Shown: one piece after another, positions 1 to 44,316 of the stretch | Position numbering within the stretch: position 1 is the stretch's first letter | Layout: each line of letters starts with the position of its first letter | IMG/VR virus record: IMGVR_UViG_3300032245_000985 | Location: 1-44,316 of that record | Length of the DNA stretch: 44,316 bases | Strand: one strand, 5' to 3' | From: a virus | Notes under the pieces: generated by a model | The model's input: only the letters and a program-made list of their open reading frames with translations | Databases searched by the model: none | What the model was told of the DNA's origin: nothing | Made by a program: the position numbers and the translations under genes

Positions 1-1034
1 CGCATTAGAGCTCGATCTTTTTCAAAGAATTTTCTATATTCTTCCCAAGTGGTTGAAGCAATCACTTTAATATTGCCTTTGGTTAATACTGGTTTCATCA
101 TATTGGCTAAATCCATACCACCCTGTCCTGTAGATCCAGCACCCACCATCATGTGTGCTTCATCTATGAACAATATAGCATTGCCTTTTTGATCCAGTGC
201 ATTTAATACTAATTTTAGCCGCTCTTCAAAGTCCCCTCGGAATTTAGAGCCTGCAATCATACTAGCAACATCTAAACTATAAACCACATTGCCTTTTAAA
301 TATTCTGGCACGTCGTCTTTGTTTTTAGCAATTCTTCTTGCCAATCCTTCTACTATGGCAGTTTTACCCACTCCTGGATCACCCACTATTAATACATTGT
401 TTTTATTTCTACGAGCTAGAATCTGTTTTAATACTTCTAAATCTTCATCTCTGCCTATTACAGGATCTATTTTTTTATCAAAATATTTCTGATTTAAATT
501 CTCACAATAATTCTTTAATACTTTATCTGCTTGGTTGGGTCTTAATTTTTGTTCAGGATTAACACTGGTACTACCACCCATGGCAGCTTCTTCTAGTATG
601 CTCTCCGCAGAGATCATGTCATTTAGATCATCTTTATTAACTTTATGTGTTTTTAAAAAGAAAGCACCATAACTTTTCTTTTCAGCAAATATACTTAATA
701 ATACATCTATAGACGTAACACTCTGTCTGCCTTGGAATAGAGCTTGTGTAAATGCTCGGTTCATTAGTCGTTCCAGTGATGCTGTTTTTCTTGGTGCTAC
801 AGGATTTGTACTTTTGCTTACGATATCAGCACATTTGGTATCTAAATAATTCTCTATGTCCAATATCATGGCACCCACATTTGTTTTCAATTCTTGTAAT
901 ACGGTGCCTACTTCTTGGTCTTTGATTAGAGCTAATAATAAATGCTCTATGGTTACGTATTCATGTCGACGTTTTTCAGCTTCTTTGACTGCGTTCTCAA
1001 AAATATTTTCTAGTGATTCGTTTGCTTCTAACAT
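1..1034 (-). CDS. clpA: ClpA-like AAA+ unfoldase, N-terminal part (runs off left edge)
   Basis: 344 codons are open from an ATG at 1034 to the window edge, so the C-terminal half is missing here. Residues 1-150 match the double Clp_N repeat that docks adaptors such as ClpS. The first AAA+ module follows, with Walker A GDPGVGKT (218-225), Walker B ILFIDEAH (287-294) and a sensor-type IASTTWEEY stretch before FEKDRAL. The order and spacing match ClpA rather than ClpB, which carries a long coiled-coil insert after this point. In bacteria ClpA unfolds proteins for ClpP. A phage copy could redirect host ClpP or act as a stand-alone unfoldase. Its ATG overlaps the deformylase stop by one base (TAATG), so the two are translationally coupled and sit downstream of dnaJ. 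The ClpP-binding loop lies outside the window. Confidence 0.9.
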   Translation of the reverse strand, partial: MLEANESLENIFENAVKEAEKRRHEYVTIEHLLLALIKDQEVGTVLQELKTNVGAMILDIENYLDTKCADIVSKSTNPVAPRKTASLERLMNRAFTQALFQGRQSVTSIDVLLSIFAEKKSYGAFFLKTHKVNKDDLNDMISAESILEEAAMGGSTSVNPEQKLRPNQADKVLKNYCENLNQKYFDKKIDPVIGRDEDLEVLKQILARRNKNNVLIVGDPGVGKTAIVEGLARRIAKNKDDVPEYLKGNVVYSLDVASMIAGSKFRGDFEERLKLVLNALDQKGNAILFIDEAHMMVGAGSTGQGGMDLANMMKPVLTKGNIKVIASTTWEEYRKFFEKDRALM

Positions 1035-1504
1035 TATCTGTTCGCTTTCTTATTAAACGTAATACCGTTTAGATGATCTAACTCGTGTTGAAAACATCTT
1101 GCTTCTAAACCTTCTAATCGTGACAACAAAAATTCTCCTTTATTATTTTGATATCTGACCATTATTATTTTAGGCCTGCTTACTTGTAACAGCAGTCCCG
1201 GAAAGCTCAGACATCCTTCCTGTGCTAATTCTTGCTCTTCATCTGCATTAACTAGTACTGGATTATAAATTATAGCAGGTTTTTTAAATACGTCAAATGA
1301 CTCATGGCCTATTGCAAAGAATCTTTTGGTAATGCCTATTTGGTTAGCAGCAAGACCTAATCCTTTGCTGTGTATCATGAGATGTATCATGTCATGCTCA
1401 AACATTTCTAGATCACGATATCTCATGGGTATTTCATCGAATCGAAATTCTGTGCTGACAGTATATAATGTATGGTATGGATGAACCATTATGCTCATAT
1501 TCAT
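1034..1504 (-). CDS. def: Peptide deformylase
   Basis: It removes the N-formyl group from nascent proteins. All three metal/catalytic motifs are present: GLGLAANQIG (motif 1), EGCLSFPG (metal Cys) and QHELDHLNG (HExxH-type metal histidines and catalytic Glu). At about 156 aa it is short, ending soon after motif 3 as phage deformylases do. I chose the ATG at 1504 because an AGGA lies 8 bases upstream; the frame is open further to a TTG at 1519 that overlaps dnaJ. It is packed between dnaJ and clpA in one minus-strand unit. Phage-encoded deformylases are known from marine T4-like cyanophages. Confidence 0.93.
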   Translation of the reverse strand: MNMSIMVHPYHTLYTVSTEFRFDEIPMRYRDLEMFEHDMIHLMIHSKGLGLAANQIGITKRFFAIGHESFDVFKKPAIIYNPVLVNADEEQELAQEGCLSFPGLLLQVSRPKIIMVRYQNNKGEFLLSRLEGLEARCFQHELDHLNGITFNKKANR

Positions 1505-1505
1505 A

Positions 1506-2345
1506 TTATAGATCCTCAATCTTCTCTAAATCTTTTGCACTCAGTTGAGGTATTAATATATTAATCTTAATATACATGTTACCTTTAATATTTAATGTAT
1601 CATGCACAGGCATGCCTTGACCTTTTAATACTATTGTGTTGCCTGGCTGTGTGCCTGCAGGTACTTTAACATTTAAAGTTCGATCGTCTAGTGTGAGTAT
1701 TTTAAATTCTGTGCCTCGAATAGCGTCAAAACAACTTATAGTTTTATCACTGAAAAGATCGTTGCCTTTGCGAGTATAGCCATCTGAGTCCAACACAGTT
1801 ACAGTGCATAACAAATCTCCACGTTCTAAATTAGCATCAGTATCATCACCTAGTCCTTTGTATTTGAACACAGCACCATTCTGTACTCCGGCTGGTATTT
1901 TTAAATTTACAATTTCATCTCTGCCTGAAGGTAGTCTCACACTGATAGTTTTTTCTGTGGCTTGATATACTTCTTTTATAGATAGAGTTATTCTAATGTT
2001 TACTGATTGATTAGTTCGCGGTCGTGTTCTATATACTCTTGTTTGTCCTCTACCGGGCCCAAATCCAAAACCTGAGAAAAAATCTTGAAATATATCTTCG
2101 CTAAAGAAATCATTGCCTTGCTGATTGAAACCCGAACCTCGTGTTCCATAACGCCTCATGGCGTCGTACTCTTGTCTCTTCTCTGTATTTTTTAGAGTGT
2201 CATAGGCTTCATTGATCTCTTTAAATTTATTTTCATCTCCGCCTTGATCAGGATGATACTTTTTAGCCAATACTTTAAATGCGTTCTTTATTTCTTTCTC
2301 AGAAGCAGTTTCGGCCACACCTAGAGTGTCGTAAAAATTCTTCAT
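1506..2345 (-). CDS. dnaJ: DnaJ/CbpA-type J-domain co-chaperone
   Basis: 279 aa. The J domain occupies about 1-65, with HPD at 31-33 (context KKYHPDQGG), which stimulates the DnaK ATPase. A Gly/Phe-rich linker spans about 70-105, followed by two beta-rich C-terminal substrate-binding domains (for example VNLKIPAGVQNGAVFKYKG and LNVKVPAGTQPGNTIVLKG). The CxxCxGxG zinc fingers of class A DnaJ are absent, so this is a class B/CbpA-like protein. It heads a run dnaJ-def-clpA with almost no spacing and probably recruits host DnaK during infection. No phage dnaK is in the window. Confidence 0.93.
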   Translation of the reverse strand: MKNFYDTLGVAETASEKEIKNAFKVLAKKYHPDQGGDENKFKEINEAYDTLKNTEKRQEYDAMRRYGTRGSGFNQQGNDFFSEDIFQDFFSGFGFGPGRGQTRVYRTRPRTNQSVNIRITLSIKEVYQATEKTISVRLPSGRDEIVNLKIPAGVQNGAVFKYKGLGDDTDANLERGDLLCTVTVLDSDGYTRKGNDLFSDKTISCFDAIRGTEFKILTLDDRTLNVKVPAGTQPGNTIVLKGQGMPVHDTLNIKGNMYIKINILIPQLSAKDLEKIEDL

Positions 2346-2391
2346 TTGTATAAGTTTACTATAGATCTAGTATCTGTCAATGCTTTGGTAA

Positions 2392-2703
2392 TTATAGAGC
2401 TGGATCTTCAGTCTTGGCAGGTTTGCTGATACCATTACCATTAGTAGAAGCAATCTTTTCTTGTGATCTACCATATGCTGACAATCCTAACACTGCTCCC
2501 ATTGCAATGTGGAAGAAACCAGCACCTTGTAAAGTCAATGGTTGCCACTGCGTGAATAAAATATTTTTTAAATAAGTGGCCTGAGCTAGATTCCATAATA
2601 TAGGAAATATTACAAAATCAAAAGCACAGATTCCCATGTATAACCAACCCATAGCTGGTCTCCATTTATTCTGCATCCAATCTTCTTTTCTAGGTTCACT
2701 CAT
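2392..2703 (-). CDS. Predicted holin (GTA/3TM-holin-like membrane protein)
   Basis: 103 aa. An N-terminal amphipathic stretch with NKWRPAMGWLYMGICAFDF leads into two clear hydrophobic segments (about 18-40 and 60-80), and a short polar tail ends the protein. The NKWRP...GW start and the FHIAMGAVLG helix recall the 3TM holin family found in gene-transfer agents and marine T4-like phages. It would permeabilise the inner membrane at lysis. It lies one base from the next upstream small membrane protein and just below the spanin pair, which supports a lysis role. No endolysin is visible beside it. Confidence 0.65.
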   Translation of the reverse strand: MSEPRKEDWMQNKWRPAMGWLYMGICAFDFVIFPILWNLAQATYLKNILFTQWQPLTLQGAGFFHIAMGAVLGLSAYGRSQEKIASTNGNGISKPAKTEDPAL

Positions 2704-2704
2704 C

Positions 2705-2980
2705 TTATTTCTCCAATCTTTTAATTCTTGTTTCTAATTCGTCTATCTTTTTAGCCACGCCAGGATTACTTTTCTTCCAGGCATCTGGATCTTGGTTTAA
2801 CCAAGTCCAACCATATCTGTCTCTTAAGAAATCAATTGATTTGTCCCACTTGCTGTATACCCATAAACCAATGCGAGTGTCCTTCATATAAGCAAGGAAC
2901 ATTGCACCAAATATAGATCCAGCAATACCTGTGTAAATCCACAGACGATCACCGGCCATTCTTTCAATCATTTCCCACAT
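2705..2980 (-). CDS. Small membrane protein with C-terminal coiled coil, lysis region
   Basis: 91 aa. It has one hydrophobic segment (about 13-32, WIYTGIAGSIFGAMFLAYM) and a charged C-terminal heptad-like stretch (VAKKIDELETRIKRLEK). I do not recognise the family. Its stop is separated from the holin ATG by one base, and a late-promoter-like AATAAATA box (2993-3000) precedes it. It could be an antiholin or another lysis accessory; that is inference from position only. Confidence 0.7.
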   Translation of the reverse strand: MWEMIERMAGDRLWIYTGIAGSIFGAMFLAYMKDTRIGLWVYSKWDKSIDFLRDRYGWTWLNQDPDAWKKSNPGVAKKIDELETRIKRLEK

Positions 2981-2992
2981 AATATCTATGTG

Positions 2993-3000
2993 TATTTATT
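2993..3000 (-). promoter_or_regulatory. T4-late-like promoter box (AATAAATA)
   Basis: AATAAATA on the minus strand, 12 bases before the ATG at 2980 and overlapping the stop of the preceding gene. It fits a late promoter for the small membrane protein and holin genes. Confidence 0.45.
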
Positions 3001-3370
3001 TCTCTTTGAGGATATATTTGATAGGGTACTCAGCTTTTACTTTGACTCTTTTGCCCGATTCGCTGTCTCTATACTGTATAAGATTAGGGGCTAATTCAAC
3101 AAAATCATCCACATGCACAGTGGTCAATACACCATCGTGCCAATAGGTTAATTCTGAAGGAATTTTTTTAAACATATCTGCCACGTGATGATAAACCCAT
3201 GCCACACAAGACCATCCGCTTTTTAAACTAATTTTTGAGTAACGATATAGAATACAAGCAATGATTTTAGAGTATACGTAACCGCGTCCGGAATAAAGTT
3301 TAACACAGGGCCATACGTTCTTCAATAAAGAAACAACGGCGTTAATTATTTGTTTTAGTCGTTCCTTCAT
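2996..3370 (-). CDS. Unknown 124-aa protein in lysis region
   Basis: No family recognised. The N-terminal half is rich in hydrophobic and aromatic residues with scattered Cys (WPCVKLYSGRGYVYSK, GWSCVAWVYHHV) and looks membrane-associated. The C-terminal half is soluble and beta-prone (ELTYWHDGVLTTVHVDDF). The gene overlaps the o-spanin-like gene by 29 bases. A later Met at about residue 67 could be an alternative start and would remove the overlap, leaving a 58-aa soluble protein. Confidence 0.55.
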   Translation of the reverse strand: MKERLKQIINAVVSLLKNVWPCVKLYSGRGYVYSKIIACILYRYSKISLKSGWSCVAWVYHHVADMFKKIPSELTYWHDGVLTTVHVDDFVELAPNLIQYRDSESGKRVKVKAEYPIKYILKEK

Positions 3371-3704
3371 AGTATTCTTTGTAACGGTCCAATATGTCTT
3401 GAGTCTGTTTTAGTGTGCTGCGAATCTGTGCAAAATTTTTAGCCAACAACTCATAATCTTCATCACTCAACCCAAACAGCACAGGATCTAATCCTTCTGC
3501 TTGCATCTTAGCGAAAACTTCTTTAGCATTGTTGCTGGTTATTACAATCCATCTTAACTTCTCCATCTCTTCCAGTGTGGGAGTCTTAAGATTTAATTTC
3601 TCTCGAGATTTTTCCATAGTAAAAATGCTCACAGTCTTCTCAGGCAGTAAACCACAACTGGTTAAAAAACAACTCAATACTATAACGGAAATTATTTTAA
3701 TCAT
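3342..3704 (-). CDS. Rz1-like outer-membrane lipoprotein (o-spanin)
   Basis: 120 aa. The N-terminus is a lipoprotein signal (MIKIISVIVLSCFLTSC) with lipobox LTSC, so the mature protein begins at Cys17 and should be anchored in a membrane. The rest is mostly helical, ending in a helix before KEYYEGTTKTNN. The gene overlaps the 3' end of the i-spanin-like gene by 8 bases, the classical Rz/Rz1 arrangement. Together they would span the periplasm and fuse the two membranes at the end of lysis. It is longer than lambda Rz1, so the assignment rests on lipobox plus context. Confidence 0.72.
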   Translation of the reverse strand: MIKIISVIVLSCFLTSCGLLPEKTVSIFTMEKSREKLNLKTPTLEEMEKLRWIVITSNNAKEVFAKMQAEGLDPVLFGLSDEDYELLAKNFAQIRSTLKQTQDILDRYKEYYEGTTKTNN

Positions 3705-4182
3705 TGTGTGGTATATATTTTGGGTTAGCTATAGCTGGACACTCGGAATTAATCTCTGATTTTTTAGTGGCATTTTTTTCTGCTTCTGTGAGTTTAGCCC
3801 CACCTGCAATTTCCACACATCTCAGTGCTTTGTCTGATGCTTTGTTGATAATTCTTTCCATAGCTTCAGGTCTTTCCATTGCTGTCTTGCCTAAATCACG
3901 TGTGCCTTTGTTGAATCTTTTGTCTAAATCATCGATATCTTTTTTAAGATTACCCACTAGTTTGTTTACTTCTTGATTGGCTTTTAGAATGGCTTCGTAG
4001 TCTTTTTTCTGCTGCTCAATGTATTTGGTCTGTTGCTCTAGAGCCATTTCCATTTTGACTTGATTGCCTTTTAATATGGCGTTGTCGCCTCTCAGCTTCA
4101 GCACATAAGCGCCTGCTCCTGATACTGCTAAAACCATGATGATGGTGAAAACCATCTTAACTGAACCAAATAATCCAAACAT
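3697..4182 (-). CDS. Rz-like inner-membrane spanin (i-spanin)
   Basis: 161 aa. A single N-terminal transmembrane segment (about 10-28) is followed by a long coiled coil (about 40-100, LEQQTKYIEQQKKDYEAI and onward), then a periplasmic tail with two Cys (about 122 and 148). This is the topology of an Rz-type i-spanin. The 3' end overlaps the lipoprotein gene downstream, its presumed o-spanin partner. The start ATG at 4182 is preceded by an AT-rich stretch without a strong Shine-Dalgarno sequence. Confidence 0.75.
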   Translation of the reverse strand: MFGLFGSVKMVFTIIMVLAVSGAGAYVLKLRGDNAILKGNQVKMEMALEQQTKYIEQQKKDYEAILKANQEVNKLVGNLKKDIDDLDKRFNKGTRDLGKTAMERPEAMERIINKASDKALRCVEIAGGAKLTEAEKNATKKSEINSECPAIANPKYIPHND

Positions 4183-4191
4183 AATATTATA

Positions 4192-4932
4192 TTACCACTT
4201 ATATTTACTTACCAGAGCTGACTGGTTGCCTTTAGAGAATATGAATTGATTCTCATAGGTCTTTGTGATATTGTACGGGCCGAAGTATTTCGTTAAAAAC
4301 AGACACTCTGACATACTTTCAGCATCTATTTTAAATGCTCGAGTTTCTTTTAGTATTTGCTGAGTAGAACCATACTCGTGTAATTCAAATCGTAATTCTT
4401 CACGACTTCCTTTTTTAGTAACAGAAATAATATTGTTGTCTAATTTAAATTCTAATAATTGAAACTTGTCAAAGAAATTGTGTATTTCACCTAATTTTAA
4501 TCCTGTTATTTTTTGGTCATATGCTTCTGGGGTATTAGGAATCATGTTGGCTAAATTTTCTCGATTGGCTTCAAATAATATTTCATTTTTATGATAGGTA
4601 AATTCAAAATTTTTAATATTAGTTAATTTTTTAAGATCATCTAGAAACTCTCCAATATATCTATCTAGACCTTCTTCTCGAGGTAATTCTATAAAAACTC
4701 TGTGTTTGCCATCGGTCATAGTACCTGGTGTGGCATCTGCATCTAATACTTTTTTATAACCTTTTTCAGCAAAACTTTCTAAATCTTTAGCACCAGCGGC
4801 TCCTGAACAAACAAAAGCAAGAACACAGATGTTTCTGTCTTCACCCATTTTGCTCTTGTATTGATCCACAGTGAAACGTTTCTCTACTATACCGTCGAGA
4901 TCACCTGCCTTTAATCCTTCATTAACTTGCAT
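4192..4932 (-). CDS. Conserved phage protein, unknown function
   Basis: 246 aa, soluble, no signal peptide or membrane segment. The N-terminal half contains ICVLAFVCSGAAGAKDLE and a run resembling a small alpha/beta domain (KHRVFIELPR). The C-terminal half repeats beta-prone segments (FKLDNNIISVTKKG). It reads like proteins carried next to structural genes of marine T4-like phages, but I cannot name it. It overlaps the upstream gene by 11 bases and is probably co-translated with it. Confidence 0.75.
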   Translation of the reverse strand: MQVNEGLKAGDLDGIVEKRFTVDQYKSKMGEDRNICVLAFVCSGAAGAKDLESFAEKGYKKVLDADATPGTMTDGKHRVFIELPREEGLDRYIGEFLDDLKKLTNIKNFEFTYHKNEILFEANRENLANMIPNTPEAYDQKITGLKLGEIHNFFDKFQLLEFKLDNNIISVTKKGSREELRFELHEYGSTQQILKETRAFKIDAESMSECLFLTKYFGPYNITKTYENQFIFSKGNQSALVSKYKW

Positions 4933-5389
4933 TGGCTGCGTCCTGTGCTGCTTGATAATCCACTGTGGTTTCTATGTCTTGACCGTTTTTAAAATTGCCG
5001 ATTAATTCTTTTGGCATGCGAATATTAACCACCCATATTGGATGACCATCTATTCTGCCTTTGGTTGTGCCTGGTCTGTAATCTTCTGGTCCTTTGATAG
5101 GTCTTGGTTTGAATAGAGTATCTTTTTGATAGGTTACTTTGCAACCTCTGTCAGTTAATCTTTTGCCACCTTGTGGATCTGGCATTTTGTCCAGTGGCCA
5201 CATGAATGAACACTCTACAAAATGTCTTTGATCATTGGGTCCTGATAATAATTCGCCTTCGTCCCAATTTTTAAACACATATACATCTAACTCATCTACA
5301 ACTCGTTCAAAATCCTTTAATACACCCAAAGATGGACTCAAAGAATAAAGGTCTTGTACGTTGCGGATTATATCTAGTACGTCATGCAT
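4922..5389 (-). CDS. Conserved T4-like phage protein, unknown function
   Basis: 155 aa, soluble. Recognisable stretches are DFERVVDELDVYVFKNWDEG, FMWPLDKMPDPQGGKR, GCKVTYQKD and IWVVNIRMPKELI. I recall similar proteins in marine T4-like phages annotated as virion-associated or hypothetical; no enzymatic motif is visible. A CATAAATA late-promoter-like box (5397-5404) ends 7 bases before its ATG. It is the first gene of the minus-strand run 5389 to 1, divergent from phoH. Confidence 0.78.
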   Translation of the reverse strand: MHDVLDIIRNVQDLYSLSPSLGVLKDFERVVDELDVYVFKNWDEGELLSGPNDQRHFVECSFMWPLDKMPDPQGGKRLTDRGCKVTYQKDTLFKPRPIKGPEDYRPGTTKGRIDGHPIWVVNIRMPKELIGNFKNGQDIETTVDYQAAQDAANAS

Positions 5390-5396
5390 GGTTGTG

Positions 5397-5404
5397 TATT
5401 TATG
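5397..5404 (-). promoter_or_regulatory. T4-late-like promoter box (CATAAATA)
   Basis: CATAAATA on the minus strand, 7 bases before the ATG at 5389. It fits the T4 late consensus TATAAATA at 7 of 8 positions and would place transcription start at or next to the start codon. Confidence 0.5.
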
Positions 5405-5471
5405 CTAGATTTCTAAGTTATAATTTATGCTTATATATCTCTTGTGGTAAAGTGGTAAGTAATTTTATACA

Positions 5472-6185
5472 ATGTCTCGTAAACACAGACGTCAAAAACA
5501 ACAATCAAACATCGTTAACTTTATGAATTATCTTGCCGAAAAAAAACAAGCGGCTAGACCTACCGCTAGAACGCCGGGTCAGCAGGAGTATTTGAACATA
5601 TTAAACAACTACCAATACAAGATTGTAGTGGCATTAGGACCAGCCGGAACAGGCAAAACCATGCTGGCTACAGAGCGTGCTATAGAGCGATTACAAAAAG
5701 GTGAAATCGATAAAGTGGTTGTAACTCGTCCTGCCAGCTCGGTGGATGAAGAAATAGGATTTTTACCCGGTGATATTAATCGTAAAATGGAACCGTGGAT
5801 GAAACCTATACTGGATGTTTTTGAGAGTCATTACTTGCCACCCACAGTGGATGAGATGATGAAACGTGGCACTATAGAAATTGCACCACTGGCATTCATG
5901 CGAGGAAGAACATTTAAAGATGCATTTATTATTGGAGATGAGATGCAGAATTCTACTCCATCGCAGATGAAGATGTTAATGACTCGTTTAGGCCGAGGAT
6001 CACAAATGGTTATCACAGGAGATACTCGTCAATCAGACCGAATGGTAGGCAATGGATTGGTAGATTTTAAAAGGCAATATGAGAACTATTTTAATGCTGA
6101 ATACGTTAAATTTATAGAATTAGGCAAAGCGGATATACAGAGACATCCTGCTGTGTCGGAAGTGTTAGGAATTTACGGAGAATAA
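5472..6185 (+). CDS. phoH: PhoH-like P-loop ATPase
   Basis: 237 aa. It has Walker A GPAGTGKT (about 56-63), a DExx-like Walker B in AFIIGDEMQN, and the PhoH signatures VVTRPASSVDEEIGFLPG, PLAFMRGRTFKDAF and MVITGDTRQSD. PhoH family proteins are widespread in marine phages; their role (RNA-linked ATPase, phosphate stress) is unsettled. It is the only gene here on the plus strand, divergent from 5389 and converging on 6186 with no spacer. A TATAAT hexamer lies at 5419-5424 in the divergent gap, but I see no convincing -35 box and no Shine-Dalgarno sequence. Confidence 0.95.
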   Translation: MSRKHRRQKQQSNIVNFMNYLAEKKQAARPTARTPGQQEYLNILNNYQYKIVVALGPAGTGKTMLATERAIERLQKGEIDKVVVTRPASSVDEEIGFLPGDINRKMEPWMKPILDVFESHYLPPTVDEMMKRGTIEIAPLAFMRGRTFKDAFIIGDEMQNSTPSQMKMLMTRLGRGSQMVITGDTRQSDRMVGNGLVDFKRQYENYFNAEYVKFIELGKADIQRHPAVSEVLGIYGE

Positions 6186-6449
6186 TTACTTTAAGAATTC
6201 GTCAATGGCATCTGCATACCATTGTCTATAATGTTTGTATAGAGCGTCAAAAGGAAAATCGTTTGGCACATTGGGTAGATCCACTTTAATAACTGTTTGT
6301 TCAACTAAATCTAATACTACTTTTGCTTCAGCAATCTTGCCTGCTCCTAATTTTTTCTTACTAAGTTCAACAAACTCATCAAATTTGCCATCAGGTTTGA
6401 TATTGTATTTTACTACAAAATATCTCTTCTTTTCGTGTTTACTTCCCAT
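6186..6449 (-). CDS. Small conserved phage protein beside clamp loader
   Basis: 87 aa, soluble and charged. The pattern KYFVVKYNIKPDGKFDE, then KVVLDLVEQTVIKVDLPNVP, suggests a small alpha/beta protein. In T4 the gene after gp44 is gp62, the small clamp-loader subunit. This protein occupies that slot but is much shorter than T4 gp62 and I cannot align it, so I leave it unnamed. It overlaps the gp44 3' end by 11 bases, and its stop abuts the phoH stop on the other strand. Confidence 0.75.
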   Translation of the reverse strand: MGSKHEKKRYFVVKYNIKPDGKFDEFVELSKKKLGAGKIAEAKVVLDLVEQTVIKVDLPNVPNDFPFDALYKHYRQWYADAIDEFLK

Positions 6450-7368
6450 CGTGTATTCTTGCTAGTTTAATCATCACAGCCGCAAGGTTGATCTCTGGAT
6501 CTGCCACAAATGAGTGATCCACTAATCCTTGTTTGATTGCTAATATAGCTTTGTCCTGTTGCTCGTCGTCTTTGCTGATAAGTTCTAAATTATCATACAA
6601 CCAACGAAATATATCTTCCACTTCTTCGGGTCTGGCTTGTGAACACACCAATTTTCGTGCATCTAATATCTTGCCTTTTTTAAATAGATCCACCATCTCT
6701 AATCTGTAATCTTGTTGACCTTTATCTGCTTTGTCTGGAGCATACAATTTGCCATCTTTGGAATTCATCTGCACCATATTGATACATTTTCTTAAATCTG
6801 GATATGTGGCTTTGACATAAGTGTCCAGTATGTCTAATTCTGGATCCACTTTCTCTTCTATTAATATCTGTGCTACTCTTGCAGTAAATTCATTCTTGTC
6901 TATGGTCTCAATATGAAATCCTTGACATCTGCTGTGCAGAGCTGGAATGACTCTATTGGGATAGTTACAAGTTAATATAAATCTTGCTGATGTGTGGTAT
7001 GTTTCCATTACCCCACGCAGTGCTGCCTGTCCATTGGGAGTGATATAATCTGCTTCATCCAACAGCACATATTTGAAAGCACCAAATGGCATTATCTGTA
7101 CAAAGTTTATAATCTTGTCTCTCACGGTGTCCACAGAATTCTCTCTGGATGCGTTGATTTCTAGTATATCATACGGATCTACATTTAACTCGTGGAATAG
7201 TATCTTAGCTAATGTGGTTTTGCCCACACCTGGTGCACCTGAAAATAATAAGTGAGGTATTGCTCCGCTTTTGATCCAGCCTTGTATTTGTTCTCGCTGA
7301 CGCTGATCGCGAACCACATAATCTTTTAAAGTATTGGGTCTATACTTCTCTGTCCATAATTCTTTCAT
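6439..7368 (-). CDS. 44: Sliding-clamp loader large subunit (T4 gp44/RFC-like)
   Basis: 309 aa AAA+ ATPase of the RFC family that opens and loads the DNA-polymerase sliding clamp. It shows the N-terminal LWTEKYRP motif (RFC box II), Walker A GAPGVGKT (45-52), Walker B VLLDEADY (101-108), sensor 1 TCNY around 133-136, and the SRC motif (146-148) carrying the trans-acting arginine finger. The C-terminal collar helices follow. Its ATG overlaps the stop of the 58-aa gene upstream by the ATGA pattern. This is the strongest sign of T4-type replication machinery in the window; the clamp (gp45) and polymerase (gp43) lie outside. Confidence 0.95.
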   Translation of the reverse strand: MKELWTEKYRPNTLKDYVVRDQRQREQIQGWIKSGAIPHLLFSGAPGVGKTTLAKILFHELNVDPYDILEINASRENSVDTVRDKIINFVQIMPFGAFKYVLLDEADYITPNGQAALRGVMETYHTSARFILTCNYPNRVIPALHSRCQGFHIETIDKNEFTARVAQILIEEKVDPELDILDTYVKATYPDLRKCINMVQMNSKDGKLYAPDKADKGQQDYRLEMVDLFKKGKILDARKLVCSQARPEEVEDIFRWLYDNLELISKDDEQQDKAILAIKQGLVDHSFVADPEINLAAVMIKLARIHDGK

Positions 7369-7541
7369 ACTACCTCTTCAATGATACCGAGTATTTCTGC
7401 AATTATAAAAGCAACACCTGCAATGTTTAATAATGTACTACCTGTTAAACATAAACTTAAACCTGCAATTAATCTTACACCACTTTTGATCAGTGATACT
7501 CTAAAATGTCCCAGTCTATGATCCTTGTCTTGAATTTTCAT
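7365..7541 (-). CDS. 58-aa membrane protein between gp44 and upstream gene
   Basis: A 58-codon frame with ATG at 7539-7541 and TGA at 7365-7367. It begins MKIQDKDHRLGHFRVSLIKS and then has one long hydrophobic stretch (about 22-54) that could form one or two membrane helices. Both ends are four-base ATGA overlaps with neighbours (the 64-aa gene upstream, gp44 downstream), which strongly supports it being real. Function unknown. Confidence 0.75.
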   Translation of the reverse strand: MKIQDKDHRLGHFRVSLIKSGVRLIAGLSLCLTGSTLLNIAGVAFIIAEILGIIEEVV

Positions 7542-7732
7542 TTCTTTACTTCGGATAGTGGAGTCACAGAGAAGTTGTCAGTGTAATCATTTGCAGAATA
7601 ATGTCTTTGAACTGTTTCTTTGACTAGTACTCCGTCTCTGATTCTATAAGTCACTAACTCTTGTTTAATAACTCCTGTGATATCTCCTTGGAATGCTGCG
7701 TAGAAAGGACCTTGTTTATTTTCTTGTGTCAT
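7538..7732 (-). CDS. Small conserved phage protein, 64 aa
   Basis: Soluble, 64 aa, with GPFYAAFQGDITGVIKQELV and YRIRDGVLVKETVQR. No known function. It heads the run leading through the 58-aa membrane protein into gp44, and its ATG follows a TAATAT -10 box by 5 bases, so the mRNA is probably leaderless. This start makes it the first gene of a likely early replication operon. Confidence 0.72.
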   Translation of the reverse strand: MTQENKQGPFYAAFQGDITGVIKQELVTYRIRDGVLVKETVQRHYSANDYTDNFSVTPLSEVKK

Positions 7733-7737
7733 ATGTT

Positions 7738-7767
7738 ATATTAACACAGATACGGAAAAAAAATCAA
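7738..7767 (-). promoter_or_regulatory. Sigma70-like promoter, leaderless, for the gp44 operon
   Basis: On the minus strand TTGATT (7762-7767), an 18-base spacer, TAATAT (7738-7743), then 5 bases to the ATG at 7732. Confidence 0.55.
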
Positions 7768-7771
7768 CTGA

Positions 7772-8497
7772 TTATTTCCAATTAACTATCTCTTCGTAAT
7801 TGGCTTTGATTTTATTCTTAAAATAAGGCAATTCTTCATCGCGATAACCAATGCCTAAAAGAAATGCTACGTTGGAAAATCCGTGTTTTAATGGTGCTAA
7901 TATATTATTAAAATTTTTATAACTGTGGTAATAACATTTACAGAATGATGCATACAATCCTTGTTCAGCACTCAAAAGAGTTGTACCATAGGCATGCATA
8001 GAAGCTGATATTATCCATTGATGCTGACTTCTATCAGCATAACCAATCTTTTTTTCATTGTATCCTAGATTTTTTTGTTTCTCTGTAGGATAGCCTGGAC
8101 GTTGATAATATACTAGAAGATAAGGTGCTCGCACCTGATCATTAAATCCAAATCCTTTGTACTTACGGTCTACTTTTTCTACATTGTCTTGATTTTTTCT
8201 GCTTTTTTTCCATTCTTCATAAATCTCTTCTAATAATTTTGTATTGCCTTCTTCTCGACCTCTAGGTGCAAAAATTCTTTTGTCTGGTCCTGTAACTGTT
8301 TGCAGAGCTACCAGTCTTTTTTCTTCTTCATGTTTCGGCCCCCAAACATCTATCTGATAATTCCACATATTATTTTTAACAGGAATTAATTCGTGTGCGT
8401 CTCTAAGAATTTGATCTATTACTGTTTTATCAGGTGCTTGGCTATTAAAGTGCGTGATATTTTCACGCAACTTCATTAATCTTTTTAATTCACTCAT
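7772..8497 (-). CDS. Nitroreductase-like flavoprotein
   Basis: 241 aa. The N-terminus LRENITHFNSQAPDKTVIDQ and the following LIPVKNNMWNYQIDVWGP match the nitroreductase fold start (R-x-S-x-R-x-F pattern, then the 'PS..N..PW' FMN-contact segment). The C-terminus VAFLLGIGYRDEELPY matches the family's GhxLGY-type end. FMN binding and NAD(P)H-dependent reduction are inferred. The middle (about 75-120) is a charged insert not usual in small nitroreductases. Similar proteins occur in marine T4-like phages. It is 7 bases downstream of groES and likely co-transcribed. Confidence 0.7.
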   Translation of the reverse strand: MSELKRLMKLRENITHFNSQAPDKTVIDQILRDAHELIPVKNNMWNYQIDVWGPKHEEEKRLVALQTVTGPDKRIFAPRGREEGNTKLLEEIYEEWKKSRKNQDNVEKVDRKYKGFGFNDQVRAPYLLVYYQRPGYPTEKQKNLGYNEKKIGYADRSQHQWIISASMHAYGTTLLSAEQGLYASFCKCYYHSYKNFNNILAPLKHGFSNVAFLLGIGYRDEELPYFKNKIKANYEEIVNWK

Positions 8498-8503
8498 TTA
8501 TTG

Positions 8504-8914
8504 CTAGGCGCTGTAGCCGGCCTGTTTTGCTGCTTCTTCCAGTGGCTCTACATCTGAAACTAATAGAATATCTTTTTCGTCTACCATTCTTACTTCTTCT
8601 TTAACACCGTCTTTCTCCACCAGCATGCCACGAGTCCAACGACCGTGTGCAACCAATACCCATTGTCCCACAGTAACATCTTCTTGTTTTGCTCCCACAG
8701 CATATACTTGACCCCATCTTGGATGTATGCCCTGTTCTTTGCCATCATCATCCAACAGTATTAATCCACCTTTGGTTTTGATATCACCAAATCTCATTTT
8801 GTAAACCAATACTCTTTTGCCGATAGGTTGTATGTCTGAATCGCTGACTGTGTGCTGCAGTCCTCCGTGAGAACCAAATCCTTTTTTCTGTAAGTCTGAT
8901 ATTATATCCACCAT
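8504..8914 (-). CDS. groES: GroES-like co-chaperonin (T4 gp31-type)
   Basis: 136 aa. The core IQPIGKRVLVYKMRFGDIKT, then GGLILLDD, then GQVYAVGAKQEDVTVGQWVLV follows the Cpn10 beta barrel (mobile loop between KTKGGLIL and the base, then the V-G-D-x-V-like strand). T4 gp31 replaces host GroES to fold the major capsid protein, and this should do the same with host GroEL. The N-terminal 25 and the C-terminal 20 residues are extensions. A sigma70-like promoter lies directly upstream. Confidence 0.85.
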   Translation of the reverse strand: MVDIISDLQKKGFGSHGGLQHTVSDSDIQPIGKRVLVYKMRFGDIKTKGGLILLDDDGKEQGIHPRWGQVYAVGAKQEDVTVGQWVLVAHGRWTRGMLVEKDGVKEEVRMVDEKDILLVSDVEPLEEAAKQAGYSA

Positions 8915-8923
8915 TGTGGTTAT

Positions 8924-8952
8924 ATTATATGATGTTTATTCTAAGCCGTCAA
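8924..8952 (-). promoter_or_regulatory. Sigma70-like promoter for groES
   Basis: On the minus strand TTGACG (8947-8952), a 17-base spacer, TATAAT (8924-8929), then 9 bases to the ATG at 8914. The -35 box lies inside the 3' end of the upstream gene. Confidence 0.65.
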
Positions 8953-9322
8953 GAGCAGCATCAATACCTTTTTTAGGTTTAAAAGTATTGACAGTTTTAC
9001 CTTGTGCTGGTCTATTTGCTTGTGGATTCACCACCTGTGTTTGTACCACTTGCTGTTGAGGTATTGATTGCGGTCTAGATTCTCTAACAGTTCTGGTTCT
9101 GGCATCGCTGACCTGACCTTTTGGAGCATCATAATATTCTTTCATCTGATCTTCTTTACTTTTGATAATCTGTCCACCTGCTCCTATTACATCGCCTCTA
9201 GCGTTGACATTCATGTTGCCCACAGCTTTAACGTTTTCATTAGATGCTCTTAGTTTCTCAATATCCACCATACGACCTTGCATGGTTCTGTAAAGTTTTC
9301 TATTTGGTTGTCTTGATACCAT
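8936..9322 (-). CDS. Conserved T4-like phage protein, Gln-rich tail
   Basis: 128 aa. The N-terminal part RKLYRTMQGRMVDIEKLR and NMNVNARGDVIGAGGQIIKS is a conserved pattern I associate with hypothetical or structural proteins of marine T4-like phages. The C-terminal half is low-complexity (Gln, Pro, Val rich) and probably disordered. A good Shine-Dalgarno AAGGAG lies about 10 bases before the ATG. Function unknown. Confidence 0.75.
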   Translation of the reverse strand: MVSRQPNRKLYRTMQGRMVDIEKLRASNENVKAVGNMNVNARGDVIGAGGQIIKSKEDQMKEYYDAPKGQVSDARTRTVRESRPQSIPQQQVVQTQVVNPQANRPAQGKTVNTFKPKKGIDAALDGLE

Positions 9323-9352
9323 ATTATATTACTCCTTGTATGCTTTTACTTA

Positions 9353-9877
9353 TCATCGCAAAAATTCACGGTGATCCAAAGCATACAGCAGTGGATTTAT
9401 CTTGTGTACACCTATTAAAAACAAGCAAAAACTAGCCACTGAACTGCCACGTCCTACACCCCATACTATGTTGTTAGCTCTCAGTGTGTCCACAAAATAT
9501 ATTAAAAATTGTAGAACTTTGGTAAAATTTTTCTTTTCAAATAAAACATACTCAGTTTTTACTCGCTCTCGTTCCTGTTCTGTTTGACATCTACTCAATA
9601 GATATTCCAGCACATCTATTTGACTATAATTCTCAGGCATGTGCCACAGTGATTGTAAACGCAGATCAAATGCTTCGGGAGTTTCATCATGCTTGGGTTC
9701 TCCTTTTATAGCGGGTAAATCTATGCCCAACTCCGCTAGAGCTGTGAGATATGGTTCTGTATTTTCTATATAGAGTTGAGTGATATCTGCTGTGGGATTT
9801 TGATAGAGATGTTCAATGATGCTCTGCTCGTCGTAAACACAATCACCCCAATTATTTTTTCTTGCCTTTGCCACCAT
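9353..9877 (-). CDS. DnaE-like fragment (DNA polymerase III alpha NTP-binding segment, no catalytic Asp triad)
   Basis: 174 aa. The C-terminal third VWGVGRGSSVASFCLFLIG, then KINPLLYALDHREFLR, matches the bacterial Pol III alpha stretch GxGRGSxxGSLVxxxLGITxxxPLxxxLxFERFL. It stops just before the PDxDxDF motif that supplies catalytic aspartates in DnaE. The segment before it (TEYVLFEKKNFTKVLQFLIY) matches DnaE 'YLFHIVWDFI'-type helices. It therefore cannot polymerise on its own and may be a DNA- or nucleotide-binding remnant with a new role. It overlaps the upstream gene by 26 bases. The frame ends at a clean TGA, and the next gene downstream is unrelated. Confidence 0.7.
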   Translation of the reverse strand: MVAKARKNNWGDCVYDEQSIIEHLYQNPTADITQLYIENTEPYLTALAELGIDLPAIKGEPKHDETPEAFDLRLQSLWHMPENYSQIDVLEYLLSRCQTEQERERVKTEYVLFEKKNFTKVLQFLIYFVDTLRANNIVWGVGRGSSVASFCLFLIGVHKINPLLYALDHREFLR

Positions 9878-10487
9878 CTAAAACCTTTGGATTAAATTCA
9901 AATATTTTAGCATTTTCTCGGTGTTCGTCAACCTCAGCGATCTCTTTGTTCCAGCTGAAATGTCCTGTGTATATGCCTTTTTCCAATTCTTCATCATAAG
10001 TTGCCGTATCGGCTCTTAACCACCACGGATCCATCTTATTGTACTTGGCACTGAACCAGTTGTCAACGTCTAATAGCTCTAATTCTGGGCCATCTTTCTC
10101 TATGGTGTACACTATGCCATCGCCTTGATAGCTGCCCAATTGCAGTCGATCCACCGTAATTTTACCTTCTAATATGGCATTGCTCTTGGCAAAACAAGCT
10201 GCCGCCATCACCTGATCATAGGGAGGTCGGGGCAATTCTATAAATCGATTGTCACTGTTTAATTTTAATAATTGGTAAAGTTCTTCTTCTCTCCAGGTAA
10301 TAATAGTGTTGGCAAATACCAATTGATAAAGACTTTTTAATCGTTCAAAATATTCACTCTGCTCTGTGAGATCAGCTGTGATGGGAGAGATATGACAGGT
10401 CACATCATATTGATTATGAAATAGCTCATCGCCTACAATAATGACTGTGCGGAAATCGGTTTTCCAAGAGAAAGATTTACTCTTCAT
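9852..10487 (-). CDS. Conserved hypothetical phage protein
   Basis: 211 aa, soluble, acidic middle and very basic C-terminus (GGKGKKK). Segments FRTVIIVGDELFHNQYDVTC and WFSAKYNKMDPWWLRADTATY stand out, but I recognise no catalytic motif. Its 3' end overlaps the DnaE-like gene by 26 bases, so the two are probably made together and might act together; that is inference. Confidence 0.72.
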   Translation of the reverse strand: MKSKSFSWKTDFRTVIIVGDELFHNQYDVTCHISPITADLTEQSEYFERLKSLYQLVFANTIITWREEELYQLLKLNSDNRFIELPRPPYDQVMAAACFAKSNAILEGKITVDRLQLGSYQGDGIVYTIEKDGPELELLDVDNWFSAKYNKMDPWWLRADTATYDEELEKGIYTGHFSWNKEIAEVDEHRENAKIFEFNPKVLDGGKGKKK

Positions 10488-10497
10488 CCTGTAGTTA

Positions 10498-10752
10498 TTA
10501 TTCGATGTTGATCAGCTCGCCCATATCTGGTTCTCCTCGAGCTTTTTTATATTCGTCTTGCCAATTTTTTAATCTTCTTCTTCTCTGCTCATCTTGGTAA
10601 GACATTAGAGCACTCTGTAGTTGTGCCAGCAGTTCAGGATTCCTCATCCATCTCTTGGCCTGTGCTATCTTTTTGGTAATTTCTCTGATGCGTTTGCCAA
10701 GTTCTTCCTCAGGCATATTACCGAGTTCTTCTTGTAGAGGATGAAAATACAT
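10498..10752 (-). CDS. Small helical phage protein
   Basis: 84 aa, almost wholly helical and charged, with likely coiled coil (LGKRIREITKKIAQAKRWMR, LQSALMSYQDEQRRRRLKNW). No family recognised. It lies 10 bases upstream of the 211-aa gene and just after the structural gene at 10760, with TATATAAA directly before its ATG. Confidence 0.68.
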   Translation of the reverse strand: MYFHPLQEELGNMPEEELGKRIREITKKIAQAKRWMRNPELLAQLQSALMSYQDEQRRRRLKNWQDEYKKARGEPDMGELINIE

Positions 10753-10759
10753 TTATATA

Positions 10760-11323
10760 TTAGACGTATAGTTTGCCGATTTGGTGCATCAGCACAGTGG
10801 TTCCACCATCTGGTGTAACAAACTCATAGAGATATCTACCAGTTGAAGCAACAGTGATTATATTTGTACCACTGTCAAATCCTGTTACATTGTCTGCAAC
10901 CAGTGTGGCTGACGTTACTGTTAAAGTATGTGCTGTGTTTGCGAATGTGATATCCAATACTATTCTACCTAATCGAGCAGAAGCAGGCCAGTTGTTAAAA
11001 GCTAGAGTGATTGCACCACTAGTGGTCACGGTTTGATAATGACCACTCTCGTGATTTAGAATCACAGAGCCTGACACAGAGCCATGTGTATAAACTGTTT
11101 CTGCACAATCTTTCAGAGTAGCTCTGGTAACCACGTAGTCATTGAAGCTGGTATTCGTATCAGTGCTCGCTTTGTTGTCCTGCAGATCCACTATTTCGTC
11201 TTTGGCTTCTGTAAAATTATTTTTTATTGCTGTAAAATTATCTCGAAATCCTTGTGAACTATTGTCCTGTCCTGCTACAGGAAAAGATCCATCTATATTA
11301 CCTGGTACTATATTGCTTGACAT
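10760..11323 (-). CDS. Virion structural / tail-fibre-associated protein
   Basis: 187 aa. The start VPGNIDGSFPVAGQDNSSQG then FRDNFTAIKNNFTEAKDEI is a variant of the N-terminal module found in the fibre genes upstream (G-x-x-L-R-x-A-F-x-K-I-N-x-N-F), here F-R-D-N-F-T-A-I-K-N-N-F. The rest is beta-rich Thr/Ser/Val sequence typical of phage fibres. It overlaps no neighbour and is the last gene of the structural block. Confidence 0.75.
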   Translation of the reverse strand: MSSNIVPGNIDGSFPVAGQDNSSQGFRDNFTAIKNNFTEAKDEIVDLQDNKASTDTNTSFNDYVVTRATLKDCAETVYTHGSVSGSVILNHESGHYQTVTTSGAITLAFNNWPASARLGRIVLDITFANTAHTLTVTSATLVADNVTGFDSGTNIITVASTGRYLYEFVTPDGGTTVLMHQIGKLYV

Positions 11324-11324
11324 A

Positions 11325-13871
11325 TTATTCTTTTAGTTTCCTTCTAAATGCTAGATATTTATCTCCCTGTCTCTCCACTGTAATTTTAGCAGTAGCAGAC
11401 GGAGCGTTGGTAAAATTAATGGTGGTTTTTTTGGTAACAGTGTCGTGTGTTAGGTAGAATTCAGGTTCATAATCTGCAGATCGTATCAGAGTATCCGCAC
11501 TGAGATATGTAGGATCTTCATCATTGTCTGCTGTGACTTGATCTCCATATCTTAACACATGAGAGTTTGTTCTAATTTTAATCTCTTCTTCATGCACAAT
11601 TTCATTTAATGTAAATGTTCGAGTACTGCCATCTGGAATTATTGTGCCTGTGTCCACTCGACCAGCATTAACCACATAACGATCTATACGGAAAAAGATT
11701 TTTTTAAAATCAATATTTTTGTCTAATATTCTTCTTCTTACGAGTGCAGATTTGCCTGGTTTACAATATGCTAAAACTATAGCTGGTTTATAACCCAGTG
11801 GTACTCCTGATCCATCTTGCGAAGTCCTCATCCATAGAGGTAGATGTATGAATTCTTTTTGTCCTAAATTTTTCATAACAGATCTCATATTCGCTATAGC
11901 ATTAGGAAATAATTTTTCAAATGTGCCAAGATCTGAACTTAACGGATGAGCATATCTAATTTTACTACCTGATATACTGAAACTTAAACCACCATCTGTG
12001 GTAACTGTGTAATCATCTTCATTATCTGCAGTAATTCTTGATCCATCTGCTACAGGTCCTAATAACGGTCTGCGTATATCTGTGCGTAATGTAATACTTT
12101 TAGGTACGGATACTCCTTCATTATTCACAAGATTATCCACCATCTCTATGTAGACCACTTCATATTTTATTACACCATTCTGTCGAGCCACTGCTGTTTT
12201 TACATCTCCAAAATATAGAGTCTTAGGTTCATGATTTTGTTCCATGACCTGTTGTAATGTTGTGAGAGTTTGATGTTCTAATCCTGCTATTAATAACATG
12301 TCCGCACTCTGTCTCACACCGAATGCTGGATCTTCTGATCTAAATATTAAATCGTTATTGTTAATGTTTGGATCCTGTGCTACAGAATAGAATAAATCAC
12401 GATCAGAAACGGAATTAACTTTATTAGATAACAATCCTTGAGCTGACATGTTGCCATATTCTACCGAGTAAGGTAGATTAACAGTGATAGTGAATTGTTT
12501 ATTTGCTGCTGCAGATTGATATTGATCACTCACATTAACAGTGAATGTGTAATCGAATGATGTGGCAGAATCATCCAATATTCTAAATTCAGTAAGATCC
12601 ACTTGTCCTATAATATTGCCTTGTGAAGACAGAGACAATCCTGGTGGTAGTGATCCTTGGGTTATATTATAAGTTAACACTCGATTCTCTTCTGCGGCTT
12701 CGGCTTCTATTGAGAACAGAGAAGGTACGCCTGGAGTAATTGTACCCAAATCAGCACCAGTCAAGAAAGCAATACCCACGTCAATGTTTCCAATCACAGT
12801 CATGGTGAATGTTTTGTCAGTGAATACAGTGACACCTGCTAGTGGAGTTCTATTAGCTCTAACTGTAAAACTGTATTCTGATTCAACAGCTGCCTGAGTG
12901 GGTAGAGCTCCGTATATTTCTCCTGTGGTAAGATCTATGCTCAATCCTGAGGGCAGAGCACCTCCCACTATGCTGTACTCCAAAGAGGCCTGTAATGGAT
13001 CAAAGTCTACCACATCAATTTTGATCACACACTGATTGTCGTGTCGGAATGTGCCTAGGTTACTTGCAGTTAAGAACACTGGTCTTCTATTAGAACTCAA
13101 ACTCATCACCAGTGGAAAACCATCATAAACATTCTGATCCACAGAAATTCTGTTATTGTCTACTCTCCAAAAGTCTGCAGTAAAAACAAATATGCTGTTG
13201 ATCTGTTCCACAGAAGTGGTTCCATCTGTGACTCTTACTGTAAATTCGTAGTTTACTGATCTTGAAGTAGAATACACAGTGGGATCAAATGGAGAGTCAT
13301 CGAAAGCATAACCAACTGTGCTGTCATCATATCCACCTATGGCTCCGTATCTTTCATCATCGGCCAATAACACAGTGCCTGAAATAAATCCTGCTGTACT
13401 CATAGTAACACCAGGAGGTAGAGCACCTCCAGATATATCATACACTAGAGTTTGTCCTGCAGCAGTGTCTGCATCTGTAGCCTCAATTTGATATTCTATA
13501 TAACTGCCATCCAATACCCATTTATAGGTAGGTTTTGTAGAATCTGATAGATCCAGTTGACCTGCAGGTGTTTCTATGACAGGAGCATCTGGACCTGTGA
13601 CCTGTAGACTGAATGTGCGATCTGCTATATTGGTACCGTCTGAAACTCGCACTACAAAGTTGTAAAGGGATCTTGTGGCAACTTCAGACGGCACTCCTTG
13701 CAGTACTCCACTAGTAGTAAGTTCAATACCTGGTGGTAGAGTGCCTGCAACCTTGGAATAAGTCAAAGCAGTGCTGTCAGCATCTTCAGCTTCCAGTTGA
13801 TAGGAATAGAACGATTGCTCGTTTATAATCGCTATTTTGCCCGCTGTGGTTTTCCAGATCGGTGCTGCCAT
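11325..13871 (-). CDS. Large virion protein with Ig-like (He_PIG) repeats
   Basis: 848 aa. At least four putative-Ig repeats are visible by their signature: GTLPPGIELTTSGVLQGVP, GALPPGVTMSTAGFISGTV, GALPSGLSIDLTTGEIYGAL and GSLPPGLSLSSQGNIIGQV. Each is followed by a F-x-V-x-V-x-D strand, the He_PIG/cadherin-like pattern used in surface adhesion. The C-terminal third (from about 480) has no repeats and includes LPLWMRTSQDGSGVPLGYKP, seen in marine T4-like structural proteins. A strong Shine-Dalgarno AAAGGAGT and a CATAAATA box precede the ATG. Probably a baseplate or tail-fibre component contacting host surface. Confidence 0.8.
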   Translation of the reverse strand: MAAPIWKTTAGKIAIINEQSFYSYQLEAEDADSTALTYSKVAGTLPPGIELTTSGVLQGVPSEVATRSLYNFVVRVSDGTNIADRTFSLQVTGPDAPVIETPAGQLDLSDSTKPTYKWVLDGSYIEYQIEATDADTAAGQTLVYDISGGALPPGVTMSTAGFISGTVLLADDERYGAIGGYDDSTVGYAFDDSPFDPTVYSTSRSVNYEFTVRVTDGTTSVEQINSIFVFTADFWRVDNNRISVDQNVYDGFPLVMSLSSNRRPVFLTASNLGTFRHDNQCVIKIDVVDFDPLQASLEYSIVGGALPSGLSIDLTTGEIYGALPTQAAVESEYSFTVRANRTPLAGVTVFTDKTFTMTVIGNIDVGIAFLTGADLGTITPGVPSLFSIEAEAAEENRVLTYNITQGSLPPGLSLSSQGNIIGQVDLTEFRILDDSATSFDYTFTVNVSDQYQSAAANKQFTITVNLPYSVEYGNMSAQGLLSNKVNSVSDRDLFYSVAQDPNINNNDLIFRSEDPAFGVRQSADMLLIAGLEHQTLTTLQQVMEQNHEPKTLYFGDVKTAVARQNGVIKYEVVYIEMVDNLVNNEGVSVPKSITLRTDIRRPLLGPVADGSRITADNEDDYTVTTDGGLSFSISGSKIRYAHPLSSDLGTFEKLFPNAIANMRSVMKNLGQKEFIHLPLWMRTSQDGSGVPLGYKPAIVLAYCKPGKSALVRRRILDKNIDFKKIFFRIDRYVVNAGRVDTGTIIPDGSTRTFTLNEIVHEEEIKIRTNSHVLRYGDQVTADNDEDPTYLSADTLIRSADYEPEFYLTHDTVTKKTTINFTNAPSATAKITVERQGDKYLAFRRKLKE

Positions 13872-13894
13872 TTGAACTTACTCCTTTACAGGTG

Positions 13895-13902
13895 TATTTA
13901 TG
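13895..13902 (-). promoter_or_regulatory. T4-late-like promoter box (CATAAATA)
   Basis: CATAAATA on the minus strand, 23 bases before the ATG at 13871, leaving room for the AAAGGAGT ribosome-binding site. This is the best-formed late promoter in the structural block. Confidence 0.6.
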
Positions 13903-13914
13903 GTAAACTAAGAA

Positions 13915-15324
13915 TTAACTTTTAGCGTAATAAGGTATTACGTAAGCAGAGCCATTGATTTTGAACTCTATATATCCAGATGGTGTGGCTGGCAGAGCAC
14001 TTGCAGCACCTGCTGAACCCACTGTGCTTTGTGTGGGTAATTTAAAGTCCACTGTGCCTGTGCCTTGTGGTTCTACCACTATATCAGCATTGGAAGAATA
14101 ACTTCTTACTCGGTTAGTATCCACTGTGTCAGATGCTCGGAATGAAACAGCATTTACTTGATATGCAGAAGTTACTGCAGATTGTAGAGAAATCTGTCCT
14201 GTGCCATTGGCCACAATGTTTATATTGCCGTTAGTGGTTGAAGTAAGTGTGTTACTATAAATTTGTATGTTGCCTAATTCTGTAATAAAACCATCTGGCA
14301 CAGTTACATTGCCTGATATGGTTTGAGCCACTGTGGTCATGGGAGATTGAACGTCTACCGTTCCTGTGCCTTGTGCTGAAATGGACAAGTTGGCATTAGA
14401 AGCAGGTGATTTTATCTTATCTGAATACACAGTGCCTTGTACTGTGATATTGCCAGACACAGATTGAGAACCTGTCACAGTTAAATCCTGTGAACTCAAT
14501 GAACCACTGATAGTCGTGTTGCCAGCTGCTAGAGTACCACTGGCTGATATAGTAGCAGCAGTTAAAGTACCGGTCACAGTTGGACTGGCAGAAAATACTA
14601 GATTACCTGTGCCTGTGGCACCTGTGGGTGTTACACCTTCGATAGTGGCATGACCAGTTATGTTAGGTGAAGATATTGATGGCGTGGTTAAAGTTTTATT
14701 TGTTAAAGTTTGTCCACCTGTTAGAGTAACCACAGATGAATCTATGTCTAGAGTTAGTGCATCTCCTGTCACTGCTGATGTTAATCCTGTGCCTCCAGCA
14801 ATTTTAAAAGTTTCTCCTGAATTAACTGCTGTGCCTGTGCTGTCATCACCTACGAAAGTGATGGCCTGTGCCACATTCTGTGCATCTACATAGGCTTTTA
14901 CTGCGTTCTGTGTGGGAACCACTGTGTTGCTGGTACCTAGAGCAGTATTGGTTGAAAATTCTGTAATGGTTGCTCCTGCAGCCAGTGTCAGTGATGTGTC
15001 CAAAGTTACAGCACCTGTAACATCCAGAGCTCCTGTAATATTGGTTGCTGCTTGTAATTCTACGGTGCCTGTGCCACCTGGATTTAGATTTAAATTGGCA
15101 TTGCTTGATGTGCTGATTTCACTGTCATTGAATATTAAATTGTCTATAGTAGCAGTGCCTGTGATAGTGGGAGTGGTTATCTGCGGTGAAGTAAATGTAT
15201 CCGCCGAGCTGTCATCTCCGTATAATTCTGCAAAATTGTCGTTAATCTTTTGAAACGCTGTACGTAATGGATCACCTGTGCCGTCGTTTGCTGTAGATCC
15301 TATGTTAATTGTCTGCTTTGCCAT
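13915..15324 (-). CDS. Tail-fibre protein, 469 aa
   Basis: The N-terminus NIGSTANDGTGDPLRTAFQK then INDNFAELYGDD is the shared fibre-attachment module of this block. Repeats of beta-rich units follow (TGTVDVQS, NANLSISAQGTGTVD, TLTNKTLTTPSISSPNITGH). A GDDSTGTAVNSGETFKIAGG unit is shared with the 1564-aa fibre at 31844-36538. The composition (Thr, Ser, Gly, Asn; almost no Cys) fits a trimeric fibre shaft. GTAAATAA lies just before the ATG as a weak late-promoter candidate. Confidence 0.82.
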   Translation of the reverse strand: MAKQTINIGSTANDGTGDPLRTAFQKINDNFAELYGDDSSADTFTSPQITTPTITGTATIDNLIFNDSEISTSSNANLNLNPGGTGTVELQAATNITGALDVTGAVTLDTSLTLAAGATITEFSTNTALGTSNTVVPTQNAVKAYVDAQNVAQAITFVGDDSTGTAVNSGETFKIAGGTGLTSAVTGDALTLDIDSSVVTLTGGQTLTNKTLTTPSISSPNITGHATIEGVTPTGATGTGNLVFSASPTVTGTLTAATISASGTLAAGNTTISGSLSSQDLTVTGSQSVSGNITVQGTVYSDKIKSPASNANLSISAQGTGTVDVQSPMTTVAQTISGNVTVPDGFITELGNIQIYSNTLTSTTNGNINIVANGTGQISLQSAVTSAYQVNAVSFRASDTVDTNRVRSYSSNADIVVEPQGTGTVDFKLPTQSTVGSAGAASALPATPSGYIEFKINGSAYVIPYYAKS

Positions 15325-15365
15325 ACTGATTATTTACCAAAGATTTTATAAAACGAATGTAATTC

Positions 15366-16430
15366 TTAAGCAGTAACTGATTTGATCACAGTGTATTTTA
15401 AAACCAATGCTTCAGACAATGGTCCACTGGTCATATTTCTTATAGTGATAGTGGCTGAGCCTGTGCTTGCAATTGCAGTGATATTATAAGCACCCAATGT
15501 GCCTCCACTGATATGTGTTACTATAATATGATCTGTGCTCGCAATTAGAGAGTTTGAAAGAGTGAAAGATACTGATGTATTAGCGGCCAGTGCTGCAGCA
15601 TCGGTAGTAATCTGTCCAGTAATTTTGTCCAATGTTACTGTGGTTGATTTGCTGGATGATTGAGACTGTGTGCCACCCTGACCTGTATTGAATCCAAATC
15701 CGCTATTGAATTTTACATATCCAGTGCCTGTGGGTGTCAGCACGATGCTGCTATTAGTGGTAGTTGGCGTTAATTCTGTACTATCAATCTTTAATTCATC
15801 TATTATGATTGTGCCTGTGCCATTGGGCACTAGTACTACATCTCCATTGGTTCGAGAATTTGTAATTCCGACAGCAGTAGTAGAACCATCTGTTATGACT
15901 ATGAATCCTGCATCGTCTGCCTGTTTCAATCTACCTGCTGTGTTAGCATTGAAACCTGTGTCTATGATAGCTTTGGTTGAACTGGCAGTGCTGCCTGAAA
16001 ATCCTGTGTTATCGATTGCTTTCAATAGATCCGCCTGTGCTTTTTCGATCTGTGTTCGAGTGTTGAGCACAATGTCCCAGAAACTCAGAGAGCCTGGACC
16101 TATGTGTATCTCTTTCCATCTTTTAGAATTGCTGCCTAATTCTTGTGTGTTGTCTCCAGATGGCACAATGTCTGATGTAACCACTAGGTCACCGGTACCA
16201 TTGGGAGAAATTCTAATATTTTCGTTGCTTCTAGATGAAGTGATATCCCAACCATTGACGTCTAGGTTACCACCCAATTGCGGAGATCCATCTTCGATTA
16301 GATCATTGGCTTCTGCAGTGGTACCGTATAACTCTGCGAAATTCGTATTGATCTTCTGCATCGCTGTGCGAAGATCATCTCCGGTGCCGTCGTTTGCGTT
16401 GGTTCCTACGTTGATATTAATTCGTGCCAT
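15366..16430 (-). CDS. Tail-fibre protein, 354 aa
   Basis: Starts with the same module as its neighbours (NVGTNANDGTGDDLRTAMQK then INTNFAELYG). It continues with fibre-type repeats (NIRISPNGTGDLVVTSDIVP, DVVLVPNGTGTIIIDELKID, SIVLTPTGTGYVKFNSGFGF), each a GTG-containing beta unit. The LGSNSKRWKEIHIGPGSLSF stretch is also found in fibre proteins of marine T4-like phages. The C-terminal 100 residues form a different beta domain, perhaps the tip. A CATAAATA box ends 6 bases before the ATG. Confidence 0.8.
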   Translation of the reverse strand: MARININVGTNANDGTGDDLRTAMQKINTNFAELYGTTAEANDLIEDGSPQLGGNLDVNGWDITSSRSNENIRISPNGTGDLVVTSDIVPSGDNTQELGSNSKRWKEIHIGPGSLSFWDIVLNTRTQIEKAQADLLKAIDNTGFSGSTASSTKAIIDTGFNANTAGRLKQADDAGFIVITDGSTTAVGITNSRTNGDVVLVPNGTGTIIIDELKIDSTELTPTTTNSSIVLTPTGTGYVKFNSGFGFNTGQGGTQSQSSSKSTTVTLDKITGQITTDAAALAANTSVSFTLSNSLIASTDHIIVTHISGGTLGAYNITAIASTGSATITIRNMTSGPLSEALVLKYTVIKSVTA

Positions 16431-16436
16431 CGTCTA

Positions 16437-16444
16437 TATTTATG
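16437..16444 (-). promoter_or_regulatory. T4-late-like promoter box (CATAAATA)
   Basis: CATAAATA on the minus strand, 6 bases before the ATG at 16430; implies a leaderless or nearly leaderless late mRNA. Confidence 0.5.
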
Positions 16445-16445
16445 C

Positions 16446-17012
16446 TTAAAATCCGTTAGTTGCACTGTTATAAAACACTTTGCCAGTGACATTGGTTGTT
16501 TTGGTTATAGTGGGTGTGGAGTGATTAAATGTCAGCACATCTCCCCCGGTGTTTTCTCCAAACTGTATTCTTATGGGATAATAAACTCCAGCTGTGAGAG
16601 CAACACTGCCTGATTTTTCTACCTGACCGTGTAATCCACCGTTGTTCACTGTGGCATTGGCAGTGGTGAATCCTGTGACAGCTGTGGCACCAATCCACAC
16701 ATAACTGGCATCATCACTGGATGTGAAAAAAGTATAGGTTTCTGTGGTAGTGGGTCGAAAATAACCCAACCATTGGCAACTGAAAACTTCTCCATCATTG
16801 GAAGATGCTTCAGAAATTGCTGTGGTCTGCACTGATGTGGCAGGGTTGGTTCCGTATGTGGCAGGAGTGGCTGTGGCAAAAAAATTCACGTTGTCATTGA
16901 AATAGCCCGCATAGGTTCTTTTATACAATCCTGCTGTGTAGGCAACTTCACTCACAGGAGTGATACTGATGCCCCCACCTATGGTTATACCGCCTTCTAT
17001 GATCAATGACAT
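16446..17012 (-). CDS. PA14/GLEYA-like carbohydrate-binding fibre protein
   Basis: 188 aa. Residues about 25-170 follow the PA14/GLEYA lectin pattern: YAGYFNDNVNFF, FSCQWLGYFRPTTTETYTFF, TSSDDASYVWIG, a loop, then GVYYPIRIQFGENTGGDVLT. In that fold the SDD-type Asp residues bind calcium and sugar. A short glycine-rich N-terminus replaces the usual attachment module. Within the fibre block it is a good candidate for a receptor-binding tip or accessory adhesin that recognises surface glycans. Confidence 0.72.
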   Translation of the reverse strand: MSLIIEGGITIGGGISITPVSEVAYTAGLYKRTYAGYFNDNVNFFATATPATYGTNPATSVQTTAISEASSNDGEVFSCQWLGYFRPTTTETYTFFTSSDDASYVWIGATAVTGFTTANATVNNGGLHGQVEKSGSVALTAGVYYPIRIQFGENTGGDVLTFNHSTPTITKTTNVTGKVFYNSATNGF

Positions 17013-17019
17013 GAATCTA

Positions 17020-17277
17020 TTAGATTGATTGTAATATTAATTTTTTCCATATGATTGTTGAGCCATCGTAATTGGCCACACATACATATAGATTGGTTTC
17101 ATCATAGGCTATTTGTCCTGCAACATCTCCAGATATGCCCACAGCCGTAGGAGTTTTTGCAGTGCTTCTTGCAAATAATTCTTCAAAGTTAGTATTGACT
17201 TTTGTAAACGCTGATCGTAGACTGTCGCCTGTGGCTGCGTTGCCTGCTGTGCCGGTGTCAATTGTAAGTCTGCTCAT
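17020..17277 (-). CDS. Short fibre-module protein, 85 aa
   Basis: Only the N-terminal fibre module (DTGTAGNAATGDSLRSAFTK then VNTNFEELFARS) plus a small beta segment (IAYDETNLYVCVANYDGSTI then IWKKLIL). The second segment resembles the end of repeats in phage fibre proteins. It may be a stand-alone adaptor or the remnant of a longer fibre. It is the first gene of the minus-strand structural block and has an AATAAATA box 15 bases upstream. Confidence 0.72.
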   Translation of the reverse strand: MSRLTIDTGTAGNAATGDSLRSAFTKVNTNFEELFARSTAKTPTAVGISGDVAGQIAYDETNLYVCVANYDGSTIIWKKLILQSI

Positions 17278-17292
17278 ATAATGATCCGCATG

Positions 17293-17300
17293 TATTTATT
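17293..17300 (-). promoter_or_regulatory. T4-late-like promoter box (AATAAATA)
   Basis: AATAAATA on the minus strand, 15 bases before the ATG at 17277, at the head of the structural block and within the short divergent gap to the zinc-ribbon gene. Confidence 0.5.
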
Positions 17301-17319
17301 AAATATTTTAGAGGATATC

Positions 17320-17607
17320 ATGTTCATAGAAACACTGAAAACACTCCGACTGTACGAGCGCCAGAGCAAACTGGGTGTGTATCATACCTTCAAACGCAAG
17401 AACACTCTATACGTATTCAAATGTGATTGCTGCGGCACCACTTTTTTTCGTCCCAAAAGCCAAGTGGATCAGGATCGAGCTACCAATGATTATAAACATG
17501 TGTGCAGCTTCTGTGATTCCAAAAGATTCGCTCAAAAAGTGGGTGTTAAAATGCGTCGAATTTATAAAACGGACGCCAGCAGTGATAGACCTATAGGCAG
17601 CAGTTAA
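17320..17607 (+). CDS. Small zinc-ribbon protein
   Basis: 95 aa from the ATG at 17320, chosen because GAGG (17311-17314) lies 5 bases upstream; an earlier in-frame ATG at 17281 lacks this. Cysteines at 35, 37, 38 (CDCC) and 62, 65 (CSFC) form a treble-clef or zinc-ribbon site, and the rest is basic. This suggests nucleic-acid binding, perhaps a small transcription or recombination factor, but I do not recognise it. Its TAA stop shares the palindrome TTAA with the stop of the convergent A-type carrier gene. Confidence 0.75.
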   Translation: MFIETLKTLRLYERQSKLGVYHTFKRKNTLYVFKCDCCGTTFFRPKSQVDQDRATNDYKHVCSFCDSKRFAQKVGVKMRRIYKTDASSDRPIGSS

Positions 17608-17939
17608 ACAGAGAAACTCTCACCACAACCACAACCACCTGAAGCATTGGGATTAGTGATTTCAAATTGTGATCCAAACACTTCTTCTCGCCAATCAATT
17701 CTTGTGCCTGCTACGTAGAGCATGCTGGTAGAATCCACCACAAATTTTCCACCCTCCCATGATTCCACTACATCGTCTTTCTGGATCTGTTCTGCAGAAT
17801 CTACAAATCCCCAATCATACTTAAAACCTGCACAACCACCACCTCGCACTGATAGACTCACAGCATATTTGCCAGGATTTCTAGATAATAAATTACCAAT
17901 CTGTTTTTGAGCCGACTCTGTTAATTCAAACCATTTCAT
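17604..17939 (-). CDS. hesB: A-type iron-sulfur carrier (HesB/IscA family)
   Basis: 111 aa. The three conserved Cys are present: C36 in GGGCAGFKY and C103/C105 in GGCGCGES, the ligands that hold and deliver Fe-S clusters. Length and fold signature (VDSTSMLYVAGTRIDW) match the family. HesB-like genes are common in marine T4-like phages. Here Fe-S supply could serve the phage radical SAM enzyme at 21873-22955, with SufE at 22952. It has its own divergent sigma70-like promoter. Confidence 0.93.
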   Translation of the reverse strand: MKWFELTESAQKQIGNLLSRNPGKYAVSLSVRGGGCAGFKYDWGFVDSAEQIQKDDVVESWEGGKFVVDSTSMLYVAGTRIDWREEVFGSQFEITNPNASGGCGCGESFSV

Positions 17940-17946
17940 ACTATTA

Positions 17947-17973
17947 ATTATACTGTTGTTTTGATCTATTCAA
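17947..17973 (-). promoter_or_regulatory. Sigma70-like promoter for the A-type carrier
   Basis: On the minus strand TTGAAT (17968-17973), a 15-base spacer (short), TATAAT (17947-17952), then 7 bases to the ATG at 17939. Confidence 0.5.
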
Positions 17974-17987
17974 TAATTTGCTTGTAG

Positions 17988-18017
17988 TTGACACTGACAA
18001 TAGTGTTATGTTACAAT
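17988..18017 (+). promoter_or_regulatory. Sigma70-like promoter of the oxygenase/aminotransferase/amidinotransferase operon
   Basis: Perfect TTGACA (17988-17993), an 18-base spacer, TACAAT (18012-18017), then 6 bases to the ATG at 18024. It implies a leaderless transcript for the five-gene operon. It sits back-to-back with the A-type carrier promoter. Confidence 0.65.
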
Positions 18018-18023
18018 GGTTAT

Positions 18024-18584
18024 ATGCTGATAGACTACACTCGATATCGTGATTATTCACGACTGGCTGATATATTCCGCAGAGTGAAACAGACCTATAA
18101 TATAGAACAAGATCTACGAGATTTCCGAACGGAAGACTGGACAGAACAATGGAACCAAGGCACACACTCTGATTCAGCACCCACTTATTCCTATGACATA
18201 TACAATCGTTTTGTGAAAAGAACACCACCTGCAAGATGGAATGAGTTGGTAAGAGATATCAGCACACTATCAGGTATCAGTTATTCTGCAATCATAGTGG
18301 TACCTCCACATTCCGTTATGCCTGAGCACACTGATTGGAGTCACATTGAAGGTATGGATGACGGAGAACCAGATCGCACCTACACCATCATGTACTATCT
18401 ACGTCAACCCAAAACCACTGAACAACAGTGTGGCATGCAGTGGGGAGATCGGAAATTATACCTGCCGGAAGATTCTATACTGTGTCTAGATGGAGGTCGC
18501 AATCCTCATTCTGTGTACAATCACACTGCAGAAACTCGAGTATCATTTTGCCTAAGTGTGCTAGAAACGAGTTTTGACCTATGA
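18024..18584 (+). CDS. Putative 2OG-Fe(II) hydroxylase (Asp/Asn beta-hydroxylase-like), operon gene 1
   Basis: 186 aa from the ATG at 18024; the open frame begins earlier, but the promoter ends only 6 bases before this ATG. The iron-binding facial triad is readable as H102-x-D104 (PEHTDWSH) with the distal His at 162 or 167 (RNPHSVYNHT) and the 2OG-binding Arg at 172 (ETRVSF). The frame PPHSVMPEHTD ... TYTIMYYLRQP ... LCLDGGRNPHSVYNH matches the aspartyl/asparaginyl hydroxylase cupin. It would oxidise a side chain or free amino acid; the substrate is unknown. Its stop overlaps the next ATG (ATGA). Confidence 0.78.
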   Translation: MLIDYTRYRDYSRLADIFRRVKQTYNIEQDLRDFRTEDWTEQWNQGTHSDSAPTYSYDIYNRFVKRTPPARWNELVRDISTLSGISYSAIIVVPPHSVMPEHTDWSHIEGMDDGEPDRTYTIMYYLRQPKTTEQQCGMQWGDRKLYLPEDSILCLDGGRNPHSVYNHTAETRVSFCLSVLETSFDL

Positions 18585-19165
18585 AAGTGATAGATCATTT
18601 CCTTGATACAGAGTTTGCTCATGAATTGGAGCAATACATTCTCAGTCAACTGGATAAACCTGTGTGGATACACGGACACTCATTCTATCATGAAGAGTTA
18701 AAGAATTACATTGTGGAGAGTATGGCTCCTTACATTGCTTCTTTAGATAAAGAATTAGCACACAAATTAAAACAGAATTTACTAACACAAGGTATACTGA
18801 TACAAGAACCCACGGATTATGATGCACTAATCTATAATGCCTATCCACTCAGTTCGGTAGGTTGGCATACCGACAAGCATGACGAGTATGAGCACGGCGG
18901 TTCTGAATGTCCAGGCTGTCGAGATGTGGCAGGTATATCTATATATCTTAATAGAGAATGGAAACCCAATTGGGGCGGATGTTTTCTATTGAAAGATCAC
19001 AAGTCATCCACACAAGGCACATTCTATGAACCTATATACAACAGAGCAGTGATCAATAATGGCCGAGATATTCACGCTGTCAGCGCCATAACCAATGGAG
19101 CACACAATAGATACAGTGTGCAACTGTTTGTGAACAGATCCTCTCTGAGAGAAGATTTACAATGA
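18581..19165 (+). CDS. 2OG-Fe(II) oxygenase (prolyl-4-hydroxylase-like), operon gene 2
   Basis: 194 aa. The double-stranded beta-helix residues are clear: H96-T-D98 (VGWHTDKHD), the GGCFLL strand (PNWGGCFLLKD), distal H165 (NNGRDIHAVSAI) and 2OG-binding R177 (HNRYSVQLFV). This matches the phage/bacterial 2OG-FeII_Oxy family. Unusual is a short loop straight after the HxD motif with C110 and C113 (GGSECPGCRDV), possibly a second metal site. It starts within an ATGA overlap and ends in another, so it is translationally coupled to both neighbours. Confidence 0.85.
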   Translation: MKVIDHFLDTEFAHELEQYILSQLDKPVWIHGHSFYHEELKNYIVESMAPYIASLDKELAHKLKQNLLTQGILIQEPTDYDALIYNAYPLSSVGWHTDKHDEYEHGGSECPGCRDVAGISIYLNREWKPNWGGCFLLKDHKSSTQGTFYEPIYNRAVINNGRDIHAVSAITNGAHNRYSVQLFVNRSSLREDLQ

Positions 19166-19713
19166 TTTCTTCCAGTCAATGCAGACATCATGACTTGTTT
19201 CAAAGTCTCTATCAGCACTGTCGAGCAGACTGGGAGGAATGGAATCAAACTCATAATATTGAAACAGAATCAATCAATGCAGGTGATGTATATGAAGCCA
19301 AAATGCTGGATGACCGTTGTGGTTGGTGGGGTGTACCTTTGGTTCATTTTTATAAACGTACTAGATGGAGCGAGCAATGGCCACGTACCTACAGTGCTAC
19401 CAAAGATGTGCCAGGTGTTATACATGTGGCAATAAACTTTACCAAACCAGGCTGCACTATTCCTGTGCATCAAGACAAAGTGGATCGTATCAATGATCGT
19501 GTGGTAGATCTTGTACCCACATTGATAGGAATTCGCATTCCAAGCGACGACATAGATATTGTGGGATTTGAAATAGATCAAAAAAGAATTTATATAGGTG
19601 AAGGAGATATTGTGAGTTTCCTACCAGAACAACCACACGGTAGTTGGAACTTTTCATCAGAATGGAGAGTCACTCTGTACATCACAACAGAAAGAACATA
19701 CTGGCAACTATGA
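19162..19713 (+). CDS. Asp/Asn beta-hydroxylase-like 2OG oxygenase, operon gene 3
   Basis: 183 aa. The triad is H103-Q-D105 (CTIPVHQDKVD) and H159 (EQPHGSWNFS) with R169 (EWRVTLYI) for 2OG. The layout PGCTIPVHQDK ... IGIRIPSDD ... GDIVSFLPEQPHGSWN is the aspartyl/asparaginyl beta-hydroxylase pattern. It differs enough from operon gene 1 that the two are distant paralogues or separately acquired, so the operon has three non-redundant oxygenases. The stop forms ATGA with the aminotransferase start. Confidence 0.8.
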   Translation: MISSSQCRHHDLFQSLYQHCRADWEEWNQTHNIETESINAGDVYEAKMLDDRCGWWGVPLVHFYKRTRWSEQWPRTYSATKDVPGVIHVAINFTKPGCTIPVHQDKVDRINDRVVDLVPTLIGIRIPSDDIDIVGFEIDQKRIYIGEGDIVSFLPEQPHGSWNFSSEWRVTLYITTERTYWQL

Positions 19714-20804
19714 AACCTTTTCCAGGATTAATATGTGGTGAACAAAACCCAGTAGGACCATCGCAACCTTATTGGCAGTATGGTAATATTGTTAATGGAG
19801 TCAAACAAATAGATCCAATATTGCATTTTGGTTGTTTCGTATTAGGATTCCAACGCACAGACATTGTGGATTATGTGTGTGAGCATATGAAAACCAAACC
19901 TGAAGTGGCAGAAAGTTTTCTTGCTCATGATGAATTAAGACTCAATGATGTTACTTGGCAGTTGGCAGAACGACTGCACAGTATGACCGGCTATAAAAGT
20001 ATATTTGCTCTCAGCGGCAGTGATGCCAATGAAGGTGCAGTAAAACTAGCCAGTGCTTATCAAAAACAAATAGGACAAACACAACGCCATCGCATTGTGT
20101 CATTTGAGAACAGTTATCATGGTTCTACTTTCCTAAACTATAATATGGGAGACAGTTTATTCCGCAATCCTTTTTATACACTACGACCTTATGAATCAGT
20201 AACAAGATTACCTAGAGACTTTGCAGTGCTGGATCATAATTGGTCAGATGTGATCTGCGTGATGGTGGAAACCTGTCCATACAATAATGGTCTACAACCT
20301 GACTCGGCTGAATTTTGGGCCAAGATCAATCAAATACAACAGCAAGGAGTTATAGTTATTGTGGATGATATATTCATAGGTGGCGGTAAAACTGGCACTG
20401 TGTTTGGTTGGCAAACATTGCCCATTGCTCCAGATATCACCACACAAGGCAAAGCCATCACGGCAGGCTACTTCCCTCTCAGTATCACAATGTACAACAA
20501 AAAAATTGCTGATGCACTGTTGGATCAATTTGATTGGGAACATGGGTTTACATACAGTTTTTCACTGCCTGGTATTTTAAGTTGTTACAAATATTTAGAT
20601 ATACTAGAACAAGAACAGATATTACAACAACATCAAACAGTAGTCACTGCTGCTCGAACAATCTTTGCTCAACAAGATTATCAAGTGATTGGAGAATTTG
20701 GCACAATGTTTTATATTAAAAGAAAACAAGATAAACAGTTCTTTGTTGTGCCTGTTAATGCCACAGATGAATATTTTGCTGTGTTAAAGGAGCAGTTGCA
20801 ATGA
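19710..20804 (+). CDS. Class III PLP aminotransferase, operon gene 4
   Basis: 364 aa from the ATG at 19710, chosen for its ATGA overlap with the oxygenase. Fold type I class III features are all present: SGSDANEGAVKLA (102-114, cofactor phosphate loop), SYHGST (aromatic/His stacking), D219 in VDDIFIGGGKTG (pyridine N contact) and Schiff-base K248 in TTQGKAITAGYFP. Such enzymes move an amino group between an omega-amine or beta/gamma amino acid and a keto acid; glutamate-1-semialdehyde-type mutases share the fold. It is somewhat short for the family (usually 400-450 aa), losing part of the N-terminal region. It would create or consume an amine that the next enzyme could amidinate. Confidence 0.9.
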   Translation: MKPFPGLICGEQNPVGPSQPYWQYGNIVNGVKQIDPILHFGCFVLGFQRTDIVDYVCEHMKTKPEVAESFLAHDELRLNDVTWQLAERLHSMTGYKSIFALSGSDANEGAVKLASAYQKQIGQTQRHRIVSFENSYHGSTFLNYNMGDSLFRNPFYTLRPYESVTRLPRDFAVLDHNWSDVICVMVETCPYNNGLQPDSAEFWAKINQIQQQGVIVIVDDIFIGGGKTGTVFGWQTLPIAPDITTQGKAITAGYFPLSITMYNKKIADALLDQFDWEHGFTYSFSLPGILSCYKYLDILEQEQILQQHQTVVTAARTIFAQQDYQVIGEFGTMFYIKRKQDKQFFVVPVNATDEYFAVLKEQLQ

Positions 20805-21862
20805 CCTATACAGAATATGATCCATTGGAGAGTGTGATAGTGGGAGATACTTATGCTCCGGGTGATGTGGATCATTTGTTGAACAGCAATGCCACACAAT
20901 TCAATAAAATTCTAGAAGAAACCAAACAAGATTTAGACAGTCTAGCAGATTTTCTTAAACAAGGTAATATTAATGTGGTGCGTCCTACATTGTATCGTTA
21001 TGACAGTGTAAAGATGCCCAAGTTTGACATACAGTTGCCCATGGCACCAGTGGTACCAAGAGATGCACTGCTAGTGATAGGCAATACTATTATGCAAACT
21101 TATACCAGTTACACAGATAGATATTTTGATTCGATTAGTTATTATTCTATATTTGAAAAAATGTTTAGAGAAGGTTATCGTTGGATCAGCCAACCAACAC
21201 CTATGTTAACCAATCTTAATACTGAACATGATTGGTTTGTGAGTGATAGAACCTATAAAGATAAATTATCAGATCGAGTTTTATGGCACACTGCCACAAT
21301 GTATCGAGCAGGTGATGCTGTTATTGTGAATAACGAAGGTCCAGGATCAGCCACAGGATTAGAATGGTGTCGCCGAGAGTTACCCGAATTTAAATTCTAT
21401 CACAACACCGGCACACGTTTTAAAGGTTTTGGCCATATTGATCACGGCTTTATAATGATAGACGATGACACAGTAATTCATGCAGGATTAGATTGGGTAC
21501 CAGAATGTTTACGTAAAAAGAAACTAATCGATGTAAGTGATTGTTTACCCAAATTAAAGTTAGATAGATATGTGCAAGATTACGCACAGGCTCGTAACAA
21601 AATGGATGTAGAATGGTTAGACAAGTATCTAGAAAATTGGAGAGGTTACGTTCAAGAGGTATGCTTTGATTTAAATGTACTTGTTATAGACCGAAACAAT
21701 ATTGTATTTGCAAGGCACTTGCCTGATTTATTTGCAAAATTAAAAGCTCTACAGATAGATTGTCATGTGATTCCACAGCGTCACTATTTGTTTTGGGAAG
21801 GTGGTATTCACTGTTCTACTCTTGATATTAAAAGAAAAGGTACTAAAAGAAAAGTTATTTAA
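20801..21862 (+). CDS. GATM-family amidinotransferase, operon gene 5
   Basis: 353 aa, the length of arginine:glycine amidinotransferase. VPRDALLVIGNTIMQT, LEWCRRELPEFKF, GHIDHGF and GGIHCSTLDIKRKGT line up with AGAT blocks. H212 (GHIDHGF) and nucleophile C338 (GGIHCST) correspond to AGAT His303 and Cys407. AGAT Asp254 (in FDAAD) aligns by eye with H163 (LWHTATMYRAG), an altered catalytic position. Family role: transfer of the amidino group from arginine to an amine through a Cys-amidino intermediate. The acceptor here is unknown. It has a good Shine-Dalgarno (AAAGGAG) inside the aminotransferase gene and ends 10 bases from the convergent radical SAM gene. Confidence 0.85.
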   Translation: MTYTEYDPLESVIVGDTYAPGDVDHLLNSNATQFNKILEETKQDLDSLADFLKQGNINVVRPTLYRYDSVKMPKFDIQLPMAPVVPRDALLVIGNTIMQTYTSYTDRYFDSISYYSIFEKMFREGYRWISQPTPMLTNLNTEHDWFVSDRTYKDKLSDRVLWHTATMYRAGDAVIVNNEGPGSATGLEWCRRELPEFKFYHNTGTRFKGFGHIDHGFIMIDDDTVIHAGLDWVPECLRKKKLIDVSDCLPKLKLDRYVQDYAQARNKMDVEWLDKYLENWRGYVQEVCFDLNVLVIDRNNIVFARHLPDLFAKLKALQIDCHVIPQRHYLFWEGGIHCSTLDIKRKGTKRKVI

Positions 21863-21872
21863 TTACCAAACT

Positions 21873-22955
21873 TTATAATATATCCCCGTCGTTCTTTTCG
21901 TTGTAGGTGTATGTTTCTGGTACTCGATTCAACACAGGTAATCCTTTGTTCACATAAGCATCTCGAGTGATCACTTGATGCACAAAGTTAGTGAGATAGC
22001 CTTGTCTATTAAATTTAGCCCACGGAGAGTGTTTCAGTTGATGCATGTCTATATTAGCAGCATCTGGCCACTGTATAATTCTCAATTTGTGTCCGTTCAT
22101 ATGTGCCATCATGTGATACATATTGTCATCTCCTTCATCGTGAGCGCTGATCAATTCATGTCCTAATGATCGAGCTATCTTTTCTATTTCTTTATAATTC
22201 TTGCTGATATATGCTGTGGGTTCATTGGGTACTCGACCTATGTTACTGCCCAATCGTATACGAAACTGATATTTTTTCTTTTTATTGTAAGCAGGAAAAC
22301 TATTAATTTCTTCCAATACATCTCGTAGATGCTCATAGTTCTCCACAGTGTATCCTATATAATGGAAATGTAAATCCATATCAATACAATTTTTTATACC
22401 TTCTAATTGTCTCTCATGAGTATCTCTGCCTTGATAACTCCAATGATTCAATCCTATCAGCACATTCTTTACTCTATATAATAATAAATTTTCCACAAAT
22501 TTCTTCTCACTGAGTCTCACACCATTGGTCAGTATAGATGGTACTCTATTATCCTGATGCACACAGTCTATGATATCAAATAGATCTTTTCTCACAGTGG
22601 GTTCTGCACCAGCAAGAATAATATTTTTTAATTGAGCAGGAGCTGTGCGTATGTCATTGTAAATGTAAGCAAGATCGATATCTCTGTCTTTGTTATTGGG
22701 TATATGATAACAATGAGGACAGTCCAACTGACATCTGTTGGTAGTTTCTATCATCAGTATTTTATTATAGAGCTTATTTGTTCGTTGTTCCAATCTCTCG
22801 CAGAATTCTGCATCAGGATCTTGCACTATTTTAAACAATCCGTGTTCTGGACATTCTTTATTAATATATCTCACACCATCTTCCACTGTGATCTGAGAAG
22901 GTAAATGTTTATAACAGATATGACACAGAGAATGTGATTCGTATAATAGTTTCAT
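21873..22955 (-). CDS. Radical SAM enzyme with N-terminal zinc-type motif (Tes/MJ0619-like)
   Basis: 360 aa. The SAM-binding cluster motif is C75-x3-C79-x2-C82 (NRCQLDCPHCYH), followed by an AGAEPTVRKDLFDII glycine/glutamate strand. Ahead of it lies C11-x2-C14 ... C35-P-x-H38 (SLCHICYKH, NKECPEHG), the rubredoxin-like start seen in the MJ0619/tetraether-synthase-like group, whose members act on pterins and lipids. The C-terminal 100 residues have no Cys-rich SPASM domain. Substrate unknown. Its ATG overlaps the SufE stop (ATGA), so the Fe-S enzyme and a sulfur-transfer protein are co-translated. Confidence 0.85.
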   Translation of the reverse strand: MKLLYESHSLCHICYKHLPSQITVEDGVRYINKECPEHGLFKIVQDPDAEFCERLEQRTNKLYNKILMIETTNRCQLDCPHCYHIPNNKDRDIDLAYIYNDIRTAPAQLKNIILAGAEPTVRKDLFDIIDCVHQDNRVPSILTNGVRLSEKKFVENLLLYRVKNVLIGLNHWSYQGRDTHERQLEGIKNCIDMDLHFHYIGYTVENYEHLRDVLEEINSFPAYNKKKKYQFRIRLGSNIGRVPNEPTAYISKNYKEIEKIARSLGHELISAHDEGDDNMYHMMAHMNGHKLRIIQWPDAANIDMHQLKHSPWAKFNRQGYLTNFVHQVITRDAYVNKGLPVLNRVPETYTYNEKNDGDIL

Positions 22956-23356
22956 CTTCCGTTGGCGTAGTTCTTTATTGTTAATATAAGACTGCCCAAA
23001 CCATTCTGTCTCTGTGGTGTGAGTATAGAAGTCATGCCCAATGGTGCAAAATCTTCTATTTTTATTTTTTGTACGTTCTTGTATTTTTGTCCACTCAATA
23101 TATCTAACACAATATAAGCAGTGCCTCGAGTTATAAAAGCATCTGCACCTGCTCGTAATCGCAATACTTCTTTTTCAAATATCGGTATCAACCATAGATT
23201 ACTAGCACAACCGTGTATTTTAAAACTGTCCAACTGATATTTGTCATCTAATGGTTCTAACTTTCGTCCCAAATCCATAAGATATTCTATTCGGTCCATG
23301 CCTGACAACTGATCCAGTGTTTTGCTCCATTGAGTAATCTTATCTTTTATTCGCAT
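22952..23356 (-). CDS. sufE: SufE-like sulfur acceptor
   Basis: 134 aa from the ATG at 23356, preceded by GGGAG. MDRIEYLMDLGRKLEPLDDK and FKIHGCASNLWLIP match SufE/CsdE, in which the Cys (here in HGCASN) accepts persulfide sulfur from a SufS-type cysteine desulfurase. It would boost host Suf Fe-S assembly, with the phage A-type carrier at 17604 as a later step. It lies directly upstream of the radical SAM gene and overlaps the W-rich gene before it by 17 bases. Confidence 0.9.
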   Translation of the reverse strand: MRIKDKITQWSKTLDQLSGMDRIEYLMDLGRKLEPLDDKYQLDSFKIHGCASNLWLIPIFEKEVLRLRAGADAFITRGTAYIVLDILSGQKYKNVQKIKIEDFAPLGMTSILTPQRQNGLGSLILTIKNYANGR

Positions 23357-23636
23357 GATCTCCCATCCTCTGCCACCAGAACCAAAAACGCAGAGCATCC
23401 TTTTTATATTGAAAACTCATATAAGCTCTGTTCCGACCATATGCTCGTTCATCATAGGTATCATAGTCAAGATTGCTCCAATCTGGATGTGTCCAAAACC
23501 ACCAACCCCATGATCCCACGCTGTGTCTTTTGCACCATTCTATAAATTCTCCATCCACTCCAAAAGAATTAAGATCTATATTGTGACGAAATTTCTGTAG
23601 ATAACCAGATTTCTTGCGTCGTTTTTTCTTAATCAT
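23340..23636 (-). CDS. Trp-rich 98-aa protein, unknown
   Basis: 98 aa, basic N-terminus (KKKRRKKSG), then very rich in Trp and Tyr: HSVGSWGWWFWTHPDWSNL and KKDALRFWFWWQRMGDH. No family recognised; not a membrane protein by pattern, since aromatic residues alternate with charges. It overlaps sufE by 17 bases and has its own promoter with TATAAT 7 bases before the ATG. It may head the W-rich/sufE/radical SAM unit. Confidence 0.7.
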   Translation of the reverse strand: MIKKKRRKKSGYLQKFRHNIDLNSFGVDGEFIEWCKRHSVGSWGWWFWTHPDWSNLDYDTYDERAYGRNRAYMSFQYKKDALRFWFWWQRMGDHANKR

Positions 23637-23643
23637 ATACTCA

Positions 23644-23672
23644 ATTATAAAGGATTAACTGTTGGTATTCAA
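23644..23672 (-). promoter_or_regulatory. Sigma70-like promoter for the sufE/radical SAM unit
   Basis: On the minus strand TTGAAT (23667-23672), a 17-base spacer, TATAAT (23644-23649), then 7 bases to the ATG at 23636. It overlaps the 3' end of the superoxide dismutase gene. Confidence 0.6.
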
Positions 23673-24224
23673 CCTGTCGTTGATCACAGACCAATTGATA
23701 ATACGCATTACCGCGATAATGTATCTTTTCTTAGCATCTTTGGCTGGCATATAATCCATAAAAGAATGCTCCCACATGTCTATGGGCAAGAGAATATCAG
23801 TTTTATACGATTGGTTAGGAGTGGTTTTAATTTCACCCAATTTGGACAAATATACCCATCCTGATCCGTGTATGCTCATGGCTTTCTTCACAAACTCATC
23901 TAATAGATTATCCATAGATTTATATTTTTGTTCTATTAATTCTTTGATTGCACCTATGGGTCGATTTGTACCTTTGGGTGCTTGTAATTGTTGCCAGAAT
24001 ATATTGTGTAACATAGCACCACCATAATTGAAATCTGAATCACCTTCGCGATTATTGTAACGATCCACATAACCATTAGATAATACATTGTAATGATATT
24101 CCACATTCTCTTGACTCAGAACAGGAGCAAGGTCAGAAGTTTTGTAAGGTAGTTTCTCTAATACCAATTTACTTGGGCGTTTTTTTGTTTCTACTATATC
24201 AATATATTGTCGCATTAATGACAT
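23655..24224 (-). CDS. sod: Fe/Mn superoxide dismutase
   Basis: About 190 aa from the ATG at 24224. All four metal ligands are visible: H44 (VEYHYNVLS), H73 (AMLHNIFW), D149 and H153 (LPIDMWEHSFMDY). The order and spacing are those of the Fe/Mn SOD family, a little different from standard in the second helix (MLHNIFWQQL versus NHTFYW). It has no signal peptide, so it acts in the cytoplasm. I chose 24224 because an AATAAATA late-like box ends 5 bases upstream; the open frame extends to a GTG inside the endonuclease gene. SOD is an uncommon auxiliary gene in lytic phages. Confidence 0.9.
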   Translation of the reverse strand: MSLMRQYIDIVETKKRPSKLVLEKLPYKTSDLAPVLSQENVEYHYNVLSNGYVDRYNNREGDSDFNYGGAMLHNIFWQQLQAPKGTNRPIGAIKELIEQKYKSMDNLLDEFVKKAMSIHGSGWVYLSKLGEIKTTPNQSYKTDILLPIDMWEHSFMDYMPAKDAKKRYIIAVMRIINWSVINDRLNTNS

Positions 24225-24229
24225 AGCAA

Positions 24230-24237
24230 TATTTATT
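24230..24237 (-). promoter_or_regulatory. T4-late-like promoter box (AATAAATA)
   Basis: AATAAATA on the minus strand, 5 bases before the chosen sod ATG at 24224; the extremely short gap suggests a leaderless message or use of the ATG at 24215. Confidence 0.45.
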
Positions 24238-24238
24238 G

Positions 24239-25276
24239 CTAACTTAATGATTGTTCGTAAAGCTGTTGAGCAGCTAGATTCTTCCACTTGGCTTCAACTT
24301 GTATATCAAACTGATCTGAGAATGTTAATGCCCAAGCATTCGCAGTTCTATTGGGTAATAGATCGGAATGAGCCCTTAGTTTTTGTTTCTTACAACCTAA
24401 CAATAATAGGTCTTTGATATTATGCAAACCTGAGTGCATTTTTTCAGGATTATCTCTGTAAGCAGGCATCAGCTCTTCGTCACGGAAATAGGAATAATGT
24501 AGAGTAGGACGTGTACCTCTCCATGAATCAATTACTCTTTTAACTCTATCATCGTTCGCTTGTATATATTCCTCATCTCGTATTAGGTGATGATGTATGT
24601 CCAACACCAATGCCACATGTTTCTCCAATTGTAGTGTAGCATCCAACCCCCAACCCATTTCATCATTCTCTATAGTGATTAGGTTACGAGCTTCAGGTGA
24701 TAGTCGAGGTAATACTCGTATAATACCTTCTGGACCTTGACGACCGGATATGTGTACATTAATTTTACAACCATCTTGAAATTTCTTACCAAATCCCATC
24801 CAGCGAGCCATGTTTACATGATATTCAAATTCGTCAATACTTCTTCTTACAATATCTTCAGATTCAGAAGCTAATACCGTAAATTGTCCTGGATGGAAAG
24901 AAACTTTTACATCCAGCCGACGAGCCAGTTCACCTACCTCTGCAAAATGTCGTTCACAATAACGCACAACATCAGGAGAATCTATATAGTATCTCCAAGT
25001 CTCCTCAGTGGCCATAGGCAACACAGGTGAACCCAGTCGTACCATTCTGCGTTCAGGTGGTAACAATCCCACCTGTGCCACAAGTTTTTTCAATGATTCA
25101 ATATTGTGTCGTACCACCATGTCCAGTTTGGCTTCTGCTTGATCACGATGCTCATTTAGCCAACGCACTGTGGTGGCTTTGGTGTTGAAAGGTCTTTGAA
25201 TTTCTTCTAGTTGTTTCTTGTTGAGTGTTTGATCAGGATGATACCATTGACAACAGAAACCTATGCGTTTTACCAT
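24239..25276 (-). CDS. uvsE: UV-damage endonuclease (UvdE/UvsE)
   Basis: 345 aa TIM-barrel nuclease. Metal-binding segments are all present: IGFCCQW at the N-terminus, SFHPGQFTVL, NVHISG, TIENDEMG, LDIHHH, the HYSYFRDEELMPAYRDNPEKMHSGLHN region and LRAHSDLL near the C-terminus. It nicks DNA 5' to UV photoproducts and starts alternative excision repair. An ideal TTGACA/TACAAT promoter ends 6 bases before the ATG. For a sunlit-ocean phage this is a plausible repair gene, comparable in purpose to T4 denV. Confidence 0.95.
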   Translation of the reverse strand: MVKRIGFCCQWYHPDQTLNKKQLEEIQRPFNTKATTVRWLNEHRDQAEAKLDMVVRHNIESLKKLVAQVGLLPPERRMVRLGSPVLPMATEETWRYYIDSPDVVRYCERHFAEVGELARRLDVKVSFHPGQFTVLASESEDIVRRSIDEFEYHVNMARWMGFGKKFQDGCKINVHISGRQGPEGIIRVLPRLSPEARNLITIENDEMGWGLDATLQLEKHVALVLDIHHHLIRDEEYIQANDDRVKRVIDSWRGTRPTLHYSYFRDEELMPAYRDNPEKMHSGLHNIKDLLLLGCKKQKLRAHSDLLPNRTANAWALTFSDQFDIQVEAKWKNLAAQQLYEQSLS

Positions 25277-25282
25277 GTGTTA

Positions 25283-25310
25283 ATTGTAACACATTATTGC
25301 CAATTGTCAA
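25283..25310 (-). promoter_or_regulatory. Sigma70-like promoter for uvsE, leaderless
   Basis: On the minus strand TTGACA (25305-25310), a 16-base spacer, TACAAT (25283-25288), then 6 bases to the ATG at 25276. The -35 lies inside the upstream gene. Confidence 0.7.
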
Positions 25311-25992
25311 TAACGAAAGGATCCCCTGAATTGCATGGTTTTGGCTCTCCATGAAACACTGCTACTAGGTTATTATCTTCTATAACAGGAGCATGTTCGA
25401 ATACTTTTTTATTACCTTTACTAACAGGTCTGCTGTTGCGAGGCATCATCTCCCATTTGTAACTGCGAATCCATTCATCTGGCCAATGTCTTATATCTTT
25501 GGCTGCTCTTTTAGTAATCCAGTCTTGATCTCCGTGATTGTTACGTATAACATTGCCAGGCTCTTGAGCAAATTCTGTCCAAAGATAATCTAGGCGACCT
25601 GTTTCCCAACGCATCACAGAGGAGTTGCTGAGTTTCCAATCTGATACTCGACATCTATTGAAATCTCTTATAATCATAAATTCTCCATTATTGTGAGAGA
25701 ATAATCTATCTATGTTCTTGAATATTACAACATCTAAATCAAAATACAACACAGTACCTTTAACGGGTAACTCTGGTGAGAACATATACAGTTTACTCCA
25801 CCAAGTTTTAATGCCAGGATGTGTGGGTAGAACGATTGTTTTAATATCTGCATCTAATCCCTGATTATTTTCTGTGAGACAATGGAATTCAAATGGTACT
25901 GAAATATGTCTCTTACACATATTCTTTAGAACATTAACATATTGACTGGTATATTTGTTCCCCCATTTGACGCAGATTACGTGATTAGGCAT
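25294..25992 (-). CDS. Glycosyltransferase-like protein with DxD motif
   Basis: 232 aa from the ATG at 25992, chosen for GGAG 8 bases upstream. VICVKWGNKYTSQYVNVL, KTWWSKLYMFSPELP, then VLYFDLDVVIFKNIDRL carries a GT-A fold DxD (DLD) for nucleotide-sugar/metal binding, as in GT8-like enzymes. NNHGDQDWIT is the downstream active-site block in this type. It could glycosylate DNA, virion or host surface; no evidence separates these. It overlaps the preceding gene by 8 bases. Confidence 0.78.
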   Translation of the reverse strand: MPNHVICVKWGNKYTSQYVNVLKNMCKRHISVPFEFHCLTENNQGLDADIKTIVLPTHPGIKTWWSKLYMFSPELPVKGTVLYFDLDVVIFKNIDRLFSHNNGEFMIIRDFNRCRVSDWKLSNSSVMRWETGRLDYLWTEFAQEPGNVIRNNHGDQDWITKRAAKDIRHWPDEWIRSYKWEMMPRNSRPVSKGNKKVFEHAPVIEDNNLVAVFHGEPKPCNSGDPFVIDNWQ

Positions 25993-27130
25993 TGTTCTTG
26001 CTCCAATCATAACCAGGTCGAAGGAAATCTATTTGCATTTGTTTATAGTTATCATCACTCCACACGTAATCAAACGTGCCCGTCACACCATCTGCATGTA
26101 TTTGATAGATATCTAGATGTGCGGATAATTTTTTTAATATCACTGCAAAATCTTCTGTGCCAAAACTCTTGTTAAGATTAACCTGTCCTATCTTGATATA
26201 ACCTAGGCTTAATTTAGGATCGTTGTAATCCATACCATTTCGAGTCAACCATTCACGAAACTGCTGTTGTTCTTTGCTGTGCCATGGGTGATTTTGTTCA
26301 TTGATATCTCTGCCCCATTCTATATCAAACTCTCCAGAATAAAACTTCAAACTATTAATTGCAGAGCAAGTGGCAGCATCAATATCTGCTCCATTCTCAT
26401 CACGAAATACTTCAAACTGTGTCTTACCTACCTGTGCCCAATGTAGATATACTCCACCTAACTCTCGATCATATCTAGTTTTTAAAAATAAATCATAATC
26501 TTCTTCTCGTAAATCTTGTCTAGGAGCATTGAGGAATGTGGTTATTTGAGAAGGTCTTTGCCACTCTGGTTCATATGTTTTCTTTCTATTGGATAATACC
26601 CAAGATTCTAATTCATGACATAGATCATTCAGCTGACGTATGGCCCATTTGGTGTTATAATCAGCCAGTTTGTAATAACGACTGATGTTCCAAGTTTCAC
26701 CTTGTAAATCTTCAAAGTATCGATGCAATCTATTCATGGGTTCATGATTTAATCTTAAACCAGGTTTTCCATTGCCCACTTCACCTGGTTGTATCACAGA
26801 CTCTGGAGAGAAATAATCATTGATATGATAAGAAGGCAGTCCTGCCACTCCCCAATAGTTTGTGGAATTAAAACAATTGATTTGAAATATGGCTTGATTT
26901 ATTTGTCGACATAGATATTCAGCATTTCGAGGTGAATCAGCCCAACCTAACCAACAGTAGTTTTTTTCTAAATGTAGATTATTTTTAAGATTTTGTTTGA
27001 GTAATTCAAGCCAACGCAGATTAAAATCTGTGGCTTCAATGTCAATAAAATAAGACAGTGTATCCTGTTTGTTTTCAGGATTCCTTAATACTATTTCAAT
27101 CTCTTTGATAGATTGCACTGTTTGCTCCAT
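25985..27130 (-). CDS. Conserved 381-aa protein, unknown
   Basis: No motif recognised. It is acidic and soluble with many Trp and Tyr; stretches such as LRLNHEPMNRLHRYFEDLQG and YLHWAQVGKTQFEVF and FDIEWGRDINEQNHPWH contain several His/Asp that could bind metal. I recall similar long unknowns in marine T4-like phages near 2OG oxygenases and pterin synthases. I use the ATG at 27130; a TTG at 27145 in frame would overlap queD more. It is co-oriented with and between queD and the glycosyltransferase gene. Confidence 0.75.
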   Translation of the reverse strand: MEQTVQSIKEIEIVLRNPENKQDTLSYFIDIEATDFNLRWLELLKQNLKNNLHLEKNYCWLGWADSPRNAEYLCRQINQAIFQINCFNSTNYWGVAGLPSYHINDYFSPESVIQPGEVGNGKPGLRLNHEPMNRLHRYFEDLQGETWNISRYYKLADYNTKWAIRQLNDLCHELESWVLSNRKKTYEPEWQRPSQITTFLNAPRQDLREEDYDLFLKTRYDRELGGVYLHWAQVGKTQFEVFRDENGADIDAATCSAINSLKFYSGEFDIEWGRDINEQNHPWHSKEQQQFREWLTRNGMDYNDPKLSLGYIKIGQVNLNKSFGTEDFAVILKKLSAHLDIYQIHADGVTGTFDYVWSDDNYKQMQIDFLRPGYDWSKNNA

Positions 27131-27542
27131 GTTCTCGACATTCAACGGAATCTAACCATACTCGGCCACCGCTGCTCTGTTCTATGATCTTACTTACATG
27201 GTTGTACACATACTCAGCAAATTTCTCACAACCTACCGCTGGCAGCACTCTAACGTCTGCAATCTTACCATCCAACAGCATGATTGTTTGAAATTCTGGA
27301 TCGTCTTCTGCAATGCAAAGTGTGTGATCAAATTGCTTTTTTAACCAAGCCTTGATATCTTTTAATCCTCCAAAGTCCTGCACCCAATTACGATCATCCA
27401 GTGTGGTAGCACCGAATACAAATTTAAATGCCAGCGAGTAACCATGTATTAATTGGCAATGCGAGTGTGTGGCTCTCCATTGACGGAATGCACAACTTAA
27501 TCCTTCTGTGTGGTCGTATGTTTTTGTTGAATAGTATGTCAT
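27096..27542 (-). CDS. queD: 6-pyruvoyltetrahydropterin synthase / QueD homologue
   Basis: 148 aa from the ATG at 27542, with AGGAGA upstream. Zinc His residues are in ATHSHCQLIHGYSL (HGY replaces the usual HGH). DFGGLKDIKAWLKKQFDHTL is the family's core. VGCEKFAEYVYNHV replaces PTxENLA, and VECREHGANSAIY carries the catalytic Glu. It converts dihydroneopterin triphosphate to a pterin or carboxytetrahydropterin, an intermediate for queuosine or 7-deazaguanine. Without QueE, QueC or a transglycosylase in the window its pathway cannot be stated. The altered HGY and GCEKF positions could mean a changed product. Confidence 0.85.
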   Translation of the reverse strand: MTYYSTKTYDHTEGLSCAFRQWRATHSHCQLIHGYSLAFKFVFGATTLDDRNWVQDFGGLKDIKAWLKKQFDHTLCIAEDDPEFQTIMLLDGKIADVRVLPAVGCEKFAEYVYNHVSKIIEQSSGGRVWLDSVECREHGANSAIYQRD

Positions 27543-27618
27543 TGTTTTTCTCCTGTTATGACATGCAGAATATTTAAAGTGGGAATGAATGTCTTGAAGT
27601 CCACTGTGCTTAATTATG

Positions 27619-27867
27619 TTAGTGTAACGTACTGCCTGGTATTTTGTCAATATCTAAAGTATCAGCTAGTTCAGCTATTCTATCAGAGAGATGATTGGGT
27701 ATTTCCATTTTGCCATCGATTATGGCTTTTAAGAAATGTACCAATACCACAAACTCTGGAGTTTTACTTAGAGCTTCTGGATCCATACCATGTTTTTCCA
27801 TAGCACTCAACAATGCTTCTGTGGCATCCATTAAACAACTGATACTTTCTTGATGTTTTTTTAACAT
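27619..27867 (-). CDS. Small 82-aa phage protein, unknown
   Basis: Helical acidic protein (ISCLMDATEALLSAMEKHGM, LSDRIAELADTLDI). No family recognised. Its ATG lies 6 bases after a TACAAT box with a perfect TTGACA -35, one of the best promoters here, so it is probably an early gene with a leaderless message. About 75 bases separate it from queD downstream. Confidence 0.7.
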   Translation of the reverse strand: MLKKHQESISCLMDATEALLSAMEKHGMDPEALSKTPEFVVLVHFLKAIIDGKMEIPNHLSDRIAELADTLDIDKIPGSTLH

Positions 27868-27873
27868 AAGCTA

Positions 27874-27901
27874 ATTGTAACTGTTATTTAGATTCTGTCA
27901 A
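27874..27901 (-). promoter_or_regulatory. Sigma70-like promoter, leaderless, 82-aa gene
   Basis: On the minus strand TTGACA (27896-27901), a 16-base spacer, TACAAT (27874-27879), then 6 bases to the ATG at 27867. Confidence 0.7.
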
Positions 27902-28516
27902 CTGTTTGTTGATGTACTTGGCCATGCCTTCATAGGTTTCTTGAAAAACATTCTTGTGCTGACTCCATTCTGTGGGCAGAGTCCATCCTTCTCGATTTAC
28001 CACAATCCAACGACAACTGTTCAATGCCATTAGTTTTTCAAACTGATAGATCCAATAAGATGGATCCACTGGACGTTTAATATACTCATAGCCCTTGCTG
28101 TCTTTGTAGATGTTATTCACAGTATCTTTTTCCACAGGATGTAGATCAAATCCTATCATGAATATCGCTTTGGGTTTAAAAGTTAAGCCTACCACACCAG
28201 CATAAGGTCCTGTGCCCCAATGGAATGGTTCGTCCTGCCTCTTGTCTCCTTCGTAGGGTAGATCCGGCAGTGGTTTAACATTCGACCACATGGCAAATTC
28301 TGAGTGCCATCTCTGACGAGTGTATATGATGGTATTTTTACCCACTGTGTTGGCAGCTTCTTGACACATGTGACGATCAGCACAAACAAAATAATCAAAA
28401 TTATAATCACGAAACTGTGCATTACAACCAATCACTGTGCTGAATTTTTTTAAGGGCACAAGATCAAAGCCGAAACGACTCTCGCCGTTGCCGATAATGG
28501 AAACAAATTTAGTCAT
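27884..28516 (-). CDS. Glycosyltransferase-like (sialyltransferase/DUF115-type) protein
   Basis: 210 aa. It starts with a Rossmann-like loop SIIGNGESRFGFDL, then FSTVIGCNAQFRDYNFDYFV and FVCADRHMCQEA, and later GTGPYAGVVGLTFKPKAIFM with a C-terminal FEKLMALN helix. This pattern (GNGxS...CN...D at the start, gly-rich middle) resembles LPS sialyltransferase-like proteins carried by marine phages. Sugar donor and target unknown. It overlaps the preceding gene by 8 bases. Confidence 0.65.
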   Translation of the reverse strand: MTKFVSIIGNGESRFGFDLVPLKKFSTVIGCNAQFRDYNFDYFVCADRHMCQEAANTVGKNTIIYTRQRWHSEFAMWSNVKPLPDLPYEGDKRQDEPFHWGTGPYAGVVGLTFKPKAIFMIGFDLHPVEKDTVNNIYKDSKGYEYIKRPVDPSYWIYQFEKLMALNSCRWIVVNREGWTLPTEWSQHKNVFQETYEGMAKYINKQLTESK

Positions 28517-29120
28517 TTTTTATTGTTTTAACTCTGCCGTAAAGGTCTTTTTTCTCTACCACTGTTGAGGATACCAATCTATCTTGTGGGAAATTTTTAC
28601 CTGCCACAATAATGCCTCTATCGTTGGCTGTTAACCACTCCTCTTCAAACATCTTTTGTATTTGTCGAGTCATTCTAGTGTGTGCTATGTCTGGATTCTT
28701 ATCTCGAACTTCTTGTACAAATTTGTATCTTTTTAAACCATTGTTTAATAACTCAGCACAATCTGAGGTTACTTTATCTGCTAACCACTCATCAGAACGC
28801 ATTTCTTGTTTAATTTCTTTTTCTTTTTCTCGGCTTTCTTTTTGCTGTTCTCTATCTGTAACAACACGATCAATTTTAAATTTCTTTTCCACTGCCTGTG
28901 CTGTTTTAGCAGAACAATAATAAGTGAACCCATTCCATACAAATGTATTAATTTTATCACACTGATGACCATATTCCACTTGATGCTCGTCACAGAATTC
29001 TTTTAAAGCTGCATCTTTACCTGTGTTAATTAATGCGTCAGCAAATCCCCATGGCTCTGCCACATTGATCACTAGTGATTCTCTAATATCGGGCAATACA
29101 AAATATTTTATAACACTCAT
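28509..29120 (-). CDS. Conserved hypothetical phage protein, 203 aa
   Basis: N-terminal globular part (YFVLPDIRESLVINVAEPWG; VWNGFTYYCSAKTAQAVEKK) and a central charged helix (REQQKESREKEKEIKQEM), then a helical C-terminus. No recognised motif. Its start is an ATGA overlap with the 49-aa gene and its 3' end overlaps the glycosyltransferase-like gene, so it belongs to one minus-strand translation unit. Confidence 0.72.
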   Translation of the reverse strand: MSVIKYFVLPDIRESLVINVAEPWGFADALINTGKDAALKEFCDEHQVEYGHQCDKINTFVWNGFTYYCSAKTAQAVEKKFKIDRVVTDREQQKESREKEKEIKQEMRSDEWLADKVTSDCAELLNNGLKRYKFVQEVRDKNPDIAHTRMTRQIQKMFEEEWLTANDRGIIVAGKNFPQDRLVSSTVVEKKDLYGRVKTIKND

Positions 29121-29266
29121 TTTTTATGTTTCTTTTTTTTATTATTTAATTCCGATTCTGTTTTTTCATCATTGTTTATCATCCATGATAAATCTTCCGC
29201 ATCTTCTTCGTCTTCAAACTCTATAACCACAGGTTCTTCCAGTAACTTCCTTTTCTCAATAGTCAT
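29117..29266 (-). CDS. Small 49-aa acidic/basic protein
   Basis: A 49-codon frame, ATG at 29264-29266, TGA at 29117-29119, with ATGA overlap to the next gene and 11-base overlap with the gene before. It has an acidic run (VIEFEDEEDAEDLSWMINND) and a poly-Lys tail. Function unknown; coupling on both sides supports reality. Confidence 0.65.
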   Translation of the reverse strand: MTIEKRKLLEEPVVIEFEDEEDAEDLSWMINNDEKTESELNNKKKKHKK

Positions 29267-29543
29267 ATTCATCCTTGGCTATTACATTCCATACGAGTTT
29301 GTATTGATCCCATGCTTTTTGCAGTGCTGGATATTTCTGTCTCATTCTTATAGCTTCTGTGCCCATCATATCCATTTCTGATTGTGCCTGCTCCATTAGT
29401 TTGGATTGCTCACTCTTATACACACATCGACCCCACCCACCACTTCGCTTCTGCTCGTACACAGTTTCGCCACCGTCCGGGCTTACGAAGATGGGTCCTC
29501 CCCTGCTCGTTCTTTTAACTCTCTTATTCTTTTTTTTAACCAT
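29256..29543 (-). CDS. Conserved small phage protein, basic N-terminus
   Basis: 95 aa from the ATG at 29543; the frame opens earlier at a TTG. RGGPIFVSPDGGETVYEQ and GGWGRCVYKSEQSKLMEQ are the distinctive stretches, then a helical C-terminus. Function unknown. Its first 61 bases overlap the end of another plausible gene (29483-29650) in a different frame. Confidence 0.65.
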   Translation of the reverse strand: MVKKKNKRVKRTSRGGPIFVSPDGGETVYEQKRSGGWGRCVYKSEQSKLMEQAQSEMDMMGTEAIRMRQKYPALQKAWDQYKLVWNVIAKDEYDY

Positions 29544-29650
29544 GTTTTTGTGGGCCAATTTTTTTGTTCATTTGTTATAGTATACACTTCTTCTTCCAGA
29601 GCTCGCAATAGATTCCATTCCGCATTGGTTAATGGTTCTCGTTTTGCCAT
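29483..29650 (-). CDS. Small 55-aa helical protein (overlapping gene)
   Basis: ATG at 29648-29650, TAA at 29483-29485, 55 codons: MAKREPLTNAEWNLLRALEE, then EEVYTITNEQKNWPTKTW and a basic helix. Its start lies 2 bases after the HIT gene stop. The 61-base out-of-frame overlap with the next gene is unusual; only conservation could prove both. Confidence 0.5.
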   Translation of the reverse strand: MAKREPLTNAEWNLLRALEEEVYTITNEQKNWPTKTWLKKRIRELKERAGEDPSS

Positions 29651-29651
29651 T

Positions 29652-30053
29652 TTAATAGTATTGTTTGTTGTCTCCGTTGGGTATTGCTCTTCTTACTCCA
29701 CCTTTGTCCACACTGCCATCTTCGTGACGTGGAATTAGATGTATATGAGGCCACAGCACTGTTTGTCCTGCTGCTAGTCCTATGTTTTGTCCTATGTTAA
29801 AACCTGCCCACTGGCCTTCTTTTATCTGCTGTTGTCCATAGGCATAAGCATCACCGTAGGCTGTTCTAACATTTTCAACATCATTCTTTTTAGGTATCCA
29901 CAACAGATGTCCAGGAGTTACAGGAAATAGATCTGCCCAAACAGAATAGATATCATTCTCCCACAATGGCAAGCCGTTGGCATGCCATGAGCTTTCTTCG
30001 TAGCAGCTAATGGGTTCTCTTAGCTTCTTTGCTATAAACTTTTTCAATGTCAT
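29652..30053 (-). CDS. HIT-family protein with altered histidine triad
   Basis: 133 aa from the ATG at 30053. LWENDIYSVWADLFPVTPGH and LLWIPKKNDVENV match the HIT fold start, and QTVLWPHIHLIPR is the triad region. Normal HIT proteins have H-x-H-x-H; here the first position is Trp (W-P-H-I-H), leaving two His including the usual nucleophile position. HIT enzymes hydrolyse or transfer nucleoside phosphates. The 5' end overlaps the upstream gene by about 47 bases. Confidence 0.8.
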   Translation of the reverse strand: MTLKKFIAKKLREPISCYEESSWHANGLPLWENDIYSVWADLFPVTPGHLLWIPKKNDVENVRTAYGDAYAYGQQQIKEGQWAGFNIGQNIGLAAGQTVLWPHIHLIPRHEDGSVDKGGVRRAIPNGDNKQYY

Positions 30054-30366
30054 CGGTTTCAATTATGCCAATTTCAATGTTAACGGGACTGGGATGATAT
30101 TCCTGTCTGATATCCTCCCAATAGCTGGTTGGTTCCACTGATTTGTTATGCTCATATAGGTGCAACAGTTGTACCAGGGCTTTTCTCACTTTTTCAGCTC
30201 CACCATGTTTCTTGCAGGTGTCAGAACGACCCACGTGTACCACTTTATTATCAATGCGTATTTTATACACACAGGGCAGTTTGACAAATTCGCTTTTCTT
30301 CTTATGAGTGATTTGTAGATTGTCGAAATTATAGAATTTTTCTATATCATGCCATTTCGTCTTCAT
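30007..30366 (-). CDS. Possible degenerate GIY-YIG-like protein
   Basis: 119 aa. LPCVYKIRIDNKVVHVGRSD resembles the two-strand core of GIY-YIG nucleases, with CVY for GIY and HVG for YIG, followed by a conserved-looking helix and ending near VYSKEAKRTH with a Glu where the family has its catalytic Glu. The match is weak and read by eye, so nuclease activity is only a guess. A sigma70-like promoter (TTGATT/TAATAT) ends 6 bases before the ATG. Confidence 0.6.
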   Translation of the reverse strand: MKTKWHDIEKFYNFDNLQITHKKKSEFVKLPCVYKIRIDNKVVHVGRSDTCKKHGGAEKVRKALVQLLHLYEHNKSVEPTSYWEDIRQEYHPSPVNIEIGIIETDDIEKVYSKEAKRTH

Positions 30367-30372
30367 GACACT

Positions 30373-30401
30373 ATATTAGCATGAGCCGATGTTAGAATCA
30401 A
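30373..30401 (-). promoter_or_regulatory. Sigma70-like promoter, leaderless, for 119-aa gene and HIT gene
   Basis: On the minus strand TTGATT (30396-30401), a 17-base spacer, TAATAT (30373-30378), then 6 bases to the ATG at 30366. Confidence 0.55.
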
Positions 30402-30409
30402 TAGTTAAA

Positions 30410-30940
30410 TTAAAAAGATTTTAAATTTAGTGTGCGGTAATATCTTTGAACTTTTTTTGCCTGGTAATCACAATCAGCGAGTGCATTGTGAGCATCGGGT
30501 TTACTGGTTTCATTTTCTTTGTATAAACTAAAAAGTGTCCTGCTGTCTCTGATCTGCCAATAATTCCATGGGCAGGGTTTATTTAATTGTGCATATAGGT
30601 TCTGCAATATAGCATAATCAAACAGTGGTCCTTGACACCAGAATATATCTGTGCCCACGCACCATCGGTTTAATTTCTGTGTAAATTCCTCCAATGATAT
30701 TCTATCTCCTTCTCCCAGTGCATCTTCTGCAATCTCTTTGGGCTGTGTGGCCCACCAATTCAGTGTGTCATCCATGACATGACGTCCCAGAGCAGTCTGT
30801 GAGTCCACATCCACTCGGAAATACAGAGGATCATAGGGTGCTTGATCTGTGTAAGGGTCAAATTTAATACCACCCAACGTCAGTACCACAGCATCAGGAC
30901 GAGTGCTGAGAGTTTCTAGATCTATCATAACGTGAATCAT
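30410..30940 (-). CDS. DEDDh 3'-5' exonuclease (Rv2179c/DexA-like)
   Basis: 176 aa. D7 and E9 (MIDLETLST) form Exo I, CQGPLFDYAIL gives the second Asp, and DAHNALADCDYQA supplies the catalytic His and last Asp of the DEDDh set. FWCQGPLFDYAILQNLY is typical of the Rv2179c-like exoribonuclease family that includes T4 DexA. It trims 3' ends of DNA or RNA, possibly for recombination or host nucleic-acid turnover. It has the best promoter in the window, TATAAT 5 bases before the ATG. Confidence 0.85.
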   Translation of the reverse strand: MIHVMIDLETLSTRPDAVVLTLGGIKFDPYTDQAPYDPLYFRVDVDSQTALGRHVMDDTLNWWATQPKEIAEDALGEGDRISLEEFTQKLNRWCVGTDIFWCQGPLFDYAILQNLYAQLNKPCPWNYWQIRDSRTLFSLYKENETSKPDAHNALADCDYQAKKVQRYYRTLNLKSF

Positions 30941-30945
30941 ATGTT

Positions 30946-30973
30946 ATTATAACACGATACGGCTTTTTGTCAA
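30946..30973 (-). promoter_or_regulatory. Consensus sigma70-like promoter for the exonuclease
   Basis: On the minus strand TTGACA (30968-30973), a 16-base spacer, TATAAT (30946-30951), then 5 bases to the ATG at 30940. Both hexamers are exact consensus. Confidence 0.75.
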
Positions 30974-31225
30974 TTATATCTCTTGATTCAATTGATCTAG
31001 GAATTCGTTTTGTTCTTTTAATAACCGATTGGTTATGTCCACAACTTCTTGCTCATCGAAACAGTAGGTACTGCCAGAGCTTTCTGGTAAATTCTTTCTT
31101 ATTTTTTCCACTGCTGTTTCTGAGAACCGGCGACATTCTTCTCTGGATGCGAACTCAGGTTCTGTGGTAAGGAAGTTCTCACACAATCCGTTCATACAAA
31201 GTACAATAACTAGAAAGTATTTCAT
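30974..31225 (-). CDS. Small secreted protein, unknown
   Basis: 83 aa. A hydrophobic start (MKYFLVIVLCMNGLC) suggests a signal peptide or anchor; cleavage would fall near residue 15. The remainder is acidic and helical with two more Cys (EECRRF, STYCFDE) that could pair in the periplasm. Function unknown. It precedes the exonuclease by about 30 bases. Confidence 0.65.
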   Translation of the reverse strand: MKYFLVIVLCMNGLCENFLTTEPEFASREECRRFSETAVEKIRKNLPESSGSTYCFDEQEVVDITNRLLKEQNEFLDQLNQEI

Positions 31226-31267
31226 ACAAATACTTACGTAGGATTGATCGCAAGTAATGTACTGTTA

Positions 31268-31543
31268 TTAGTTTTTATTTTCGGGATCTCTATTTTTCTT
31301 TTTTTCCAGCTCTTCTTGATGTTCCAGTATCACATTCAATTTGGTGTTTAATCGAATCAAGTCATTATCCAACATTCTTATTCTATCCACCAGTGCAATT
31401 AGAGTTTTGCTGGTTTCACTCATCACAGGTTTAATTTCGGTGGTCACCCATTTCCATACGAAATATATCAATCCTCCCATTCCAAATGCAGCGATAATTG
31501 GAAATCCATATTGATTGATCATTGTTGCTATGTCTTTGGTCAT
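31268..31543 (-). CDS. Small membrane/coiled-coil protein (paralogue 1)
   Basis: 91 aa from the ATG at 31543, with AAGGA 6 bases upstream; a TTG lies two codons earlier. One membrane helix (YGFPIIAAFGMGGLIYFVWK) is followed by a charged coiled coil (VDRIRMLDNDLIRLNTKLNV). The layout matches the neighbouring 92-aa protein, suggesting duplication. Possibly tail-fibre-linked membrane or holin-like protein; unproven. Confidence 0.68.
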   Translation of the reverse strand: MTKDIATMINQYGFPIIAAFGMGGLIYFVWKWVTTEIKPVMSETSKTLIALVDRIRMLDNDLIRLNTKLNVILEHQEELEKKKNRDPENKN

Positions 31544-31545
31544 AA

Positions 31546-31824
31546 TCAATCCTTTCTAGCGTCGGTCTTGCCGTCAGCACGACCAATTCTCTCCACATCA
31601 GGTTTGATACCCAGAGTAGAACTTACCAGAGTGTCGATACGAATTACGTCAGCATTCATAGTTTTAACTCGATTGTCTAGTGCTTCAATGATACCGCTGA
31701 GTTTTTTTACATCTGAGGTCACAGAAGCAAGAATAAATTTTAGTGTCAAGAATATAAAGAATCCACAGGCTATTGCCGCCGCTATTGGAAACCCCACATC
31801 CATTGCTAATTTTAAGAAATCCAT
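31546..31824 (-). CDS. Small membrane/coiled-coil protein (paralogue 2)
   Basis: 92 aa. The membrane helix GFPIAAAIACGFFIFLTLKF aligns with the downstream neighbour's GFPIIAAFGMGGLIYFVWKW, then a similar helix (DVKKLSGIIEALDNRVKTMN). Stop and next start are 2 bases apart. It follows the giant fibre gene with about 20 bases between. Function unknown; a virion-membrane or lysis regulation role is possible. Confidence 0.68.
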   Translation of the reverse strand: MDFLKLAMDVGFPIAAAIACGFFIFLTLKFILASVTSDVKKLSGIIEALDNRVKTMNADVIRIDTLVSSTLGIKPDVERIGRADGKTDARKD

Positions 31825-31843
31825 AATGTGCTAGTATTTAGCG

Positions 31844-34800
31844 TTATAGTAGACGCTCTGCTATAATGTTGTAGCCAATATCAGCACCGTTGTCACTACG
31901 CATAAATGTCACACGATAGATACGACTCAATGCTTTATCCTGTAAGGTAGCTGTAAAAGTGTCGCCAGCACTATCCATACCGCCAAGAGTGTATAAGCTG
32001 GTCCAGGCATTGTTGGCTACGATTGTTCCAGTACTGCCTGCTTGTGTTACTGCACTGCCAGATCTTGCAGCCACCACTGTCCAAGCAAGATTCCTTGCTG
32101 AAGTATTACCGATAACCTGGGGAAATATGCCAGCAAGCCCAGAATTTGTTATGCGGAAACGCATTTCATCCACAGTAAGTTCAGTGCCCATTGCGGCATT
32201 GAACGCTGTTCTTGCTACGCTAGGTGTTCTTGCTGTTACTGTTGCGTCAAGATTAACATTAAACCCAGTAGGACTCATGGTCAATACATTGGTAAACGCA
32301 CTGCTACTACGGAACTGGAACTGTCCGTTAGTGGTTCCACCATTACTAACATCAAAGTATATTACACTGGCTCCGTTGGTACGATCACGGATAGCCGCAT
32401 CTCTGGGCACAGACAATGCCACATTACTAATAGCACTGTCGCCCGCACTAAATGCTGTTGTGTGATTACTTGTGACAGTGGCAGTTGTGCCTATGGTCTT
32501 GCCACTGGCCATTGACAGGTTATTGTTGATAGTGGTAGTGCCTGTACCTGCTCCAACACTTAAAGTGGTAGCGGCCCCGGCAAAGTTTACAGTTGTTGCC
32601 GTTGTATTAATTAAATCAAAAATTGTGCTTGGTGTTGTCAGGCTATTGGTAATTGCCGGACTGGTCATTGCTGGCGTGGCACCAAAGCTGGTTAGACTAC
32701 TTGCTGTTACACCGCTGGCCAATGTATTACCAGTCAAGGATCCTGCTGCCGCACTTGTTATAGCTCCCCATGGAGTTGTTTTCCAGTTGGCGGTTGCTGG
32801 TGGTTGTATCAATGTATAAGAAATCCCGTTACCAAGTCCACTATAACCACTACTCATAGTGATATTGATAATCTGATTGGAACCTGTGATATTGGTTACA
32901 GGAGCTCCGCCATATGACCATCCTGCAGGTGTAGCGGCAAAGGCTGCAACTATCGCAATCCGAAGTGCGGAAGACCCGGCATCAACAACAACCTGTATTA
33001 AGCCGCCACTGCTTACGATTGGCAAGGAATAGCTTGTACCTGTGAATGCTTGGAAACAATAATAAATGTAAGTGCTGTCAAATGCCACACTGCCTACAAC
33101 ATCACCGGCAGCACCAGTTAGTGCTGATGGCACTGCTGTGATCTTTATTGAGTTGGTGCCGTCTGTTAGTGTAGGTATGTTAATGGCTGCACTGCCATTA
33201 AAGCTAACACCATTGATGTTTCGTGCTGTGGTCAGCGTGGCGGCTGACCCACTCACTGATCCAGTGATAGTGTTTGTAACTGATAGATTTGTTAAGGTAC
33301 CTACGCTTGTAAGACTACTTGCTGTTACTCCTGATGCTAGAGTATTTCCAGTCAGTGTACCTGCTGCTGCTGTGACTGTGATGTCAGCACTTCCATTAAA
33401 ACTAACACCGTTGATGTTGCGAGCAGTGGTCAGTGTAGGTGAACTACCAGTCCAAGCTGTGGTCTGCACAGTAGCGTCTGGGAATGTTAAACTGCCAGTA
33501 CTTGTAGCACCAGTGACTGTGAGACTTTCCACTGTGGTGGGTGTTATCAAAGATGTTACTGGATTCACTAACACAATAACTCCCGGAGTGCGAGGCACAG
33601 TTGGAGTGGTGCCTGGTGCTAGAGTTTCGATTTTAGTGGTGGTGTTGTCGTCACAACTCCAAACAATCTGCACATACTGTCCGGCAGTGACAGTTACAAT
33701 AAATGGAGTTATTGCAATCAAGTAGCCGTTGTTGTTCTGTTTTGAAGGTATGGTAAATCTACTGTTGGAATCTGCTATGTCTGAACCGTTCTTTCTAAAC
33801 CATACATTGACATCACTGGCATCAGTTTCCACATTATGAAACTGGAGGCTGAATTCTATCTCATAAGTTCCAGCGTAGGCAAAGGTAATTCTATTGCCCG
33901 ACACAATGCTAACACCATTGGCTTCAGCAGTCTGCCCAATGGCTACCACATAGGCAGTGGTCTGACTGGTTGCTGTCTGTTCAGCAGATGTATCGTAGAA
34001 ACTGCCATAGTAGGCAATGCCTGTGGGCAGAGTATCCACACCATTCACTGTGGTGGGTATCCACTTGCTGGTAGCAGTGTTGTAGGTCAATACTTGATTG
34101 TTGCTGGCTCCTGCTACGTTGGTATCAGTGAGTTCAGACAAGGCGTCAGGATAGTTGGCTGTGATGACTCCACTGCCGTTTATGGTAATGGTTGTGCCGT
34201 CAACTTTGACACCACCCAGTACTGTTGTTGAAGCTGTGGGTAAAGAATAAGCGGAACCACTGATAGTTAAAGTATCTCCTGACACTGCTGTGGTCACTGT
34301 GCCAGCACCAGCAATCTTAAATGTTTCTCCAATGGTCACATCTGTGCCTGTAGAGTCATCTCCCACTATGGTGATTGCCTTATCGGTTTTTTGAGTATAA
34401 TTGGTTAAATTAGGACCAGTGATGGTTAGGGTATCTCCTGACACTGCTGTGGAGATGTTAGATGCACCTGCAATTTTTAATGTTTCTCCATTGTTAAGTG
34501 TAACTCCTGTGGAGTCATCACCCACCACTGTGATAGTGGAATTGGTCAGATATGATGATAGATTTGGTCCTGTTATGGTGATATTGCCTTCACTGTCTGA
34601 AGCAGTGGTGATGCCACTCGACCCTATAAACTTGACTGTTTCTCCATTGTTAATGGTCCTACTGGTGCTGTCATCTGCAGCCACATTGAATGTGTATGGC
34701 TGTGCGGCTGTGGTTTGTCTTGTGTTGTCAAAAAATGTAATACCGCTTGATGAATTATTTGTAAAAACTATTCCTGTTGAATCTACACTAACACCAGTTA

Positions 34801-36538
34801 CTCTAGTAACACTACCAGTTGGAACAACTAAAAAGTTTATACGTGTTCCAACAGCTGAATTACTGAAATCTTCAGCAGCTTGAAATTGTACAGCGGATAA
34901 TGAAGTTGTATTAGGACCGTAAGCACTACCTGTATAACCAGAAGCATTAAATGAAGTTAATACATCTAAATTTTTAGTTGCTGTTGGACTATTTGATGTT
35001 CCTCGTGCTTGTCTTCCTACATATAAAGGAAATACACCAGTACCAAAAGAATCATTTGTTATAATGCTTGGACGATTATCATTACCTGAAAGGTGAAGCA
35101 TACCACCTGCACTAACAACCGGTTGAACAGTACCATTTGTAGAACCATTAATTAATACAGCGCCACGATCTAAAGAAGGAATATTTGGTACAGTTATTTC
35201 AACTCGACCCTCACGACTAACTGAAAATGTACTAAAACTAGAAGATGTTTGTACATTAATCGCTCTATTAAATGTAATGTTACCTGTAGCACCAAGTGAA
35301 CCAACTATCATATTACGAGTAGCATCACCAATCTTAATCTGATTGTCTATAAGAGTAAATTCTCCTACTTTTAATCCTACACCACCTTGTAAATAAACTA
35401 ATCCATCACGAGCACCTATGGCAGTATCTGTACCTAATGTTTCGTCTTTAATATAAATTGTACCAGCACCTAACCATAATTGTTTAAATCGGTGAGAAGG
35501 CGTACCTAAACTCCATGTATCAGTACTATAGGGAATAATATCAGAGTGGTTTATTATATGACCACCAGCTCCAGCATTTAAAGTAATATCCGTATTTGCT
35601 TGTGTAACAATAGATAAACCAGCATTTGTTATTGCACGAGCAAAAGTTAATACTGTGTCAGATACTGGTAGTGGCAAATCTGGATCAAAATTTAAATCTG
35701 TTATAATAATTTTATTGTAACTACCAGTACCTACATATAGAATTTTACTACCTACAGGAATACCTGCACCTGCTACAACATCATCTACTTGAAGTGCTAT
35801 TGCAGGAGTAGATTTTAATTGTAATACTGCATAAGGCCCTGTACCTAATCCATTACTAAGACCATAATCAGGCGGCGTTAATGATGATCTATCATTGCCG
35901 TGTTCTAAAACCGAATCTAAATTTTCATTTGATATATTTGCTATAATTTGTTCTGCACTAGAAATTACAGAACCTACAGGAATATTTACAGAATTAACTG
36001 AAATATTATTTGTTGTTGTGTTGCCTCTATCAGTAACAGAATCCAGAGTATCTGCTTCAGCTGTGAGATAAGAACCCAAATTGGGTCCTGTGATGGTTAG
36101 GGTATCTCCTGACACTGCTGTGGTTATACCTGATGTACCTGCAATTTTTAATGTTTCTCCATTATTAAGTATAACTCCTGTAGAGTCATCGCCTACCACT
36201 CTTAGAGTGGAATTGGTTAGATATGAACTTAGATTAGGTCCTGTGATTGTAAGTGTATCTCCTGACACTGCTGTGGTTATGCCACCTGTGCCGGTTACTT
36301 TTAGAGTTTCTCCATCGGAAACTCGTGTGCCTGTGCTGTCATCACCTACGAATGTTAATCCCTGTGCTGTGCCACCTCCTTCACCACCACCAATAATAGT
36401 ACCACCTGGTGTGTCGTCTAATTGTATTCTTAGAGTATTGGTATTAGAATCATACCATATACGATATAACTCTCCTATACGAGTGTTGCCATCTGAGTAG
36501 GGTTGATAACTGGAAAATATCTTTTGAGTAAAGGCCAT
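31844..36538 (-). CDS. Giant tail fibre, 1564 aa, with C1q-like domain
   Basis: The ATG at 36538 has the strongest Shine-Dalgarno in the window (AGGAGG). The N-terminus is FTQKIFSSYQPYSDGNTRIG, then repeats of the form GDDSTGTxVxxGETLKxxG followed by TAVSGDTLTITGPNLSSYLT. Residues about 120-640 are a separate low-GC part. Near 850-1000, PTGIAYYGSFYDTSAEQTAT, NRITFAYAGTYEIEFSLQFH and YVQIVWSCDD read as a C1q/TNF-like jelly roll, often receptor-binding. Repeats of SLTSVGTLTNLSV and ATLTTARNINGVSFNGSA follow. Almost no Cys. It likely recognises host. Confidence 0.85.
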   Translation of the reverse strand: MAFTQKIFSSYQPYSDGNTRIGELYRIWYDSNTNTLRIQLDDTPGGTIIGGGEGGGTAQGLTFVGDDSTGTRVSDGETLKVTGTGGITTAVSGDTLTITGPNLSSYLTNSTLRVVGDDSTGVILNNGETLKIAGTSGITTAVSGDTLTITGPNLGSYLTAEADTLDSVTDRGNTTTNNISVNSVNIPVGSVISSAEQIIANISNENLDSVLEHGNDRSSLTPPDYGLSNGLGTGPYAVLQLKSTPAIALQVDDVVAGAGIPVGSKILYVGTGSYNKIIITDLNFDPDLPLPVSDTVLTFARAITNAGLSIVTQANTDITLNAGAGGHIINHSDIIPYSTDTWSLGTPSHRFKQLWLGAGTIYIKDETLGTDTAIGARDGLVYLQGGVGLKVGEFTLIDNQIKIGDATRNMIVGSLGATGNITFNRAINVQTSSSFSTFSVSREGRVEITVPNIPSLDRGAVLINGSTNGTVQPVVSAGGMLHLSGNDNRPSIITNDSFGTGVFPLYVGRQARGTSNSPTATKNLDVLTSFNASGYTGSAYGPNTTSLSAVQFQAAEDFSNSAVGTRINFLVVPTGSVTRVTGVSVDSTGIVFTNNSSSGITFFDNTRQTTAAQPYTFNVAADDSTSRTINNGETVKFIGSSGITTASDSEGNITITGPNLSSYLTNSTITVVGDDSTGVTLNNGETLKIAGASNISTAVSGDTLTITGPNLTNYTQKTDKAITIVGDDSTGTDVTIGETFKIAGAGTVTTAVSGDTLTISGSAYSLPTASTTVLGGVKVDGTTITINGSGVITANYPDALSELTDTNVAGASNNQVLTYNTATSKWIPTTVNGVDTLPTGIAYYGSFYDTSAEQTATSQTTAYVVAIGQTAEANGVSIVSGNRITFAYAGTYEIEFSLQFHNVETDASDVNVWFRKNGSDIADSNSRFTIPSKQNNNGYLIAITPFIVTVTAGQYVQIVWSCDDNTTTKIETLAPGTTPTVPRTPGVIVLVNPVTSLITPTTVESLTVTGATSTGSLTFPDATVQTTAWTGSSPTLTTARNINGVSFNGSADITVTAAAGTLTGNTLASGVTASSLTSVGTLTNLSVTNTITGSVSGSAATLTTARNINGVSFNGSAAINIPTLTDGTNSIKITAVPSALTGAAGDVVGSVAFDSTYIYYCFQAFTGTSYSLPIVSSGGLIQVVVDAGSSALRIAIVAAFAATPAGWSYGGAPVTNITGSNQIINITMSSGYSGLGNGISYTLIQPPATANWKTTPWGAITSAAAGSLTGNTLASGVTASSLTSFGATPAMTSPAITNSLTTPSTIFDLINTTATTVNFAGAATTLSVGAGTGTTTINNNLSMASGKTIGTTATVTSNHTTAFSAGDSAISNVALSVPRDAAIRDRTNGASVIYFDVSNGGTTNGQFQFRSSSAFTNVLTMSPTGFNVNLDATVTARTPSVARTAFNAAMGTELTVDEMRFRITNSGLAGIFPQVIGNTSARNLAWTVVAARSGSAVTQAGSTGTIVANNAWTSLYTLGGMDSAGDTFTATLQDKALSRIYRVTFMRSDNGADIGYNIIAERLL
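34419..34452. repeat. Direct repeat copy 1 (34 bp) in giant fibre gene
   Basis: A 34-base perfect direct repeat shared with 36090-36123, lying inside the TAVSGDTLTITGP coding module. Shorter 22-base versions lie at 34272-34293 and 36255-36276. It flanks a region of different composition. Confidence 0.85.
34740..36040 (-). other. Low-GC inserted module within the giant fibre gene
   Basis: Hand counts of 60-base lines here give about 28-42% GC, against about 48-55% in sampled lines just outside. The encoded residues (for example FKQLWLGAGTIYIKDETLGT and TLNAGAGGHIINHSDIIPYS) lack the surrounding GDDSTG repeats and resemble other marine phage fibres. Boundaries are approximate. It lies between the two 34-base repeats, so it probably entered by recombination between fibre modules. 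Confidence 0.5.
36090..36123. repeat. Direct repeat copy 2 (34 bp) in giant fibre gene
   Basis: Second copy of the 34-base repeat found at 34419-34452; the two are 1.67 kb apart in the same orientation and could recombine. Confidence 0.85.
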
Positions 36539-36548
36539 TTAGAGCCTC

Positions 36549-36812
36549 CTATTCCAAGGGCTCGTCGTCAGAGGCCACTTGATTTGCTACTGCGTTATTT
36601 TCAGCGTTGGTAGTTTGTCCTTCCGCAGGATCAAATTCTGATTTAACTCCTGCAGATTTTTTTAATAGTTCAATCTTCTGCTGTAAAGGTGGTATAAATG
36701 TTCCTACATTGTCATCCACTGGTTCTTGTGTATCTGTGGATACTTGTGGTTCTCCCTCACCATCAATTTTGATGTTTATGGGTATATTGATAGTGAATTC
36801 TTTTGCCCTCAT
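36549..36812 (-). CDS. Small conserved phage structural-region protein
   Basis: 87 aa, acidic, likely disordered after residue 20. MRAKEFTINIPINIKIDGEG and PPLQQKIELLKKSAG recall a short protein present beside fibre genes in marine T4-like phages. Function unknown. Its stop is about 10 bases before the giant fibre gene, suggesting co-expression or an assembly role. CTAAATAA lies upstream as a weak late-promoter candidate. Confidence 0.72.
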   Translation of the reverse strand: MRAKEFTINIPINIKIDGEGEPQVSTDTQEPVDDNVGTFIPPLQQKIELLKKSAGVKSEFDPAEGQTTNAENNAVANQVASDDEPLE

Positions 36813-36840
36813 ACTGTTATTTAGTTGAGGTATACTGTGT

Positions 36841-37296
36841 TTAAGAAACTACCTGTAATGCCCTACGAGCACGTCTTTTACGCATGGGTACCACAGCGCC
36901 AGTTAATGGTATTTCCTTAAGATCGTTCTCACGATCTAGAAATTTGTAGTCCATTTTGATCACACCAAAACGACGCAGTGACTCAAACACCACATCAGTG
37001 TCCAATGCTCCACAGGTGTACACGTCCAATTGTATCATGGCAGGCTCGCACTCATCCCAAGTGTGCATCACCACGTGTGACGTTTCAATGATGGCAAAAC
37101 AAGTCAATCCACGATTGCCAGGAATATCCACATACTTGGCTTCTGGGCCAAACAGTATTTTCATGTTAATGCCTTCAATCAGTTCTCGTAAAAATTCTTT
37201 TGCTAGTGTCTCATCTTTGGGTGGGTTTGTTACTTCTGCTCGCACTATCAAGTGCTTGTGAACAAGTGGTTTCATTTTCTGTTTGTCTCCTGACAT
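36841..37296 (-). CDS. speD: S-adenosylmethionine decarboxylase (SpeD, prokaryotic type)
   Basis: 151 aa. The self-processing Ser is S73 in ETSHVVMHTW, with H78 and C95 (LDVYTCG) as the other catalytic residues of the AdoMetDC proenzyme, which cleaves itself to create a pyruvoyl group. It supplies decarboxylated SAM for spermidine; polyamines neutralise packaged DNA. The basic C-terminal tail (MRKRRARRALQ) is unusual for the family. An alternative start is the ATG at 37275. SpeD is known in marine T4-like phages. The promoter upstream is TTGACA/TTAAAT. Confidence 0.93.
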   Translation of the reverse strand: MSGDKQKMKPLVHKHLIVRAEVTNPPKDETLAKEFLRELIEGINMKILFGPEAKYVDIPGNRGLTCFAIIETSHVVMHTWDECEPAMIQLDVYTCGALDTDVVFESLRRFGVIKMDYKFLDRENDLKEIPLTGAVVPMRKRRARRALQVVS

Positions 37297-37312
37297 TGTT
37301 TTTATACAGGCT

Positions 37313-37341
37313 ATTTAACAATATTTTTTAAAATTTGTCAA
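37313..37341 (-). promoter_or_regulatory. Sigma70-like promoter for speD
   Basis: On the minus strand TTGACA (37336-37341), a 17-base spacer, TTAAAT (37313-37318), then about 16 bases to the ATG at 37296; here a short leader remains. Confidence 0.5.
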
Positions 37342-37403
37342 TTATAATCTTCTTTTTTATGAAACTTTTTTACAAAAAAAATAAAATTATTTGCAACCTA
37401 CGG

Positions 37404-39440
37404 TCATTTTGTGGAAGCGTGAAATATTCCGTCCCAATCCTTTGGAAGCGTTTGAGTTGCTTGAAACTCGCAACGTTCAATCCACATATTATAGTAAAGT
37501 GTCATCTTGCCATCAAACTCACTTTTAAGTTCTTCACACAATTTAATAGCATCGCCGAACTTCTGAGAACGGTATAATTCATGCATTTTGTTGTGTTTTT
37601 CTTTAGCTTTTGCATAATCTTTATTAACATTGTCCAACACTGTATAGATACCAATGCCCACGCTCTTGCCTTTGACAGCTAAATCATCTATCTTTAGGAA
37701 AAAGAAATCATCTCCGCATAGTTTCACAGTGTTTTCTCCCACCAACAACAAACAACCATATTCTTTACATTTGCTTTCAATACGAGCAGTGGTGGATACA
37801 GCATCACCCAACACATCATAAGAGTGGCGCTGTGTGCTGCCCATCTCACCGATGTAGCCCAATCCTGTGTTGATACCAGCACCCATGCCCACAGCAGGTC
37901 TGCCTTTGGCTGTTAATTGTTTATTAAATTGTTCCACTGCTTTCAACATATTAAGAGCAGTTCGCACTGCTGTCTTTGGATGTTCTGGATCATCGATGGG
38001 TGCGTTGTGAATGTGCATGCTGGCATCACCAATATACTTGATGATCATACCATTGGCTTCTAAAACGGGTTGTGTGATGGCATCCATATAACTATTCATT
38101 ACTTCAGTCAACCCTTTCACATCATTACCGAATGATTCTCCCAGTGGAGTGAATCCTCTTAAATCTGAAAAACAGATGGATACTTCTTTTTTAATACCCT
38201 GTTTGATTATGTCTGGATTCTTCTGCAACATTTCCACAACCATGGGAGATGCATATCCTCCAAACTGTTTCTTGATTCTCTGTTTCTGTAGATATTCGCT
38301 GACAAATTTAATACCATAAGCATGCAACATTATCAGTATCAATCCTGCCACTAGTAGAGTGCCATCCAACAACCAAAGGTGATGTGTGTAAAAATAACTG
38401 CTGATTGGAACCACAGCGACGATAGCAACGGCTCCTGCTGCCATGCCCACATAAACCCATCTGCTCAAAAATAGCAAACCTAAAGATAACACTATTAAAC
38501 TTAAAACCTCTGCACCTTCAGCCCAATCAGGTCTCTTGATATTCACTCGGTTGATCATGGTGCCTATCACGGCTGCCTGTAGATCCTGAGGCCAAACTGG
38601 TCCTATGGCTGTGGCCACTGGATTGCCTATGCCTGCTGCTGATGTACCCACTATCACTATTGCGCCTTTAAAATCTTGGGGTAGATTGCTCAGTGACGCT
38701 GATTGATTACGTTGACTCCAATCAATCCATACTCTGCCCAATGAATCTGTGTCAATGATGCCTATGTCTCCAGGCAGTCGTATCTTCTCCACACCGTTGG
38801 CATTTAACTTCACTTGAAACGTAGAATTATTTGTGGCCACTCTTAGAGTTTCCATAGCAAGGTTAGGATATAATTTTCCATCCACTGTGACAATCAGAGG
38901 CAGTCGTCGGTTCACCCCATCTATCTCTGGCAGTGTATTAGTAGTTCCTACTCCCACAGCAGCGTTTTCCAATGACGGTATATTAGCAATCATGCCTGGA
39001 TATCTCACAATGGTGTTAAGATGTTCTGGTCCCAGCACTGCTGATCCTGGCACTCGGGGTTCATTCTTGGTCTGCTGTGCTGGCACGTTGCTCAACACCA
39101 CAGGATAATTTTTCATAGTCTCGGCTAATATCGAATCTTTGCCACTGCGATCTGCTTCTGGCATCAGCACGTTGAACACTACCAGACCTGCTTTGCGTTC
39201 GTATAAATCTTTGATTATGCCTGCATACACATCTCTAGGAAATGGCCATTGTCCATACTGCTCCAAACTCTTCTCGTCAATATTAACGGTGTATATGCTG
39301 TTTTGTGTGGCGGTTTTGCCGGTAATCAGTGTATCAAAATATCGCAGTCGCACACTCTCTACGAACTTGGGATCTGCGACCCTAATCGTGAGGATTAATA
39401 TTAAAGTAACGATTGCTGTCCAAGGACTGACCCATTTCAT
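37404..39440 (-). CDS. CHASE2-domain membrane adenylate/guanylate cyclase
   Basis: 678 aa. An N-terminal membrane segment (about 6-24) is followed by a periplasmic CHASE2 sensor (about 30-300: TVNIDEKSLEQYGQWPFPRD, then an RPDWAEGAEVLSLIVLSLGL exit). Three or so helices follow (about 310-395), then a class III cyclase domain (about 415-600). FSDLRGF and YIGDASMHIHNAP give the two metal Asp. Lys in MIIKYIGDA and Asp in SYDVLGDAVSTTARIES match mammalian Lys938/Asp1018, which favours ATP. The transition-state Asn1025 position is Ser and the Arg is kept. A phage-encoded cAMP-type sensor is very unusual. A late-like box lies 8 bases before the ATG. Confidence 0.9.
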   Translation of the reverse strand: MKWVSPWTAIVTLILILTIRVADPKFVESVRLRYFDTLITGKTATQNSIYTVNIDEKSLEQYGQWPFPRDVYAGIIKDLYERKAGLVVFNVLMPEADRSGKDSILAETMKNYPVVLSNVPAQQTKNEPRVPGSAVLGPEHLNTIVRYPGMIANIPSLENAAVGVGTTNTLPEIDGVNRRLPLIVTVDGKLYPNLAMETLRVATNNSTFQVKLNANGVEKIRLPGDIGIIDTDSLGRVWIDWSQRNQSASLSNLPQDFKGAIVIVGTSAAGIGNPVATAIGPVWPQDLQAAVIGTMINRVNIKRPDWAEGAEVLSLIVLSLGLLFLSRWVYVGMAAGAVAIVAVVPISSYFYTHHLWLLDGTLLVAGLILIMLHAYGIKFVSEYLQKQRIKKQFGGYASPMVVEMLQKNPDIIKQGIKKEVSICFSDLRGFTPLGESFGNDVKGLTEVMNSYMDAITQPVLEANGMIIKYIGDASMHIHNAPIDDPEHPKTAVRTALNMLKAVEQFNKQLTAKGRPAVGMGAGINTGLGYIGEMGSTQRHSYDVLGDAVSTTARIESKCKEYGCLLLVGENTVKLCGDDFFFLKIDDLAVKGKSVGIGIYTVLDNVNKDYAKAKEKHNKMHELYRSQKFGDAIKLCEELKSEFDGKMTLYYNMWIERCEFQATQTLPKDWDGIFHASTK

Positions 39441-39448
39441 AATATGGG

Positions 39449-39456
39449 TATTTATT
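39449..39456 (-). promoter_or_regulatory. T4-late-like promoter box (AATAAATA) for the cyclase
   Basis: AATAAATA on the minus strand, 8 bases before the ATG at 39440. It indicates that the cyclase is expressed on the phage programme rather than being a host remnant. Confidence 0.5.
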
Positions 39457-39487
39457 ATCTTTAAACTGTTACAATAGCAACTGATGA

Positions 39488-40126
39488 TTATTTGATCAAT
39501 TCTGAGTGTGCCACAGTTCTTAGATAAGGCTTAATTTTACGGAAAGATTTTGGAAATCTTTGCTGTGCCTGCTCATCTGACAATGCTGCAGTAACAATTA
39601 AATTTTCTCCCTGTTTCCAGTTAGCCGGTGTAGCCAATTGATGTTTAGCAGTGATCTGTAATGAATCTACTACTCTCAATATCTCATCAAAATTTCTACC
39701 TGCTGATGCTGGATAGTCTAATCTCAATTTAACTTTCTTATCTGGCCCTATCACAAACACAGTTCGCACAGTCATAGTGTCTGGAGCACTATCTCTCACC
39801 ATGCCATACAACTGACTTACACGTCTGTCATTATCTGCTATCAGAGGATATTTAGGCAATTGACCTTGAGTTTCGTGTATATCGTTCAACCATTGGTCGT
39901 GATTATCTAAGTTGTCCACACTTAATCCAATCACTCGCACTTCACGTTTTTTAAATTCAGGCAATAGTTTTTGTAAAGTACCTAATTCAGTGGTGCACAC
40001 TGGAGTAAAATTCTTTGGATGTGAAAACAGTATGGTCCATTGATCATTAATGAATTCATAAAAATTAATTGTTCCATGACTGGTGTTAGCAGTGAAGTCT
40101 GGTGCTATATCATTTATTTGTATCAT
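39488..40126 (-). CDS. 1-Cys peroxiredoxin (Prx6/AhpC-TSA family)
   Basis: 212 aa. The peroxidatic Cys sits in FTPVCTTEL after SHPKNFTP, with conserved Arg in the DSAPDTMTVRTVFVIGPDKK region. The C-terminal extension (WKQGENLIVTAALSDEQAQQ) and lack of a second resolving Cys mark the Prx6-type 1-Cys group. It reduces peroxides using cellular thiols. It has a strong Shine-Dalgarno AAAGGAG and a TTGACT/TAAATT promoter about 25 bases upstream. Alongside SOD at 23655 it gives the phage two oxidative-stress enzymes. Confidence 0.92.
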   Translation of the reverse strand: MIQINDIAPDFTANTSHGTINFYEFINDQWTILFSHPKNFTPVCTTELGTLQKLLPEFKKREVRVIGLSVDNLDNHDQWLNDIHETQGQLPKYPLIADNDRRVSQLYGMVRDSAPDTMTVRTVFVIGPDKKVKLRLDYPASAGRNFDEILRVVDSLQITAKHQLATPANWKQGENLIVTAALSDEQAQQRFPKSFRKIKPYLRTVAHSELIK

Positions 40127-40150
40127 AATATCTCCTTTGTTGATAATGTT

Positions 40151-40179
40151 AATTTAGTATTAAATACTACGAAAGTCAA
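40151..40179 (-). promoter_or_regulatory. Sigma70-like promoter for the peroxiredoxin
   Basis: On the minus strand TTGACT (40174-40179), a 17-base spacer, TAAATT (40151-40156), then a 24-base leader with AAAGGAG before the ATG at 40126. Confidence 0.45.
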
Positions 40180-40186
40180 TAGTCGT

Positions 40187-40216
40187 AAAATAAAAAAGTG
40201 AAAAGTTAGACACTTT
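40187..40216 (-). terminator. Possible Rho-independent terminator after the curlin cluster
   Basis: On the minus strand AAAGTG (from 40216) pairs with CACTTT (ending 40195) around a 10-base loop, followed by a T-rich run (40187-40194). The stem is short and AT-rich. It lies in the 154-base gap 40127-40280, the longest non-coding stretch here. Confidence 0.4.
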
Positions 40217-40280
40217 CATTAAAAAATAAAATATTTTTTTGTGTTTAAACGAAAAGTTAAAATTTAATTTTGTTTAATTT

Positions 40281-41696
40281 TTAATTGCCTTGACGCACTG
40301 TGGTTGTGCCGCAACCGCCCAATGTCACGCAGTTGGTTGTTATATTATAAGTCTGACCACCGGTCTGTGCGAGATCCACACCTGCTGGTCCACCCAGGTT
40401 GTTGATCACTATAGTGGCCTTGTTCTGAGTTGTGCCAGATTGTGCCACTGTGGCACTATTACCATTGCCATTCAGTGTGATATCCAGATAGTGATTGGCA
40501 CCTGTGCCTGACTGTGTGGTACTCACAGTGTTGTTGTTGCCCGTGACGGAATTGAATAACAGTTTGTTATCTCCCGACTGTGTGCTGGTGATAGAATTGT
40601 AATTGCCACTTACAGAGTGTTCCATATAATTGCCCACTGTGCCCACATCACGATTCTGTTGAGTGGTCACTGTGTTATAACTGCCCTGCACATCCACTTT
40701 CTGATAGTTGTTGCCCAATTGATTGCCGCTCAGTGTGCCGTCTGACAGATAGCCTTGATTGAGATTGAGAGTGTTGTTGCCCGTGCCAGACACATTTAAA
40801 TCTATTAAATTTTTACCTGTGCCACTGTTCTGTCTGATAGTGGTAGAGTTGCTGTTGCCTGATATGGTGGCAGTTTGCTGTGTGGTGCCTGTGATTTTAT
40901 TATTATTACCTTTTTGAGTAATTGTGGTGGTGTTGTTGTTACCCACTTGATCTATATAGATCTCATTGCCGTTGTTGATGGTATCAGTCCTGCTTCTATT
41001 GGCAGTGATATTGATCTGTTGTCCACTGGTAACGTTGCTGGTGTAAACACTGCCACCATATCCACCTGCTTGACCACTGGCAGTACCTCCTGTGGCACTG
41101 TAGTAACCACCATTGACTAGAGCGCCATTATTGATCACACAGGTTGCCGATCCAGAATACAAGGCACAATTTTGCCAGCCTGCAGTGCTGGTCCAACCCT
41201 GAGCAAAACCATTGGTTCCATGTATACCAAACTCTGGATTATATAAAATGTTAGGACCACCATTGAACGTCAGTGACGGGTTGATAATATGCGGTCCATA
41301 GTTGCCGGCCCAGTAGCCGCCATCTTTGCCATAGAACTCTACCTTAACATACGCAACCGTGGCACATGATCCGCCACAGTTGGTAGTTGTTGTTGTATAT
41401 GTTGTGGGGGTTGAGGCTCCGTAGACCAAGGTATTGGATAGCTGTGCTGTGTTTACAATAGCATTACTGCTGTTGTAAAACACCATCCTTATAACGAATG
41501 GATCACCAGGTGCTCTTCCACCACCATCCATGGCCTGAGTAGACAGTGTGAATGTCCCACCAGCCCGCATGTCATTGTTGAATACCACTGTCTGACTTAC
41601 TGTTGTAAAATTATAGGCCATTTTGATGGCATTGTTGATGGCCATTGCTGTATTACTAAAAAATAATAATAATAAAATTATAAAAATTTTTCTCAT
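40281..41696 (-). CDS. Secreted curlin-repeat (CsgA-like) protein, 471 aa
   Basis: An N-terminal Sec signal peptide (MRKIFIILLLLFFSNTAMA) is followed by a non-repeat region (20-240) rich in Gly, Asn and Tyr with paired Cys (TTTNCGGSCATVAYVKVEFY). The C-terminal half consists of curlin-type repeats on the Q-x-G-x-x-N pattern: DQVGNNNTTTITQKGNNNKI, TISGNSNSTTIRQNSG, SITSTQSGDNK, STTQSGTG, TVAQSGTTQNKATI. Curlin repeats form stacked beta amyloid. Its ATG overlaps the FecR-gene stop. Roles could be a host-surface aggregate or a virion decoration; neither is shown. Confidence 0.82.
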   Translation of the reverse strand: MRKIFIILLLLFFSNTAMAINNAIKMAYNFTTVSQTVVFNNDMRAGGTFTLSTQAMDGGGRAPGDPFVIRMVFYNSSNAIVNTAQLSNTLVYGASTPTTYTTTTTNCGGSCATVAYVKVEFYGKDGGYWAGNYGPHIINPSLTFNGGPNILYNPEFGIHGTNGFAQGWTSTAGWQNCALYSGSATCVINNGALVNGGYYSATGGTASGQAGGYGGSVYTSNVTSGQQINITANRSRTDTINNGNEIYIDQVGNNNTTTITQKGNNNKITGTTQQTATISGNSNSTTIRQNSGTGKNLIDLNVSGTGNNTLNLNQGYLSDGTLSGNQLGNNYQKVDVQGSYNTVTTQQNRDVGTVGNYMEHSVSGNYNSITSTQSGDNKLLFNSVTGNNNTVSTTQSGTGANHYLDITLNGNGNSATVAQSGTTQNKATIVINNLGGPAGVDLAQTGGQTYNITTNCVTLGGCGTTTVRQGN

Positions 41697-42811
41697 TTTT
41701 GTATCACTGTTATGGTTGTGCTGCCACCTGAGTTAACTCTATTCTGAATACTCACTGGTCCTTGACCTTGTATAATTGTGCTGTTCTGACTTCTTGGAGT
41801 TTTGATACACTGATTGTTACTGCCATCATTTTTACACAATGTTACATCAGTGGCACCCACACTGGCTTTTACTCCTGTGTTGGGATCATAATCAGGCAAT
41901 AAACTGTCTTTGTCTTGTGCAAGAGCACTTTTTAATATTGTTTTTCTTTCATTTTTTATTTGTTGTTCTAATATATCAAAAATGTTGGCTAAGAAATTTT
42001 GTCCCAATAAATCTTCCAAAAGAGGATTATCACCAAACTCATTTCTGCTTTTTAATTCATCTTTTAAAAAATCCTTGCTATCTAATAGATTTTCATTCAG
42101 CATGCTGGCTGAATTTTTTTCTGATTTCTCATCTTCCTGTTGTTTGGCGATTTCTTTTGGAGGACTCACAATCAATAGGTTATTAATAGTATCTAAATTT
42201 AAACTCAGTATTGCAGGTTTTAATGGAGCTGTGTTTCTGTTCTCTACTCGAGTGCCTTGAAATGGTTGATTTAAAGTAACTGTGCCTGCGTTATTCATTA
42301 CATCAATTATGCCTGTTTTACAATCTCGTTCTATATCTGCCCAACCTTTGGGACAACTAGGCAATAAAATAATGGTACTGGCTCCCACTTCATCCACAGT
42401 GGCAGTAAAGTCTGTGCCTCTCACTGCAATGGTGGCAGATGGTGTGTTGATATTAACTGAGTTGGGATCTTTGTGTGCAATAGCACCTGAAGCATATCTC
42501 ACAGTGCCTTCAGCAAACTTCATGGCCAGTTTACCTGTGCCTTTTTTAGGATCATACACGAAATCATCTATTACAAGTTTGGAATTTTCATTCACTTCCA
42601 CTTTGGTAGCATCTTCAAATGTTATGCCCACTTTGCCTTTGGCAGTATTCACAGCATCCTGCATCTCTATGCCTGTGCCTTTGGTGCCTGATATGGTATT
42701 CTTATTTCTCACAATAGACCCTGGTGCTGCTGTTTGTTCTGTGATGGTTCCTATGGCTGCTGAGTATACAGAAGTGGTGTACAACAGCATTAATAATACG
42801 ATCTTTTTCAT
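41693..42811 (-). CDS. FecR-domain protein with signal peptide and curlin-like tail
   Basis: 372 aa. Signal peptide 1-18 (MKKIVLLMLLYTTSVYSA). The FecR domain lies at about 35-150: GKVGITFEDATKVEVNENSK, LAMKFAEGTVRYASG, VNINTPSATIAVRGTDFTAT, the standard ending TPxATxAVRGTxF. A charged coiled-coil-like middle (210-300, many Glu/Lys) precedes a C-terminus QNSTIIQGQGPVSIQ ... TTITVIQK, which reads as curlin repeats. It has no membrane anchor and no sigma-factor-type region, so it is not a classic TonB-linked FecR regulator. Location suggests it is a partner of the curlin proteins. Confidence 0.82.
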   Translation of the reverse strand: MKKIVLLMLLYTTSVYSAAIGTITEQTAAPGSIVRNKNTISGTKGTGIEMQDAVNTAKGKVGITFEDATKVEVNENSKLVIDDFVYDPKKGTGKLAMKFAEGTVRYASGAIAHKDPNSVNINTPSATIAVRGTDFTATVDEVGASTIILLPSCPKGWADIERDCKTGIIDVMNNAGTVTLNQPFQGTRVENRNTAPLKPAILSLNLDTINNLLIVSPPKEIAKQQEDEKSEKNSASMLNENLLDSKDFLKDELKSRNEFGDNPLLEDLLGQNFLANIFDILEQQIKNERKTILKSALAQDKDSLLPDYDPNTGVKASVGATDVTLCKNDGSNNQCIKTPRSQNSTIIQGQGPVSIQNRVNSGGSTTITVIQK

Positions 42812-43626
42812 TATCTTGAATTCACGTTGATGTTAAAGTTGTTGCTGCTGCCTGTGGTTTTAATATCCACAGTGCTGTCCACTGCAATGCCTGACTGTGC
42901 TATGGTGTGCGTGTTGAGGTTACCGCTGACAGAAAGATTGGTCCAATGCCCTAGAGCTCCTCCACCTGATTGTGTTATAGTGGCAGTGTTCTGATTGCCT
43001 GTTATATCCAATATGACCAAACCTTTAGTGCCACTTTGAGTGATAGAAATATTATTGAGATATCCTGTCACACTAGCAAAAGATAAATTATCCACTCCTG
43101 ATGTGACGCTGTTGTATGTGTTCACATCTCCAGCTGTCAGCAACAGCACTGTGTTTCTCATGCCTGTGATTGATATGTTGGTTTCGTTAAAATCTCCTGT
43201 TTCAACCACATACAAAGATATGCCCGATGTTTCTGTCTTGCCATCTGAATTCACATCTACGTAGCCTAGGTTGCCATATCCTGTAGAATAGTACACAAAA
43301 GTATTGGGGGTAGATAATTTGCAGTCAGAGCAAGTGAGACCCGCTCGGTCTTCACTGTCTTCAAAATTAGTAACTATGGAAAATTTTAGATAGTTGCCAG
43401 ACCCTATCTGTCTGATGTCTACGTTTTGACCATCACCATACATCATGGCAGGATTAGCGTACCATATAGGTCCATCCACTCCACCTAGACGATTGGCTGA
43501 ACCATCCTGTTCCACATAGATGGTAGCATAATCTCCCAGTTGATCGATGTAGGCTTCGTTATCAGCTGCCCAGCAGGCTGCCGAGGAAAGTATCAGTCCT
43601 GCTGTTAACCAATGTAGAAGCCTCAT
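42811..43626 (-). CDS. Secreted curlin-repeat protein, 271 aa
   Basis: Signal peptide 1-21 (LTAGLILSSAACWA ending before ADNEAY). Repeats resemble CsgB/CsgA: IDQLGDYATIYVEQDGSANR, IRQIGSGNYLK, NISITQSGTKGLVILDI, TATITQSGGGALGHWTN, HTIAQSGIAVDSTVDI. Two Cys (about 98 and 101, LTCSDCKL) form a possible disulfide in the non-repeat part. Its stop overlaps the FecR-gene ATG by one base (TAATG). AAGGA precedes its own start. Confidence 0.8.
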   Translation of the reverse strand: MRLLHWLTAGLILSSAACWAADNEAYIDQLGDYATIYVEQDGSANRLGGVDGPIWYANPAMMYGDGQNVDIRQIGSGNYLKFSIVTNFEDSEDRAGLTCSDCKLSTPNTFVYYSTGYGNLGYVDVNSDGKTETSGISLYVVETGDFNETNISITGMRNTVLLLTAGDVNTYNSVTSGVDNLSFASVTGYLNNISITQSGTKGLVILDITGNQNTATITQSGGGALGHWTNLSVSGNLNTHTIAQSGIAVDSTVDIKTTGSSNNFNINVNSR

Positions 43627-43635
43627 CCATCATCC

Positions 43636-44316
43636 TTAATGATTCTGCTGTATGTTGACTAGGTTGTTGCTGCCAGTCACACTCATAGTGGTAGTATTAG
43701 TGTTGCCTGACGTGGCATTCTGTCCCACGTTCAAAGTATTGCTGCCACCAGTCACAGTCAAACTAGATGAGCTGTGTCCCAGTCCTTGTTGTGCAATGCT
43801 GATACCGTTGGACGATCCTATTATGCCCACAGTGGCCGAGTTGCCTGTGGCATCTCCACCCACCTGTCCAATTCTCACATCGTTGCTGCCACCCTGTATG
43901 GTCACTGAAGCAGAAGCCTTGTCACTGGTTGAACCCGAACCAAATGTGGTAGAATCTAAACCTAACAAGCTGCCTGAAGTAGAGGGCACTGTGATATCAT
44001 TGGTCAAAGAAGATCCTTTGCCCTGTAACACAGTCACAGTGTTGCTGTTGCCACCTGTGATGCTCACAGTTTGACTGTTCAGAGTACCATTGGCACTTTG
44101 ATTCACAGTGTTGCTGTTGCTGTTGGCACCCGATGTTCCAATATTTGTGGTCACAGAGTTAGCACCACTGTTGCCTCTAACGTTCACATTGGTAGTGTTG
44201 GTGTCACCATATATGGTTTGATTGATGGTGTTACCTGCACCTGTGCTCACAGTGTCCACGATAGACGTGTTGTTGTCACCGGTCGCTGAGTAGTTCGTTG
44301 TGCTGGTTCCTGTGGA
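43636..44316 (-). CDS. Curlin-repeat protein, C-terminal part (runs off right edge)
   Basis: The frame is open from the right edge to a stop at 43636, so the N-terminus (and any signal peptide) is outside; the GTG codon at 44257-44259 is not its start. The visible part is almost pure degenerate repeat: GNTINQTIYGDTNTTNVNVR, SNSNTVNQSANGTLNSQTV, NVGQNATSGN, LVNIQQNH. Asn, Thr, Ser, Gly and Gln dominate. It is nine bases from the 271-aa gene, so a minimum of four genes form the cluster. Confidence 0.78.
   Translation of the reverse strand, partial: STGTSTTNYSATGDNNTSIVDTVSTGAGNTINQTIYGDTNTTNVNVRGNSGANSVTTNIGTSGANSNSNTVNQSANGTLNSQTVSITGGNSNTVTVLQGKGSSLTNDITVPSTSGSLLGLDSTTFGSGSTSDKASASVTIQGGSNDVRIGQVGGDATGNSATVGIIGSSNGISIAQQGLGHSSSSLTVTGGSNTLNVGQNATSGNTNTTTMSVTGSNNLVNIQQNH

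Follow-up and report, generated by a model that had tools for sequence, protein, structure and literature searches.

Five open reading frames lie in tandem on the plus strand between positions 18024 and 21862 of a viral DNA stretch of 44,316 nt, which was analysed as a whole and is called here the window. The block and the element that precedes it consist of the following features:

17988..18017, plus strand: sigma-70-like promoter, TTGACA-18 nt-TACAAT, 6 nt 5' of the first ATG
18024..18584, plus strand: oxygenase 1 (P0001), a 2OG-Fe(II) oxygenase, Asp_Arg_Hydrox-like
18581..19165, plus strand: oxygenase 2 (P0002), a 2OG-Fe(II) oxygenase, 2OG-FeII_Oxy_3
19162..19713, plus strand: oxygenase 3 (P0003), a 2OG-Fe(II) oxygenase, Asp_Arg_Hydrox PF05118
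19710..20804, plus strand: aminotransferase (AT, P0004), a class III (omega-type) PLP aminotransferase
20801..21862, plus strand: amidinotransferase homologue (AMT, P0005) of the AGAT/HsvA fold

Consecutive genes overlap by ATGA at all four internal junctions (18581, 19162, 19710 and 20801), and re-deriving coordinates and junctions returned the five plus-strand genes and four overlaps of the initial annotation. The TTGACA/TACAAT promoter described there is also present, being the top-ranked of 18 promoter-like sites, with 11 of 12 consensus positions matched and a TG preceding the second hexamer. As a class, such sites occur at chance level (18 observed vs 19.7 expected); nevertheless, the element is conserved: the related contigs L001, L002 and L004 have TTGAC(A/G)-N17/18-TA(C/T)AAT at the corresponding position, with its end about 6 nt 5' of the ATG, while it was not found there in L005 and L006. 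The spacing between promoter and ATG implies that the five-gene transcript would be leaderless, starting at or next to the ATG. The block had been described as running against minus-strand surroundings, which is true of both immediate flanking genes (17604-17939 and 21873-22955), whereas a small open reading frame further out (17281-17607) is on the plus strand. Around the block lie genes for an IscA-like Fe–S protein (17604-17939), SufE (22952-23398), an Fe/Mn superoxide dismutase (23655-24287), and the UV-endonuclease UvdE (24239-25276), and this oxidative-stress/Fe–S neighbourhood is partly common to L001, L002, L004, and L075. Most synonymous sites differ between the window and its relatives, and dN/dS is about 0.04-0.14, a rough range taken from unsaturated pairs, as dS is near saturation in several comparisons; judged by these comparisons, all five genes are maintained by purifying selection.

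The enzyme families first assigned to the five genes were all upheld by profile or structure matches. P0003 passes the cut-off of Asp_Arg_Hydrox (PF05118) with 32.8 bits and P0002 that of 2OG-FeII_Oxy_3, while P0001, a weaker relative of the P0003 family, reaches 21.3 bits against Asp_Arg_Hydrox, under the Pfam gathering cut-off of 22.6. The HxD...H iron triad and the 2OG-binding Arg are intact in all distinct homologues of each oxygenase (9/9 for P0001, 21/21 for P0002 and 18/18 for P0003); in P0001 they correspond to H102/D104, the distal H162 and R172, and in P0003 to H103/D105, H159, and R169, invariant in the six aligned sequences. No PDB relatives were found for oxygenases 1-3. An oxygenase acting together with a PLP enzyme and a group transfer would resemble the general logic of thymidine hypermodification, and nucleotide modification had been among the options put forward initially. 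However, the oxygenases of the window match Asp_Arg_Hydrox and 2OG-FeII_Oxy_3 and none matches a TET/JBP profile, and a PF00303 thymidylate synthase/hydroxymethylase-family gene is present in 0 of 14 records (the window and 13 related ones of up to 266 kb, possibly incomplete). The nucleotide option is weakened by this absence, and a pathway of DNA-base hypermodification appears very improbable.

The aminotransferase scores 136 bits against PF00202 (cut-off 30.5), its closest structures are omega-transaminases, and the PLP Lys248, the PLP-pyridine Asp219 and the phosphate-binding SGSD motif are invariant in 11 homologues. The AT also has a use of its own, because some phages carry this family without an AMT. 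In L139, L150, L152, L156, and L158, all without AMT, the AT gene directly follows an oxygenase-like gene (DUF6445-like in L150), and the pair sits between a probable gp55 sigma factor gene and a gp47-like gene, both names being putative.

P0005 has no Pfam match, and its sequence matches in the PDB are HsvA, AGAT, StrB1 and SxtG, the best being HsvA (5wpi) at about 20% identity. Its AlphaFold model (mean pLDDT 70.5) has the pentein (GME) fold, with 5wpi, 1jdw, 6u1r, and 1bwd as top Foldseek matches (E ~1e-18 to 1e-20); HsvA again comes first (TM 0.71), by a small margin over AGAT, SxtG, and StrB1, and DDAH and arginine deiminase trail the amidinotransferase folds by a wide margin. The catalytic residues of AGAT are Asp254, His303, and Cys407. 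In precursor numbering, with D170 as the residue after PR in the AGAT alignment, P0005 keeps D170 (D88), H303 (H212), D305 (D214), and C407 (C338), and the position of Asp254 is occupied by His163. The earlier statement that the catalytic residues of all five enzymes can be read is therefore sound for four of them and needs this correction for the AMT. Among the matches listed, 127 AMT genes form 48 clusters at 90% identity (22 at 70%), a clustering applied since some contigs are the same or near-identical viruses; D88, H212 and D214 occur in 48/48 clusters, Cys338 in all but one gapped row, and His at position 163 again in 48/48, while AGAT, HsvA, StrB1, SxtG, and a protein of phage CP220 have Asp there. 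Because all clusters have His for Asp254 while keeping the remaining four catalytic residues, the AMT is, on its sequence, a distinct phage subfamily, of which His163 is a fixed property and not a mark of decay.

The replacement of Asp254 by His may point to a different acceptor, a different arrangement of pKa values, or a different reaction. If the last were the case, the subfamily would not be an amidinotransferase but would perform other guanidine chemistry, as a deiminase, a hydrolase or an enzyme moving a different group, and its product would contain no new guanidine. The consistent His where AGAT, HsvA, StrB1, SxtG, and the CP220 homologue have Asp speaks for such a change, but the strict retention of the Cys, the His, and both remaining Asp residues, together with the distance of DDAH and arginine deiminase behind the amidinotransferase folds, makes it unlikely, although by no means negligible. 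Plain transfer of the amidino group of arginine by the AMT is, from the residues retained, likely but not assured. A creatine-type reading, with guanidinoacetate as product, was rejected, as it is supported by the fold alone and Asp254 is missing.

Searches of IMG/VR with P0005 as query gave 35 loci, and those with the AT family and with the family of c5, a small DUF6875-like protein whose gene is absent from the window, gave 80 of 173 and 80 of 93 loci, respectively. The full five-gene order occurs in at least eight other viral contigs (L001-L006, L124, and L130) and hence is not unique to the window; in L123 it is interrupted by the contig end and in L171 the AMT is inverted. A core of AT, AMT, and oxygenase remains recognisable at identities as low as about 50%, and it takes many arrangements, such as oxygenase-AT-(oxygenase)-AMT or an AMT accompanied by c5, SpeD, halogenase, and radical SAM genes. 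The AT adjoins the AMT in 37 of the 48 clusters and lies within 6 kb in 40 among the matches listed, and near the AMT of the 48 clusters listed there is a 2OG oxygenase in 38, c5 in 32, a zinc-ribbon radical SAM gene in 17, a halogenase in 14, and SpeD in 12, the counts for AT and c5 being biased upward by loci that were also seeded from these two families. When only the AMT-seeded loci are considered, almost every one with complete flanks has the AT next to the AMT, except for L022, L029, and L031; the AT lies about 4 kb away in L023, and one small oxygenase separates AT and AMT in L007-L009. Since the homologues also have intact catalytic motifs, apart from the His of the AMT, and are under purifying selection, inactivation, which would have undermined the initial annotation, is not what these genes display, and the cassette is, by its conservation across contigs, a real, co-inherited biosynthetic set. 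Individual loci have further genes close to the core, including one for a NodU-type carbamoyltransferase (L130, 6345-7355) and one for a porphobilinogen deaminase (L137, 6834-7694).

Beyond the five genes, two other features of the window are relevant to the cassette:

21873..22955, minus strand: radical SAM enzyme (P0006) with an N-terminal HMPTM-type zinc ribbon, related to TrsS/Tes
36841..37296, minus strand: SpeD/AdoMet-decarboxylase homologue (pyruvoyl enzyme), 52% identical to a protein of pelagiphage HTVC201P

P0006, whose gene is convergent with that of the AMT in the window and separated from it by a c5 gene in L001, is a probable member of the wider cassette. In L024 (7437-15219) and its relatives, found on contigs of up to 266 kb, a halogenase-like flavoprotein, an oxygenase, c5, AMT, AT, a B12-binding radical SAM enzyme, and a zinc-ribbon radical SAM enzyme are clustered. 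As for SpeD, decarboxylation of Arg or Orn has been demonstrated for phage homologues, and the HTVC201P protein decarboxylates arginine but not ornithine or lysine (PMC9992855), while true AdoMet decarboxylases have a conserved Pro after the H68 region (PMC10407285). The window protein reads HTWDE where this Pro is kept, the exact column being our own reading of the alignment, and it is probably a pyruvoyl arginine decarboxylase, possibly an accessory supplier to the cassette about 15 kb away. Its interpretation as an AdoMet decarboxylase of spermidine synthesis was discarded, as the protein has no such Pro, its nearest match being an arginine decarboxylase, and SpeD is not general to the core. 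Counted over the whole of each record, SpeD was detected in 12/28 AMT-bearing records and in 3/26 records with AT or c5 but without a window-type AMT, so the link to polyamines is not a general one.

A natural fusion of SpeD and c5 (phrog_10325) in L032 (10517-11314) suggests that these two proteins work together. The c5 protein matches DUF6875 weakly (hhalign P = 0.00065, probability 27%), a family described as containing heme proteins oxidising tryptophan (PMC13307353); a fold search gave no match, and its assignment as a YqcI_YcgG-like heme oxygenase was dismissed after a negative profile comparison. It is not specific to the AMT pathway, as it also turns up among structural genes where the AMT is missing; c5 proteins have structural neighbours in L085, L096, L111, L112, and L115. 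In L111 (3634-5387), the gene after c5 encodes a distant homologue of the AMT, about 432 aa long, and the two lie 5' of probable gp25-/gp6-like baseplate genes (putative names).

The position of this L111 pair just 5' of probable baseplate genes is consistent with a cassette that modifies a macromolecule: a peptide, or a protein of the virion or the host, would have its side chains hydroxylated, transaminated, and amidinated in situ. A protein substrate is conceivable for phage 2OG oxygenases of the Asp/Asn-hydroxylase family, and radical SAM genes are found nearby. Nevertheless, neither a co-occurring precursor peptide nor an obvious fixed protein target was found, class III aminotransferases and AGAT-fold amidinotransferases use small amines, and phages that have only the AT place it, with its oxygenase-like gene, by probable middle genes and not by virion genes. 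Modification of a macromolecule is, on balance, quite improbable.

The best explanation seems to be a phage cassette for a hydroxylated guanidino amine, for which the chances can be put as about even. In this pathway, the oxygenases would hydroxylate an aliphatic substrate resembling an amino acid or a polyamine, or oxidise it to a carbonyl, the AT would add or remove a terminal amine, and the AMT would transfer the amidino group of arginine to that amine via a Cys338-amidino intermediate; the simplest order of steps would be oxygenation, amine exchange, and amidino transfer. The product, a hydroxylated guanidino amine, would most likely be a small molecule active in the infected cell, where it could serve as a polycation for DNA condensation or as a metabolic or host-inhibiting signal. 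The best match of the AMT, HsvA, is a polyamine amidinotransferase, which favours a guanidino amine, and the presence of SpeD near the core in a subset of loci fits an arginine/polyamine theme; both the nearest solved relative and the SpeD association lend the pathway a polyamine flavour, neither of them strongly. The guanidino product is only plausible, because the catalytic Asp is replaced by His across the whole AMT subfamily. The reading proposed at the outset has gained a real co-inherited set under purifying selection in many phage contigs, and its guanidino product retains that lesser standing. More tentatively, and with some doubt, the cassette might represent a widespread phage-specific pathway to a novel hydroxylated guanidino metabolite, in which the AMT centre has been rebuilt (Asp254 to His) and to which oxygenases, halogenase-like flavoproteins, radical SAM enzymes, and pyruvoyl decarboxylases have been added in a lineage-specific manner.

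Auxiliary genes of phages mostly enhance a pathway that the host already has. The present cassette looks like a virus-owned biosynthetic pathway of aquatic phages with a natural-product-like logic, because a pattern-limited search of about 85,000 genomes of bacteria and archaea found no host counterpart. In that search, based on short peptide patterns that divergent sequences may escape, no cellular relatives of the AMT were found, and those of the AT were distant (21-29% identical). The invariant His in place of Asp, within an otherwise intact amidinotransferase site, poses a specific and testable question of enzymology, and the small size of the operon makes expression of the whole block feasible.

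No published pathway with the same gene set was found in the open-access literature, with few subscription papers or preprints covered, which agrees with the initial view that no characterised phage pathway of this kind was known; the cassette is apparently undescribed. What this literature does contain is work on phage SpeD, on spermidine and on AMGs, besides annotations of phage amidinotransferase genes. A phage 'glycine amidinotransferase' appears as a gene annotation in a table of PMC8226683, and GAMT is discussed in PMC11360552. The phage SpeD-derived Arg/Orn decarboxylases (PMC9992855, PMC10407285) have a homologue in the window, and some of the phages with the AMT core carry a SpeD homologue beside it, but these papers cover polyamine enzymes, and the word "amidinotransferase" is absent from PMC9992855. 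Among phage proteins, the 'glycine amidinotransferases' of Campylobacter phage CP220, near radical SAM genes, and of Synechococcus phage S-SCSM2R, near 2OG oxygenase genes, have the AGAT fold and are 24-26% identical to P0005; neither is adjoined by an annotated class III aminotransferase, and the CP220 protein keeps the Asp, unlike P0005. AGAT/GATM, StrB1, and SxtG have the fold and four of the five catalytic residues in common with P0005, but they retain Asp254 where the phage subfamily has His, and they belong to other gene neighbourhoods, the glycine/creatine, aminoglycoside, and saxitoxin contexts being absent from the phage cassette. The polyamine amidinotransferase HsvA of Erwinia amylovora (5wpi) likewise has the fold and the Asp, His-x-Asp, and Cys sites of P0005, whereas it differs in its sequence, in the Asp at the AGAT-254 position, and in its partner genes.

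Follow-up and report, generated by a model that had tools for sequence, protein, structure and literature searches.

Curli genes in marine phages have already been described, and the closest known system is that of the pelagiphages, whose curli clusters were reported by Wittmers et al. 2022 (PMC9599517), in the part of that paper covered here, to hold an adenylate cyclase together with FecR and to derive from Alphaproteobacteria. Two further papers, Zaragoza-Solas et al. 2020 (PMC7029224) and, on phage Melnitz, Buchholz et al. 2022 (PMC9004378), also discuss curli genes, and the word "cyclase" does not occur in the covered portions of either main text; as far as those portions go, the reason for curli genes in marine phages has been left unexplained in print. 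The covered main text of Wittmers et al. does not name CHASE2, and an exchange of cyclase domains was likewise not found there. Across the literature searched, we found no report of a CHASE2 sensor, an active-site variant or a domain exchange in a phage cyclase, and the publications that join CHASE2 with bacteriophage are, judged by their titles and the start of their abstracts, on other subjects.

Here we analyse such a cyclase of a marine phage in a stretch of 44,316 nucleotides, referred to below as the window, which is the entire IMG/VR virus record IMGVR_UViG_3300032245_000985. The phage gene is not new as such, being already known and annotated in the cultured phages Melnitz and HTVC008M, and a protein search returned relatives in nine phage records, six of which are entries for one of these two. 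What is new relative to print, within the literature searched, is a phage-type active site and the repeated exchange of the catalytic domain.

A sensor cyclase gene at the end of a phage curli cluster

The gene runs on the minus strand from an ATG at 39440 to 37404 and forms an intact open reading frame of 678 amino acids. A CHASE2 domain (Pfam PF05226, residues 12-321, including part of the first helix, 38478-39407; E 1.7e-38) precedes a class III cyclase catalytic domain (Guanylate_cyc, PF00211, residues 417-593, 37662-38192; E 2e-16), which is the arrangement of a CHASE2 sensor cyclase, and both matches exceed the Pfam curated gathering cut-offs; NCBIfam assigned the protein no family. An AlphaFold model (mean pLDDT 90), built from 49 sequences, predicts an N-terminal helix at residues 6-22, an alpha/beta domain of periplasmic type that ends near residue 296, and three helices at 307-325, 329-354 and 360-393 (38262-38522, minus strand), presumably membrane helices, that link the sensor to a catalytic domain at 416-602. 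Beyond it lies a C-terminal extension (residues 608-678, 37407-37619, minus strand), helical in the model over residues 608-661 and absent from the HTVC008M protein. The best PDB matches of the model in Foldseek are the class III cyclases 3r5g, 1wc3 and 2w01, with TM-scores by target length of 0.89 for CyaB (3r5g) and 0.87 for CyaC (1wc3).

Upstream of the cyclase, and also on the minus strand, follow a 1-Cys-type peroxiredoxin identified by domain searches (39488-40126), a curlin-repeat protein of 471 amino acids (40281-41696; PF07012), a FecR-domain protein of 372 amino acids with a signal peptide recognised by eye (41693-42811; PF04773 at residues 54-146, E 2.9e-11), a CsgB-like curlin-repeat protein of 271 amino acids (42811-43626; PF07012, and the NCBIfam CsgB model at E 9.2e-11, below its cut-off), and, at the edge of the window, a curlin-like open reading frame probably cut by the contig end (43636-44259), which is placed as in Melnitz and has repeats visible by eye and no Pfam match. 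Two genes, the peroxiredoxin and a curlin-repeat gene, thus separate the cyclase from the FecR-domain gene. The order in Melnitz is csgF, csgG, curlin, FecR, curlin, cyclase, and that of the window is the same except for the peroxiredoxin; HTVC008M has a matching order when its unnamed open reading frames are interpreted by size and position. The window stops inside the cluster, before csgG and csgF. Among the matches listed, and counting only distinct viral relatives whose upstream DNA is long enough, FecR stands upstream of the cyclase in 139 of 148 cases, curlin in 144 of 160, CsgG in 106 of 114 cases and CsgF in 104 of 112. Seven of the eight records lacking an upstream CsgG carry it elsewhere, which brings the records with CsgG to 113 of 114 among the matches listed; the exception, L262, is 41.5 kb long and may be a fragment.

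Several observations on these neighbours stand by themselves. In phage contig L004, a 3-mercaptopyruvate-sulfurtransferase-like gene with an apparent signal peptide (L004:3368-4333) occupies the place of the peroxiredoxin. The FecR-domain protein matched PF04773 only, with no anti-sigma part detected, and its nearest NCBIfam models, the surface proteins Lsa33 and LipL45, fall far below their cut-offs; the published label "iron-dependent regulator" may not fit it. Three contigs labelled bacterial, two from a Rhodobacteraceae bin (L084, L085) and one from a Pirellulales bin (L090), carry phage-type cyclases adjoining FecR and curlin, and L084 and L085 also have csgF and csgG and so the full phage-type curli cluster; these three are probably phage DNA binned with bacteria.

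The other genes of the window are of phage type, including a clamp loader, baseplate/tail-fibre connectors and PhoH, and it also holds cellular-type genes for S-adenosylmethionine decarboxylase (36841-37296), SufE (22952-23398), a class III aminotransferase (19644-20804) and DnaJ (1506-2345); no tRNAs or structured RNAs were found in it. A 1564-aa open reading frame at 31844-36538 has no match in Pfam (E 0.01) or PHROG (E 0.001), and its stretch is missing from L004, where the DNA on its flanks is otherwise 90-95% identical. The initial annotation of this DNA had proposed a full-length CHASE2 cyclase among phage genes, which the intact reading frame, the two Pfam domains and the presence of the same gene in isolates bear out. 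It had also suggested looking for CHASE2 on other phage genomes, and in 30 long records, viral or from isolates, exactly one such gene was found in each. Viral records of 328 kb (L247) and 338 kb (L258) both carry a CHASE2 cyclase. It had also associated the nearby FecR gene with a pairing in bacteria, and a FecR-like open reading frame does adjoin the cyclase at five of nine listed, more distant bacterial loci (L087-L089, L098, L102); the curli (type VIII secretion) cluster around FecR, and the prior annotation in cultured phages, had escaped it.

Its late-type promoter stands in part. The late-promoter-like core ATAAATA lies 8 bases ahead of the cyclase ATG in a motif scan (39449-39455, minus strand), while the canonical TATAAATA, the exact T4 octamer, has no match in the window. 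All eight ATAAATA cores of the window are on the minus strand, and seven begin 13-39 bases above the start of a minus-strand open reading frame (40 starts listed), including those of tail-type genes at 13871 and 16430. The core is rarer here than in shuffled sequence (8 against a mean of 15.2), so what is unusual is its placement and not its number. Among the matches listed, ATAAATA occurs within 60 bases upstream of the cyclase in 27 of 135 relatives, where 1.2 would be expected from random 60-mers, and the commonest spacing before phage cyclase genes is a gap of 5 bases (9 of the 27). In the stretch of HTVC008M (L083), five of five motif-bearing starts have the core, exactly 5 bases and then the start codon, and in that of Melnitz (L082) two of six do. 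If transcription starts relative to this core as it does at T4 late promoters, late mRNAs with a gap of 5 would be leaderless.

Active-site types and exchange of the catalytic half

For the active site, we drew viral relatives from four viral-contig scans (the best 80 loci per scan), the isolates and the window, which gave 298 listed loci and 256 distinct proteins, 251 of them after removal of five unreadable at residues 542 and 549. The bacterial sample was 121 distinct catalytic domains, one of them unreadable, and left out L084, L085, L086, L090 and L092, which are phage-like DNA in bacterial bins, or fragments. The window cyclase has the metal-binding Asp426 and Asp472 and the adenine pair Lys468 and Asp542, as a class III cyclase should; among the matches listed, Asp426, Lys468 and Asp472 are present in all 254 readable viral relatives and Arg553 in all 251. 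Residue 549, which in alignments to solved PDB cyclases falls at the position of the transition-state asparagine, is a serine, so that the usual Asn-Arg pair is broken while Arg553 is kept. The initial annotation was right that the metal- and purine-binding residues are intact, and had passed over this replacement. The transition-state role of the asparagine position is described in the part of PMC4215837 covered here, as is Ma1120, a cyclase lacking this asparagine, which makes the Asn-Arg pair usual, not universal, and hence not defining.

Only three combinations occur at residues 542 and 549 among the readable viral relatives from the matches listed: D-S in 112, the type of the window, S-N in 94 and T-N in 45. 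The asparagine is present in 120 of 120 readable bacterial domains, and among contigs labelled bacterial D-S occurs only in L084, L085 and L090; within the sampled relatives, then, sequence comparison found the D-S site only in phage-type genes. On a catalytic tree built without the two site columns, to avoid circularity, the D-S proteins form one clade (SH-aLRT 99), which points to one origin of the site, not many.

The two halves of the protein have different histories. Clustering the 243 viral proteins with both domains at 85%/85% gave, from the matches listed, 150 representatives, in which the sensor was compared over residues 10-330 and the catalytic domain over residues 415-602. The window and L004 share 96% identity in the sensor and 49% in the catalytic domain; with L008, L014, L017, L055 and L245 the values are 88-89% and 41-42%, and with L002 and L003 the pattern is reversed (64% and 87-88%). 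By blastn, the DNA of the window and L004 matches over 38212-39462 (93% identity) and over 36840-37392 (95%), with nothing matched from 37393 to 38211; the exchanged segment spans 37393-38258 on the minus strand, breaking at residue 395 (392-397), with homology resuming just beyond the stop codon. A chimeric assembly is unlikely as the source of this swap, since it would take two joints within about 870 bases, homology resumes right after the gene, and several further contigs and pairs also show exchanges. In 13 of 14 pairs, picked by eye out of 54, the best breakpoint falls at residues 295-395, the interval between sensor and catalytic domain. Across the 150 representatives, among the matches listed, two changes of the site code suffice on the catalytic tree and 18 are needed on the sensor tree, both trees being quick searches with SH-aLRT support only; the sensor-tree figure falls to 15 if branches supported below 95 are disregarded, and shuffled labels give a mean of 65 changes and a minimum of 54. 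Two changes against 15-18 imply, by this comparison of trees, that sensor and catalytic domain have been recombined at least about 13 times among the representatives.

The cyclase is under purifying selection. We estimated dN/dS (NG86) from at most 1500 randomly drawn pairs per type, retaining those with a dS of 0.15-1.2, and obtained catalytic-domain medians of 0.081 for D-S (28 pairs), 0.080 for S-N (233) and 0.085 for T-N (71), and sensor medians of 0.12, 0.285 and 0.196; by these lower values, the output domain is the more constrained half. In pairwise identities across 78 loci, FecR, CsgG and CsgF have diverged in step (rank correlations 0.60-0.67) and sensor and catalytic domain moderately so (0.57), whereas divergence of the cyclase is largely unrelated to that of the curli block (0.03-0.26). 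Since the halves recombine and the cyclase diverges apart from the block, its link to curli is one of persistent gene neighbourhood only. We also considered a specific FecR-CHASE2 sensing pair, which finds no support from co-divergence: FecR does not track the sensor over the 78 loci (rank correlation 0.12, or -0.05 given CsgG), which counts against a tight pair.

What the cyclase may do

On balance we think it somewhat probable that the gene encodes an inner-membrane sensor cyclase of the phage that converts ATP to cAMP in the late stage of infection, its signal being one arm of the curli module and read by cAMP receptors of the host. In such a mechanism, CHASE2 would lie in the periplasm, anchored by one helix on its N-terminal side and three behind it, and would control the cytoplasmic class III catalytic domain, and the cyclase would belong to a module with CsgF, CsgG, curlin repeats and FecR. 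The sensor would probably report on curli export or on the condition of the envelope, and the catalytic domain would most likely produce cAMP, which could then signal to the infected host. Host receptors are proposed because no cNMP-binding protein was found in the phages: the domain was absent from all 30 long records, some of which may be fragments, and the same search was positive in 10 of 14 control genomes, so a receptor encoded by the phage was set aside. The presence of a cyclase near curli genes in nearly all sampled records, strong selection and a frequent late core together suggest that the curli programme includes a second-messenger branch. Loss of the transition-state asparagine, which was reported to be essential in mammalian cyclases (Yan et al. 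1997, as cited in PMC4215837), and the uncoupled divergence of cyclase and curli genes count against this explanation.

The first of these two difficulties could mean that D-S proteins have little or no catalytic activity and act in signalling or as scaffolds by binding nucleotides, with only S-N and T-N proteins as full cyclases. We consider this rather unlikely. Serine replaces asparagine in 112 of the 251 readable viral proteins, among the matches listed, and in none of the 120 readable bacterial domains sampled; against this, the metal-binding aspartates, Lys468 and Arg553 remain invariant in the D-S proteins among the matches listed, and purifying selection is equally strong on the three types. 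Moreover, according to the covered part of PMC4215837, Ma1120 has the Lys-Asp pair with alanine for the asparagine, is an active adenylyl cyclase and loses its activity when asparagine is put in, and by analogy with it cyclase activity of the D-S domain is plausible. Another reading, to which we give only tentative and comparably low credence, goes further: the Asp542-Ser549 site would have evolved in phages as an exchangeable output behind diverse envelope sensors, with a turnover or product unlike that of cellular enzymes. If so, the exchange of catalytic domains would let phages retune or rewire a second-messenger signal of late infection. The window, L004 and L008, with near-identical sensors and different catalytic domains, are natural pairs for testing the role of the output.

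The second difficulty suits a passenger cyclase with no function tied to curli, recombining at the 3' edge of a curli-FecR block that is itself conserved, as FecR, CsgG and CsgF diverge together and the cyclase hardly follows; we find this less likely again, because CsgG is present in nearly every record, even if not always upstream on the cyclase strand, and selection on the cyclase is strong. Slightly less likely still is a different or additional cyclic nucleotide used in competition with host defence or other phages, for example in Pycsar interference, the swaps then being an arms race. The number of exchanges, the confinement of D-S to phage-type genes within the sample and the match of Pycsar cyclase models to the domain (best E 1.3e-15) fit this picture, but Lys468-Asp542 is an adenine pair, no defence-related gene was seen adjoining the cyclase, and the models match the S-N and T-N types better than the window protein, as a shared class III fold predicts. 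Nor does the protein qualify as a Pycsar cyclase itself: the PADLOC PycC models match the catalytic domain only, and no Pycsar effector gene is among the annotated neighbours (curlin, FecR, peroxiredoxin, AdoMetDC), which leaves the proposed interference with nucleotide-based defence unsupported. The altered catabolism that the initial annotation suggested finds no support here either. The possibility, raised at the outset, that the contig turns into host DNA at this end deserves almost no credence; CHASE2 genes are frequent in Alphaproteobacteria, occurring in 89 of 190 genomes, but hundreds of viral contigs carry the cyclase, and the isolates Melnitz and HTVC008M, with their matching gene order, rule out host contamination.

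Comparison with described systems

The window most resembles the pelagiphage curli cluster of Wittmers et al. (PMC9599517, as far as covered), with which it shares gene content and order, the phage setting, a terminal adenylate cyclase and alphaproteobacterial affinity; it differs in adding a peroxiredoxin between curlin and cyclase, and in a FecR-domain protein whose anti-sigma part was not detected. The cyclase can be likened to Ma1120 of Mycobacterium avium, a cellular enzyme, by the published site residues and not by sequence alignment: in the covered part of PMC4215837, Ma1120 has the Lys-Asp pair, the asparagine replaced, there by alanine and here by serine, and the arginine kept. Bacterial CHASE2 class III cyclases of Roseovarius (L087-L089) have the same full-length architecture, including the C-terminal part, and an adjoining FecR-like gene, but are 29% identical, with a T-N site and no curli genes detected at their loci. 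The cyclase of Pelagibacter phage HTVC008M (YP_007517885.1) also joins CHASE2 to a cyclase domain and closes a curli cluster, at 36% identity to that of the window, with an S-N site and without the C-terminal extension. Closest among the cultured phages is the cyclase of Methylophilales phage Melnitz (QZI94387.1), which is 48% identical over its full length, has the D-S site and, the peroxiredoxin apart, like neighbours, and carries a sensor of a different lineage.

Follow-up and report, generated by a model that had tools for sequence, protein, structure and literature searches.

Results

A curlin and FecR gene cluster at the end of a phage contig

The window, the whole 44,316-nucleotide stretch of DNA that we analysed (positions 1 to 44,316 of IMG/VR record IMGVR_UViG_3300032245_000985), comes from a T4-like virus of bacteria. 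At 40281-44316 it carries four contiguous minus-strand ORFs, three curlin-repeat genes and one FecR-domain gene, which overlap by 1-4 nt or are separated by a 9 nt gap. The features are as follows.

43636-44316, minus strand: upstream curlin 1, 226 aa, 5' end missing at the contig end; putative headless fibre subunit
42811-43626, minus strand: upstream curlin 2 of 271 aa, with a Sec signal and repeats starting at the mature N-terminus
41693-42811, minus strand: secreted protein of 372 aa with a FecR domain; Sec signal, predicted FecR fold, low-confidence linker, predicted beta-strand tail
40281-41696, minus strand: head-bearing curlin of 471 aa; residues 1-20 are the Sec signal and ~22-145 a predicted jelly-roll head, followed by a flexible linker, a short helix (224-239) and a predicted curlin beta-solenoid (~245-471)
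39488-40126, minus strand: peroxiredoxin of 212 aa that lacks a signal; occupies the slot between curlin and cyclase, where the cargo varies
37404-39440, minus strand: CHASE2 plus adenylate/guanylate cyclase of 678 aa, a conserved gene that closes the module

Two of the curlins exceed the curated Pfam cut-off of 20.7 bits for Curlin_rpt (PF07012), at 28.3 bits for 42811-43626 and 22.6 bits for 40281-41696. The partial curlin at 43636-44316 scores 15.1 bits alone and 22.4 bits when neighbouring repeats are counted; its intact counterpart in relative L007 (8229-9188) is a 319 aa protein with a Sec signal and a Curlin_rpt score of 26.4 bits, encoded directly after csgG. The best NCBIfam match of 42811-43626 is CsgB, under the cut-off. 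The FecR domain (PF04773) of 41693-42811 scores 44.1 bits (Pfam cut-off 24). These scores and the contiguous ORFs bear out an earlier sequence-only reading, which had noticed three curlin-repeat proteins and a FecR protein in a phage.

Signal peptides had been seen in that reading on two proteins. Their presence stands and their number was too low: by inspection, all three complete proteins of the cluster have a Sec-type N-terminus. An automatic signal test called 41693-42811 and 40281-41696 and missed 42811-43626, whose aligned relatives share the same signal, ending in A-A/D-N. In relatives, Sec signals were found on 48/49 upstream curlins, 59/60 downstream curlins and 78/80 FecR proteins, against 151/556 of the remaining ORFs with 180 aa or more, and thus exceed chance. 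For the curlin subunits, then, Sec signals are detected and a beta-solenoid is predicted from the models.

Conserved gene order with csgF and csgG

The window stops inside the first curlin gene, and the evidence for csgF and csgG comes from relatives. Both genes lie directly upstream of the cluster in 77/77 relatives with at least 3.5 kb of upstream sequence (L006-L085); in L007 the Pfam scores are 154.5 bits for CsgG and 58.1 bits for CsgF. Curli secretion genes therefore do flank such clusters, in line with the earlier reading, which had named them for related marine T4-like phages. CsgE, named together with these two as a gene to look for, was found in 0/30 records with a positive E. coli control; it has also been reported absent from alphaproteobacterial systems in the available text of PMC9599517.

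Among the 50 loci with at least 7 kb after FecR (L006-L085), a curlin directly follows FecR in all 50 and a same-strand cyclase lies downstream in 46. The cultured phages HTVC008M and Melnitz have the same gene order as the cluster. The cargo slot that holds the peroxiredoxin contains a secreted rhodanese in L008 and is empty in L007. In a second set of loci, 16/39 apparently had no curlin after FecR. Thirteen of these 16 were inspected: an overlapping curlin is present in seven, so that the apparent loss is partly a start-codon effect, L100 has an autotransporter directly after FecR, and five, in which a clear curlin was not found, are kept as exceptions. The motif TATAAATA, which we take to be the T4 late promoter motif, occurs before csgF in 3/62 upstream stretches, compared with 2.2% of random stretches, and therefore gives no evidence on expression timing.

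The downstream curlin carries exchangeable heads

Upstream (pre-FecR) curlins are uniform and headless, with 228-365 aa and repeats from near the start. The downstream (post-FecR) curlin is bimodal, with 27 short and 33 long forms among 60 non-redundant proteins. All but one of the long forms consist of a Sec signal, one or more N-terminal heads of ~183-606 residues and a constant curlin C-terminus. As 27/60 downstream curlins are headless, the heads are not essential. Pfam searches of 34 long proteins identified PA14 in four heads, GLEYA in two and F5_F8_type_C in one. The PA14 matches exceed the cut-off of 24 bits in HTVC008M (27.7), L019 (46.7), L041 (40.3) and L043 (52.2), and in HTVC008M both PA14 and Curlin_rpt are over their cut-offs in one protein, AGE60352. 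A DDG motif is present in 10/33 heads, where shuffling predicts 1.5. A BFVD entry from an uncultured phage, 'PA14 domain-containing protein', is matched by head and curlin together; thus, head-curlin fusions are already present in databases.

The head of the window protein is predicted to be a jelly roll like those of sugar-binding domains. The model matched sugar-binding F-box (Fbs) domains (Foldseek E 3.4e-4; VIA Z 9.1, 2.4 Å, 122 residues) and carbohydrate-binding modules (Z ~7.5), in a very common fold where such Z values are near those reported for unrelated pairs. On this modelling, it is a putative sugar-binding head.

Identity between heads does not follow identity between curlin parts. 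Relative to L007, the curlin part is 86.8% identical and the heads have no detectable similarity; at the DNA level, 41058-41636 of the window is unmatched and the flanks on both sides are matched. Relative to L025, L052 and L054, the heads are 75-79% identical and the curlin parts only 55-58% (FecR 55% for L025 and L052). Head boundaries in these comparisons were set by hand correction of motif matching, and L167 was left out, its long curlin being headless. Thus, heads are exchanged between related phages independently of the curlin part.

In the window and loci, heads were matched by 12 further ORFs, namely 11 curlins or curlin fragments and an autotransporter in L022. We therefore rejected the idea that these heads are common to tail fibres. 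Among isolate phages, the window head matched a single hypothetical protein, and only weakly. Heads and autotransporters are not strict alternatives either, since an autotransporter is present in 5/32 long-type and 3/27 short-type loci (L006-L085 with 5 kb or more after FecR). The L041 locus also has an autotransporter.

The FecR-domain protein

The PF04773 match is found in 32/32 relatives at E up to 0.1. The model is weak overall (pLDDT 61), and its residues 17-90 align with the 'cell surface anchoring domain' of PDB 5ix9 (Z 11.2, 2.1 Å, 72/76 residues; Foldseek E 1.4e-3), the next row having Z 3.4. Domains of this kind retain large RTX adhesins at the outer membrane (LapA-type retention). 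The likeness to this surface-retention domain is one of fold: there is no sequence match to it at E up to 10, and the best match in a sequence search of the PDB was no better than E 0.55. The predicted beta-strand tail ends in N-R-[IV]-N...Q (motif NRVNxGGxTxITLxQ), with Q371 invariant in 35/35. The tail is curlin-like by eye. As a profile comparison with curlins gave a probability of 0.7%, we rejected it as a true curlin repeat and claim no homology.

FecR anti-sigma or iron regulators are defined by a cytoplasmic N-terminal domain and a FecI-type sigma partner. A FecI-type sigma partner (Sigma70_r4_2) was found in 0/25 records and not in the window (26 in total; the records are mostly fragments). 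Together with the Sec signal on 78/80 FecR proteins, this makes a role as an iron regulator unlikely. We propose that the protein is an envelope anchor or assembly factor.

Discussion

We lean towards a model in which the phage uses curli to display binding heads on infected cells. In this model, the genes listed above form the 3' portion of a type VIII secretion (curli) operon carried by the phage, and the operon would run csgF-csgG (just off the contig), two headless curlins, the secreted FecR protein, the head-bearing curlin and the CHASE2 cyclase. During infection, the cell would be made to export curlin subunits via the phage's own CsgG-CsgF pore, and the exported curlins would form surface fibres. 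The headless subunits would make up the body of the fibre, and the head-bearing subunit would display its carbohydrate-binding-like domain on it. The head would need to be unfolded on its way through CsgG, which could not admit a folded one; engineered CsgA fused to binding domains is described in the available text of PMC9477280 as passing CsgG and forming fibres.

The second part of our model concerns the envelope. We propose that the FecR protein has an anchoring or assembly role there instead of regulating iron, and that the CHASE2 cyclase may report the state of the envelope to the cytoplasm. The most likely use of the fibres would be to attach the infected cell to particles or to other cells, or to keep competitors out. 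Phages swap the heads and leave the fibre part unchanged, so that diversifying selection would most likely act on the ligand specificity that is displayed. The swap pattern itself is compatible with display or adhesion. Against the model stand the absence of CsgE (0/30 records) and, according to the available text of PMC9004378, a lack of clumping among cells infected with Melnitz; Melnitz, though, has the headless form of the downstream curlin. A more specific picture is offered tentatively: a natural phage 'curli display' of amyloid fibres on infected cells, with lectin-like heads shuffled like tail-fibre tips, FecR plugging or anchoring at the CsgG pore, and the same head family on a phage autotransporter in some relatives. 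If it is true, there may be a surface-remodelling arms race on the infected cell and not on the virion.

The same anatomy and head exchange would suit a coat against superinfection, already proposed in the accessible part of PMC9599517, in which fibres, headed or headless, would cover or fill the receptors of the infected cell so that competing phages cannot adsorb, and head swaps would track receptor glycans. However, no link between the heads and the phage's own tail proteins was found in the window and loci, where the only other carrier of the heads is one autotransporter. We therefore consider this unlikely as the main explanation.

Less probable still is a role of CsgG-CsgF in lysis timing, as a gated pore or pinholin put to new use, with the curlins as plugs or by-products. 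This was proposed for Melnitz (available text of PMC9004378), and the absence of the CsgE gate is consistent with it. However, its premise of missing csgA/csgB-like genes fails, since curlins with Sec signals are present in 50/50 loci with room for them, and diversification of heads is unexpected for a lysis timer.

The sequence-only reading had also weighed whether the repeats are tail-fibre shafts. Jelly-roll heads do resemble phage tail protein domains in BFVD, but curlin proteins as fibre shafts or particle decorations are hard to reconcile with Sec signals on 59/60 downstream curlins, an outer-membrane pore in the operon, tail-connector proteins elsewhere in the window (13915-16430) and heads in no other ORF of the window or loci but one autotransporter. 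We regard a virion component as very improbable. A further suggestion (PMC9599517, available text), that the pore takes up iron complexes or large nutrients and that FecR is a regulator responding to iron, seems at least as improbable: FecR has an export signal, no FecI-type sigma partner was found in any of the 26 records, and the conserved curlins with swapped heads are left unexplained.

That the right end of the contig is a bacterial chromosome joined in assembly, to which FecR, the CHASE2 cyclase and peroxiredoxin as usually cellular genes and related operons on alphaproteobacterial MAG contigs might point, can be set aside, because the separate 50.6 kb contig L088 is colinear with 21879-43546 of the window across the boundary (84-95% DNA identity), the FecR relative is encoded by 322 viral stretches, and the cluster is present in the isolates HTVC008M and Melnitz. 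We also rejected a plasmid origin, as a DNA search of 72,556 records gave no useful match: three were hit, with 2% or less covered.

That marine phages carry curli genes which their hosts lack has been a puzzle since the first reports (available text of PMC9004378, PMC9599517 and PMC7029224). The head architecture makes this puzzle testable, through the ligand specificity of the heads and their display on infected cells. It also calls into question two printed readings, one in which Melnitz-type phages are without fibre genes and one in which FecR regulates iron. If our model is right, lytic phages would change how sticky very abundant aquatic bacteria are while infecting them, with effects on aggregation and encounter rates.

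Comparison with known systems

The phage curli-FecR cluster itself is already published (Wittmers 2022, PMC9599517; Zaragoza-Solas 2020, PMC7029224). The sequence-only reading had suggested that subunits together with FecR would make a fuller amyloid module. Its newness is not supported: HTVC008M and Melnitz have the same set, described in 2022 in the accessible part of PMC9599517. Our literature search found no paper on heads of phage curlins, and this head anatomy was not found in the available portions of the cluster descriptions (PMC9599517, PMC7029224, PMC9004378); phage-curli papers or supplements could show it.

As described in the available text of PMC9599517 and PMC7029224, the pelagiphage type VIII cluster shares the order csgF, csgG, curlin, FecR, second curlin and adenylate cyclase, with no CsgE; there, the second curlin was read as CsgA/B, and FecR was assigned an iron-dependent regulatory role. 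The window differs in having two pre-FecR curlins, a head-bearing post-FecR curlin, a peroxiredoxin and CHASE2 on the cyclase. With the E. coli curli operon (csgBAC, csgDEFG), the phage module has in common the CsgG pore, CsgF and curlin-repeat subunits, but it has no CsgE (0/30) and adds FecR, the CHASE2 cyclase and N-terminal heads on subunits. The alphaproteobacterial operon (Caulobacteraceae L170 and L172, Hyphomonas L174) has the same five components in the same order, csgF-csgG-curlin-FecR-CHASE2 cyclase; in 3/3 the cyclase directly follows FecR, whereas the phage module has a curlin between them. Engineered curli display likewise places a binding domain on a curlin, as CsgA-nanobody fusions (PMC9477280, available text). 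Those fusions are man-made, whereas the phage head is natural and lies N-terminal to the curlin part.

Results

The cluster forms a curli module shared with viral relatives

Four ORFs, all on the minus strand, fill positions 40281-44316 and read as a single operon:

43636-44316, minus strand, upstream curlin, truncated by the contig end
42811-43626, minus strand, upstream curlin
41693-42811, minus strand, FecR protein
40281-41696, minus strand, downstream, head-bearing curlin

A sequence-only reading had proposed curlin-repeat proteins beside a FecR protein, and Pfam agreed: curlin repeats exceeded the cut-off in both complete curlins, and a FecR domain was found in 41693-42811. In L007, a related locus whose FecR is 89% identical (tblastn), the counterpart of the truncated curlin is complete (319 aa), carries a Sec signal and overlaps the end of csgG. 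The same reading had suggested examining the flanks for csgG, csgE and csgF. csgF and csgG lie upstream in 77/77 related loci whose upstream sequence spans 3.5 kb or more (L006-L085); CsgE was not found (0/30 records). Within L006-L085, a curlin immediately follows FecR in all 50 loci with at least 7 kb downstream, and 46 of these 50 have a same-strand downstream cyclase. A second set, found via the cyclase (L086-L165), was less uniform: 52/80 loci have FecR, and a curlin lies within 70 bp of it in 23 of the 39 with room, or in more when overlapping starts are allowed. Several contigs occur in both sets, and the counts are of loci, not independent phages.

The cluster lies on phage DNA, not on a joined host chromosome. 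The record, a linear contig in IMG/VR, contains PHROG-family genes (clamp loader, PhoH, tail-fibre connector, exonuclease, peptide deformylase). A second contig, IMGVR_UViG_3300031857_018492 (L008/L088), is colinear with window 21879-43546 at 84-95% DNA identity; a 1564-aa gene, the cyclase catalytic domain and the peroxiredoxin are among the parts replaced or missing there. A FecR relative is encoded by 322 of 331 candidate viral stretches, of which 80 were retained. It also occurs in six isolate records of two phage kinds, Pelagibacter phage HTVC008M and Methylophilales phage Melnitz, where the row is csgF, csgG, curlin, FecR, another curlin, cyclase.

Many downstream curlins carry exchangeable heads

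Upstream curlins are 228-365 aa long (50 non-redundant, one partial) and their repeats start nearly at the mature N-terminus. Downstream curlins are bimodal: 27 of 60 non-redundant complete proteins have 186-260 aa and 33 have 341-852 aa. The long Melnitz protein is headless, with repeats from residue 23. The other long curlins and that of the window (33 proteins, non-redundant at 95%) have heads of 183-606 residues, counting from residue 19, a curlin part of 178-235 residues and, in all 33, a C-terminal cysteine pair. Among 34 long proteins, matches at E ≤0.01 were Curlin_rpt 20, PA14 4, GLEYA 2 and F5/8 type C 1; in the HTVC008M protein, PA14 and Curlin_rpt both score above their cut-offs. 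Of the 33 heads, 10 contain a DDG motif in surroundings that resemble PA14 (shuffling expects 1.5). By analogy these heads may be calcium-dependent lectins: in the known structure of an adhesin's PA14 domain, a pair of adjacent aspartates touches the sugar ligand at a site that holds calcium (available text of PMC6650083).

The window and L007 are 86.8% identical in the curlin part, their heads lack detectable similarity, and at DNA level block 41058-41636 of the window is cleanly unmatched in L007. Against L025, L052 and L054, other related loci, heads are 75-79% identical but curlin parts 55-58%, and FecR of L025 and L052 is 55% identical to that of the window. Among all pairs compared, 47 have curlin parts that are at least 60% identical, and in 10 of these no relation between the heads was detectable. 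Because head and curlin identities disagree between pairs, these sequence comparisons indicate that the two parts travel separately.

In the AlphaFold2 model of the window protein (27 sequences; pLDDT 73), a signal helix precedes a beta sandwich (31-145); a disordered linker then leads to a further helix (224-239), and the beta solenoid starts at 245. Blocks of ten in the sandwich have pLDDT 74-93, except 58-67 at 121-140. By Foldseek, the head is closest to F-box domains that bind sugars (TM by target at most about 0.5, E 3.4e-4); VIA-align also matched such a domain (Z 9.1, 2.4 A, 122 residues), followed by viral capsid domains (Z ~8.5) and carbohydrate-binding modules (Z ~7.5). As the fold is common, sugar binding by the predicted head is a lead, not a result.

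A second type of secreted protein (~400-910 aa) has an N-terminal head, a Thr-rich linker and a C-terminal autotransporter-type barrel. Examples are, among others:

L022:11727-13658
L020:7733-9718
L025:8057-10093
L019:12506-15244
L100:7642-9651

Terminal Phe is present in 21 of its 22 ORF hits, and the L019 protein matches Pfam Autotransporter. The head of the L022 protein and that of the L009 curlin are related (E 5e-48), so two display platforms carry members of a single head family.

The FecR protein

A Sec signal is present on 78/80 FecR proteins, and no internal segment has hydropathy above 1.74. A FecI-type sigma was not found in 25/25 other records, nor in the window. The first domain matches PDB 5ix9, a 'cell surface anchoring domain' (Z 11.2, 72/76 residues, 2.1 A; Foldseek E 1.4e-3), with the runner-up only at Z 3.4. 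We take 5ix9 to be one of the giant RTX adhesin retention domains. Strands are predicted for the tail (305-372; pLDDT 73-86), which a profile test failed to relate to curlin repeats. From the modelled fold, we infer that FecR could serve as an anchor.

Cyclase, cargo slot and other genes

Three CHASE2 cyclase genes were compared:

window 37404-39440, minus strand
L007:12507-14327
L008:4379-6421

The sensor half is ~93% (L008) and ~75% (L007) identical to the window in DNA, while each of the three genes has its own type of cyclase catalytic half, a pattern that looks like a swap of output domains. The slot between curlin and cyclase varies in cargo: a peroxiredoxin in the window (39488-40126, minus strand), none in L007, and in L008 (3368-4333) a rhodanese of two domains whose N-terminus resembles an export signal. 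Many loci have a 99-133 aa ORF, often just 5' of csgF, that matches only the C-terminus of the cyclase profile (~560-678), i.e. a free-standing copy of the tail domain. Examples upstream of csgF are:

L036:7196-7597
L048:6739-7125
L076:7200-7553
L087:5532-5900

The 1564-aa ORF (31844-36538) has no match in Pfam, PHROGs or NCBIfam; a stretch of 90-180 residues is similar to proteins from several phages, tail-fibre proteins among them, and the ORF is missing at the equivalent place in L008. By eye, 17604-17939 is putatively HesB/IscA-like and 22952-23398 SufE-like; if so, two iron-sulphur assembly genes would lie within one phage. Also by eye, 17988-19713 and 19644-21862 (plus strand, opposite most genes) putatively encode three hydroxylase-like, then aminotransferase-like and amidinotransferase-like proteins.

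Discussion

In the simplest account, the phage's own pore would secrete a fibre, one subunit of which would bear a swappable head. The available text of PMC9477280 describes engineered curlin fusions in which CsgG tolerates added binding domains. Tethering ('sibling capture') and superinfection defence have already been proposed (PMC7029224 and PMC9599517, respectively, in the parts available). The Melnitz study did not see clumping, according to the accessible part of PMC9004378; the Melnitz downstream curlin, however, is the headless form.

On the accessible text of PMC9599517 and PMC7029224, the cluster, its gene order and its spread are already known. As far as literature searches and the available parts of their sources tell, the head architecture, head exchange, and the FecR export signal and anchor-like fold are apparently new, as is the position of the head-bearing curlin relative to cellular operons. 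Three alphaproteobacterial contigs (L170, L172, L174), which look chromosomal from their neighbouring genes, have the order csgF-csgG-curlin(s)-FecR-cyclase. Closely matching MAG contigs (L168, L169, L171, L173) have a larger gap after FecR and may be phage contigs that ended up in bacterial bins. The FecR-cyclase pairing is wider than curli, because 19/80 cellular FecR loci have a cyclase match within 300 bp of FecR. Whereas FecR of the three cellular operons runs into the cyclase without an intervening curlin, the phage module has a head-bearing curlin inserted between the two.
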